Below, one piece after another: positions 1 through 64,000 of a stretch of 64,000 nt of DNA; position 1 is the stretch's first letter; each line of letters begins with the position of its first letter. Under the pieces are notes generated by a model. It was given only the letters and a program-made list of their open reading frames with translations, ran no database searches and was not told the DNA's origin. The position numbers were made by a program, and so were the translations under genes. The stretch is from Alligator mississippiensis (taxonomy: Eukaryota; Chordata; Crocodylia; Alligatoridae). The stretch is from positions 50,644,501 through 50,708,500 of the forward strand of contig NC_081825.1 in the NCBI RefSeq assembly GCF_030867095.1. The letters are read 5' to 3'.

Positions 1-875
1 ACTGCAGGTGGTTAAAAAGAAATGGCAACTGCAACTGTACGTGTAAGGGAAAGTAACTGTAAGGACAAGCATATTTTGAAGGCAAGGGTGGGTGTGCTGG
101 GTAACATTACTGCATTAAGCACAATTTTTTGGTATCAAGGGTGACTGAGCATGGGTGCCCTTTGCCATTTTTAGAATAAATCTACATAACTAAGCCAAAC
201 AGGTCTGCTTGGGCAGAACTGTTTGAAGGATCTAGGTTTTTGCTAGAATTTCTTTAGCATTTCATGGGATTGCTTTCATAATATTAACATACCACTACAA
301 TGTCTTCCCCCTCAAACAGCTGGAAAATTGAAAATTTCCTTAGCTGAGCTGGGAAAAAGTTATGGGGAAACTGGGTACAGAAACAGGAACACTTGCTGCT
401 ATCTAACTACAGGATAATTTTTTTTCTGTGGTAGCAGAGCAGAGTTCACTTGGTTTTGCTAGCCTGGCTTAGTAGAAAGCATATTTCTCTCTCCATTTTT
501 TAGAGCCACACCCAAGAGAGAAGAGCCTAGATTAAATATTCTTCAGGAAGCAAGTAAGTTGACAGCTCTGAAGGGTGAAGCTACCACAGAATACATTCTA
601 GGTTGGCAGAGAAGACTTTTCCTGGGTTTGGTGCTAGCAGAAAGATAACATCAGTTGCAAAATTTCTCTTCTCACATTTAAAGCCAACCAAGTTTATTTT
701 AGTTTTGGCTCTAGGGAAAAGAGTCAAATTTTAAGGGCCATTAATAAGTTACTGAAAAAAAAATAAAATCCAGAAACCAGGCCAGTTTTTAAGTGAAGAG
801 CCACAGATACAGAATCCTGTGCCAGAACAAATTAAAAAAATAAGTTAAAAAAAAAAAAAAAAGAGGAAAACAAAC
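1..875 (-). other. RFC1: RFC1 intron 2, partial
   Basis: This stretch lies downstream of RFC1 exon 2 on the minus strand and is read as the start of intron 2, cut by the window edge. A run of 18 or more A on the plus strand (about 847-862) lies within 30 bases of the proposed splice donor. No further coding exon, RNA gene or clear transposon end was seen in it. Confidence 0.6.
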
Positions 876-1008
876 CAACTTTGATTTCCTTTCTCTTTTT
901 CTTTCCAGCTGAAGTTCCTTCCCCGTTTTTGGTTTTCTCAGTCTTTTTTGCTGCCTCACATTCATTTTTCTTCCCAGTAGATACAACCCCAAAGAATTTT
1001 CGGATGTC
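876..1008 (-). CDS. RFC1: Replication factor C subunit 1, coding exon 2 (residues 2-45)
   Basis: RFC1 is the large subunit of the clamp loader that places PCNA on primer-template junctions in the nucleus. Read on the minus strand after an acceptor ending TATTAG, the exon begins DIRKFFGVVSTGKK, which matches the RFC1 N-terminus (MDIRKFFGV in human, from memory). A lysine-rich stretch ending KKKRKEIKV follows. The IRKFF segment is the PCNA-interacting (PIP-like) motif known in this family. The start Met comes from exon 1. The 3' boundary is uncertain: a GTTTGT donor after 876 gives 45 codons plus one base, which fits the human spacing, while GTTGGT after 880 is a weaker choice. The remaining exons, with the BRCT and AAA+ domains, lie outside the window to the left. 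Confidence 0.88.
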
Positions 1009-2645
1009 CTAATAGAAGAAAAAAAAAAGTAAATTAAAATGAAATAAAACACAGAGTACTCTGACCTTTCACTACACAAGAGGTAAAAAAATAAGTTATA
1101 CTCTCAAAAACTCTTCTGCCATTTATTACCTTAAGAATTGTGCTTAGAACTTGTTACTCATCATTAGTACACTACAGGTGTTTACAGACCCAAAGCAAAC
1201 TTTGATCACTTGAAGCTAACAATGCATCAACCATTCCTGTATATGTAGATGATTCCAGAAGACCATTTTCCCCTTTGACAGCCATCCCCCTGCAAAGTGC
1301 AATGGTCCCTCTAACGATGGACAGAGACACCAGGCCAATCAACCCCAGTAGTAATAATTATCTGCAGTCAAGTTTGGTACAAATAATAGTCCAACTTCCA
1401 AGGCACTGAATAACTCAGCCATGAGACAGAGCTTGAGATAACCACCAAATTTTCTCAACATAACCGAGGAGCAGATGCACAAAATTAATAATTCTAACAT
1501 AATCCAAACATAGTATGGATCTAAGTAAAAAATTTAAGATGAAGGTAAGTTAATCAAAATAACGATCTGAAAAAATGAACACAATTAAGTAAATTTAACT
1601 AATGGTATCACTTACTCCTACTATATAAATAGAAAGACATTTTTCCTTGATAAAAATTAGAAACTTAAATTTTAGTGGGATCCAGTATAAGCACATTGTG
1701 AACCTATAAGAGCAAATCACACTTCTAACAAACTGTCCATTTAAAAAAACATCATACAGTTTGTTTCTACCTATTTACAAACACTGTCTCCAAGTATGGA
1801 AGTCATATTAACAGCAAGCATTTTAGAAGCAGGTGAGTGACCAAAATTCACAGCAGACGGTGGGAGGGGTTTTTGACTACTTTCCATCTAACACTTGCTT
1901 ATTTTCTTCTTACACAGAGTTCATGTAAGTAGTTTCCTAGAAATACAGAACACTAGAAAAATTCCATTTTGAGCTATAACTACATTTATCCTTTGAAGTG
2001 TTTTTAAAGTAAAAGTGTAGTCCTATTGTTAAATTTATGAGTTTGTAGGATCATTGTGAAAGAAGCTTTATATAGTGAAAAATATCTTTTCGATAGTTTG
2101 TTATAGAAGTATCCTATTCTCATTGCTTCCTTCCTGACTTGGCGTCACCAGTTTACAAAGCCCGAAGCCAAATCGACTGTATGATTTGTAAACAAGAACT
2201 AGCATTTTTCCTCTGTAAAACCTGTGATTTATTTGCTGTCTTAAAAATTAAAAAAAATGTTCTTGTCTTAGGAGGCTCATTTTTTTTATGAAAATTCTTA
2301 TACTTTCCTCATAAACTAAGACCCTGACCCTGGCAAGCAGATGTGTGTGTTGAAATAAATGGAACTGTTCAAACAAGGTTTTGCCTACATGCATTTACCT
2401 GAAAGTTTGGGCCCTGATTTAATAACACTAGTGTTACTCAGCTATTTGCAACTATTTGATTATAACATTACTATTAATACAGTACTAGCTATGCATTTCT
2501 GATTGTAGGTGGCTAGTTTTAAAGTTCTTAAAGGAACAGCATCCAACTTAAAGCAGATTCTGCATGGGCAACAGAAAAACCAAGAAACTAGCTATTGTCT
2601 TGGCTAGGGACTCTGAATACTAGCATCAAACTTTCATTACCAATA

Positions 2646-3554
2646 CAGGTTGCCCTCACCAACCACAGGAGTTAGGATCATGGAAGTTACTGCGGTTGGC
2701 AAAACCGTGGCTCATAAGACAAAAGGCTTATGGGAAAAATGAGGTTAGGGACTTGACTATGAATAATAAAGGAACATACACTGTTTATAGACTGACCATG
2801 TATAGACTCACTAGGGGGGACCAGAAGGGTTTGGGGGAGACCTTGTTTCCCCCAGCACCCCCCGGGATAACAAGAAATAACGGCCATAAGTTGTTGGAGA
2901 GTAGGTTCAGATTAGACATCTGTAGGAACTACTTCACAGTCAGGGCGGCTAGGATCTGGAACCAACTTCCAAGGCAAGTGGTGCTGGCTCTTACCCTGGG
3001 GGTCTTTAAGAAGCGGCTCGATGCCTACATGGCTGGGGTCCCTTGCGCCCAGTTTCTCTCCTGCCCAGGCAGGGGGTCGGACTTGAAGATCTACAAGGTC
3101 GCTTCCGACCCTACTTCTATGATTCTATGAAATAATTTTTTATGTTTGCCACACACTCTCCACATGCTAGACAATCCAACAGCTCCAAATTTGTTTCCAA
3201 GGACATCACTTTCCTTGCCCTCTTCACAAATTGCTCACCTTCAGCACTCACTCACTTAGAGGCCATGATTAAGGGCAAAATTCAAAAATCACAAAGAAAT
3301 CGGGAGAAAAATTCAGAGCACCTACAACTGGATGTTAACAGCATGAAGCACAATGCAAGATTGAGTGTGTGTGAGGAGTTGGGAGCGCCACGGGTGGCTA
3401 GCAAGCATGCAGGTGATTTGAAATGGCAAGGTGGCGGGTTGATACATGGTGACAGAAAACTGTGGTTACTCAAAACTGTATACCATGGTAGCTAAAATGG
3501 TATATAGAATATCAAGTGTGGATGCTCAAAACCATGGTTGGCAAGGGAAACCTG
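2646..3554. mobile_element. Tigger/pogo-like DNA transposon remnant split by a CR1
   Basis: The left end reads CAGGTTGCCCTCACCAACC and the right end GGTTGGCAAGGGAAACCTG, so they are imperfect terminal inverted repeats. Each is flanked by TA, the target duplication of Tc1/mariner and Tigger-type elements. A CR1 3' fragment (about 2760-3131) lies inside it, so the DNA transposon is the older of the two. No transposase reading frame is left. The CAGG...CCTG ends resemble the Tigger-type element at 36650-37174, though the internal sequences differ. The exact family name cannot be settled without a repeat library. Confidence 0.7.
2760..3131 (+). mobile_element. CR1 LINE, 3' end fragment
   Basis: The plus strand encodes the C-terminal end of the CR1 ORF2 protein, including [31 protein letters not shown] and a segment with [13 protein letters not shown], then reaches a stop and the short CR1 3' tail with the ATTCTATGA repeat. 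It is strongly 5' truncated, as most CR1 copies are. It is inserted in a Tigger-like element. The reading frame is open over about 140 codons, so the copy is not very old. Confidence 0.9.
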
Positions 3555-4308
3555 TATTACAGAGAAAGCTAACATGTGGAAGATAGCTTTATAACCGAAG
3601 AATGAAGACAGCACTAAGATGTTCTCGTAGGCTAAAACAAATTATTTTAGGGCAAAGGCCCCCTTCATTTACTTTAAATGTAAACTACCGATTATGTGCT
3701 ACAACCGTAATAAACATAAATACCTCTACATGTCTATCATGAAGTAACAAATTGTTTATTTACAAACCTGAAATACCCATAAAGTGTTGGTGTATGCAGA
3801 CACAGAAGTAAAGACTTGGTTGTAGTTTTCACAAGGAAAACCAAAGTTTGATCGGATGATAAAGAGAATATGGATAGAGTATTTGTTTCAATTATGCAAG
3901 TATAAAATAAGTAAAGCAGAAATGAGCTGGTCTTACAACACAGCTGAGACAGACTAGGTAACCAAATAAGGAAAGGGTCCATGGGAAGGATAAGATGCTA
4001 TTAAAAACTGGAACACACTTAAATAAAACTTCCTAGGGACTTACAACCACCTGAGAACCATTAACCCATTAAAAGAGTCAATTAAAAGACTTGAAATAGA
4101 TTAAGATCAACCTTAGATTGTGAAAGTTTAAGAAATTCTGACAGTAACAGTTAACACTTTCAGATGTAAAGCTTAATTGGGATGTAAAGATCCTCTTGAG
4201 TCCAGAATGCTACACAAGCATAACTACAGCCAACATGCATAAAAAAAAACAGCTATGGAATTGACTAGCTTGTATACTTTGGCTAAACTGACAAAAAAAA
4301 CAACAACC

Positions 4309-5775
4309 ATATTTACCTGAATCCAAGACAAGGTTTTTATCCCATTCAATGTGGGAGCAAGCCCCTGGTCCTGGATTCAAGTACAAGCTCAGGGGGTAGG
4401 TAGCTGCTGTGGCTGCAGCCCTGACCCAGGCATGGGGCAGAGGTGGAACTGCACCTGCCATTCCCCTCACCATCACCACTTCTGCCCCACACCATCTCTG
4501 TCCCCCACACTCTGCTTGCCCTCCATTGAGACTGCAGCCCCCAGCTAGCCAGGCAGAAGCAACTCTGAGACCAAGCTCCACCTCTGACACCAACCTGGGC
4601 CGGGGGTACTCCAAGTGTGCTACCTGACCAGATAGAGGCTGGAGCCAGCACAGGGACAGACATTACACATAAAACAGTTTAAGTGATCAGAAACTGGTTT
4701 AAACCTGTAACGGAACAGATGTTCAGTGCACATAAACCAGTTTGAAAATGGCTGAAACTGGTTTGAGATAAACCTGGTTGAACAGACTCAACTGAATTGA
4801 ATCAAACTGGTTTACGCAATGTCTGTCCCAGGCCCCTTACTGGTTTAAGATAAACCAGACCCCCCCCCCAGCATCCCGGCATGCTCTCAGGGGTGGGTGG
4901 ACCTATGTGCTTCACAGCAGGGCTGGCCCCTCCCCTCAGCTCCCTGGCTGTTGCTCTGGCAGAGACTCGCAGGCACAGAGCGTCTGCCTGGTTTTCTCCT
5001 GCTCTCCCCCTCCCCTTACCACTCCCTTCTAAGCAGGGATTCCCATCCCCTCTGCCTTACACAGACACACTGCAGACAGCAGTGTCAGCTTAGGACTTTT
5101 TGGAGCTAATCAAAGCTCAGTTGGTAATGTCCCTCCATTCGTTCTTTGTTTAAACAGAGCTGATAAATGCTCTGTTATCATTCAAGGAAGGGGAGGAACC
5201 CCTCCTTAATCCTACCAGGGCCTGGCCACGCACCCTCAGCTCAGCCCTGTGCAAGGGAAGGGAGGGCTGCTCTAGCACCCCTCGGCTTCCAGCCTGAGCC
5301 ACTGCAGACATGTGCCTGCATTCCTGGGATGCCTGTACAGTTACAAAGTGATTCAGCCTAGCTAGGTTAGACTAACCTAAAAAGTTGAATCAATTCAGGC
5401 TCAAGCTTTTTGAATGTCTGTCCCTAGCCTATGTGCTCCATGTGCCACGCCAGAGCTGGAGGCACAACATAGGGTAAGCAGCAGGCCGGGGCGGGAGGGG
5501 GGGAAGCACATTGTGAGGAGAGGTGAAGGGGAAAGAAGCAAGCACAAGGGGGCAAATGCACAGTGGGGCAGGCATCAGGGGCAGAGGCAGCATCAGGAGC
5601 AAGCTATGGGGGGACAGGCAACATGGAGCAAAGTGTGGGAGGGCAAGGGGCAGGGGTCAGGCACTTGACCACGCCTGCCATTTGCTGCAATGGTGAGGGG
5701 TATAAATTTAAATCCAATACTTAGATTCTTAGATGGAAAAATTATATCAACTTTATATATTTTCCATCTACGAAA
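4309..5775. mobile_element. Possible older DNA transposon hosting a nested copy
   Basis: The left edge near 4309 reads ACCATATTTACCTGAATCC followed by an AAGACAAGG motif, the type of end seen in a widespread vertebrate MITE class (compare 49365). GC-rich sequence of one character flanks the inserted element at 4651-5426 on both sides (4330-4640 and 5430-5690), which suggests a single host element. The right end is degraded; the TTAGATTCTTAGATGG stretch near 5724 may belong to it. A 10-bp inverted repeat (AGATGGAAAA / TTTTCCATCT) occupies 5731-5769. The boundaries are approximate. Confidence 0.4.
4651..5426 (+). mobile_element. Non-autonomous DNA transposon, copy A
   Basis: The ends are inverted: CAGGGACAGACATTACAC at the left and the complement of TAGGGACAGACATTCAAA at the right. 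Inside are many short AACTGGTTTAAA-type repeats near the left end and a GAATCAATTCAGGCTCAAG segment near the right end. The same sequence blocks recur in opposite order and orientation at 32492-33250, so the two loci are copies of one family. There is no coding capacity. No clean target duplication was found. The TIR style would fit hAT, but this is not proven. Confidence 0.65.
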
Positions 5776-6194
5776 TCTAATTATGGAGGATTTGTCTTTA
5801 CATTTAAACTAGTCTTCAATTCATGTAACTACAGTTGTAGACTTTTCATCTTAATATTTTAAGCCTATTGGCAATTTGTTAAAATTTACTACTCCAGAAT
5901 ATACAGTAATTATAGGAATATATATTCCAAGACATGACTGCTTTTTTTTTTTTTAGTTTGACTTTCTACCTTGAACTGTTTGTTAATGATACTGGTAGCT
6001 GTGACGATACGTAAAATTAATAAAACAGTTTCACAGGACACCTTGGATTAATTGATATTTGTGGGCACACAACAGTTATTTGCTTTTTAAGGCCTCTCTG
6101 AAATTAGAAAATGAAGAATTTCATTGTTTGCCAATATGTGAATGGGAACTTAATAAAGATCTTGTTATTTTAAAGTAACTTGCTCCCCCTAGGC

Positions 6195-7388
6195 CAGGGG
6201 TGGGCAATTATTTTCGCTGGAGGGCTGCAAGGGTAGCCCCCACCCTTGACAGGTGCCCTACCCCCTGGCTGTCATCTTGGGACTGGTAGTCCTGCCCCTA
6301 CCCCCTGACCTTTGCCGCCAGAAGTCCCTCCCCTTGTCCCCCAGAAATAATCGGGGGGGGGGGAGATTTGCCATCCTGGGACCAGAAAAAAAAAAAATCA
6401 TACACTAAAAGTCAAACAGCTGCTTAACATTTTAATTTTATTATAAAAAGTATGTTTGTCATATTTTGTGTTTGCAGTGTATGTAGAGGTGACTACATAA
6501 TAGCTCAAAAATAAAGTCTTACTGTTGTATACAGTGTGGGAGGGTGGTGTAGGTGTGTGTGTGGGGGTGTAAAGGAGTCTGGCTGGGGGGAAGCAATAGG
6601 GTATTTTGGCAGTGTGTATATGTGGGGGGGGTTGTGGGAGCAGGGTGCGGGTATGTGGACCACCCCCCATACACTCCCCACCATGGTGCACAACCCCTCC
6701 CAGCAGCAGCAGCTGGTGCTCAGGGCACCCATGCCCTGTGCAGGCACTGCCACCTGGAAACACATGGCTCCAGCCAGAACTGCACATGGTAGCAAGGAGC
6801 GCAGCCTGGCCAGCCTGCCCCTATTGTGCGGGGCTCTGCACAGTACACGTGCAGCTTCCAGCACTCATGTGCCATCAAGGGAAGCCCCACATGATGGAGC
6901 TGGCTGCCTTCCCCACTACATGTATTTACTTGGCAGGAACTGTACACCATGGGGGGGAGGGGAGAGTGTGTGAGGGGTCCCCACCGTCCCTCATCCTCCC
7001 TCACATTCATACCCTGCCCACCAGAGCTCTGCACTCCCGCCACCCTCTAGGCTGCGGATCTGCGCTTCTGCCAGCCCCAGTCCCATATTCCCTGCTCCCA
7101 CCCAGCTACAACTCCTCCCCCTGCCCCTACCACAGTTCCCCTTGCTCCCGCCGCTTCCCCACCTGCTGCCTGGAGTGAGTGCTGCAGCAGGGAGACAAAG
7201 AAGAGCCTTCGGATGCTGAGCAGGTTTCCCAGCAGCTGCAGCAGGTCGCCCAGAAGCTGCATGCGCACAAGGGTGGGAGTGAGGCGTGCAGGCTAGGGGG
7301 TTACAATTCATTGGTGGGCACCCACAGGATGGATGGAGTTGCCTGGTGGACTGGATATGGCCCATGGGCCGTATTTTGCCTGCCCCAG
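6195..7388 (+). mobile_element. Non-autonomous hAT element, complete, with 8-bp target duplications
   Basis: The left end CAGGGGTGGGCAATTATTTTC and the right end (GTATTTTGCCTGCCCCAG) are imperfect inverted repeats. They are flanked by the identical 8-mer CCCTAGGC at 6187-6194 and 7389-7396. Eight-base duplications are the mark of hAT transposition. The interior (1194 bp in all) is GC-rich with G-runs and codes for nothing convincing. Related copies lie at 12650-14816 and 58462-59444; the first shares the internal block around 6370-6550 (GTATATAGAGGTGA-like motifs). Perfect duplications suggest a fairly recent insertion. Confidence 0.85.
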
Positions 7389-9376
7389 CCCTAGGCTCTT
7401 GCCTTTTAAATAAAATTCCCTTTTCACCTAGACATGTGAAAACCCAGACCATAAAATATATTTTTTACTTTCCAATTCATCACTTCTCATGGTTCGCTGT
7501 TTCCTGAAAACTCACAGGTTAAATACAATAGTACTAACATTTTACAGCTCAATTTACCTTAAATATGAAGAAATGTTTTAAACACAAATGAATATTATGG
7601 CATATTTAATCTGGGCTGTCTCAACAAGAGCTACAAACTTTTCTACAAAACTGCTTCCTTCATGCCTACAGGAAAACCTAGTTTTCATGCCTCTTGCAAA
7701 TTACACCAACATGCAAAGTTATCTACCAAAAACAATAAAAGTACCTTCAACTGACAAGTAATGGGCTGATACTAATATTGGAGGGCCAAAGCAAAGTCAA
7801 CAGATGCTTAAAATGCAGTCAATCAGTACCTTCTTCCATAATGTAGGTGTAATGGAGACTAAAGATTCTAACAGAAGAGGTAAAGTGGATAATTTGTCTT
7901 TAATGGCTAGTCAAGTGTTCTTGTTTTCACTGCTGATTAAGTCAACCAAGCATCCATGTAAATGTAAATACTATGGTTTACGTTGGTAACAACCTTATAA
8001 GGAAGTAGCATCTGCAGCCTCTTAACTTCAAAACTAGAATCCCAGGTCAACAAAAAAATATTCTTTTGCTGAAAATCATCCTTCACAGCCAATACTAAGG
8101 CCATAATAGCTTCTTTGAAGTCTTTAAAAAAAATACTAGGTGGTTTTCAGCACATTGCTAGTATGACAGCACATAAGCCACTTCCTGAGTAAAGGCTTAT
8201 ATTTGTGTAGTACCTTCTCTTTTGACATTACTTTAAGGTAGATTATAGCTATTTGTATTGAAAGTTTATATAAAAAAAAAGTGTGAAGGATATGTATAAT
8301 TTTCTTCAATCTTCAGTGTTATATAATACATATCCTTCAAAATCTTCCACGGCCATCCTGTTTTTCTGGTGAAAAAAGAATATGGTAAGAAGCTGCGCAA
8401 CTGTAATGGATCATGAATCCAAAACTGTTAGACAAAAGTGACATCACAACATTTAAAGACAAAACTTCTTGCATTATGCAACATTTTTATAGGAGATACA
8501 TAATGGCAACACTTTTATGGCATCTATCTATGGATACCAAAAAAAACTTCTGTGAAAATGGGGCAGAAAATTAGCTGTGATACTCTGCAAACCTAGAAGT
8601 TCAACTCTCACTACTATAATAGTACATTTTTAATGCAAAAATGGGCCATTTCCTCCATTTTGGCTAATGATAAATAAACAGATATTCTGATCTTACTGCT
8701 TTATCTAAAAGTCAGCAACATATTTCAGTATTAGACTGTATATGCTATTTCATTGAAACTCTTCTTAAATTAGCATTTTATATTAAAGGACCTGTTGCCA
8801 ATTTTGATGGACTCATCAGTTTTAACAGTGCTCATAAAAGCTGGGCTTATGTCCACACTTATCAAATTCAGCCTAACAGTCCAATGCAATTGCCCTGTCC
8901 CCCATATGCGACTTAGGGATGTTCTCACAAATTTACAGACTTTGCCCACCCTGTAGATATGCCCCAATTAGACACCAATTTGGACATCCCAAAGAAAACC
9001 CCTAGCACAAGAAGCAAAATTGACTATGGATGACTTGCATTAATGCAGATCCTGATCAGAGTCTCATCTTCATTGATGCAATCTGTACTTCACAGTTCTT
9101 TTGCCTAGCTGTTGACCACCAGCGACTGAAATGTCCCACAAACAACCCCTTCATAGCATGATTCTCTTTCCATAATTTAGAGTTGTCCATCATGAAAAAC
9201 ATATATTTTGTGCCTTTCTTCTTGACTTGCTTGTTAGAGCAGGACATGCCCTGCTTTTTATGCATGCTGCTCTTCTTCAGTACTACCAATTGTGAAATAG
9301 AATGGATAATTAAATGATGCATCCATTTCAGTCTACATCTGCTGAGAAGCACTCTCATATAACTCATAGAGAAGCA

Positions 9377-9570
9377 GGGGTGCACTGATAGAGATTTTTT
9401 AGGCCAATACCGACAGCCAATTTTTAACGAGCCATATCTGCTGATACCAACCTGATTGCCAATATGCAGCCTGGCAACTTGGAGAGCAGCCAAAAAAAAA
9501 GCAGATGAATGCCAATACAGTATGGGACCAAATTTTCTTTTATTAATGCCGATACAATATGGGACCATTG
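9377..9570. mobile_element. MITE fragment of the repeated GATACCGATA type
   Basis: The segment starts CAGGGGTGCACTGATAGAG and contains repeated words such as GCCAATACCGACAGCCAAT, CTGCTGATACCAA and GCCGATACAATATGGGACC. Such strings are typical of a reptilian DNA-transposon family with GATACCGATA-like repeats, which I recall only by appearance. The far end is lost where a CR1 tail begins. Confidence 0.4.
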
Positions 9571-9574
9571 TACC

Positions 9575-9615
9575 TCTAGAAGTAAGGCTAGAAGGGACCT
9601 CAAGAAATCATCTAG
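9575..9615 (-). mobile_element. CR1 3' end remnant
   Basis: About 40 bases read AAGGCTAGAAGGGACCTCAA and continue to ATCATCTAGTCCA, the usual reverse complement of the CR1 3' terminal region. The remnant is cut directly by the hAT-like element that begins at about 9616. Confidence 0.6.
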
Positions 9616-10200
9616 TCCAGGGGTAGGCAAAATACAGCCTGTGGACCAGACCCCTCCCACCAAGGGATTTTGTCCAGCCCCACCCAGCCTAGGCATGGGG
9701 GATAGCCCAAGCTATAGTACTGAGGCCAGTCCCACCACCCCCAGGCATGCAGCAGGGCTGAGGCACCACAGTGGCTGGACTCACTTCCTGGCAGCCCCAG
9801 CAGGAGCAGCTCTTCCCAGCTCCCACTGCTGCTAGACCCAGCCCTGCTGCCTGTGCACACCCACAGCTGGGGATAGGACCTACACAGGCAGGGCATGCAG
9901 CCAGGATGAGAAGGAACTGCAGACAGGCAGGAAGTGGTGTCCAGGAGTAGGACAGGTGGAAAGGACAGGGATCACAGGGCAGCATGGGGCCCAGGGCAGA
10001 GCTATGATCCACTTCTTGCAACAGGCCCTATTCCATGGTCAGGGACATGTAGGGAATAGATCACAGCTCCTCCCTGAGCTCAAGCCCTGCGCCCATCAGT
10101 GCCATAACATCCCAGCACCAGCCCTACTCACTCATCCCACTCCCCACTGGCCTGCGGTCCCATCCTATCCAGCTGGCTGGACACCCTGACCATGCTGGTC
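9616..10200 (+). mobile_element. hAT-like element, partial
   Basis: It begins CAGGGGTAGGCAAAATACAG, clearly the same type of terminus as 6195 and 58462, and continues as GC-rich non-coding sequence typical of these copies. The right terminus is not recognisable, so the end given is where the GC-rich character stops. It sits inside a CR1 remnant. Confidence 0.6.
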
Positions 10201-10374
10201 CTGGTCAGTCTCCTTTCCTCCTTACAAAATAATCTTAAAAAGTTTCCTAAGCTAAAGCCATTGGAACATAATACAAATACAACTTTTCAAACTCTCAAAT
10301 TGTGTGAATATTTATATTGTGATACTACTCCACACAGCACTTCCCACACATATACCTCTGCTCTTACCAATGCT

Positions 10375-10379
<5 letters not shown>

Positions 10380-10412
<33 letters not shown>
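10380..10412 (+). repeat. Poly(A) tract, 33 bases
   Basis: This is an uninterrupted run of 33 A in RFC1 intron 1. No retrotransposon body was recognised directly upstream, so whether it is a retrotransposon tail or a simple repeat is open. Confidence 0.9.
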
Positions 10413-10414
<2 letters not shown>

Positions 10415-10872
10415 AACTGAATATATTCACCCAGCACACACAATTCCTGAGCCATAGCCAGAATGCTTATTCTGGTAGATTGGTGTACTGTAAAGCTAAG
10501 TGTATTCCCAAATCCTCCATTTGTCAATTAATTATTTGCATTCCACAGCTGTATGTGATAGGAAAGTCCAGCTCATCAAATCAAGCATGAGGACTGTAAT
10601 GAGAAGGTAACAAATGTATTCAAACAGGCTTAAACCAAAATAACTACATTATTTTTAATTTAGGCTTTGGCCATTTTGGTGCAAGACTGTACGAACATTG
10701 ACACTAAAGGCCCAATTGTCATGGAAGTCGCACCAACTGAAATTAAACAAACTTCAAACAAAATTTTATCCCTACAAGGAAGCTCTCATCTTGGTTTAAA
10801 GCTGATTGTATCTGTTGATTTACACCTGCATAGAGCTCCTGGCATAAACAGGAGTAGACTGTTCCTCCAAAA

Positions 10873-11215
10873 CAGTGGTGTTTCAACGTTTTTGCCCCAA
10901 GGGCCGGATAAGTGGTGCCTGGTCCCGCCATAAGCCAGATCCTGCTGGTGGGTCCAATCTGGTGCACAGGGGCCTTGACAGGGCCTAATCTTGCCATGCA
11001 GAGCAAGGAGGGGAGCAGCCCAGCCCCAATCCAGCAGCAAGGGGTGACCTAGTCCCAATCCAGTCACAGGGGAAGTGGCTAGGGGCCTTGCTCCCCCACT
11101 GCCAAATTTCTCAACCCACGGGAAACCCTGCAGGCCAGATGCCAAGGCTAAACACCCCAAGCTCTTGCCACTCTCAGACAAGATACCAGGCTGCAGAACT
11201 TTTGGCCAGACCCAG
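10873..11215 (+). mobile_element. hAT-like element of the CAGTGGT type
   Basis: It starts CAGTGGTGTTTCAACGTTTT and runs on through a GGGCCGGAT motif, the terminus style of hAT elements of the CAGTGGTTCTCAAC class. The GC-rich body contains repeated GGGCCTAATC/CCCAATCCAG words that are also present in the inverted copy at about 16860-17207. The right end is not defined. Confidence 0.55.
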
Positions 11216-11844
11216 CAGAGTCCTGCTTACATCCTTAAACATTAAGACCTTTTAGTGGGAGGAAGAGTCTCTCTCAGGCATCAGCCTGGTGTCAGATCTC
11301 AGGGCCAAGCTCCTACCACACCAGGCAGGCTGCAATATCAGAGTTACCTTCGCAGAAGCTTCCAAGGGACTTAGGAGCCACCAGCCCCCCCGTTTCTCTG
11401 AGACAGTGGTTTCAAGCGCATGGCCCCAGGAGTAGCGGAGGGACAGGGGTGCCTGCGCTGACACCACTGACACAGAGCACACACGGGGCTCAGTGCACGG
11501 TGTGGCACAGTGGCTGGGTAGGGAGCAGAGCACAGGGCTGGGGGCATCTCAGAGCATCTCAGAAAGGTGCGAGTTTTCACAGGCAGCAACCAGAGGGAAG
11601 GCAGGACCTGCCCGCACGTGACAGCGGGTCCCGCCGGGGGCATCCGGTTGTTGCCGGCGCGACTCAGATGTGGGGAGCCCCGGGGCGCGGTGGGGAGCGA
11701 GACCCGCGCGTCAGGCCGGGCCGCCCCGCGGGCTCCTCAGGGCAGCTCCAACCCGGGGGCACCAGCCCGAAGCCCCGCCGGGCTCCCGCTCCCACCCCCA
11801 CCCAGCAGGCCGGGCCGGGCCGGGCCGGGCCAGGCGCCGCTCAC

Positions 11845-11847
11845 CAT
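11845..11847 (-). CDS. RFC1: Replication factor C subunit 1, exon 1 coding part (start codon only)
   Basis: On the minus strand the sequence reads GCAGCATGGTGAGCGG. The ATG is followed at once by a consensus GTGAGC splice donor. Joined to exon 2 (GACATCCGA...), this gives MDIRKFFGV, exactly the expected RFC1 N-terminus, so exon 1 contributes one codon plus the 5' untranslated region. The position inside a CpG island supports it as the first exon. Confidence 0.85.
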
Positions 11848-11900
11848 GCTGCGGGCGACGGTTTATCCCGTTAGTGGGACGGCGCCAATCTCCATCCCCC

Positions 11901-11910
11901 TTCGCGCCAA
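11901..11910. promoter_or_regulatory. E2F-type site in the RFC1 promoter
   Basis: TTCGCGCCAA matches the E2F consensus (TTTSGCGC family) and lies about 55 bases upstream of the RFC1 start codon, within the likely 5' UTR or core promoter. E2F control is expected for a replication factor. Binding is inferred, not shown. Confidence 0.6.
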
Positions 11911-11950
11911 CTCCGGCCGCTGGCGCGCCCAGATGATGTCACAGGCACGC

Positions 11951-11982
11951 GGGGCGGGGCGGGGCGGAGCGGGGCGGGCGGC
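11951..11982. promoter_or_regulatory. Tandem GC boxes (Sp/KLF sites)
   Basis: Five closely spaced GGGGCGG-type hexamers fill this 32-base stretch about 105 bases upstream of the RFC1 ATG. They are classic Sp1-family binding sequences in TATA-less promoters. Confidence 0.7.
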
Positions 11983-13395
11983 GGTCAGGAGCGTTCGGAA
12001 CGCAAAACGCGGGGGCGGGGCCCGGGCTCGGCCGGAGTTGGCAGCTAAAGCTTTGCTAGGCCCCACCCGCTTTGCCGGGTTGTTGCGTGACTGGGCTCAG
12101 CGGCAGCGTCTGCTCGGGCACGTTCCGGCTGCTGGATTCGGCCCGGGGGCCTGGCGCGCCCCGGCCCTGCTTTGCCCGGGGTCGGGGGAGGAAAGCTCAG
12201 AAAGGCGGGCTAGCCCTGTCCGTTGGCACTGCTGGGCCTGTAAAAGATGTCACCCTCGGCAGTGCCTGCTCGCATCATGTCTGTGGGCTCCCTCGCGGCT
12301 ACAGCGTCTCTCGGACACTAACGCACCTACTGGGGCAGATGCAAGGGTCCATTCAGGAAAAATGGGGAAGAAACCTTTCAAATGTCCGCTGATTAAAGCC
12401 TTTAAAAAAAATCGTACTTCCATGCCCTGCTCCCCACGTTTCTAGAGGGGGGAAACCTGCTCAGGCTGTCACAGAACCTGCAGAATCCAAAACGGTTATA
12501 ACAACCCAAGCAGGTCATGCTCCAAATGCAGTCCTTTGGGGGGCTCCTGCTCTTCCTTGCCTCTTAGTCCCCTGGCATTTCTTGCAGAACTAGAGACGGT
12601 AGGGTAGACTTGCACCTTATAAACTAATGTAGTTTAGAGAGAGCTAGATGCGGGGTGCAGTTATTTCAGTTTTGACAAGCTGTCCAGACCATACTAGTAG
12701 TCCCGCGCCTTGACAGATGCCCGGCCCCTGGTTGCCTTCTTGTGACCAGAAGTCCCTCCTCCTAACCCCCGACCTTTGCCACCATAAGTCCCTCCCCTTG
12801 CCCAGGGAAGTTATCCTTTCAGCAGAGGTTTTGCCATCTTGGAACCAGAAAAATACCAAATCATATTCTAAAAAGCATTCATTAATTTGGTTTCAAAAAA
12901 TATTTTTCTCCTGATTTACATGTGTTTGTGTAGTGTATATAGAGGTGATTGGACAATAGCATAAAATGAAGTCTTACTCTTGTATATTGTGGGGGGTGGG
13001 TATAGGTTTGTGGGCAGGTGTGGAGTGAGGGGGTGTGTTTGTGGATATGTGGCGGGGGGGGGTATGGGGTTTGTGGGGGGCTGGGTGCCTGGGGCATGTG
13101 GGAGGTCTGTGTATATGGCAGTGCAAGAGGGCGTGGTTGCATATGTATGGTTGGGTGTGTGTATGGGACTTAGTCTATGAACACACACACTGTCCCTGCC
13201 TGCATACATACACATTGTGTTACACAAATTGCCAATTGCTCAAATCACGAGCGAGACCTTATGAGGGAAGATAAGGCAAGATGCCGCATTTACAGATTAA
13301 GCACCTAATACACACACACCACATTCATACCCCAATTTCTATTCTGCGCTGGTATACGTTACCAGTCTTATTGGTGCTTGAATCAATTTGGTGGC

Positions 13396-13785
13396 CAGCC
13401 AAGTTGATCATGAGTGGGAGCTGGGCCAGTCCACTTCCTGCCAGTCCATCCCATCAGACAAAATGATGCTCCAGGATGACAAGCAGAACAAGACCCCAAA
13501 TCAATATGTTGATATATTATAATATATGATATAATATATATACATATATATATATTATTATAATATATATAATATGTATATATTATATATTATATATAAT
13601 GTGTATATATTATATGTATATATTATATTATATATTATATGTATATATATTATATCATATATTATAATATATCAACATATTGATTTGGGGTCTTGTTCTG
13701 CTTGTCATCCTGGAGCATCATTTTGTCTGATGGGATGGACTGGCAGGAAGTAAACTGGCCCAGCTCCTACTCACGATCAACTTGG

Positions 13786-13788
<3 letters not shown>
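13396..13788. repeat. 393-bp near-perfect palindrome with AT-rich centre
   Basis: The arms 13396-13535 and 13649-13788 are reverse complements about the axis at 13592 (paired coordinates sum to 27184). I find only four arm mismatches, all in the outer 40 bases. The outer ~110 bases of each arm are mixed-sequence DNA (for example CATCAGACAAAATGATGCTC). The inner ~160 bases are almost pure A/T with TATATA words and continue the dyad. It could be a palindromic AT-rich repeat, a fold-back element or an inverted duplication of the host repeat. Confidence 0.9.

Positions 13789-13817
<29 letters not shown>
13789..13817. repeat. (TA)n simple repeat
   Basis: An uninterrupted AT dinucleotide run directly abuts the right arm of the palindrome, a likely slippage-prone site. 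Confidence 0.9.
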
Positions 13818-13819
<2 letters not shown>

Positions 13820-14450
13820 ATAAGGTGCATAGTATATCACCCCATCTTTTATAGCCTTGTCAATTCACCCAGTTCTCTGGGCTTTTGCTGGGTTATCATT
13901 GTGTTCTTTCTTGAAGGCTGATTGCCATGGGCGACTGGTGCCTCCTGAGTCTGGGGGGTACCAGATTGCCAATGCAGGGGGTCCCCCAATGACTGACTGC
14001 CAAGCCAGCAGTGAAACCAGAAGTTCATTTCTACCGGCACTTCCAGTTTCGTGGCTGGCACTTCCAGGGGGTGCACAGCCGATCTCAGTGGGTGCACGTG
14101 CACCCACGTGAACCCCTATGCATTGTCAATGTCAATTGCCGTTGTTCTCTTGCTGTTCTGGGGTGGATTCTTGTTTGGTCTTTTATCTGTCTGCATTCTT
14201 AAACCAGTCACCAGCTGATGTTTTCCTTTTCCACAAATACACGCTCACCCATACAACATACTAAAGAGTAAAAGGTCAAGCACTTATGTCAAGCTACAGA
14301 GCAATACAAAATGGAGTTTCTTAAGGCAATGCAAAACTTAAGAAAATACATAAGATTAAAAGCAATACGCAAAAGTCTATTTTCATGTTATTTACCTAAC
14401 ATCAAGCTGGTATTTATGCTATTTGCCTAACAACTGCTCCTACCTGTCCA
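13818..14450. other. Unassigned interspersed sequence inside the split hAT copy
   Basis: This stretch has mixed composition: a GC-richer part (about 13900-14120, with words such as GTGCACGTGCACCCACGTG) followed by an A-rich part (about 14215-14440). It is not present in the 6195 hAT copy, so it arrived separately. It may derive from a retroelement, but I cannot name the family or its ends and see no coding sequence. Confidence 0.35.
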
Positions 14451-14817
14451 CACACACACTGTCCTTGCCTGCCCCCCCCCTCCCCCCCCAACACACACAC
14501 CGTCCCTGCCTGCATGCACATATGCAATGCAAATACCAGCGCAGCCCCGTGCTCCCCTGTCCGGTGATGTAGCCAGCAGCCACATGGTGCTGGAGCAAGG
14601 TGGGGGCAGGAAGGGAGTGAAATGGCTGGGGGTGGGTGGGGCTGGGCTGTTCCGTCCTGCTGAAACTCCCCCTGGGTCCTACTGCCCTTGACTCGTCAGC
14701 TTTGACAGGCTGCTGGGGCAGATAAATATTCTCTAAATTTTTTAGGGGACCCACAGGCCAGACAGAATGTCTTGGCAGGCTGGATTCAGACCACAGTCTG
14801 TATTTTGCCTGCCCCGA

Positions 14818-14956
14818 GATAGATATATAGTCTATAGATACTATAGTCTATAGATACTATCTATCTGTCTAATCTAACTATATATGTATGTGTGTATGTG
14901 TGTATATATATAGATTTGTACCTTATAGATTAAACTAAATATATATATAGATATAT
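14818..14956. repeat. Degenerate tandem simple repeats (TATAGTCTATAGATAC / GTGTATGT / TATATA)
   Basis: The stretch holds repeated TAGTCTATAGATACTA units, then GTGTATGTGTGTATATATA runs. It lies between the hAT right end and the GC-rich block. Confidence 0.75.
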
Positions 14957-16361
14957 TCAAATATTATACAAGCCTAAGTCTGTTTCTGTCTGTCCATAAC
15001 GCTTTATTCACACTCTGATTGGCTGACAAACAGCCAATCAGAGTGTGAACAAGCCTTTGAACAGGAGGTGGCAGCGGTGGAGCACTGCTACGATGGTGGG
15101 GACACAGGGGTGGAGCGGGGGTGAGGCCAGCACAGCTCCCTGTTCCCTGGAGGCGGTAGCAACATGGCGGACAGAACAGGGGGGGCGAGGCCAGCAGTGC
15201 TGCCCTCGCCCCCCCCATCTTGCTCCCTGCAGGTGGCAAGGATGGAGCAGAGGGGGGCAGCGAGGCCAACAGAGCTGGCCTTGCCCCCCCTTACTCCTTG
15301 CAAGTGACGGCAGTGGCAGCATTGTGGGGGGAGTGAGATCAGGATGCCGCGGTGGGGGCAAAGCCATCAGCACTGGCCTCTGCACGCCCCTCCCCCCTTC
15401 CATTGTCACCACCATCTGCAGGGCCTGACGCAGGATGATGCAATGGTGGTGGGGGGAATAGTGGGCACACCGCCACGGTGGCGATGGAGGGGGGAGGGAT
15501 GGGTCCAGGCCTCATGTGGGGGAGGACTGGGCCCAAGGGTAAGGAGAAGTTGGGCCACCACAGCGAGAGGAGCAGCAGGCCTGGGCTGACCCAGCAGTGG
15601 GGGGGGGGGCAGGCAGATCGAGCTTGGGGCCAACACGGGGGAGAGGGGAGGCTGGGAGAGGAATGGGACCAGGCCCGAGGCAGGAGGGAGAAGCCAGCCT
15701 GCCACAGTGGTGGTGGGTAGAGCAGCAGACCCAGCCTGATGTGGCAGCAGTGGGGGGAGGGGAGCAGTGGGCCTCCCCCCCTCAGGCCCAGTCCCACTCT
15801 TCCCCCATCCCCTCTCCCCCACATCAGTTCCAAGCCCATTTCTTCCGTCCCCCCTGTCTCCACCACCGAGTCAGCCCAGGTCCGCTGCTCCCCCAATGTG
15901 ACGGCCCGGTTTCTCCCACGCATCAGGTCCGGGCCCACTCCTCCCCTTCCCCCATGACTGCTGCCGTGGGGGAAGCGGGCCTAGCCCAACGCGACCCAAC
16001 ACAGCAGCCTCCTCCCCCGTGTCAGGCCCGGGCCCACTCCTCCCCCACTCCCCCTTCCCCACGTCAGCTCCAAGCCCACTCCTCCCATCCCCCTGCCACC
16101 ACTGGGTCAGCCCAGGCCCACTGCTCCCCACCCCCCCACTGCAGTGGCCCGGCTTCTCCCCACCCTCAGGCCCGGTCCTCGCCCACATTGGGCCCGGGCC
16201 CATTCCTCTCCTCCCCCCGCCGGTGCAGCAGGGAGTGGGGGAATGGGCCTGGACCCCAAGCAGCAGGAGGGAAGGGGGGAGCGAACCTGGACAGGGGGAG
16301 CACAGGGCTCCATCCCCAGCCGCTCCCCCCGCCCTGTCATTCTTGATGGGCAATTGGCTAG
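14957..16361 (+). mobile_element. GC-rich 1.4-kb block with possible Helitron ends
   Basis: The left edge reads TCAAATATTATACAAGCCTA and continues into AGTCTG, which resembles non-autonomous Helitron 5' ends that I recall. The right edge ends CTAG followed by T, the Helitron 3' signature. A 19-bp perfect hairpin lies near the left edge (15007-15049). The interior is C/G-rich low-complexity DNA with repeated CCCACTCCTCCCC and GGGAGGAGTGGG words that open spurious proline-rich frames on both strands. A GC-rich minisatellite without mobile ends is the alternative. No Rep or helicase coding is present. Confidence 0.35.
15007..15049. repeat. 19-bp perfect hairpin with CCAAT/ATTGG core
   Basis: TTCACACTCTGATTGGCTG, a five-base loop ACAAA, then the exact reverse complement. 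Each arm contains a CCAAT box in the CAGCCAATCAG context, the optimal NF-Y flanks, in opposite orientations. Confidence 0.85.
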
Positions 16362-16403
16362 TATAATATATATAGCACAAACTGTCTTGAGCTCAGAAAA
16401 AGC

Positions 16404-16411
16404 TTATGATT

Positions 16412-16448
<37 letters not shown>

Positions 16449-16450
16449 CA
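16404..16450. repeat. (TA)n-rich simple repeat
   Basis: Tandem TA units with single interruptions follow the GC-rich block. They are compositionally opposite to it. Confidence 0.85.
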
Positions 16451-16859
16451 TAGTCTACATACAGAGTCTGTGTACATTTAGAAGAGTCTGTATATAGAAA
16501 AGTTCGAGCTATATATATCTCTACTTTATAAAGTACAAATCTACCCTGTCTTCTGCTTGACTTGATGCTGACATGGCTATCTACTTCTCTGCGCTCAAGA
16601 CCAAGAGAATTAGTCTTGCTGTCTTGTTGAAACAACCCAGTTTATTTGTTGGGCCTTAATTCCACATATACTTTTAGGTAAATGTTGTATCCCAATCTAT
16701 ATTGTTTTAAGTATTGTACTGACAAAGTAGCCGTCACATTTCTTTGTAGGAGCTGGCTGCTCCAACCTGTCATCTGGCCTGTGGGGCTTCCCATGGGTCT
16801 AGAAATTTGGCATCGGAGAAGCAGTAGCACCACCCTCCTTCTGTTAAATATCAAGACCT

Positions 16860-17207
16860 GTGGGGAGCCCAGGGCCCTGCACATTGGCTGATCCCAACAG
16901 ACAGGGCCAGGCAAGGGTGCTGCTGGGCCCTAGGGCCTAATCCCTTTGGGAAGCGCAGGGCCCAATCTCAGTGGGAGGGGAAAGTGCCAGACCCCCTGGA
17001 GCCCAATCCCAGTGCATGGAGGCAGGAGGGGGCCTAATTCCAGTCAGGGTAGGAGCACAGTGCAGGGGTCCCTGGGTTCAAATCCTGGCAGGGAGGAGCA
17101 GTACCTGGCCCCAGGGCCTCATCCTGGCACAAAGGGCTGCATCTAGCCCATGGACTGGTTTCAAGCTACTTGTCTGGCCCACAGAGCCAAAAGGTTAAGT
17201 ACCACTG
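16860..17207 (-). mobile_element. hAT-like element of the CAGTGGT type, inverted copy
   Basis: The right edge, read on the minus strand, begins CAGTGGTACTTAACCTTTTG and is followed by CTCTGTGGGCC, matching the terminus style of the element at 10873. The interior shares GGGCCTAATC and CCCAATCCCAGT words with it. The other end is not defined. Confidence 0.6.
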
Positions 17208-17355
17208 GGCAAAATAATACTATGTCATACATAGATGGGCCTTGAGCATCTGATGAAATGAGCTTCAACTCATGGAAGACTGATACAGATATAGATATAT
17301 TTACTTTGTTTAATCTATAAAGTGCAAATCTACTTTGTCTTCTAATAATGGGTCA

Positions 17356-17640
17356 CAGAGTCATAGAAGTTTAAGGCTGGAAAGCACCTCGTGAGATCAT
17401 CAGGTCCAGTCCCCCTGTTCTGGGCAAGAAAGACTGCTGGGGTGAAATAACCCCAGCAAGGTGTGCATGCAGTTTCCTTTTAAAGGTCTCCAGGGTAGGT
17501 GCCTGCACTGCCTCTGCTGGGAGTCTATTCCAGAGTCTGGTCATACAAACCACAAAGAAGTTTTTCCTTTTATCCAGTCTGAAACTAGGAGTTTATGACC
17601 TTTGCTCCTGGTTTTCCCCTGGGGCACTTTGGTGACTAGA
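17356..17640 (-). mobile_element. CR1 LINE, 3' end fragment
   Basis: On the plus strand it reads TCATAGAAGTTTAAGGCTGG, followed by ATCATCAGGTCCAGT, the reverse of the CR1 3' tail. The minus-strand translation includes RLWNRLPAEAVQAPTLETFK and a KLHAHLAG motif, the ORF2 C-terminus. The copy is 5' truncated and diverged compared with the 62548 copy. Confidence 0.88.
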
Positions 17641-18199
17641 ATACAGTACACCTTGCAATCAGTTAAACTTCTGTGATCATTTGGATGACAAGTGATATAT
17701 AAAATTAAGATCTTTATTCTGTATCAGTTTTATAGATATCTCATGTAATCTTGTTTGTTCTGTATATTTGAGGGTTGGTTTGTTTTTCTTATGGATTTCC
17801 ACACAGAATCCTATAGTTTTTACAAGCTGCTTAATCTTCAACTGTGGTACTTTTTAAAATCTGTTTATCCCCATTACAACCTGGACAAGAGTTTTAGTGA
17901 TAAGGCAAATTGTATAGCTACATAAAGAGACTAGGCTGATAATAAATAGTGCAGTTGTTAAACTGCTAGAATTTTATGTGCACTTTTACTAAAGTAACTG
18001 ATTTAATACGAGATTCTCATTTTATTTAGAAGTTCAAGCTTTGAAAGTGAAGATACTGTTGTTGCTTCTCAAACATGTATCCCTTTCCCCGACATGAAAG
18101 AATGTATTTTAATTTTAATGATATTATCATACTTTATTTAATTCCTTAAATATGATTTTGTGTTGAGCTACAGTCATTCTTGCATAGAAACTCTTGCTA

Positions 18200-18537
18200 T
18201 TCTTTGATGTCAACTGTATGGTCCATGGGGCAGATCAGCCCACCAGTCCACTGGAAGCTAGGGGACATGGCCAAGGGAAGTGGCCTGCCACAGAATCTGG
18301 GGCCACTAGGCCTCACTGGACATAGCAATAGGCAGCAGGAGATCAAGAGAGGGTTGATACAGCCCCAGTCGCTCTCCAGTTGCTTTGCCCTTCCATTCTG
18401 GAGCTACTGCATGCCCTGTTCCAGAACTGGAGCTGCCGTTACTGCCATTGCTACCACATGCCCCAGGCTGGATCCAGCCTGCAAGAAGCCCCAGAGTCCA
18501 GATCCAGTCCAAGGCACAAAGCGTGTTTGACACCCTG
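18200..18537 (-). mobile_element. hAT-like element of the CAGGGTGTCAAAC type
   Basis: Read on the minus strand the edge is CAGGGTGTCAAACACGCTTT followed by GTGCCTTGGACTGGATC, a common hAT terminus. The GC-rich body continues to about 18200 (GTATGGTCCATGGGGCAG). The distal end is not clear. Confidence 0.55.
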
Positions 18538-18744
18538 GGTTTACATAATCAGATGAACTGTTACTTTTATATTTGAACAGTAGCAGAGCTTGTGAGTTTC
18601 CATTTCTACATAAAGAAATGCATAAAGGCTAGAAAGTAGAATGTCCACAGCACAAATCAAACTTGCTCTTCAGCTAATTTTATGCACATTTCCTAATAGA
18701 CTCTGGTATTGTAAAGCTGTTAAAATAAAACTACCAGATTTCAC

Positions 18745-18985
18745 AGTGTATAGATCGACACAGTGTATAGGTTGACCCCCATCTTTCTGATCTGAAAGGT
18801 AAGGATTTTCATAGGCGCTGTGTATAATATGGGGCTGGGCTCAGCACTTGGCTAACACAGCCCCATCCCCTGTGAACGGTGCTGCCCGCAGGGGATGGGG
18901 ATGGGGATAGGGCCAAGTTCGGCATTCAGCTGTCACGGCTCCATCCCCTGCGAGGAGCACCAGCACAGTGTATAAGTTGAGTTTG
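18745..18985. repeat. Probable MITE with CACAGTGTATA termini
   Basis: The left part has two copies of CACAGTGTATAGRTYGAC, and the right part ends GCACAGTGTATAAGTTGAG. Between them lies GC-rich sequence with ATGGGGATGGGGATAGGG repeats. The arrangement suggests a small DNA transposon. The family is unknown to me. Confidence 0.4.
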
Positions 18986-21236
18986 ATTTTTAAAACACAA
19001 AAATTAGGCTTCAAAACCATGCATTACAGTATATATATAGTTTTAAAACATTTCTAAATGTATATTTATACATACCTAATACATTTTCATTAGACCCTGA
19101 TTTGAGCCACAGGTATTTCTGCCACCACATTTAAGAATAGCTAAAATGGCTGACGTTTGATAGATCCTCACAAACTGTTTAAATAATGTTAAAGAATTAT
19201 AGTAGGTAGTTATCTCTGTTTGTATTTGATAAAGTTGCCTAGAATAACATCAGGCAGATCAGTATGTGCGAGCAGACTGGTGACACATTCCTGTTACTTG
19301 GAACACTGGAGTTTAACCCTCTATGAATAACCAGACCTGCCTAAATTGTTAGAATGGTGGTGGTTCATCTGTAGTTATAGAGAATTACTTTTCTCTATTA
19401 CCATGTACATAGTAAAACTGCTAAAATTATGAAAGAATTGGTATCTTGCTTATTTCATCAAAATGATGATTGAGTCATAATTTGTATTAGGAAATACTTG
19501 TGATTTTGGTAAAAGGAAGAAAGTACAGTATGTCATATTTTATTCTGTCATAGCCCATATCCATGTCCAATTACAATCTTATATTTAAAAAGCCCTTTTA
19601 ATGCAAAGTATACTTCCAGATTATTTAAACTGAAACAAAAAAATAAAAATCTAACTTGCTATTTACCTTTTGCCAAATCACTTATGACCTCAGTTTTTCA
19701 GAAGTAATCATCACGTATGAAAATCAGGACATCTCTCTGTGCCTTAGGTTTCTAATTTATAGAAAAGAGATATAAATAACTAATGCAAATGAAATTAGCA
19801 ATTTTATATTTTTGCATTTTTCTCATCTTGAAAAATTAAAACAAATTAGTCAGCTTAACTTATTTTGTTAATTTCTAGTCTATTTTATTTTCAGAATCTT
19901 ATATTTGTGTACCTTCCTTCAGGTCTTAGGACTTATAAGTACCTCACTAGAAAGTTTTTACTTTAAAAAAAAGCAACTTCCATTATAATTTTTTTTAAGA
20001 CAGTTTTGTAGTTTTCTACAAAATCTCTATTTTGAGTCAGGTTTGACCTGCCTGTTTATTTAAGTATAGAGAAAATATCCCCTAAAGAAGCTTGCAGTTG
20101 TAACTGTGGAAACCCAGAAAATACAACAGAAATTTAAAAAAATATTGCAAGCCAAATACTTTATGTTGTGCAAGGTCACTAAGTATTAAAACATTCAGTC
20201 TAATCAATGTTGAGTCACCAGAAAATAAAATCTTTTGTAGTATCTTTCTGAGTGGCTCCTAATGGAAGGCTCTTCATATTGGGGGATTTGGATTGTAAGA
20301 ATTTAATTTTCTCTCACATTCTAAGTACAGGAATTTGTATTTTCAGGCAGAATTAAAATCCCTATTTTTTTGTAATTCTGCAATCTCTTTTAGAGTTTCT
20401 ATAATATTCACATACCAGATATCACATGTTTATTAAGGACTTAATCCCATCTCAAACACAGGTTGGGCAGGCAAGGGATGTAAGTATGGGCCATTGATGT
20501 AAATTACATTGTAGAGGGCAACTCCAGATACCAACTTGTCCCTTTCTGAGCTCTTGATGGTAGAAGATCAGGGCAACTGATGTTAATGTAAATATCCTGT
20601 CTTTAAAGGACTTTGTACTTAAATATTTTATGTTTCCATTTAAATATCCAAAAAGCACAATTGTATCTTATCCCAAATTCTCAGCCATTGTTAGTTGCAA
20701 TTACTAGTGGAGTTTCTTTTTCCACTTGTTTCATGCTTTGGTTTTTTGCAACAGTTGTTTTCCTGCCCAACTATGGCAGGGTTTTTTAATGTTATTGTCC
20801 TACATCTTTATTTGTTTGTATAACAGTATGTTTGGTTTAAACTTAAAGAAAAGCAAGTACAAAACTTATTTTGTTGTGATCATATAGTAATAAACATATT
20901 ATTTTTAAAGCAAATATTGCCAACAGCAAAAGACAGATTAGCTACACATACTAGAAGCACATTGAGATCTATCAGTGCACACAACATAATACTATGTGAC
21001 TATTCAAATCAATATAGTTTTTCTCTTACAAAGTTTGCTGTATTTTGAGATGCACTTCCCAGAAGTGTAACATCATCCAGCATTCACACTGAATGCTTGT
21101 AAAAGAACAGGGGAGCGGAAATAGCTTCTGCATTTACATTTTATTGATTAAGGGTCAATATCCCCCTTGTAAAGCAGAAACAATTATAAACTTAGAAATT
21201 AGAAAACTGAATATGATCAATGTGAAAGCTTATAGG

Positions 21237-21850
21237 CCAGTGTTGTCAAATTGGCAGGCCTTAAATTGGATGCCCAAATTAAAAGTTCCTGGGCCCAAGG
21301 AGCAGAATGCTCCCCACTAGGTGCATCTACATGTGCAACTAATCCAAAGCAACAAACTCCAGAGTTTATTGCCTGGAGTTTATTGCTCCCTGGCGCTCTG
21401 TTTGAACCTGCCCTGGGAGCAATAATCGCCAGGGTTTATTGCATCTGAACGTGCACCCAGGACCATAGCACATTGAGCTGGGTTGAAGCAACTCCAGCTG
21501 CCAGGGGACCCAAGGGGTCAGCCTGCCAGCACAGCCCCGCTCCCCCATCTCCATGTGTTGTAGGGGGCTGGCTGGGGCATAAGGGTGCTTCAATGTGGGG
21601 CTAGCCAGCAGGCAGCCCCAGCACTGAAGCATTCTCTTATCCCAGTCAGCCAGGGCAGCTTCTGCACGTGTGCTGCTGTGGAGTTTTTTACTCCACAACG
21701 GGATAGTACTTGTATTTACAAGTACTAGCCTATTGAAGAGCTAATAAGTTTACTCCAGCCTAATAGGGGTGCATATGTAGACACTGAGACATTTACTATG
21801 CAGCTAATTAGTCTACTGCTCAGTAAACGTTTTGTGTAGGTGCACTGTTC
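21237..21850. mobile_element. Two adjoining DNA transposon pieces
   Basis: 21237-21310 looks like a hAT end (CCAGTGTTGTCAAATTGGCA). About 21318-21848 is a second element whose ends are inverted: GGTGCATCTACATGTGCAAC at the left and the complement of GTGCACCTACACAAAACGTT at the right. The latter family recurs at about 51500-51870, where the GCATCTACACATGTG word is seen again. Neither encodes a protein. Confidence 0.5.
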
Positions 21851-21859
21851 ACCAATATT

Positions 21860-22110
21860 TATGAGAAGGGCCATCCCTGGTGGGGGACAAATCAGGGAGA
21901 CTACCCTGAGCCCCGTGCTTTGGGGGGCCCTGCGGGGCTGGGCAGAGTAGCTGTGGTGACTCTGCGCCACTGCCACTGGCTTTGCATCTGGCTGCTCGCT
22001 CCCCCTACACCCCCCCGGCTTCTTCACATCCAGGGTGCGTGGATCAGGGCAGGGCCCTGCACAAGCAGATTTGCCACAGATCCCCCACCCTGCTTGGGTT
22101 GGCTCTGCCC
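21860..22110. repeat. GC-rich interspersed repeat fragment, family not identified
   Basis: The segment GGTGGGGGACAAATCAGGGA and onward, with GAGCCCCGTGCTTTGGGGGG, looks like the eroded end of a DNA transposon and differs sharply in composition from its AT-rich surroundings. No termini were resolved. Confidence 0.3.
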
Positions 22111-22964
22111 ATTAGAGTTTTGAATGCTTGGAATATCTGAAAATAAGTTATCTTTTATTTCGGAGTTAAAATGGGGATTAACTTTATGTTTAGACTGCCA
22201 TATCCAAAAACTTTTGACCAGTCTTTCTCTTGAGGGACTGATAAAAAGAGGATTTTTGTAATGTAAGAACTAACTGCCATTCTTTGTTACAAAACAAATG
22301 TTTACCAGTGCTAACACTGAAGATTATTTAAAAAATGAACAAATTTGCTTTTCACTACTTATGCTATTTGTTTCCTTTTTGCTTTTGATCTAAGTCAATA
22401 AAACTAACCTAGACAGTTTCATTTTCTGGTTCTCTGTTTTCTGGTTAGGAGAAAATGCTGATTTTGTTTTACTTTATAATGAGTGAGTACTTAACCCCCC
22501 TGTGGCAAAGCTTTTCTACATTAATGTTCCTTTTCCTATTGTGCCACCAGTTTCCTATGTGATCTTGGGCACATTATTTAATTTTTTTGATCCTTTGTTT
22601 TCTCATCTGCAAAATGTGAACGATTGTTTACCTGCTAGATGTAATGTGAAGCTCATAATACTTGCATATAAATGCTTAGATATGTAGTGCTATAGAACTG
22701 AAAAATTGTAGTATTAGTAGCAGTATTTATTATTATATATTTCAATTACACACAAAAAATAATGATGAAGTTTCATGGTTTCAAAGTCCAACATCAAGGA
22801 GTTAGAATTAAAGTTGTCTATGCACCCTTACTTTGACCCCTTGTGTACATCTGCAGCATGATGCAATCAGTCCTTAATTACATGGTAACATGCTAGTTTT
22901 CCACAAGAACCCTACCTCATTTGGTAAACAGAATGGATGGAACTCATTTCAAATGACCGGGGTT

Positions 22965-22966
22965 AC

Positions 22967-22997
<31 letters not shown>

Positions 22998-23033
22998 TGT
23001 ATGTATGTACATACACACACACACACACACACC
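22965..23033. repeat. Compound simple repeat (ACATAT)n(GTAT)n(CA)n
   Basis: CATATA hexamers, then GTAT tetramers and a CA dinucleotide tract form one compound microsatellite. Confidence 0.9.
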
Positions 23034-25740
23034 CACCAGAGCTGTGAGGTATTGGAACATGCTCAATGAGGATGGAATCTTCAGAAATGTTAGCTGCTAA
23101 ATTTTAAATCTCTTATGGGCATGTGCAAACTGGGATTTTTGAAAGCTTACAACTTGTCCAAATATAAGTATATTTTCAGAGAAAGAGTAAAACGTACATC
23201 CCTGTCAAATGTCAAGACCCTGCTTCAAATATGCAGACCACAGCTTCTTTACCCAAAGGTTACCAGAATATTTTAATGCAGCCAAAACAATCCACCTTTA
23301 TTTTGCCTCATTCTCAGAAATTACGGAACCATTTTAGCTGAAATTTAAAAAAATTAAAATAACAAAAAACAACCATAAAACAGAAACCTGGCATGAAAAA
23401 ATTCAGCCCAAACATCAAAGTTCAGCAAGGAGCCAAAAAGAAACTTACAGGAAATATCTGGTGTCTTAATGATAGCATGCTACCAGCCCTGACTATAGTA
23501 AGGAAAGAAAAGCAGCTCCTAACCTTGTCTAGTCTAGAACATTTTGTGGTGCAAGTACCTACTACACCTGTCAGATGCATCATTCAAACACACTACATTT
23601 TTTACAGTCATGCACAAGTGCTGGAAGCAACATGGCAGTCCTGGTAGAAAAGCTTATAATTTTTGTATCTTGCATTGCATCACTGCTCTTACAGCACTAG
23701 TGTTGATCTTCCAGCTGCAATGTCACCTATACTCAGGACAGCTGTCTAGTTTTGAGCTGTTGTAGCTTTTGTGATCCCATGCATATGGTTTTTTTTCTGC
23801 TTGGGTAGAATGTAGTGCAGGCCCCTTTTCAGGGTGTGTGCTGGAAATTTTGGAGTATTGTATTCAAAGGACATTTGGTGCCTGGGTATGTTGACCAGGC
23901 TTACGTTAGATAGAAGGCTACTGTGGATGCACTAAACTTATTGAACTCTGTAGTGTGGACAAGGCTAATGTGTCAATAATACTGTCATTCATTAACTATG
24001 TTGAGAGACTTTTTTTTATGAATGTGCTGCAGAGAAACACATACAAATCACTGTAGACCTAGATGAGTTTTCATTTATTATAAATACAATGTTTGTAGAT
24101 TTTACTTTTAGGGATAAAATATATTAAATCTCCCAATATTCTAATGAGCTTCATTGTTAAACAAAGTTGCTACTGAGTTCTATGAATCTACTCAGAAAAG
24201 GTGATTTAAATGTGAGTACAGTTCATATTATAATTCCTAAAGAACAGTAATCATCTCAGTCCTGTAAGTTGAAATTTCAGCATATGGGTACACCTTCTTT
24301 TATTTTCTTTCAGAAGTCTTCCTAAGACTTGATTATATTTTCAAATACTGGCTAACTGGTCTGTAGGAGACCCATTACATTGGTGGCCCAGTTATATCTG
24401 CTGTGATTCTTAAACAAATTAATCTGTAGCAAAAGAGCATCCTGCTAATTATCTGTATCAAACAAATAATAAAAGGAAATTGCCCACGGCCTGAAACAGA
24501 CCTCTAAGGCTTTGTTCTGATAATGTCTGCTCTATTGAGAGCTTCACAGCAGTCTGTTAGATAGTCAGTAAAACCCGTTGCATATGACTGGATAATATTT
24601 AGTTGCTTTGCATTTTCACATCGTTAATGGGATGTTTGTCAATCTCTCTCTTCCATTTAGAAGCTAAAAATGAACTGGCTTCACAATATGATTTGCCACC
24701 TGAACACATATCCAGGGCCACAGGAGGGAAGGGGTGACTAAGCTAAACCAGAAGGATGATGGAGCCTAACAGGGCAGAGAGAATGCACGTGGTCCTTCCT
24801 CCAGGTCTTCTAACCTTTCCCAGGTAAGGTACCAATCCCAGATAGCCTTTGTTCAAGGTGAGAAAGACTGCCATAGATAGCATAAAGCTAGTGTGGCTCC
24901 ATTGGAGCCAGTAGAAGGCTTCCAGGTTAGAAAAGCAGTACACCAGATCTGCCCAGTTTGGCAGCAGGCACTAACTCTCTATGAGTGAACCATGTGGAAG
25001 ACCTCCCCAAGGAACGCATAGAAATTTATATCCAAGCAGAAAGCTGTAAAGAGGGATTAAGATGGGAAAGAATAATTAGGCCTAGTGAAGGGGAAAACAA
25101 ATGCTTTATTTTTCAGTTATCCAGTTTTTTTATTACGAACCCAGCAAGCCATAGCAGGACACAGGTTTTTGACAGGTGAAATATCCAAGCTAGCAAAAGT
25201 AACAAATATACCTATTGGTCTGCTTTTCTCTTCATTATGATTGTGTTATTTGTTATAAATTGAAAATATGCTTCTTAATTGGACTCTGTAGTCTGAAAAA
25301 TATTTCTTCTATATCTCCTTGAAATTCAGCTGGACCAGAAAAAAAGCCTGTTGCAACTTCTCAGTATCTTCTCTCACCTGGTATGCTGACATTTCAGTGA
25401 TGTAGCATGTAAACAATTATAAACAGGTTCATAAGTATTTATGTGATACAGGTAACCTATATTCTTGGAATAAGAGTAGGTGTCCCAATGACTGCAAGAA
25501 AGCCACCTCCCCTGAAATTGCACTGGTCTTTGTGACCCATCCTAGGTCTCACAGTTCAAGTTATTCATTGACAAGGCTTTTACAATCACAAGCTTTTACT
25601 GAGGCTTTGATAAGACACTCCAGCAGTTAGTGGCAATTGAAGGCAGTCTGCACAGCAGGGACTCTTAACAGGAATGAATGAATTTTCTCCAGCACGAATG
25701 AAAGAAATCTGACTTAATACAGATGCTATAAAAGGACATA

Positions 25741-26478
25741 ATGTGTGGCCAAAGACTGAAGAGATCTGTGACTTTTTGGACACTTGTTTTCATACGAACA
25801 GTTACTGGACTTGCCGGAGATGGAAGATCTGTGTGGAAAAAAGACCTTAGCCTCAGTCCTGTGAGTGGTACTCAGATGTTTCTATATGACACTTTTCCTA
25901 AAGAGTTTCTATGGGGGGTAGGGACTGGAGCATTCCAGGTGGAAGGCAGCTGGAGAAAAGATGGAAAAGGACCCTCCATATGGGACCACTTCATCCATTC
26001 AGAGTTCACAGACGCTGCCAACACAGCTGGCTCCAGTGACAGCTATGCATTTCTGGACAAAGACTTGTCAGCTCTGGATTTCTTGGGGGTTACATTTTAT
26101 CAGTTTTCAATTTCATGGCCAAGGCTCTTTCCCACTGGAGTGGTAGCAACTCCTAATGAAAAAGGACTCCAGTACTATAGCTCTCTAATTAATGCTCTAG
26201 TTCACAAAAATATTAAGCCCATAGTCACTCTGTACCACTGGGACTTACCTTTAACACTGCAAGAAAAATACGGGGGATGGAAAAATGAATCACTAATTGA
26301 AATCTTCAGTGACTACGCAACCTTTTGTTTCCAGACTTTTGGGGATCGTGTTAAGCATTGGATTACAATCCACAATCCTTATTTAGTTGCTTGGCATGGG
26401 TATGGTACAGGTATGCATGCACCTGGAGAGAAAGGGAAAATAGCAGCTGTCTACTCTGTAGGACACAATCTGATCAAG
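25741..26478 (+). CDS. KLB: Beta-klotho, coding exon 1 (residues 1-246)
   Basis: KLB is a single-pass membrane co-receptor that pairs with FGF receptors to bind the endocrine hormones FGF19 and FGF21. This exon encodes the signal-peptide region ([17 protein letters not shown], about 10-26) and the first part of klotho domain KL1, with [20 protein letters not shown] (47-66), [11 protein letters not shown] and [10 protein letters not shown]. At 208-213 the sequence is ITIHNP, where active GH1 enzymes have NEP, so the acid/base glutamate is absent, as in other beta-klothos. The ATG is the first Met after an in-frame TAA four codons upstream. The human protein starts 29 residues earlier. The donor is AAG|GTACAG, phase 0. 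A frame open through the donor reads only into intron. Confidence 0.96.
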
Positions 26479-27547
26479 GTACAGTACAATTGGATTTGAT
26501 TTTAACAACTATGAAAAATAACAGGAGGAACACTAATATGATAGAACAGAACAGATCTAGGACTGGGGAATACTAAGAAGTAATAGTAAGTGTTTAGGAG
26601 TCCTTTATCTTCTTTTAGTGTTTGTTTTAAAAGTCTGCAGCCAGTTCAATAACTGTGTTTTAAAAATACCAGTTAACTAATTCAGTTCAGTTACTTTTCA
26701 CTTGCAAAGCCTGACAACAGTGTTTATCTCCAGTTTGTCATGATTATTTTGCTAGGTTAAAATTTTTTCCATGTTTGTGTATTTGACAAATTCTACCACT
26801 AATAGTATCCACATAGAAATATTAACTGCATCCCAGTAAGATCGTATGGAAATTATTTCTTACCAACTGAACTAACAAAATTATTAGTTTTGTTTTGTTG
26901 TTGTTATTGCTAAAAAACAAATAGCCTCTGCCTGTATTTAAGAAATTACACTAAGCTTGTTCTGTTTTTAGCAGTATCAGTTTTATTATCAGTATTGTTT
27001 TACTTAGTAATTGTCTTCCGCGATGCTGTGCACACCCTATGGACTCAATGTTGTTAGCTGAGTTCAAAAGATGCAGGCAAAAGCACTGGTTCTAGCATAT
27101 CACTTGTTTCAGTTTATAGAAATGATAGAAGACACCTATCCATATGTCTTGGGAACTCTTGGTTTTATTTCAAACACTTTCTAAATACAACAGTTTAGAA
27201 GAAGAATGAATAATGCTAATATAGTCCTTTTTGTCAGCATATTTCCAAGTGTGTTACGAAAGAGTTATCATTATCCTGATTCCAATTACAAGCCTACTCC
27301 CTCCTCCTCACTTTCTTGCCATTACTATTACAACTTTCCTACATATTATGACTGTTTTTTGTGCAGGAATATGTATACCTAGAAACAGATTTTAATTGCC
27401 AAAGCAGCTAACATAGTTTACAATGGAACATTTCTCTTCTTTGGATTTGCTTCTGGATTTTTGGGCTCTCTGAAGCTTTTCTTTACCCAAACCTCCCATT
27501 CATTTAAATGTGAGCTTTAGGTGAGAAGGGTCAACAAGAATTAAGCC

Positions 27548-27618
<71 letters not shown>
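27548..27618. repeat. (GATA)n microsatellite
   Basis: About 17 perfect GATA units lie in KLB intron 1, followed by degenerate TATATAGAT sequence up to about 27690. The locus is likely length-polymorphic. Confidence 0.95.
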
Positions 27619-27824
27619 GTTTCTGTAATATCTCTATATAGCTATATATCTCTATATAGATTTATATCTACATATAGATATAAAATAATATAAATCCAGC
27701 TATTTAACTACATACTGTTCATAGCCATTCATTTATTCCTGTCTCTAGATTAGCCTTTGATTAGGAACTATCTTACAGGTTGCTCTGTGCAAGACCAAAT
27801 ATATTACTGGTGCTTAACAAACAA

Positions 27825-27838
27825 CCCCCCCCCCCCCC
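27825..27838. repeat. Poly(C) run of 14
   Basis: A run of 14 C followed by GCCCC; a simple repeat prone to assembly error. Confidence 0.9.
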
Positions 27839-30432
27839 GCCCCAAATAAAATATATGGAAAGAAGGAGGTGTGGGCTGTTCCAGACCCCTTTTTTCCCCA
27901 AAGTTTCTGGGTATCTAGGTGTCTAAAATTACATGGATTGTTGTCAATACCATATTATTTTTTATATATTAGCAAAAACAACATTTAGGGGTTGTGCACT
28001 GTCTCTTAAAAAGGACTGGAAGCCAGAGCATCCTTCAAAGGAAGGAGTAATTTAGTTACTGTAGACAAGCTTTGCCTATTTCAGACAGTACTGAGAAATA
28101 GATTTTGAATGTTCAATGTCATGCTAGTAAACATATATCCTAGCTAGAGCAGTAGTTTGTTCAAACAGAGCTAACATGTAACTGCCACAAAAAATGGTAT
28201 TGGTAAAATACAAAACATTAAAAAAACTTAACATTTATTTATACTTGTAAGTAACTATTTGATTATGATGCCCCTAAGGCACAATATAGGTGGAACTGCA
28301 CAGTGTCATTTGTCAAATACTTTACAGAGTAGAATATTGCTAACTTTATTTATATTTTTTTCCTGTTTGTTATATTGCATTTAAAATCTCAACCTTATCA
28401 CGTTCATTGCGACTTTTGGCCATTGATTTCAGTAAGGTACAGAATTCATACTTTTTAAATGTTTTCAAATAGGGATGAACCACCTATATCCCTGTCTGAG
28501 CGTAAAGGATTTCTCTCAATTTTGTCCCCACATTTAACATCCTTCTGATAGGCTGAAGGAAATTGCAGGACATAAGAAGAGCTTGCATTTCAGGGACCTT
28601 GACATAATTAGCTGATGATCTCTGTCATGGAGGCAAAATGTAGAAATTGGATAAAGTGAAGAAGGTCAGAGTTTCAGCAAGATGCTTTTTCCATTTGAGT
28701 ATGTCATTCATTTTTAACAGTACCGTAGTAATTTTGGGGGCATTGTGAAAGAACTACATTTTAAAGAAATATGTGAATGAAGAGAGGGTACTGGCTTGAA
28801 GGGACCCCTTTGCGTGTCAGAGATGTATGAAAAGTGGACCTACTAGACCACATGGGTGAGGGTTAAGAAACTAAGCTAGGTATGTTAGGAGTAGAGTTTT
28901 GCAAAGCCTTGAAAGTGAGCTGAGCCTACGTATGAAGAAGTGGCTTATAGTTTGAGTGTCTTGCCTTTGGGGTACCCAACTCAAGACCCTCATTTTTTTT
29001 CTGAAAATCAGGCCCCATAAAGTAAGTAACCAAAAATAAAAGGACCTTAACATTAGCAGCAGTTTTTTATTATGCAACAATAAGATTAATATTGCCAGCC
29101 TGTTCACATGACTTAAATCAGGTGGATAGCTTCATAATTAAAAAAATAAACATAAATAGTCATAACTGGAACTGAAGAAATATACAATTCTAAGATAATG
29201 GGAAGTAAATTACATCTTACTAATGGCTTCCTAATAAAAAGAATGAAAGTATGAAAATAGCAGCAGCATGTTGCTTACATTCTTTTAAGGACCAGCTTCT
29301 GGTACACTTAATTGTCTTCAGTGATACTCTGGTTGATTTGTTGCCTCAGAAAAATTAATGGAACTATTCACAGAGTAAGATGCTATTTAACTTCAGTAAT
29401 GTTGTCACAGTCTAGCCTTAATGTTATTTAATGTTGCTTTATTCTTCCATGAGAACTTGAATGTAAATTTTATTCCCCTCCACCCCCTAAACAAAAAGTC
29501 ACAGGAACTGAAATGGTTAGGAATTTTGGATCTGATCCAAAGTCTGTGGAAGTCAGTGAAAAAACAAACAAACATTGATTTCACCATATTTTGGACTAGG
29601 CTTCTGGTGACACACCTCAGTAGTAAAACCTCATTTGTAGATAATTTGCTGGAAGATGAAGGAATTGAATTTTCCATTACAGCCTAAGTTCATTAAGTAT
29701 GTTTAGCAGAAAGACCATGTATGGAAAGCTATGGGTAAACTGACCTGGCCAGTATAGGATTGTCACAAAGCAACTGAATGGCAGCTCTGGAATCCTCTTA
29801 TGGATGTATAGTTAATATTTGTATAAAATATATTGGTCCATCTCATAAAGGAGAGTGTTAGTTTTAGTTTCATTTGCCTATGTAGCACTCTACTTTGCAG
29901 GAACTAATCATAGTTCACTGAACAGGCATACTTTTATGTGGCAGCTCATTCATATCTGTTGCTGAGTTTCATAGAATGACAGAAATAATTCAACAAACCA
30001 TAAATCCCATATTGTCTGGACTCTGGATTCTTTTATCTAGTCTCTGAAGGTCCGAAAACCAATGAAGTCTGAGGAAATTTTTCTTCAGTCTAGGTTATAA
30101 ATATAGCCTTTTTCAATCTGTGTTAGCAAATTTAACAGATGGACGGTGTGAGAGAAGAAAATAACACTCAGACGGGGGGCGAGGGGGAGGGGCTGAGGAG
30201 AAAGCAAATGAATCATAGAACCAAAATATAAAGTGAAATGTAGCTTAATCTAAATACAGGTAGGGAGTAAGAAAGTTAATTATTCTCCTATTACAAGCAG
30301 GATTTTATAAGGAAGTCTGTATGCATCTGTCTTCCTGTTCCCACTGCCAGTTATCATCTCCCTTCTTCCCATAACCATGTGAAATCACCTCTGTGGAAGA
30401 ATCCATCTCCACAGGTTGGATGGAGGATAGCA

Positions 30433-30710
30433 GTGGCCAAATTCTATTCCACCTATTGGACATTTAAGTGGACTTAGGTGCCTATGTGCAATTCTATTCC
30501 ACCCTGCTCAAGTCTCTGAAAAACCGTTAATATAGAAGGTAGGTGGGCCCTCCTCGTTGCTGTTTTTTCTGTGATTCAATCTTAAGGGGCAGATGACAGC
30601 ATTTTGCAAAAATAGAGGCGTTCATGCACTCTTTTTTCCACCCTGTTAAAGTCCCTGGATTATACCTAGGTACCTAAATCCATTTAGATTCCTAATAGAA
30701 TCTGGTTCCT
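30433..30710. repeat. Dispersed MITE-like repeat, copy 1
   Basis: Words such as ATTCTATTCCACC, ACTTAGGTGCCTA and CTAATAGAATCTGG recur within the segment and again, in similar form, at 31612-31835. The style is that of an old palindromic DNA transposon whose ends start with a (G)AATCTGG-like motif. The ends are not exact. Confidence 0.4.
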
Positions 30711-31611
30711 GGTTTCTACCAGGTTCTTCCTCTCCAACTATACATGGGAAAAGTTGGTTTAGGTTACTGCAGGTGCCATATGTTCTAAAGTATGTTTCTT
30801 CCTCTCCACAATTTGGAAGCCCCCTAAGGCAAGAGCCCTACAGTACAGCTCCTATAAGAGTCATGCTCTTCGGGACCTATTGGAAGCAAAGCAGGCTGAG
30901 TAGACTGAAAAACAAAACAAAACAAAACAAAATAAAGGATTTCCCTAGAAGCAGAACTCTTGGGTGCGGGGCAGGCGGGTGGGGTGTCCATGAGTATAGA
31001 GTTAGAAGACTACCGTCTTCCTTATTGGGCAAATAGCCCACAGTGAAAGAATTAAAAGGAAATTTCAGTTTGAGAAAGCTTGTGTTTTCATGGCTCTGCA
31101 TGGGATACTCCTACAGAAAAGGTAGCAATAGTTGATGGTAATTTTTAAAAACCTGATTCTTCTCCATGTAATTCAATAGAAAATATGTTGTTTAAAGGTC
31201 ATAAATTGCTGTGAGTGTAACTTAGATAATGGACATGATAGATTGCATGATCATTATCATTAGTGTAATAAGAAGCAGCATCAAATCTCAGTCCACTTGG
31301 ACAGTTATTGTCAGACAGAAGGGAAGCTGCTTCTTTTTATAGTCAAGCAGACTGCACTTCATAAAAACATCAATGAGTGATACACCTTAGCATAAAAGGA
31401 GCCAGGGAAAACACATAGCTGAGACGATATGAAGTGTGCAAAGGAACCATTTAACCATGGTGGTGAGAAATGAGCTGCATGCCAAAAAAGTTGATGGATT
31501 TTGTGGATTAAAAATAAATCTGATATGAAGCAGGAAGATATAAAGCACTCAGAGTAATGTGATTCTGATAGAGTTAAACAAGAGATTCACTTTGCCCAGT
31601 ATTTACCATTT

Positions 31612-31835
31612 TCTTAGGATCTGGTTGTGTTCACTGTGACAGATCCTATACCACCTATTAGGCATCTAAGTGCAATCCTGTTCCATGCTGTTTGAGTTCC
31701 TAAAAATCCATTAATGCATCTATTTTTATGGTATGCCATCCAAGTCATAAAAAAGTGAGAAGGAGGACCCACAACATTTTTCAGGGACATGATGGTGTGG
31801 AATAGGATCACTCTTAGAATCTGGCCCTATGCTTT
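31612..31835. repeat. Dispersed MITE-like repeat, copy 2
   Basis: It begins AGGATCTGGTTGTGTTCACT and finishes CTTAGAATCTGGCCCTA, so the termini are imperfect inverted repeats. The inner CACCTATTAGGCATCTAAG and ATCCATTAATGCATC strings correspond to those in copy 1, about 1.2 kb upstream. Confidence 0.45.
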
Positions 31836-32491
31836 GTTCTCTTTTTTGAGTCCTTTAAGATTGATCACTATCACAAGTTATAGAACAGTCTCAATATTCC
31901 TTTTCTGCTCTGGACCAGTGCTCTCTTAGCAGTTCTGCCTTTATTATGTTAGGCAGGAAGAAAATAATTGTTATTAACAAACATTCTACAAAAAAGCTCA
32001 TAAACAGACTCCTATAATGAGGAAATACCTGCAAGAATCCTTTTCATAGAGACGCCTTCACCTTATTTCCCTATGGTAAAGGCACCTAGGCCTTCCTCAA
32101 AACCTAATGTATCCCTAGGGATGCATTAGAGAACAGGGCCATTCATGCAGACTGCAAATGCCCAGGTAGACTGGCAATAGGCAACCTAGTAGGGGTCCTC
32201 TACAGTCATACTGTCTTGAGGGGCCTTTGGAAGGGTCTTCTCTATAAATTTCCCAAAATGGATGGAGAATAATATGTATTTCCCCCAAATTTACCAGACA
32301 CTTCTCCCCTACTCATTCAGAAGCCTCCAAAGAATGCAAGAGTGGAAGACAGTGCCACAGCAATGGCAGAGCCTGGACTTCCTTTGCAAAGAAATCTTCT
32401 TATCTGTCCCCATCAAGCATGAATCTTGGAGGGATAAATATGGCCCTGTAACAGGCTCCAGCAATCTACCCAGTGTCCAAAGTCCCCTAGG

Positions 32492-33250
32492 CTAAGTATA
32501 GACAGTCAAAAAGCCCAAAGCTGAATTGATTCAGTCTTTGCAAGTTAGCCTGAGCTGCAGAGATTGAACCAATAAGCAAATGAACAGATATTCACTTTTG
32601 ATTCAGGAAATGCAGCCACATGTCTGCAGTGATTTGAGCCAGAAGCTGGGGGACATGGCTCCCTGGCACAGTTGCCAGCATGGGCTGTATGTCCACTTCC
32701 TCTTCCTGCAGCCCCCAACAACTCTGGGATTTGCAGTCCACAATCACAGCAGCAGGACTTTACAGAGTTACTTATCACTTCCTCTTTCTGCTTCAAGGTG
32801 CCTCTGGGATTTGTAGTCCACAGCTGCAGCCAGCACTAAGTAAGCAGGACAGGGCAGCTGTGTACTTGGGGGAAGGGAAGTTTAACCCTCCTGGGCCCTA
32901 GAACCCAGCAGGGATTTGCCGGGGGGTGGGGAGGAGCAGTGAGCCAGCCCTCACTGCTCCAGCTAGGGAGCAGAGGGGCAAGGCTAGCCCTGCTCTCTGA
33001 AGCAGACTGCACAGCCCAGTCCAGGCCTGCAAAATGCTGGGATGCTGGGGGACTCTTATTTAACTTGAACCAGGAAGGGTTCTAGGACAGAAGGTTCATA
33101 AACTGGCTTAACCAAAATCAGTTAAGTCTTATACTACATTCAATCAGGTTTATCCTAAACCAGTTTCAGCCATTTTGAAACTGGTTTATGTGCATTGAAC
33201 TTCTAGTCTGTTACAGGTTTAAACCAGTTTATGTGTAGCTTCTGCCCCTA
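32492..33250 (-). mobile_element. Non-autonomous DNA transposon, copy B
   Basis: This is the inverted relative of the element at 4651-5426. The left edge has AGACAGTCAAAAAGC, then CTGAATTGATTCAG. The right part carries CCTAAACCAGTTTCAGCCAT and GTTTAAACCAGTTTATGTG, ending near CTTCTGCCCCTAGCC. The order of blocks is the mirror image of copy A. The ends are more worn here. No coding sequence. Confidence 0.6.
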
Positions 33251-34200
33251 GCCCTAGTGGTTGGACCAGCTTGCTCACAACCCCTAGTCTCTGCTCTGCC
33301 TCCAATCTCTCACTTGCCACAGCTTGATCTTTTCAGAGTTTTCTAATTAGGGAAGCTATTGGCAGAAAAGGGGGAGCCTGTTTCTAGGTAGATCCGCTTA
33401 GTGCACAGTCCTTCAGGCTTCTTCACACTGAACTTGAAGGTGTGGGTTGCCTCTTTCTAGACAATCTCCCAATTTAAGCCTTAAAGGTAATAATCGTGAC
33501 CTCTTGCCACCCGCATAGTCACACCCATGCCTCACAGATGTTTTCAGTCATTGTCCTTAAAAGGCTCTTTGCCTCAATACCCAGCATGGCCTATTTTAGC
33601 CTCCAAGCACTTGTTGGACTCTCAGCCTTCACAGGCTTTTTCTAACTAGGCTCTCTCCACTTAGGCCCACTGAACCCAAATCCAGCTGATGAGCTCTAGT
33701 CCTCTGGGACCTTGGGCCCCTGACCCTAGTTTCACCCTCATGGGTTAGGGACCCTGGCCCTCTAAGTCTCTGATCGACTCTGACCTACACCTTGCTCTGG
33801 CAGGATACGGAGCCTGTATGCTCCTTACCAGTGCCCCTCTGTGGCCTCCGTGCGCACACTCAGCATTTAAGCCAAGAGGTTTCTGGTGCCTGCAATGCTC
33901 CCAAGTCCCTGCACATCCATGGAGCACCTTTTCTCTGCACCATCTTGGATTCTGACTTCCCCCCTCCCCTCTCTATTCAGCTTCTGGCTAGACTTAAGGG
34001 TCTGAGCCTTTTCAGTCAGCCAATTGCTCACTTCTTCACCCTCCCCAGGGGTGTCTAGTCTATTAACTTAGTGGGCAGCCTCTGAGCTTGCTGCTTTGCT
34101 CTCTTAAGGGGTAGGACACCAGGTCCCTGACATGGGTCTTTCCTTTTGAAATCAATGGTCCTGCTTTCTCCCTTTCTCTTTCCCCCTTGGCTGGATAACA
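33251..34200. other. GC-richer stretch of unknown origin in KLB intron 1
   Basis: This ~950-base block is compositionally distinct (C-rich on the plus strand, many CCCT, CTCTG and TGGGAC words) from the surrounding AT-rich intron. No terminal repeats, coding frame with family resemblance or tandem structure were seen. An old interspersed repeat is the likeliest explanation. Confidence 0.35.
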
Positions 34201-34644
34201 GGGTTAGGGCTCCCTATTACAGGCTCCTATACTACTTCTGCCTTCCCTGGAAGAGCTTGGCATCAGAATCTTTGTCAGAAAAATGTTGCAACCAATTACT
34301 GTGTTTAAGACAAAGTGCCATTGATTTTGTTTTGCCAGTGTGTAACAGTAATCCATTATTTTCCTACCCAAATATTAATGCAGTTAAACTCTAATTAAAC
34401 ATTTTCTCTTAAAGGTGGCATGAACTTGTCATAAGCAATAGGATCTGTGCAATCAGCAAATAACCCGGTATTAGAAAGAGAACAAACATGTAAAAGATCA
34501 ATGAGAACTAATAAGGAAAAAATGTTTTGATTACAGAAGCATGAATCTGGAAACTTCTATGGTCAGGTTGTTAAAAATTCAAAGGCACAATCTGGCAAGG
34601 GTTCTGTGGGTCAGATTCAAGATCTACAAAATATAGGAGCCAAA

Positions 34645-34790
34645 TATTTAAATATTTGAATGCCTTCAGCCTTCTAAATTCGCATTAACTTTCATAGGTG
34701 CTGAAGCCAGTTCCAGTGTGGGCCTCAGCACTTCTGAAAATCAGCCATAAGTGTGAATTTAGAAGGTTGAAGGCACTCAAATATTTGAAT
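34645..34790. repeat. Ancient palindromic MITE (hairpin)
   Basis: The arm 34648-34684, beginning AAATATTTGAATGCCTTCAG, is the imperfect reverse complement of 34748-34788, which contains GGTTGAAGGCACTCAAATAT. The enclosed part adds a second dyad (GGTGCTGAAGCC / GGCCTCAGCACTTC) and AAAATCAG. This matches the form of an old amniote repeat with a GTGCTGAG...CTCAGCAC core that I recall. It is non-coding. Confidence 0.6.
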
Positions 34791-34928
34791 GAATACAGCC
34801 CTAACATTAAAGCAACCCAGTTTGCAGATTTGACCCGTGAGTTGCATTTCTCCCTTTCTGAAGACAGAACCCATCCCCTAGTAGTCATGGCCCCTGGACA
34901 CAATTGATATGTTTATCTTATAATCAAG

Positions 34929-35961
34929 GTTCCCTCTAAAGTGTGCGCCTGTGCAGCCGCGCACAATAAAAAATCTTGCTGCACAGTAACTTTTTAATGC
35001 AGCGCACCAGGGCCCATGCGGGACAATTATTGCTCGGCTGTGCAGGGCCCGCTCCACTCCTCACCACACTGGCATTCCTACGAGGAGGGAGAGCGCAGCC
35101 CCAGGCCGCTGATCAGTGGACAATCATTGCCCCTGCCCCTTCCTCCTCCATGCCCACAGCGGGGGGCAGGCAGCGGCTCCTCTGCGAGGCAAGGCAGGGG
35201 CGGGGGCCAAGCTGGGCACCTCGTGGGCTCCACTGGCTCCAGGGAACTGGTCTGCTCCCCAGCCCCTTCAGGCAAGCTTCACCCTGAGCCCCACCAGCTT
35301 CACCCTAATCTTAGCTTTCATCCCTGTGACGCAAGCCCCAGAGCTCCTGCGCCAAAGCCCAGCAGCCCCACAGGTTTTCCACACTCTGCCTGCTCCCCAC
35401 CTCCGTGCCTCACTGCAGGCTTTGAAAGCGATGCCATGTGCCTCGCTGCCTGATCTGCGCAGTGGCGGGACACACGTGGCACCACGCCACTTTCAAAGGC
35501 TGCAGTGAGACATGGAGGCGGGGAGCAGACAAAGTGCAGCCTGCATGTGGGTCCAAGAGACATGACAGGGAAGTATACACACTTCATGTAACAAAGGTAC
35601 TGGAGACAAAGTCAGCTCTTTGGTAACGGAAGACAGAGAACTCAAATGCTTGCCCAATTTTAAGTCTTAATTAAGCTTTAATCCTGACCACAGAGACATG
35701 ATTAAAAGGTAGCATGTGGGTAGTACAGCCAGTTTCTTCTATTATTTACAACAATGCAAATTAAAAGCAGAATTGGGCCTTTAAAGAAAAACATCTAACA
35801 AGATAATAAATAGACTGAGACTAATATTAAAGAATGCATCTGGTACACGGTCTAATATTAAATACTAAAGGGGGAAGCGGGACCAATTCAGGAACGGACT
35901 GAAGCAGCGTGCTCACGGACTGAAGCAGGGTGCTCACGGATCACTACACCTTAGAGGGAAC
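34929..35961. mobile_element. Non-autonomous DNA transposon with GTTCCCTCTAA ends
   Basis: The left end GTTCCCTCTAAAGTGTGCGC and the right end, complement GTTCCCTCTAAGGTGTAGTG, form an 11-bp perfect inverted repeat with further similarity. The 5' part is GC-rich (34930-35560), the 3' part AT-rich. Near the right end a short unit, ACGGACTGAAGCAGSGTGCTC, is repeated in tandem at about 35893-35940. No transposase is encoded. The superfamily is uncertain; I see no clean target duplication. Confidence 0.65.
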
Positions 35962-36649
35962 ATTGTTTATAATGGTCAGCAATATTTATGTAACATTTAG
36001 TCAGTACAAATTATTACAAATCTAAGAATACACGTCACAGAAGAGAAAGCATGATGTGTCAACCAAGAAAGCCCATTTTAAAAAGTTGGTTGAGGCATTT
36101 CTGTTTCATACTTTCTGATTCATTCTTATTTTCTTTTCTTTCAAAAAGATATTTTGTTTTGTTTTAAAGTCAGTATTCTGAAAATAAATAGAAGAACAAA
36201 GATGCCTTCTTGTGTCCTTACTGAGGAAAGAATGCTAGAGCCAAAATCTGTTTTTACTGAAGTCAAAGGAAGCATTGAGACTGATTTCAGTAGGAGCAGG
36301 ATTTGAACCTAATGAATTAGCATAATGTCACTTGATCCATTTAGTTTCTTTTGTCCAGTAGAGGAAAGGTGCTTCAGTGCAGAATGCCTTACCTAAGACA
36401 TCAGATATAATGCTAATTTGCCTTATATAGAACCTGAGGACTTCTTAGTGTTTTGCGGAAATTGTACTTCAATATTTTATAATGCACCTGTCACTATAGG
36501 ATTAACAAATCAAATAATGCAAACAGGAATGAATTCATCCTCAGAACACACCTGCAATTTATCCAGACTGACATCTTTTTGGGACAGGTTCATTTTTCAC
36601 TGGGTTCATGGTATCAAGTCCACTGTGGTATTATTAACAAATAGTAATA

Positions 36650-37174
36650 CAGGCAATCCTCGATTTACAATGTTTTGTACTTACAACATTTATAAATTGA
36701 CACCATTTCAACTTCATGACATCAGTTTCGACTCTACAACGCTTGAGCCGATGTGACGTCACACCAGCGAACAAGTTCGTTGCATCGCTCATCTCCCTGG
36801 AGAACATCTGTCCAAATTTCCTTGGACACTTTCTTTAAGAAAGCAAACAAGACTCCAGAAAAACCTGCAGCCAAGACTCCCGAGAAGACTCCAGCCAAGA
36901 ACCCTTCAAAAAGTCCAGCAAAGTAGTCCTTCCAAATCAATATGATTGGTATTTACAATATAAATACATTAATGTAGCTATATTACTCATCTATAATTGA
37001 TCGAATACAAAATTCTGGGGTATTTTTGGTGAAAATAGGTGTCAGGCCTTGGTTCAGGAATGAATCCCCCTTTTATAACATTGTTTCTTATGAGAAAATT
37101 GGTTCCGAGTTACAACGTTTCGACTTAAGACAGTTTTCGGGAACCAGCTGTGTCGTAAGTCCAAGGACTGCCTG
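36650..37174 (+). mobile_element. Tigger/pogo-like element, 525 bp, with TA duplications
   Basis: The ends CAGGCAATCCTCGATTTACA and complement CAGGCAGTCCTTGGACTTAC are inverted repeats flanked by TA on both sides (36648-36649, 37175-37176). This is the standard terminus of Tigger-type elements. The interior contains a short frame with repeated AAGACTCC(A/C)G units that reads KTPEKPAAKTPEKTPAKNP on the plus strand before a stop. The copy is a short internally deleted derivative without a full transposase. Confidence 0.8.
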
Positions 37175-37569
37175 TATTTAAGTATTATTATTCATACTTT
37201 ATAACTGAGGAGTGAAAGCATAATCATAAGTGCTTTGTTCAAGTTAACTGAATAGGTAATGATCAGAGCAAGTGCTGATCTGTTATTCTGACCAATATGC
37301 ACATTGCTTCCTTCACTGAGAAAGACAGTCTTGGCCCTCATGCTTCAAGCTAAACCCCTAAGCCCACTGCCTTCAAATACAATATTGTACAATGTCAGTT
37401 TTCAAACAGTAATAGCCCTGGGTGTTAACAACATTTCATTAGTCTTTAACCCCACTTAGTTCAACTATTTCCATATGAGTGATTATTTAGAGGTTATTTT
37501 TCTTAAGTCCATTGGAAATCATCAGGGAACTGTAATATGCAAATGTAGAGTGCTATATTTCTTCTAAGG

Positions 37570-37651
37570 CACTGGTTTGTAACCTTTTTAGACCCAAGGC
37601 ATCCCTCCACAACATTTTAGACTTTGGTGGCACCCTGGTTGAGAACCAGTT
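37570..37651. mobile_element. Short hAT MITE
   Basis: CACTGGTTTGTAACC at the left and GGTTGAGAACCAGT at the right are inverted repeats of the hAT CAGTGGTTCTCAACC type, only about 80 bp apart. The interior includes CCAAGGCATCCC. Confidence 0.6.
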
Positions 37652-37670
37652 CTGCTGCCTTAGCTTACCT

Positions 37671-37784
37671 CAGGGGTTCTTAACTGTGGTACTCCTGCTG
37701 CCAGGAGTGGAAGCACACTGCAGCACCCCTGAAAAAGTCTTGCAGCACCCCAAAGCACTACAGCATCCCTGTTGAGAACCATTG
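37671..37784. mobile_element. Short hAT MITE, second
   Basis: CAGGGGTTCTTAACTGTGG at the left and CCTGTTGAGAACCATTG at the right are imperfect inverted repeats. The interior repeats GCAGCACCCC three times. It sits about 20 bp from the previous MITE of the same class. Confidence 0.6.
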
Positions 37785-38886
37785 TTCCAAAAAAAGCAGT
37801 AGATGTCAAATATCATAATCAGAAATAAAACATATATCATTAAGACCCCATGTTCTGCCTCTTCATAGTAAAAAAAAAAAGAGAAAAACCACAAAACCCC
37901 CCCACAAAATCAGAATCATCATATTAAACAGCTAATAAAACAGTCATTATTGTATCTCTAATTCTAATTCTTGTTCTCAACTGGTCATGCCCTAGAGTAT
38001 GCTAAGGTAAATTATTGTCACTCTGGATACTGTTTTCTCAGCTGATTGCTAGAGTATTAAAGAAAATAAATCCCATAACAAACTACATGGGAACAGAAGG
38101 CCCTGATTCTGAAATGAATTACTTGCAAGAAGGTACCTGCACTTTGACATGAGCTCATAACACATTTATTACCATTGGCAGGGTGGTGAAGGATTTACAA
38201 AAGGCGATTCATCAAAATGTTTTCAGTGCTTGTGAAATTAACTCATGTATGCTATTGCTTGCAACATTTTATTAAACAGACCAGTGTAACTTGTTTGTTA
38301 CATCTGTTTAATAAAATTTATTTTGTTTTTATTACTCAATTTAGTATGATATTAGACTTCCAGTCTTTAGTTTACTCCATTCATATCAGAAAAAAAATGT
38401 GCTGAAATTAATGTCATATGTACCTAGAATAAAATGTACGGTATTGATCTTACTTTCACTGTGTGTACTTAGCCTTGATGTTTGCCCTTGATCTAACAAG
38501 GCAAATGAAGGATTAGGTATTAAATTACCTGAAAAAAGATTAGTCAAGAGTTACTTAGAATAGCCAATATAGTACATGACATAACTTTTAAACAGATGTT
38601 TATTTTATAATTAATTAATCTCTGAAAGAGCAATTAGCTGGTTCCATCCACAATTATTATGTTTCTTAATAACAGCTTCTATCGAAGGATTTTAAACTTC
38701 ACAAAACATTACTTAAACGTCTTGGAACAGACTTGTGAGCAGGCAGATAATATTGTTTCTACTGCACCTGGAAAAACCCCTAGTACATACAGACTCTACT
38801 GCAAATTTTGCAATGGAGTTTACTCCAGTTTCAATCAGAATCAAGTGGCATCAGTGTAAATGTGGGTTTTTGACACTTTGCTATCT

Positions 38887-38968
38887 ATACCAAGTGTTTG
38901 CACCAATAAAGTTGTATACCACAGGCTGTTATACCAAGTGTTTGCACCAATAAAGTTATACCACAAAA
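38887..38968. repeat. Short tandem duplication
   Basis: CCAAGTGTTTGCACCAATAA followed by AGTT occurs twice, about 45 bases apart, with the second copy lacking a few bases (GTATACCA versus ATACCA). Each unit contains an AATAAA hexamer. Confidence 0.8.
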
Positions 38969-40594
38969 CTTTTCAATAATAATAGCATTTTTACTTGATT
39001 CTAGCCAGCCTTCTGAAGGCTCATGAGTATGAGTTTTCTAGGATTGTTTTTACCATAAACTGGTACAATTTAACATCTTTTTTTTTTTTTAAATGCTCCC
39101 TCCCTTTTCACCTCTACACTTAGAAATGTGTTTGAATTGCTCTGATTTATGTCAGTTATAGCACCATTATCTGGCACAGCAAGCAGAGTCAACCAAATTC
39201 AACAGACATGTTCTTGTAAAAGTGCATGCAAACACATCTATTCTATTGTAATAAATAATTATAAACTAGGACAGTGTTTGGAAAAGGTGTCCGAATAAAT
39301 GCACACTGCAAACTACTACAAGACAATATATACTTGTTGCACAGCTACAGCAAGCTTTCTTACACTGCTCATCCCTAGGTTGACGGACTTTCTAGAAAAG
39401 GGCTGAGAGAAACTAGCTTTTTTTTATCTCTAAGCAGCCAATGTCAATTGTGATAGCAGTTTTTGTGACGTAAATGAATAATATGTTTTGGATACAGTCT
39501 TTAATTGGAATCTTGAGACCACTCACATTACCAGCATATTAGATTGAACATTGACATTTGCCTCATAAATGCAGTTTTGCTAACTGTTCTCTGTTCTCTG
39601 CATCTCAAAGGTTAATGTTAACTTTATCAGTATTTCCAAAGATAGGCCTTGTACAAATGTTATGACAGATGATGACTTTGGAAACTATAAATACCTGAAA
39701 TGCAAGATTTCACAAAACTGTAATTTTCTACCATTCTCTCTTTTAACTAAGCCTCTGTTCATTTCTCCTATGCCTCTCTTTTTTAGTTTATCAGGTTGTG
39801 CATTTCAAGATATATACACCAAATAGTACAATGTTTGGTTACAATGATTTACATAGGAAACTATGATTTTTGCTAGGTAATTTTGCCAGGGTAATTCTAA
39901 ACTAAATGTTTTGCAGTGTTTCTCAGCATTTTCTGTGTGTGTGTATACAGTGTCATTTTCTCCAGCCCAAAGTGTAGCTCTATAAGCAGTCAATCCACTA
40001 TTAAATTGCATTCTTTTCTGTCTCATGCATCATAAGACAACTTTAAGAAAAAGATTGTCAGACAGACCTTTTAAGAGAAAGATGGGGACAAACCAAATGT
40101 CTACATCAAAATCTCACAAACTGGGAAAGCTGGAATTTAGGTCCAAACTCTGAAACATTCTCTAATTATTTAAGCTCTTCTCTAATTATTAAAGTTTAGA
40201 TACCATGCAGACTTAATCACACTGGTGATCACTTAAAAGTCATCCAGTTATGTTAAATAGATGTACTGTAATGTATCTACAGAGGAAAAAATTAACAAGA
40301 ATACTTTGAGCACAGAGAATCCAAGAAACCTGCGTAGCCTGGCACAGTTAGTAGCAAGGCAATCCTGTCACACACTACTAATATGAGATGGTTAAATTGT
40401 TTAGCAGTTACTAAGTAAAAAAAACTCAATAATTTTGCAAACTTAAATCTATCAGCAATCATTGAGCTATTGCTGGTTATATTCTTACAGTACAACAAAT
40501 GCATCTGTGCTGCTTCTGTTTATTAATATTGCCATAACATTCTCTCTGACTTTTTTAAAAGAGTCAAAGTCTAATGTTATTCTTTTCTCATTAG

Positions 40595-41105
40595 GCTCAT
40601 GCAAAAGTTTGGCACAACTACAACAGACACTTTCGGCCATATCAGCAGGGTGTTGTGTCCATAGTTTTAGGATCCCACTGGATTGAACCCAACAGATCAC
40701 AAGATGTTCTGGACATTAATAACTGTCAGCAGTCAATGGAGAGAGTTCTTGGATGGTTTGCAAAGCCAATACATGGGGATGGTGATTATCCGGAAGAGAT
40801 GAAAAATAAACTGCACTCATTTTTGCCCAGCTTTACTGAGGCAGAAAAAAACTATGTAAAAGGAACAGCTGACTTCTTTGCATTTTCCTTTGGTCCTAAC
40901 AATTTTAAACCCCCAACCACACTAGCTAAAATGGGACAAAATTTGTCACTTAATTTAAGGGGAATTCTGAAGTGGATTAAACTGGAATATACCAACCCTA
41001 GGATCTTGATTGCAGAGAATGGTTGGTTCACTGACAGCCACGTGAAAACAGAAGACACCACGGCCATCTATATGATGAAAAACTTCATTAATAAAGTTTT
41101 ACAAG
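40595..41105 (+). CDS. KLB: Beta-klotho, coding exon 2 (residues 247-417)
   Basis: This exon continues domain KL1. The acceptor is TTCTCATTAG and the donor ACAAG|GTTTGT, leaving phase 1 (the first base of codon 417). Characteristic segments are [60 protein letters not shown] and [14 protein letters not shown] (381-394). Glu387 in IAENG is the GH1 nucleophile position and is retained; with the 29-residue offset it corresponds to human E416, as I recall. Because the partner acid/base glutamate is missing in exon 1, KL1 should be inactive as a glycosidase. Translation past the donor gives unrelated residues, confirming the boundary. Confidence 0.97.
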
Positions 41106-44100
41106 GTTTGTATATCAGTTTAGTTTTCTTTCAATGTTCAGTGTTTCTTTAAAGGAGACACTATCAACTAAATTCATTATTAAGCATTTGTACTTCAGTG
41201 AAGCCCAGATACCAACCAGTACTCCATTGTGCGAGGTGCTCTATAAACACAGAACAAAAACATGATCCTGGCCCCATGTTGATAAAACCCAACTTCTAGG
41301 TTTGTTTCTCTTATTTTGTTATTCTTGTTTCTCAAGAAAAAACAAAAGATTTACCAAACTTTTTTTTTTTCCTATTTAAATGTTGTGCTTTTAAACCCAA
41401 ACATATGATCTTTGTGTTATGCACGAGAAGCAAACAATGAAAATAAGGAATAGAATGAGAATAGAATAGAATAGGAATAGAATAGGAATAGAATTAATAG
41501 AAGTGAATCTGACATCTTACTTTCACTATCTAACCTGAAGGAAATGCAAAACCTAAATCAGCAGCAGAAACTGGAATGATTCTTTAGTTTTAACAAAATA
41601 CATCAAATGTAATGTTTCAGTACAATGTTCATCTTGACATTTTCCTTTAATATGGGACTTTTGAAGGTAAAAGAGTTGCATGTTGTATTAAATGTAAATA
41701 ATTTGAATACACTATTAATATTTCTACAACTTCAGCATTTGGTTCTTTTTTCACTTACAGAGCTTTGTATTTTTAAGCACTCTTAGAGTGACCCCTACTG
41801 GTTGTGGAAATCAATAGTAACACAAATTTCCTTGCACTGCTTTCTTTTTCATGTAGCATATTTTCTTCTTGCTGGCCCTTCTTGTAGAATATGACATGTC
41901 TAGTTAACCAAATGTCTACATCATTTGGTATGGAATGACTCAGATCTTGTTACCAAAAATATTTACATCTTTCATGAGGAAGAATACTAGTGATCTCTTC
42001 TGCTGAGCACTAACACGGTTCTTTGAAGTTCAAGAAATAGTGTTACAAAGAAAAAACTTAAGAATATTTCATAAAAAAACCTGCCATACCTGTGTAATTT
42101 TCAGCAATATTAAATTTAGAGAGAGTCCCAGATCCTAAAGTTCAGGTCTCAACTTTCCCAGAGTTGAAAGAATTTAAAAGACGTTTGGTTTAAGTCTCTT
42201 ATCACTGAACTTAACTTTATCCCTGGGTCATCTCATCTATACTTACAAATTCAACAACCATGGTTATGCTGATAATTCATAAATCTACCACTGTTCCACA
42301 CCTGTCTCCTGTTTTTCAGATTAAAATCTTCTCCTACTTTGCTGACATCTCATAGATATCTTGGCATCAGGTCAAGCACAACTTGGCTAAAATTTATTTC
42401 TCAATGTTCCTTCACTCCTAATCACGCTCATCTTTTTTCTTAGTCACTGGGAACAGCCCCACACATCTGGCTTTCGCTTCAGCCCATAACCTAGTTGCCA
42501 TCTTCACCTCTTTCTAGGTTGCCACATCCTGGTTATATCTAAATATTACTGTTTCTTTCTGTATAACATACTTAAGATATGCCTTGTCCCATCCATCCAA
42601 ACAAGCGAAACTTTTTGTTAGCTCACATTTTGCTTACTGCAATATCTTTTTCTATGACAGCCTTGCTCTGCTCATATCCATACAGAACCCTACTGCAAAG
42701 AATATTTTTTCTTGGATTATGTCAAGTTCTTGGCCTATCTTCATTGGTTCTTCACAGGTTCTTCATGGTCCATCCTCATCTTACCAACAAACTCTCATTC
42801 ATTATGAAGAGGTGTAACTGGTAGGGGCAGGAGGGGAGTGGGGATTATATGGGCAACTGCCCAACACTGACTTGGAGATGGAGGAGAAAAAAAAGTGACT
42901 GCCGCTGGCATCTGCATGGTCATGTTTACAATGGCAGTGACAACTGGAATTCGCCACTTCTGCTTTGTCCCATGCTCCCAGCTGTGTCCCTGTACTACTT
43001 TCAGTTGTCCATTTGGAAGCTTCTTGGGGCTAACGTATCTTTTTAATTTATTTATACAATACTGTATACAATATTAATGTGCAATTCTGGTCCATGATCA
43101 GGATAGCTGAGGACTACAGCAATACAGTTAATGCCACTCAAAAAATAAAGATTATACCAAGGTATTACAAGGCAGCAAACGTCAGTAGAAAGCTGAAAAT
43201 GTTTAGCTTAGTGTTGTTCAAAGAAAATAAAGCAGAATATACTACTGGAGGGGATGGAATACCTGCTTTTAAACTGAAATGCCTAACTTTCCCCTGACTT
43301 CAACTGACCCAGTTGGGTCAGTGCCAAAACTCACATCAACTTCAGTAGGCTCAGCATTTCACCTCAGATTTTGTAGCCAGCTCACATCGTATTAATGCAG
43401 GATGTTCGTGTGCAGTGTTTCTAAAAAGTGACTCTGGTTGGCTCAGAGGATGGACTATGGAGCTTTTCTTCCAGGTGTCAGTCAGAATCTATCCCAAGTT
43501 TACAATGAAAGTTGTTACCTTCCTTATGCAGCTTTGCACCTATAAGTTTCTTTGGCAATCATGGGCCCAATCTACACTACTATAGTTTTGCTGGCAGAAG
43601 TATGAGTTCATCCACACTCACAGCTGGTGGCGACCCCACTTCTTTCTGCCTGCAGAACACCATCTCTTCAACCAAAAGGCTTCAGGTGCCACCCAAGAGT
43701 AAAAAAAAACAGGCACTCCTCTGCCTTCTCTAGCCCCTTTAACAGATCCAGCAGGCTCCTCATGCCCTATGGACACAGCTACTGACATAGACCCACACAC
43801 GTCCCTTTGAAGCCATGTGGGTAAATACATGAGCTGACAGCTTCTCTGTAGCAGCTGCTGTCTCTGGACAGAGCTCTGAGCAACAGAAACAGCCAATTGT
43901 AGACAAAGCTGCTGTTCCCTTCCCAGTGAACCAGTGTTTGTATTAGAGAAATCACCCTCACATTAGTCATTAAATGACAACTTTATTGTCTGCTTGAGCA
44001 GAGAAGCCTGCTCAGGCAGACACTAAGGACTGGACTGGCTGAAGGGGTCTGGACTCTGCACTACTTACTCCATCTCAAGCAAAGGTCTCTCCCACTTAAG

Positions 44101-45076
44101 GTTGACACAAAGTAAGACCATATGAAGAAACCTGCTGCACACATTCTGCGAATGAGCAGAGAACTTTGGTCTTTAGGCCTTTCAGTCTGGTTGCTTTCAC
44201 AATCATTACATTTAATGTTGCAGGCTATAAGGTAAACAGGGATTTATTATATGTTTTAAGTAGCAATGATAAGGTATGATACAAAGAAATGACAGAATCA
44301 TTGTTTCGACTAATGAACTGAGAAATACAAACCACTGTTCCTACAAATAACCCAGGGTCTCAGGATTCCCCGCACCACTACACAGGCAGCACTGGCAGAG
44401 ATGCACAGCCCTCCAGCATCCCTCACCCCACCCTACCACCCCACCTGCAAACAGGCAGTGCCAAGGATCACCTCCCCAGCACACAGGCTGCATGGGCAGC
44501 ACACACCCCTGCCCTCACTGCGTAGACAGCACCAGCAGCACATAGTCCCATCACTCCCAGGCCCACTCCTGCAGTGTGGCAGCTGGCTGGCGGCAGGAGA
44601 GGTAGCTGCATGGGCCTGGTGGCCTTCTGCTAACTTCTTACCGATTGCCAGTTGGATGGCCCTGAATTAACTAAAGCAGGCCAACTTTTTAGCCAGGCTC
44701 TCTAGTTTAGACAGTTTAAAATTTCACTTAAAAACTCCACAGTACAGTTTTAAATAATTTCAAGTAGTTGAAATCATTTTGTTTCTGAACCACATCCTAA
44801 ACTATTAAAACAAGCACAACATTATTATAGCACTTCATTTTTAAAGATATTTTCTGAAGTTGCTAGTGAAGAAGGACTAATCTATTAAATATCATCTCTA
44901 TTTGGCCATGGTTTTTGCTATCCATTAGAATGGTGATGAGAAACTGGGAATTTCATAATATACAATTAAACTCTCTGACCTTCATTTATTTTACAGGCTC
45001 ATACTGTAATTCATATTTCTAAGTTGTTAATGATTTTTTTCCATGTAACCCCTTTTCACTTATTTCTCCTGTGCAG
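41106..45076 (+). other. KLB: KLB intron 2 (4.0 kb)
   Basis: The intron runs from GTTTGT to GTGCAG. It contains an imperfect AATAG/GAATAG tandem tract (41446-41497), transposon-like GC-richer pieces around 42820-42910 and 43560-43970, and a C-rich piece at 44380-44640. None has termini good enough to name a family. No coding exon was seen. Confidence 0.75.
41446..41497. repeat. (GAATA/GAATAG)n simple repeat
   Basis: Tandem GAATAGAATA and GGAATAGAATA units, slightly irregular, lie in KLB intron 2. Confidence 0.85.
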
Positions 45077-45345
45077 CTATTAAATATGACGGTATCAGTG
45101 TGTTTGGTTATACTGCCTGGTCTCTCCTTGATGGGTTTGAATGGCAACATGCCTACAACACTAGACGTGGATTATTTTATGTAGATTTCGATAGTGAGCA
45201 GAAAGAAAGAATTCCTAAGTCATCTGCACTTTATTACAAACAAATAATTCAAGATAATGGATTTTTTCTGAAGGAGTCTCCCCAGGGGCTACAAAGTCAA
45301 TTCTCCTGTGACTTCTCCTGGGGTATCACAGAGTCTGTTCTTAAG
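45077..45345 (+). CDS. KLB: Beta-klotho, coding exon 3 (residues 417-506)
   Basis: This exon ends domain KL1 and begins the linker to KL2. It starts after CTCCTGTGCAG in phase 1 and ends VLK at a GTAAGC donor in phase 0. The GH1-family end motif is clear: [20 protein letters not shown], then [20 protein letters not shown] with [22 protein letters not shown] (494-506) is the interdomain segment shared with human (CDFSWGVTESVLK, from memory). The human protein has DAYTIRR where this one has HAYNTRR. Confidence 0.97.
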
Positions 45346-45519
45346 GTAAGCATAATATACTGCAAACCTCTGTTAATTTCCATGTATTTAACCATGAAAA
45401 AAAAATCTTTGTACATGTCTCTATATAGTACTTTTCATCAATGATTTCAGAACACTCCACATATATAAATCTAACCTCAAAATAAACCTTTAAGTATAAA
45501 AGTATCTGTTTGGTAGCCC

Positions 45520-46250
45520 CCTGGCAGACATTACACTTAACATACGATTAACCAGTTAATTATGTGGTAAGCAGTAACCTGGCCACACGGTCATGCAGTT
45601 AATGGCACAATAAAATAAGGAATAAGTCACAAAATATGTGTAATAATTTTGTGGCTGGTTTCCATTGTGCCCTAAATTGAACACGTGGTTGGTGTGCTCC
45701 CAGCCTTAGGGGCCCACAGGAACCTTGAAGGGAACCTGTATACTCCCACAGCTGAGAGCACCAGTTAGGACTCAGGGGTGGGCAAAATGCTGTCCGGGGG
45801 CCAGATGCAGCCTGCCAGGCCATTCTATCTGGCCCTTGGGGCCCATAAAAAATGTAGAAAATTAATATTAATCTGCCCTGGGCTGCCTGTCATGTGGCCC
45901 TCGATGACTTTTCGAAACTCAGTAAGCGGCCCTCTGCCCAAAATAATTGCCCGCCCCGATTAGATTAGGTGATGAGTGCACTGAGCCTCAGGAGCGCACT
46001 GGAGCCTTGAAGGGCAGACTGGCACTCCTGAGACACACTACTTAGTTGTGCAAGGAATGCCTAGGATCATGATCCCAGCCTCCCCCTGCACTGGCAATAG
46101 GGCACAAATGGGATCAGATCCCTAATCCCACAATCGCACCCCCTGCCATGCATGTGCAGCATAGCATAAAGTGCAATTGTTGGGATTGGGGATCAGATCC
46201 CATCATGCCTTTAACTGAACATTTGTCAGCAGCCATGTAAATAAATAAAC
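45520..46250. mobile_element. DNA transposon hosting a nested hAT MITE
   Basis: The left edge near 45520 (CTGGCAGACATTACACTTAA) and the right edge near 46230 (complement CTGACAAATGTTCAGTTAAA) are loosely inverted. Words such as GATCAGATCCC occur twice near the right end. The hAT MITE at 45773-45958 interrupts it. The boundaries are approximate. Confidence 0.45.
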
Positions 46251-46476
46251 AGGCAAAGGTAGCTTTATTGACTTGCTCGAAACTTCAGCACTAGGAATAC
46301 AACTCAAGAGTCTAATAATTCCAAGACCTCATTGCAAGGGTATAAAAAATAAATATCCTATCATTGTAAAATACTGTAGAAACACAAATGAAAAAAAGCA
46401 TTGCTCTATATATGCACACAGAAAAATATTACACAAATTTTGTGGCTTATTCCCTATTTTATTGTGCCATTAACTT
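45597..46476. repeat. Inverted repeat pair in KLB intron 3
   Basis: 45597-45642 (TTAATGGCACAATAAAATAA then GGAATAAGTCACAAAAT) is the reverse complement, with a few mismatches, of 46429-46476. The pair encloses about 780 bp that includes the nested transposons. Confidence 0.8.
45773..45958 (+). mobile_element. Short hAT MITE
   Basis: It starts CAGGGGTGGGCAAAATGCTG and ends CAAAATAATTGCCCGCCCCG, the same termini as the longer hAT copies at 6195 and 58462, but is only 186 bp. The interior holds GGGCCAGATGCAGCCTGCC and CTATCTGGCCCTTGGGGCC. No clean target duplication. Confidence 0.7.
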
Positions 46477-47399
46477 AATGACTGTATGGCTATATATACT
46501 GCCTTTTTTGCCTGAGCCATATTCAGAAACAGATCATATTGTATACTGTCATGATAAAAGATTTGGTTTTATGGCATATATTTTCACATTAAACTTTATA
46601 GCTGTATTTGACATGGGACAGGTGCTGTAGCACAGCTTTGTAATTATACAATGAAAGGTAGCACAGTGGAAGACCTCAGGCAGGAAAAACGCTTACCAGC
46701 AAAATAAATTTAATTTAACCCAGCCACAATTAGACACAGGAAGTAAATGCTTCTACATATCATATTGCTAACCATTGAGAGGGGATACCGTAGCATGGGG
46801 AAGGATTTTCTTCTCAGTATGTTTTAAGGTTGAATTTAAAACTTTTTATTCACCACATGGTACAAGTCCTACGCAACAAACTAAAGTAAAAAATTAGAAC
46901 AGTAACAACACAGTAACACAAGTGCAGTGCTGAATCTTGTTAGCTATCAGAGATCACTATTGAAACCAATTATATTAACTGCTTGCCCTGACAAGTGATA
47001 AGAGTATAGCAATCAGTGCAGCTAAGTGTAAGACAGGTCCTGCTGGTTAGGGCTAGCTAGTAAAGCAACTAACAGTCCTGTTTTGCTCTTACATATCACT
47101 GTTGCCCTGAATAACTCTGGACAAGACAATCACTTACTTCATGCCCCATTTATATAAAGGATGCAACTTTTATTCAGAAATGTTGTAAGGTTTGATTAAC
47201 AAAACCTCTGCCCCCATGCTGTTATGAAATGCCTACAAACTACTAGGCTGCAGAAACAGAACAGTAAGGAGCTTCCTTTCCTCACTGCTTTATTTCACAA
47301 GTAAAACTTAAGTTAATTCTTTCTTCCATATAGAGTTAACAAAGACACCTGTTTAATGAATATACATTTGAATACATTTATTCCTATTCATTTTTACAG

Positions 47400-48543
47400 G
47401 CTGAGTTGGTAGCTTCCTCTCCACAGTTCTGTGATCCCAACCTGTATATCTGGAACGTCACTGGAGATGGGCTTCTGCACCAAGTTAAAGGAGTGAAGCT
47501 GAAAACACGACCAGCTCAATGTACAGATTTTGTTAGCATTAAGAAACAACTTGATCGCCTGGAAAAACTGAAAGTCACTCATTATAGATTTGCACTTGAT
47601 TGGTCATTAATTCTACCCAATGGAGATTTGTCAGCTATCAATAGGCAAGTGCTAAGATATTATAGATGTGTGATTAGTGAAGTACTGAAACTCAATATTA
47701 AATCTATGGTAACTTTATATTATCCAACTCATGCCTACTTGGGCCTGCCTGCTCCTTTATTGCAGGGAGGAGGATGGCTAAATCAGTCTACTGCCCAGGC
47801 CTTTCAAGATTATGCAGCTTTATGTTTTCAGGAACTCGGTGATTTGGTAAAATTATGGATTACAATAAATGAGCCGAACCGACTAAGCAACATCTATAAT
47901 AGAAGTAGCAATGATACCTACCAGGCAGCACACAATTTACTGCTAGCACATGGCATGGCCTGGCAAATCTATGACAAGCAATATAGGTCCATTCAGCATG
48001 GCCAGGTGTCCCTCTCTTTGCATTCAGATTGGGTTGAGCCTGCCAATCCCTATTTTGATACTCACTTGAAAGCAGCTGAAAGGTTTCTTCAGTTTGAGAT
48101 AGGTTGGTTTGCAGATCCAGTTTTCAAGAGTGGGGATTATCCAGCAGCCATGAGGGAATATATTCTCTCCAAAAACAAAAAAGGCCTCTCAGAGTCTTTC
48201 TTGCCATATTTTACAAATGAAGAAAAGAAACTCCTTAGAGGCTCAGCTGATTTTTATGCTCTGAATCATTTCACCACAAGATTCGTGATCCATGAACTTC
48301 AAAATGGAAGCCAGTATGAGTTTGATCGGGATGTTCAGTTCCTACAAGATATCACCTGTCTGAGTTCACCATCTCGCTTGGCAGTGGTGCCTTGGGGAAT
48401 TCGCAAAGTTCTACAATGGATTAAAAAGAACTATGGTGACATAGATGTTTACATCACAGCAAATGGGATTGATGACCAGTCTTTGGACAATGATGAACTT
48501 CGAAATTATTACTTAAGAAAATATACACAAGAGGTTTTGAAAG
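47400..48543 (+). CDS. KLB: Beta-klotho, coding exon 4 (residues 507-887 plus one base)
   Basis: This is the largest exon and carries nearly all of domain KL2, the part that binds the FGF19/FGF21 C-terminal tail in known structures. The acceptor is TTTTTACAG and the donor AAAG|GTGAGT (phase 1). Motifs: [49 protein letters not shown] (650-667), [31 protein letters not shown] and [11 protein letters not shown] (856-866). The NEP glutamate E664 is kept (human E693 with the 29-residue offset). The nucleophile position is Ala860 in ITANG, so KL2 lacks the other catalytic residue. A frame open past the donor stops within three codons. Confidence 0.97.
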
Positions 48544-49362
48544 GTGAGTAGATGAATTGAGATAATCTGAAATAAGCCACTTTTCATGGTGGCATGGAGT
48601 ATATTCTAAATGGGCACTCTTAGTGTCTACCTCCCCTCCCAGTTATGCAGATAACCTCCTCATCCACAATAGCATAATGTCCCTGTTCCAGTTTCAGCAA
48701 TTGCTTGCACTGAAGAGAAATATTAGTAAAATAGTTAATTTATCTGGCTTGACAAAAGTGTTTCAACTTTTTTAAAAAGTGTTAATCTTATTTATTTTTG
48801 CTCTTTATTGCCAGTATGAGGTGTGAGATGTCAGCTTGTGTGAAGGTCAGGACATTTATTCAGTTGGCTAAATATGGATTTAGATTGCTTTTAGGCATCT
48901 CCATTTAAAAACACTGGCAATTATCTCTGTGTTGGTTTGATAGTTTAAAAATAATGAATATTTGCTCACATTCATCCCATAGTAATTTGAAAGCATTGAT
49001 AAAACAGACAAAATTATCCTGTGCTAATTGCTTCATGGAAAGATTTGCCTTTGCAAGCAAGGCAACTTGCATACATTTTCATATATTGCATCGATTGCTG
49101 ATATTTCTGTTAATGGGTTAAAAAAACAAACAAATGCATTCAGCTCTAATCAGATGAATAAATGCAATATCTATCTAGTTCATGAACTCTACTAGATTGC
49201 ATTTAAAAGAAATAATTTCTAAAAATTAAAGCAATAGCACATTGCTAGTTATTACTTATTTCCTTTATAATCTAAGAGCCCCTACAAAGAAATGCACTAG
49301 TAAATGTTTTTCACAGACCACTACTCATGAATTCTTGATTTTCCCACTGCACAGTAGTAATA

Positions 49363-51075
49363 CCATATTTACTTGAATATAAGCAGACAATGAATATAAG
49401 AAGACCCCCCCAAATAACTGGATTCTATATATGAAAAATGTATATGTTTATTATAATTTTCCAGGTATGGAATTTAAATCTTAAAGGTTTGCCTTGAATT
49501 TGTTCCCCGCCCATAGCAGGGAAAACAAATATTTGGGAGTCAGATAGCTCCCTTGCCTTCTGCTACCCAACTTTTTCCTCCTGCAGCCCCTTCCCCCGCC
49601 CCTTACCATCAGACCGGGATTTCCCTGAGCAATGGAAATGAGGGGCAAACTTGAAAACACTGACCTTGAAATAAACATATGCAAATTATTACAGATACCT
49701 ACAGACACAGTTAATCTAGAATTGATGCATTTTACTTTTTTTAAACTGCTGTAGGTTTTAGCACAGGTACTCTATAAAACACCTTTAAGCAGCACTTTTA
49801 TATTTAATTATATATAGCACAAACTACGCATAATAGTCCAAAGCAAAAAGACTCAGGATTTACCATATAGTTCATTAGGCTGGGCCCCAGCAGAGCCAAC
49901 AATATTTCAAGCCATAGTGACCCCACAACTCAGCACTGTTTAGTGTATACTGAGTCTATACCAGATATCCCCCAGATACTAAGGATCCATATGCTTATTA
50001 ACCTCCCACTCATGATTCAAACTGGGTGCTTGTTACAAGTCCAGTGATCATCCAAACATTTACATACAACATTTACATGAGATGCAGGGCAAGCTTGTCC
50101 GTCTCTACCTCATGGAGGGTGGGGCCACACTAATCACACGTGACCGGCTGAGAGAGGGAGTGACAGAGGGATTCTGGGTGAACTGTTTGGGACCCATTTG
50201 GTGATGTTTGCCAGACATTTAAGGCTGGTGAAGAAACAGGAATCAGTGGAAATGGGAAAGAAAGGCACAGCTTAGCTATGGGAGTGAAGAAGTCCAAATG
50301 TGTTCAGTGTAGTGGTTCACCAAGACTTGAAAAAGAATCAGCACTGAGGGAGGCTGCACACAATGGGTATTACCATATATCTTATTCACCTGGGCAGCAC
50401 TAATTTATCCTTCTGATAAATGAACATTTCCCAACCTTTTCTGCCCCACAGCACACTTACCCCACCTTCTCCACCCCACGGCACACCAGCCAAACACTGG
50501 GGGGGGAGGGATGGTGAGCAGCTGAATACCGAATGGGGTGGGGGGGATGGCAAGTGGCCAAATGCTGAGTGGGGGGCGGAGGGGTCACGAGCAACTGAAC
50601 GCTGGGGGGGGGGGGAAGGGGAGGGGAAGGTGGCAAGCGGCCAAACACTGAGCAGGGACAGGTGGCAAGCAGTCAAACATCAAGTTGGGGGGTGTGATAT
50701 CCGCACAGTGACAGTGTGGGGCGGCAGTGGCATCGCTGCCTGTAGCCACGGCCCCCCAAGCTTCTGTGGCACAACTGGACGCAGCCGACACTACACCGGC
50801 TGGGAAACGCGGCGATAGATTCCCATCAGATTCCCAACAAATCCCATCAGATTTGTTCAATACGGGCTTTGTGTTTTAGTCATGCTCAGTGTTGGCTGTA
50901 TTTAATGAGCTTCACAGTTAGTTTCCATTACTGAATCTGTGCTGCTTTTGGCAGCAGTTTAATGATAGACAGTGTATTTAATGAGGTTTCTTTGTATGTG
51001 AATATAAGATGAGGGGCTTTTCTTTTTATGCCGATTGGGAGAAAAATAACCTCATCTTGTAGTTAAGTAAACATG
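49363..51075. mobile_element. DNA transposon cluster with ACCATATTTACT ends and a GC-rich hAT-like insert
   Basis: The left edge reads ACCATATTTACTTGAATATA and continues AGCAGAC, a known vertebrate MITE end type. About 50998-51074 is a short palindromic MITE of the same class (GTGAATATAAGATGAGG versus complement TTAACTACAAGATGAGG). Between them, 50430-50820 is a G/C-rich piece with repeated GAATGGGGTGGGGGGGATGG-like words that starts like a hAT end (CCCAACCTTTTCTGCCCCAC). Which segments belong to one element cannot be settled by eye. Confidence 0.45.
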
Positions 51076-51499
51076 TCATCTCTCTGCATAGAGAAAGCCT
51101 GAGAGAACAATGGTTTGTAGCTCACTTTTTTAAAACTTGCCTAAATTAAATATTAGTTTGGATTCTTTTCTCTCTTTATACATGAGCTGAAAAGATTTGT
51201 ATTCTTGAAGAACATAATCATTATATTACTCATTTTCAAAGACCTGTTTCTCTGTTTGGGATCCTACAGTGCTAGGCTTTGCGTACGCTTATGACCCTTC
51301 CCCAAGAGCTTACAATTAATTATTTCAGGGAAAATGTAGCTCTTTGAATGTCGTTTATTTTGGCAGTTAGGTAAAAGAACTATCAGTACATTTGAGGCAC
51401 ACAATACTCTATTGCAGGGATTTTGAATCTGCTGACTCCCTGACATGCTATAGTTTGGGTCCCTTTCCAAAGCCTCTACTCCAGTCTTGAAATATTCTG

Positions 51500-51870
51500 G
51501 ATGCATCTACACATGTGTTTTACTGCAGAATAAACTAATTAGCTCCACAGTAAAATCAGGTCTACATATGTGCTAGCATTATGGCACAGTAGACTAATTA
51601 ACTCCATTGTAGGATAGTACTCTCAAGGATGGTACTCTCTTATGGTGGCATACTTTACTATGCTGAAATGCATACGTCAATGGTAACCATGGGCATACAT
51701 TATGCCTGGATAGCCTTGCCAGCCAGAGGCCTGCTCTGCCTCAGCTCAAATTACTTGTAGATGCTGGGTGCACTTGTAGATGCTGAGCCTGGGAACAGTT
51801 GGTTCTGGCATGAACTGCCCTGGAATTAATTGCATTGCATTAATCTCATGCGTTTCTGCACCCTTTGTGA
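51500..51870. mobile_element. DNA transposon, relative of the 21318-21848 element
   Basis: GATGCATCTACACATGTGTT at the left and a right edge near CATGCGTTTCTGCACCC resemble the inverted ends of the element at 21318. Shared inner words include CAGTAGACTAATTA and ACTAATTAGCTCC. It is eroded and non-coding. Confidence 0.45.
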
Positions 51871-52467
51871 GACTTTTTTTTTTTTTTTTTAAAGTATTAG
51901 GATAACTGAAATTACAGATAGGTGCTTAGAGAGATTTTCAAAGCTTATCTGCAATCTTAAATGCCTAAAACATTAAAAAAATCTGGCATTTGTAGATTAA
52001 CCACAGGATTTTAATGTAGGAACTCCTGATTCTAATCATGTTTCTAACAGACTTGCTAAACCTGTTGATGATTATGAAGTAGTAAGGAGTTGAGCATTAT
52101 TAGGGATGGTGTATACAGCACAGTGGTAAATATAATTATTTAAATTCTTTGTTTTGTAAGGCATCAAGTGACCTAAGGAAGGGTACTTCATGACTGAAAT
52201 CTTGTCCAACAGCTCTCCCAACTATACAACATAGTACAAAAGATATAAAAGATAATATAGTGGTCCTATAAAAGATAGTACAAAAAAACCTTTGCTTCTC
52301 ATACACTTCCCAGACCATGATGGTTACAACACCATTCCAACCTTGTTTTATAATGCAGTTCTAATTTTTAACTATACTAATATTTGCTGATAATCGAAAA
52401 ACAATTTTAAAATGGTTTTCAGCCTATGCATAAGGTTATAGTGTTAACATTCTCTTCTTCTTTGCAG

Positions 52468-52853
52468 CATATCATATAGATAAAGTCAAAATTAGAGGCT
52501 ATTATGCTTTTAAACTGACAGAAGAAAAACTGAAACCCAGATTTGGATTCTTCACTTCTGATTCTAAGGCCAAGGCTTCTGTACAATTTTATAACCACCT
52601 GATTAGCAGAAATGGCTTTCCTGCAGAGTATTCAACCTGTGATCAAACAAATGAAAAAACACAGTGTACCTTCTGTTTATTTCTTTCACAGAAAAAGCCA
52701 CTGATATTCTTTGGCTGCTGCCTTTTTTCCACACTTATTTTGCTTTTAACTATTACCATTTTTCACAAGAGAAAAAGGAAAAAACGTTATAGGCCAAAAA
52801 AATTCCAGTACATCTGTGTTCCATTTAAAAAAAGGACACAAAACCACATTTAA
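52468..52853 (+). CDS. KLB: Beta-klotho, coding exon 5 (residues 888-1015, stop)
   Basis: The last coding exon follows CTTCTTTGCAG and completes codon 888 (GCA). It gives the end of KL2 ([36 protein letters not shown]), a juxtamembrane segment with three cysteines (about 945-957), a transmembrane helix at about 965-986 ([20 protein letters not shown]) and a basic cytoplasmic tail of about 29 residues that begins [13 protein letters not shown] and ends at TAA. This layout and length match beta-klotho. The full CDS is 1015 residues, against 1044 in human from memory, the difference being the shorter N-terminus. Confidence 0.97.
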
Positions 52854-53800
52854 TTAAACTCATCACTGTTTTCTCTATAATAGAGACAGGACTCTTTTTG
52901 AGAAGCACTATGCGAGTCACTCCAGATATATGAACCAAGTAATATTCAGAGGAATGGAAAACAATAGCACATACATTAAAAGGAAAAAACCCAAACCAAC
53001 CTGTGATGATGATGTTGAAATTATTTTATCTGGCTTTTGAAGCAAAGTAAATGGTCTCTCCCTGTGCGTTAGAATGATCTTTAAACTAATTTGACTTGAA
53101 AAGTTATTAAGCTGTGAGAACTGATGTGCACTTTTATATAAATGTCTTTGGACTAGAACATTTTATGATGGATGCCAAGATATTTTTGTGCCATTGTTAA
53201 GTATGAATTGGCAGCTGTCTAGGTTTGCAAATGTAAGAAGTTAAAAAAAAAAAATCAGACCAATTCAACACCAGGGATTAAGTGTTCTGGGGAAGATTTT
53301 GATCTCAGTTGCAAAGATAAATACAAGCAACTCCCTCATTATTTCAGATACATTGCAGGTGCAACTGAAATCCATCTTGGACAGCTTATTCTAAAAATAA
53401 GACAATAGGCTGCCTAGAAGCATCTGGGGAGAGGCACCAGAATATGCAATCACTACCTGTTTCGCCCCACTAGGTAGGAACAAGAAAAAAAAACCCCAAT
53501 CATACACAGATTTTTATTACTGAAGAACATCAAGATAAGGTACGGGTGGTAAGCTACCACAGACCAATAAAATGCACAGTTGCAAATTGTATTTATTTCC
53601 ACGAAAAAGTGCAAAGTATGTGAAGCTCTAGTACTCCTAGTACATTGTTAACACAGACCTCAGTGTTGCAAATATTGGGCAGGCCCTATTCTAAAGATAT
53701 ACGAGATCAATTTGTTTAGAAATGTCTATTCTCCAAAGAATTGTCTGTATACGTATATTATTAAAGTGACATTTTCAGAGTCTATGAAAGGTTTGTCCCT
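52854..53800 (+). other. KLB: KLB 3' untranslated region (probable)
   Basis: AT-rich sequence follows the KLB stop codon. Candidate poly(A) signals are AATAAA at 53566-53571 and ATTAAA at 53760-53765. Neither the cleavage site nor the true UTR length can be read from sequence alone. Confidence 0.45.
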
Positions 53801-53935
53801 TATTTTCAGTATAATTAGCAAAGAAACATTTTGTTCTGTTGGCTACAAATGTCCAACTCGGGGTCCTTAAAATTCTGGTTTATTAGGTGGATTGAAGCAC
53901 TGTAATGAAGTTAAATCATAAACCTTGGGGCTGGT

Positions 53936-53936
<1 letters not shown>

Positions 53937-53985
<49 letters not shown>
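53937..53985. repeat. (CA)n microsatellite
   Basis: About 24 perfect CA units lie shortly downstream of the probable KLB poly(A) region. Two spurious His-Thr frames cross it. Confidence 0.95.
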
Positions 53986-53988
<3 letters not shown>

Positions 53989-53989
53989 C

Positions 53990-54560
53990 AAGCTACAAGA
54001 GTCAGGTATACCTATCCCACAGGCACTGGAGTCTGCTGTTTAGGCTTCTTTCAGCGTGGTATCTTCCAGAAGGGGATCGCCAGCTGGTCCTTCTGGCTAG
54101 ACAGGTCGGGTGCTGGTCAAGTTGGGGATCAAGAGGGCGCCACTGAGGGTCACTTTTCACTGCCTTTTATCTGTCCTTAGCAGACTTTGGTGACTACCCA
54201 GTTTTCAGGTTTGCCCAATCCAGGGGTCATTGACCCTCATGGGACTTGCCATCCAGTAGCCACCGAGGGGGGATCTGTCAGCCCCAGGGGTCATCCGCAT
54301 GTACATGCAGGTTTGGGAGTCCGTTGATGAATTTTGAATAGGGCTCTGGGAGCGGTTGATTTGGAGATATTCAGCCCAAGAGTTGGTCCCCAGCTTTGAT
54401 TAACTCAGGCCAGGGCTTCTAGCCCTTGATCAGTGAGGTTTAGAGATTTCCCAGTTGTTACATTGTCTTCTATTGAGTTCTTCTGCTGGTTGATCTGCAG
54501 TTTTCTTAGGTGTTAATTGCTGTCTGCTACCGTGTTACACATTTAATCACTGATTCACTC
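53990..54560. other. Unassigned interspersed-looking segment
   Basis: The composition is more balanced than the AT-rich flanks, with words such as GGGGTCATTGACCCTCATGGG (a short dyad, about 54225-54245). It could be an old repeat. I find no terminal repeats, coding homology or tandem structure. Confidence 0.3.
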
Positions 54561-55104
54561 GCTCTTTTAGGGGCCAGCCTGATTTAGGGAAGGGCAGTTT
54601 GATTCCTGTCCTTGTTAACATTGTAACAATGTATAACTTATTTATGAAACTAAACACATTTAGTTGAAAGTTGAAAGGTGAGGAGTATAAAATATAAGCT
54701 ACAAATGTAATGCCATGGCACACAGATAAAAATACCAAAATACAAGGGGAGATACAAAATGCGCACACAAATTTCAAAACACAATTCCTTATCTTAAAGT
54801 GAAAGAAAGAGGAAGGAAGAAAAGGTAGAAGAGGAAAAACATATCCAAGGAGGGGAGAGTAATTGCAGGCAAGAGGAAAAGGGGGCTTTCTGCTAGTTCC
54901 AGAAATTGAAGTGTATGGTTGTCGCATAGCTTTTATTCTATATATAGATTATGTTCTACAGATCTAATTTTCTGTAGTATTTAAACAGTGATTGAAATGG
55001 TGACCTTCCTTTTACATTTTTACTCTTGAATTTTTGAGATTACACATCCAAGTATTGTTTCAACACCTACAACCTCAAATTTTGATAAGCTCAGGAACTC
55101 AGAA

Positions 55105-56097
55105 AAGTAGTTCTATCAAGTTGGCCTCATACTGGAGGGCTGTCTTCAGTGGTGTCCCCCAGGGATTGGTGCTTGAACCCATGCTCTTTAATATTCACTA
55201 ATGACTAGGATGAGGGGGTAGAAAGCTCAATGATTAAGTTTGCGGACGATACCAAGCTGTGGGGAAACGTGGGCACATTGGAGGACAGGGTCAGGATCCA
55301 GGATGACCTTGACAGGCTGGACTCATAGGTGGAACAGAATCAGATAAGGTTTAACAGGGATAAGTGCAAAGTCCTTCTTCTGGGTAGGAAGAATCCTCAC
55401 AAGTACATGATGGGTGGTGGTCCGCTGGCTGGCACAGCGTCTGAAGGAGACCTGAGGGTCACGGTTGAGCTGAAGAAAAACACGAGCTGACAATGCGATG
55501 AGGCTGCCAGAAAGGCAAACTGAGTTCTGGTGTGCGTCAGCCAATGTGTGACCAATAGATCCAGGGAGGTGCTTCTCCCTCTCTATTCGGCACTCAGCTG
55601 GAGTACCGTATCCAGTTTCGGGCACCATGCTTCAAGGACATGGATAAGCTTAAGAGATTACAAAGGGCCACCTGTATGATCAAGGGCATGGAGGATAGGC
55701 CCTATGAGGAGAGACTCCAGGAACTGGGCCTCTTTAGTCTGAGTAAGTGAAGGGCGAGAGGTTACGTGATAGCTGCCTACAAGTACATCAGAGGTGAACA
55801 TGAAGATCTAGGGGAGCAACTCTTAGGAAGACACCTCAAGGGAGGACAAGGACCAATGGGCATTAACTTATAGAGGGTAAATTCAGGCTGGATATAAAAA
55901 AAGAACTTTTTCTCTGTTGCCAGAATCTGGAACACACTCCCAGCAGAGGTGGTGCAATAACACACCTTGGAGGTGTTCAAGATGAGGCTGGACAGACACC
56001 TTTTTGAGTTTGTCTGAGCCCAATAACTTCCTGTCCATGGCAGGGAACTGGACTAGATAATCTTACAGGTCCCTTCCGGTTCTACGATTCTATGAAG
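55105..56097 (+). mobile_element. CR1 LINE, about 1 kb, 5' truncated and inactive
   Basis: The plus strand shows CR1 ORF2 sequence in broken frames, from the reverse transcriptase palm (GTCCCCCAGGGATTGGTGCT, then a GCGGACGATACCAAGCTGTG segment encoding the ADDTKLW catalytic region) to the C-terminus and the 3' tail GATTCTATGA at about 56090. In-frame stops and frameshifts are frequent, so the copy is older than the one at 62548. It lies in the KLB-RPL9 intergenic region. Confidence 0.88.
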
Positions 56098-56099
56098 TT

Positions 56100-58460
56100 A
56101 CCTAATAAATGTTCTATTTCTCTCAGAAGACAGCAGATAGTAAGTGATCAAGAGAAGAAAACAAGGCTATTTTTTTCTGGCTGTTATAATGGCTATGGCG
56201 CAAATTCAGGCCTTGAATTCTAAAACTGCTGAGACGGAAGTCACCAAAAGCAAAACATAGCCCCTCACTGCAGTTGGAGTGTGGTCTATTGATCAGGTCA
56301 GGCAAGTGAATAAAAGATCAGCACTCACCCTGTTGAGCGTCTCTAGGACTCTGTTTCCTTCCAAATATTTCCATCCTCCTTCCAGCAATTCAGGGTAGAG
56401 GAAAACAAGACTCCCTGTCTCCTCCTCTTCCAAACCCAGTGCTCAGTGTGGACGAGTAACTTCCTCCCCTAACTGCTTCTCCAGGTGAACAATTGAGACC
56501 TGGCCAGAGCTACTGCAAGGCAGTTGTAAGCTCCCTCAAGACCTCTCAAGCTGTCACCAAGGTAAAACAGTTTCCAAGAGCTCAGAGCAGCTTTGCATTG
56601 TCTTTTACCCTTCCCACTTTCCAGTTAGCTACAAGAGTTCAAAGCCTTCCAGCCAATGGGAGGCAAAGTACATCCACCAGGCACATTTGATGGCTTGTGT
56701 TGCAACAAAGGCAGCAGCTCTGTCCCTGTCCAACTACCACCTTCACGATTTTGCCAGTTTGGCAAAATAATCTAATGTGAACTAGGCATTCCTATCTGGA
56801 CTTGGCTACATGACCAATTTATTTTGAAGCAAGCAGTGACAAGCTTCAGTGTAACTGCTTTGATGTACAGACAACTAACTTCACTATAAAACTTTTTTTT
56901 CCCCCCATGTAAAAAGCACAGGGGTGCATTCCACCCTTCCTTCTCCACCCCCACCAAAACAACACATATATATAGCATTATGTAATTTTTCTTTTGTCTA
57001 CATGCATTCATTGTTCAGCATCTAGAGATCAACTGCTAAAAATCCAGATTCTTCACCTACCTTTGTGAGATCTACCTCTTCTCTCCATGTTCAAACTACA
57101 GCAGGATCATTGTAGGTGCGATTTTTCTGTGCACCTGTACTGAGTCAAGCATATGCACAAGCTCATGTTGTTTGTGACATCCCACTGCTAGATACCTGCA
57201 GGGTAGATACCAATAAGTAGCATGGCGTGCTACCAGCAGCTACATGTTCTCAGCTGCATCTAAGCCTAGAGAGCATCAAATAACAAAGTTAAGATCAAGG
57301 TGAGCCTTCAGGGGGACAATTTTCTTGGCATATCCTCACTCTGAAGCTTTACTTCTGGCTCCTAGAAACATGAGCTATGGAAGAGAATTGTAGTGCAGAC
57401 CTCAGCTGGTCACAATGTTATACTGATTTGGCCAAGGGATCTTTTAAATAAGAGGTATCCAACTTGAGGGCTGCAAATTCCCCAGCCACACCACGCCAAG
57501 CAGGCTGCACACCCCCTGGGCCACATGCTGCTGTGCTACACTGCAAGAACCCCACTGCACTACACAGGAAGCATAAACCCACTTTACTTTGCTAATGTCC
57601 CTGTACCACACCATAGTACACAGGGTACCTTTCCATGCCCCCTGCCCTCACCAAGGCACCTATGGGCTCCCTCAGCCCTGCTACCCCCCACCCTACCGTA
57701 CCGTACCCACAGGCTGAGGGTAAGAAGCATAAACTGGAAGAAGGGGAAGCCTAGGGATTTGGGGGCAGCAGCAGCAGGCTCAAGAGCAGTGGGGAGTAGT
57801 ACCTGGACTGGGACCCTTAGGTGAATTCATTAAGCATCGGAGACAGCCTGAGTGCTGCCAGTTAAGATTGCCCTCATAGTTTTGAGGGATAAGCTCTGAA
57901 TGCATGTAGCACATCAATAAGTGCTTATTTTTCTGTTCAAAAACAATCATTATTATTTGAGAACCTACACTCTAACTACTATTTCAAACCAATACAGTAT
58001 AGTCTCAGCCCATTTGGGATGCTGTGATGGAGGTGTGCAGTGCTATGAATAGCTCCAAACGTTTAAGTGGGTTAGTATCAGGAACCACTGCAGAATAAAT
58101 GCCTTCAGCAGGTGACAGAGATCCCACTGTAATAACGAGCATGGCACAAGGCATCCCTATGAATGGCTCTTGAGGAGCAGTTTTTCATTGTATTAAACAA
58201 TCATAGGAAGTGGTATTTCACTCTAAAAACAGGAAGTCAAAATATGGAATATGTTTTATTTTGTAAAACGAATCATCTTGTGCAGCTTGTGTGTTGTTCC
58301 ATTTGGAGCCACTGTCTTGCAGCAAGAGGTATAGTTTTTGCGGTGGCTTGTCAGGATCTAGAAAGTGCAAATAAAAAAAAGAGTTAACACTGTTTTAGTG
58401 GGGAGGATTAGGCAAGGCAAATAAATTAGCAAATCTGCGAACACCTTAACTTACTTTAAA
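56100..58460. other. Intergenic sequence between KLB and RPL9
   Basis: This is mostly unremarkable sequence. A piece around 57448-57835 (GAGGTATCCAACTTGAGGGC and following GC-rich DNA) looks like an eroded hAT copy. No gene or RNA was recognised. Confidence 0.5.
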
Positions 58461-58461
58461 A

Positions 58462-59444
58462 CAGGGGCAGGTAAAATACGGTCGAGGCAGTTTCATCCAG
58501 CCTGTGGGTGCCTACCAATTAATTGTGCCTCAACTAACCCGTGTGCTTCACACTCACCCTAATGCCCTGGAGGGCCCTGGCCAGCATGCAGAGATTCTGG
58601 GCAGGATCACTGCTGCAGCTCCCAGGGGACGTTGCCCGCTCCCTGCTGCCAGGTGCAGCTCCCAGGACTCCACCAGAAGTGGTGGGGAGCCCTGCTTCCT
58701 GCAGGCCAAGGCTGCTGGCTTCATACAGGACTCCCCTGCCCAGGTGGCATGCGAGCAGCATGTGAGTCACAGGGAGCTCCACGTGATAGAGGCAGGCCAG
58801 CCTGACTCTGCTCCTTGCCACCAAGTGCAGCTCTTCGAACTGACTGGCATTCCACACTGCTAGGCAGCCGTGCCTGTGGGGGCCATGAGCACCCTGAGGG
58901 CCTATTGCTGCTCGTACCATGGGGGGCACCCCCCCAACCCTCCCTCACCCACACAACCCCCCCCAAACATACATACATCCACATCTCCCAACATACCCTA
59001 AAACCTGCCAAGCAGCCATCCCCCTCACAGCTCCCCCACTACACACACACCTCCCCCCCCCCCACAACAATATACAAGAGTAAGATTTTACTTCTGTGCT
59101 ATTGTGCAATCACCTCTATATCCATTATGCACACACAAAAAAATCAGGACAAAAATATTTTTTGAAATAAAATTAAAATGTTATAGTAGATGTTTGACTT
59201 TTGGTATACAATTTGTTTTTTTTCTGGTTCCGTTTCCTCCCCTCCCAAAAGGAATACTTCTGAGGACAAGGGGAGGGACTTCCAGTAGAAGTCAGGGGTA
59301 GGGGTGGAAGGAGGAGATGAACTTCTAGTCCCAAGACGGTGACTAGGGGGAAAGGCACCTGTCAAGGGGCAGGACTACCTTTGCAGCCTTTGTCAACTCA
59401 CCAAAACTCATTAAGCAGCCCTCCACCCAAATTGCCCACCCCTG
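58462..59444 (+). mobile_element. Non-autonomous hAT element, complete, with 8-bp target duplications
   Basis: The left end CAGGGGCAGGTAAAATACGG and the right end complement CAGGGGTGGGCAATTTGGGT are inverted repeats. They are flanked by identical CTTTAAAA at 58454-58461 and 59445-59452. The interior (983 bp) is GC-rich and non-coding and contains a block (about 59080-59200) that is the reverse complement of the shared internal block of the 6195 and 12650 copies. Hence it is the same family in the opposite orientation. Confidence 0.88.
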
Positions 59445-59452
59445 CTTTAAAA

Positions 59453-60411
59453 CCATGCATCTGATAGGGGGGAAAAAACAAAACAAAGAGCTGCCTCAAA
59501 TGAACTTAGAAATATAACTGTCACATCTGAATTGGCCACCTCAGTAAACTGTAAAACCTTAGAATGTATCTTCTTTTAAACCTAAGTCAATATGGTTATC
59601 TGAAGAATATAATAATGGTCAAGAGTGACTAAATCAGGGAAAGTCAGATCAGCACCAAAAAGCAGGTCTAAATAACTATTTTTTTCCTATGACTGAAATT
59701 AATTCTGCCTGGTGTTTAAAATTTAATTAAAAAAACAATTCTTTCATGTTGGTGGATTCACTGAAACCTGACAATACCTAAATAAAAAGTCACATTGTCC
59801 TTCACTTGTGATCTGAAGAATGTACTCGTAACACTGGATTTTAAAATACACCTTCAAAAACAGTAGATCACACTAATTTCATCACCAAATTCAACCAAAT
59901 AAGCCCGCAGCAAAATTGATGCCGATCAGATTGAAATATTTCCAAGGAACTCGTGGAACATTTAATTAAGGAGGTTCCTCCATAGTATTAAATGTTTTGG
60001 TTTAATTGGTAGACACTGGCTCTCTTCAAGCTCCCACATATAGACCAGGCCTAAGACAACTACATCTGAGGATTCTGTGGACTTGTACTAGTAGACACAT
60101 TATTCTAGTATAGTCTGTACTAATACCTCGGCACGTATTACAGTAGTATAACTGGTTAGAGGGAGTACCTCTAATTATACAGACTTGGTTAAAACACAGA
60201 AAAGCTTCATTACAGGTAAGCAGGTGATTGCAAAAAAAAAAAAAACTATATGTTGGATGCTCAGAAGCATTGCTCTGTTTATCCTCCTCATGTCATCCAT
60301 CATATAGTTTACTAAAATCTGCAAGACAGGGTTTTTGCTTCTAGTCTATGAAAGGACACATATCCCTTACCAGAAAGCCTACTGCATAAAATGGTACCAA
60401 CCTACTACAGA
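59453..60411. other. Intergenic / RPL9 downstream sequence
   Basis: AT-rich sequence without recognisable genes or repeat ends. If RPL9 transcripts do not end at the AATAAA that overlaps the stop codon, their 3' UTR runs leftward into the right part of this stretch. Confidence 0.5.
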
Positions 60412-62547
<2,136 letters not shown>

Positions 62548-64000
62548 TCATAGTTTCATAGTTGGTAGGGTCAGAAGGGACCTCAGCAGATCATCAGGTC
62601 CGACCCCCTGCCATGGCAGGAAAGAATACTGGGGTCAAACAACCCCGGCAAAGTGTTCATCTAGCCTCCTCTTAAAGACCCCCAGGGTAGAAGCCAGCAC
62701 CACTTCTCTCGGAAGTTGGTTCCAGATCCTAGCCTCCCTGATGGTGAAGTAGCACCTCCTGATATCTAGCCTGAATCTACTCTGCCAGCTTGTGACCGTT
62801 ATTTCTCGTCACTCCTGGGAGTGCTCGAGGAAATAGGGACTCCCCCAATGCCTGCTGGTCCCCTTTGACTAGTCTGTAAACGGCCACTAGATCCCCCCTC
62901 AGTCTTCTCTTGTGGAGGCTGAACAGGTTCAGGTCCCTCAGTGTCTCCTTGTAGGGCCTGCCCTGCTGCCCCCTGATCATGCGAGTAGCCTTCCTCTAGA
63001 CCCTCTCCATGTTGTCCACTTTCCTCCTTAAGTGTGGCACCCAGAACTGGACGCAGTACTCCAACTGAGGCCTGAACAGTGCCACATAGAGGGGGAGGAT
63101 CACCTCCTTGAGATGCATCTGTGGCTGCATAACAAGGTATAGGTGGCCTTCCTGACTGCATCCCCACATTGTCAGTACATGTTCATTTTGGCATCAATAA
63201 TACCTCCCAGATCCTTTTCTGGAGTTCCCCAGCCTGTAGGTATGCTGCTGGTTCTTCCTCCCCAGGTGCAGTACCTTGCATTTGTCCGTGTTGACACTGA
63301 TCCTGTTCTCATCCGCCCACCCCTGTAACCTGTCCAGATCCAATTGCAGCCTGTTCCTCCCTTCTAGCGTGCCCACTTCTCCCCACATCTTACTGTCACC
63401 TGCGAATTTGAACCTGGTGTTTTTTACTCCCTCATCCAAGTCACCGATGAAGATGTTGAACAGTGTGGGCCCGAGGACCAAGCCCTGTGGAACCCCACTG
63501 CCCACATCCCTCCAGGTCGAATAAGACCCGTCCACCACCATTCTCTGGGTGCAGCCCTCCAGCCAATTAGTGACCCATCTGACTGTGTAGGTATCAATGC
63601 CACAGTCTCCTAGTTTTTTTTAATGAGAATGGGGTGAGAGACAGTGTCGAAGGCCTTCCTAAAGTCCAGAAGGACTATGTCCACCATAACACCTGTGTCC
63701 AAGGATTTTGTGACCTGGTCATAGAAGGCCACCAGGTAGGTCTGACAGGGCCTGCCTCTAATGAAACCATACTGGTTGCCCCTAAGCATAATCTCCCCTG
63801 CTGGCCCCTCGTGGACATGCGCCAGGATAATTTTCTCAAAAAGCTTACCCAGGACCAAGGTAAGACTAATGGGCCTATAGTTTCCTGGGTCCTCCTTCCT
63901 CCCTTTTTTGAAAATGGGAACCACAATGGCCCTTTTCCAGTCCTCTGGCACCACACCAGAGAACCACGAGTGCTCATAAAGCCGTGCCAGGGGTCCCACA
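62548..64000 (-). mobile_element. CR1 LINE, at least 1.45 kb, running off the window
   Basis: The plus strand begins with the reversed CR1 tail (TCATAGTTTCATAGTTGGTA followed by GGGTCAGAAGGGACC). Minus-strand frames give the reverse transcriptase: NYRPISLTLVLGKLFEKII, DFRKAFDTVSHPILI, VPQGLVLGPTLFNIFIGDLD, then the thumb and C-terminus (VYRLVKGDQQALGESLFPRA). The catalytic motif expected as FADDTK reads FAGDSK, and a T run near 63617 shifts the frame after SHPILI. It is therefore inactive, though less decayed than the 55105 copy. It interrupts an RPL9 intron. Confidence 0.92.

Follow-up and report, generated by a model that had tools for sequence, protein, structure and literature searches.

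Introduction

Short-range template switches, for which a four-point model has been described (Walker et al., 2021; PMC7954356), belong to the closest known systems for the palindrome treated here. In great apes, AT-rich sequence is enriched around the switch points and 65.0% of the events lengthen the sequence, while the copied length in the gold-standard set of that study has a median of 12 and a maximum of 128 nt (PMC7954356). RNA hairpins can also stem from template switching (PMC8794818), a point that carries no weight in the present argument. A second described route to inverted duplications is fold-back priming at breaks (PMC10622511; PMC7467729). Finally, the human palindromic AT-rich repeats (PATRRs) PATRR11 and PATRR22 are spacer-free, near-perfect palindromes with an AT content above 90% (PMC4940405). 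Literature searches returned nothing naming the present locus and nothing on palindromic AT-rich repeats in alligator.

The window, i.e., the whole stretch of 64,000 nucleotides that was analysed, contains an inverted repeat of 393 bp at 13396-13788 with its axis at 13592. These coordinates were first given by a sequence-only reading and are confirmed by inverted-repeat comparison. With a probability of about 0.8, the palindrome is an in-place inverted duplication within a single member of a dispersed family of ERV1-type solo LTRs, formed by a fold-back template switch in an AT-rich tract.

The palindrome probably lies in the RFC1-KLB interval. By its motif, an exon on the minus strand near 1002 is RFC1-like, and a CpG-rich stretch at about 11250-12500, some 1 kb from the palindrome, may be the RFC1 promoter. 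Open frames resembling klotho exons are located at 25732-26499, 40595-41152, 45049-45444, 47340-48551 and 52434-52853; 25732-26499 and 47340-48551 are assigned to Glyco_hydro_1 (the GH1 domain; two of the five frames scanned, Pfam). By synteny, the GH1-domain frames from 25732 onward are probably KLB. No Pfam family was found in the open frames 9056-9607 and 2624-3130. Towards the end of the window, an open-frame fragment at 63194-63619 on the minus strand encodes part of a reverse transcriptase (RVT_1, E 1.3e-10).

Geometry and Folding of the Palindrome

The palindrome consists of the following parts:

13396-13548, plus strand: left (parental) arm, composed of LTR sequence (13396-13509) and the start of an AT-rich tract (13510-13548)
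13549-13635, plus strand: AT-rich spacer of 87 nt and inferred fold-back loop, its halves without homology beyond AT composition
13636-13788, minus strand: right arm, repeating 13396-13548 in inverted orientation with 4 differences by comparison of the window sequence

The two arms, each 153 nt long and separated by 87 nt, are paired at 149 of 153 positions (97% complementary). The sequence-only reading had extended the pairing to at least 196 bases with four mismatches, but this figure holds for the homologous arms of 153 bp only. Ungapped pairing of the 196-nt halves reaches 171/196, i.e., 25 mismatches, because the inner 43 nt pair at just 22 positions. By zone, 113/117 positions are paired in 13396-13512, 36/36 in 13513-13548 and 22/43 in 13549-13591. 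When the inner halves are aligned with gaps, the observed score is reached by 719 of 2000 first-order Markov sequences made from the core. The innermost 160 bases or so were rightly described as nearly pure A/T, the A+T content being 95% in 13512-13671. Across the 393-bp palindrome it amounts to 69.0%, and the outer 117 bp of each arm have a GC content of about 49%.

Folded as single-stranded DNA, the palindrome has a predicted energy of -188.1 kcal/mol, compared to a mean of -39.3 kcal/mol for shuffled sequences (sd 3.7; n=100), none of which was as low. An Rfam search of 12000-15500 with E up to 0.1 returned hits to seven microRNA models, none of which came near the gathering score of its model or overlapped the palindrome. 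Close inverted repeats were sought across 172,190 bases, namely the window plus 35 loci, by requiring no fewer than 14 exact 12-mer seeds on the same diagonal. The palindrome was the sole pair to pass; the 35 loci were all picked as LTR copies, with two repeating others, and are not a random sample of the genome. Elsewhere in the window there are three inverted pairs with arms of at least 80 nt, all of them at least 28 kb apart. Weaker close inverted pairs occur near the palindrome as well, for example one of 43 nt at 81%.

The Host LTR

The neighbourhoods of the arm in the same assembly reveal it as an inner part of a longer, dispersed repeat that starts with TGTTACAC and ends with TAACA. In the window, this repeat comprises:

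13218-14432, plus strand: candidate solo LTR of ERV1 type, TGTTACAC...CCTAACA, 1215 bp, compared to 33 other distinct copies
13214-13217, plus strand: left target-site copy ATTG, the right copy being ACTG at 14433-14436 with one mismatch
13925-14127, strand not assigned: second, separate insert of about 200 bp, as matches to other copies stop at about 13925 and resume at about 14128

The TG...CA ends and the length of the duplication fit a solo LTR of ERV1 type, for which a crocodilian LTR survey gives a target duplication of 4 bp (PMC4299795). Both ends, TGTTAC at the start and TAACA at the end, were plain by reading in 11 of 25 other rows; the 14 rows left out of these counts include some with a TGTTAC start but a wrong or missing end (L005, L006, L016, L019, L022). 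The LTR measures 609-685 bp in 10 of these 11 copies and 813 bp in one, and the window LTR comes to about 685 bp when its two inserts are subtracted from the 1215 bp. The 4-bp target duplications are perfect in seven of the 11 (L003, L004, L008, L011, L015, L025, L036) and have one mismatch in the remaining four (L012, L029, L032, L033). The LTR carrying the palindrome is an old, inactive retroviral repeat.

A search with the query 13396-13560 against the assembly from which the window comes (2.35 Gb in 195 contigs) gave at least 39 arm matches outside the window, with 40 of 205 first-look candidates scored. These 39 matches end at query positions 106-116, the AT junction being at query 114. 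The dispersal search proposed by the sequence-only reading thus distinguishes the single arm, which is high-copy as part of the LTR, from the whole palindrome, which recurs in 0/39 of the scored outside matches. That the outer arm came by a separate event also proved correct, as it belongs to an LTR interrupting a surrounding older repeat, labelled a broken hAT copy by the sequence-only reading, of which further instances are found at about 6233-6569 and 59031-59378.

Two further observations concern this LTR family. The insert at 13925-14127, possibly another small mobile element, has similar ATTGCC words at both edges. At G000 C1:395110775-395115692, two same-strand copies of the family stand about 4.7 kb apart, possibly as the termini of a single longer element.

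The 327-bp Insert and In-place Copying

Compared to the other copies, the window LTR is interrupted by an insert of which the palindrome's right arm is a part:

13510-13836, plus strand: insert in the LTR, 327 bp, consisting of 126 bp of AT tract, the inverted copy of 153 bp and the remaining 48 bp of AT tract
13789-13836, plus strand: (AT)n of about 16 units (TRF, 16.5 copies at 13789-13822) followed by GATATAAGGTGCATAGTATA-like sequence, i.e., the rest of the AT tract
13427-13435, plus strand: 9-nt insertion common to both arms, a gap in 32/32 aligned other copies

The LTR runs uninterrupted from the equivalent of 13509 to the equivalent of 13837 in 33/33 other distinct copies, read by eye (the 35 loci minus the duplicates L013, equal to L004, and L020, equal to L008). 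In the window copy, LTR sequence is preserved as far as 13509 and again from 13837, where it resumes. Matches to the right half outside the window begin at query 52-63 (window-equivalent 13831-13842) in 39/39 cases, the end of the insert being query 57; 40 of 226 first-look candidates were scored, and 39 is a lower bound. The stretch 13789-13836 is not covered by these matches.

Within the arms, the 9-nt insertion is a marker shared between left and right. L028 was left out of the alignment of this insertion, and in L023 and L035 good alignment is confined to the sequence downstream; in 39/39 cases, the arm matches outside the window fall short of the query stretch by 8-12 bases. The arms additionally share rare bases at 13451, 13463, 13482 and 13497, present in 1, 0, 0 and 2 of 32 other copies, respectively. 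The combination of the insertion and these four bases occurs in both arms and in no other sampled LTR copy. The arms also have in common the LTR/AT junction and 39 nt of the AT tract, with 36 AT-rich bases free of mismatches. On these sequence markers, the right arm is a copy of the left arm, made in place and after the AT tract existed; another donor is conceivable only among the unscored LTR candidates.

The left end of the palindrome lies in the middle of the LTR and the right end against (AT)n. By eye, there is no target duplication of 4 or 8 bp at these ends, and the right junction offers no more than about 2 nt of microhomology (TG, 13787-13788), which is insufficient to establish a landing point. 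Around the left switch the sequence is AT-rich, and a degree of pairing would be expected there in any case.

Formation of the Palindrome

The proposed event can be described in four steps. Firstly, an AT-rich tract of about 174 nt would have arisen between the LTR bases 13509 and 13837. Secondly, the strand being synthesised, in replication or in the repair of a break, would have folded back inside this tract, leaving a loop of 87 nt. Thirdly, backward copying would have taken in 39 nt of the AT tract and then 114 nt of the LTR, as far as 13396. Lastly, the strand would have come off in mid-LTR and paired again with the AT tract at about 13789, after which normal copying resumed. A fold-back switch in the AT tract accounts for the loop, for the return to (AT)n and for the sudden end of copying at 13396, inside the LTR. 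The pre-event form, i.e., the LTR with the AT tract and without the inverted copy, was present in none of the 33 other distinct LTR copies, which counts against the switch. So do the scant microhomology at the junction, the conceivable donor among the unscored candidates and the copied length of 153 nt, longer than any in the great-ape gold-standard set with its maximum of 128 nt (PMC7954356).

The main rival is repair of a double-strand break in the AT tract, in which the resected 3′ end folds back and is extended, after which end joining to the other AT-rich end closes the gap. It predicts the same arms, the same loop and a right junction in the AT tract, and the fold-back priming cited above is a documented source of such duplications. 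However, it requires capture of the second end at the same tract without loss of LTR sequence, as both the 13509 and the 13837 sides are intact, which counts weakly against it. Overall, break repair of this kind is considered a clearly less probable origin than the template switch, at a level that still deserves attention.

Other explanations fare far worse. The inverted structure, the AT-rich core and the ends CAGCC...GGCTG make the palindrome resemble a MITE or fold-back transposon that has inserted itself into the LTR. Yet the left arm runs on into the LTR sequence at its left in other copies, which means that its end is not the end of an element. The ends moreover lack a target duplication, and an inverted partner is found near 0/39 of the other scored arm matches (40 of 205 candidates scored), at odds with the high-copy MITE that the sequence-only reading had named as the alternative to its own view. 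On these three grounds the reading as a new mobile element or MITE was dropped, and we regard it as very improbable. Chompy is a crocodilian MITE-like repeat, and no report of it in a crocodilian context was found in the literature searched. Equally hard to credit is a second, independent LTR fragment inserted inversely beside the first: the family is abundant enough (205 and 226 first-look candidates), but two independent fragments would have to share the 9-nt insertion, the four rare bases, the LTR/AT junction and the 39 nt of AT tract. Palindromes are a known class of assembly and library artefacts, but a fold-back artefact is scarcely plausible here, as the arms differ by four transitions and the sequence past the right arm goes back to the second LTR half and its flank, whereas a read fold-back is expected to go on copying the leftward sequence with near-identical arms.

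Age and Arm Mismatches

For the fold-back template switch favoured here, an age can be estimated from the arms. At a crocodilian neutral rate of 3.9e-10 per site per year (PMC4299795), the divergence of 4/153 corresponds to 34 My, with a Poisson range of 9-86 My, supposing a crocodilian host, no gene conversion and no errors during the event itself. Given this rate, the palindrome is possibly tens of millions of years old, and the recent origin put forward by the sequence-only reading becomes doubtful.

The four differences, at 13410, 13416, 13431 and 13432, are all transitions. At 13410, the left-arm base is found in 25/32 other copies and the right-arm base in 3/32, which suggests a change in the right arm. 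At 13416, the other copies are divided (16 A, 14 G), while 13431 and 13432 fall within the private 9-nt insertion and therefore have no outgroup. The latter two form an adjacent CC/TT pair.

The arms had also been described as uniformly identical. Instead, the mismatches are confined to the outer 37 nt and the inner 116 nt are free of them, a distribution with a post hoc probability of about 0.003, or about 0.014 if the adjacent pair is taken as one event. This clustering leaves room for the inner arm to have been homogenised to some extent, for instance by the gene conversion that the sequence-only reading had suggested; 34 My would then be an underestimate.

Function and Significance

No function is indicated for the palindrome; the product is a sequence capable of forming a hairpin with a stem of 153 bp. 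Over its outer 114 bp, this stem matches many LTR copies at an identity of about 80%. In maize, Mu killer is an inverted-repeat trigger whose small RNAs silence its own element family. By analogy, the stem, if transcribed in the germ line, might yield small RNAs silencing its own retroviral family and thereby help the palindrome to survive, an idea that we consider highly unlikely. If it were true, the confinement of the mismatches to the outer arm would be a trace of the inner arm having been homogenised on a hairpin template.

The value of the locus lies in its being an unusually legible fossil of inverted copying. Since dozens of sister LTR copies serve as outgroups, the source, the limits of the insert and the private markers are open to direct reading. 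In a crocodilian host, the age of the palindrome would also inform how long a hairpin with arms of 153 bp can survive in a vertebrate germ line. The locus further shows that high identity between palindrome arms is no sign of recency where substitution is slow.

Comparison with Known Systems

The host repeat resembles crocodilian ERV1-type LTRs in its 4-bp target duplications and TG...CA ends, but the window copy differs by carrying two inserts (PMC4299795).

Compared to human PATRR11 and PATRR22, the palindrome has a similar length of several hundred bp, near-perfect arms, an AT-rich middle and the capacity to form a long hairpin, the latter as a predicted fold (PMC4940405). The sequence-only reading had likened it to these repeats. 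It is, however, no PATRR in the defining sense, because its AT content is 69%, with an outer 117 bp of arm at about 49% GC, and because its centre of 87 nt is non-homologous, in contrast to the AT-richer, spacer-free PATRRs (PMC4940405). It may nevertheless extrude or break like a PATRR.

With the conversion of quasi-palindromes to palindromes it shares hairpin-templated copying; the difference is that the other LTR copies are single-orientation here, with no pre-existing inverted repeat of the arm (PMC7954356). The likeness is closest to short-range template switches under the four-point model, with which it has in common the inverted local copy, the retained source, the AT-rich surroundings, the net gain of sequence and a hairpin-forming product (Walker et al., 2021; PMC7954356). 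It departs from them in its longer copy of 153 nt and its loop of 87 nt, the size lying above that of the great-ape set (PMC7954356). Altogether, the palindrome looks ordinary in kind and large for its class of copying accident.
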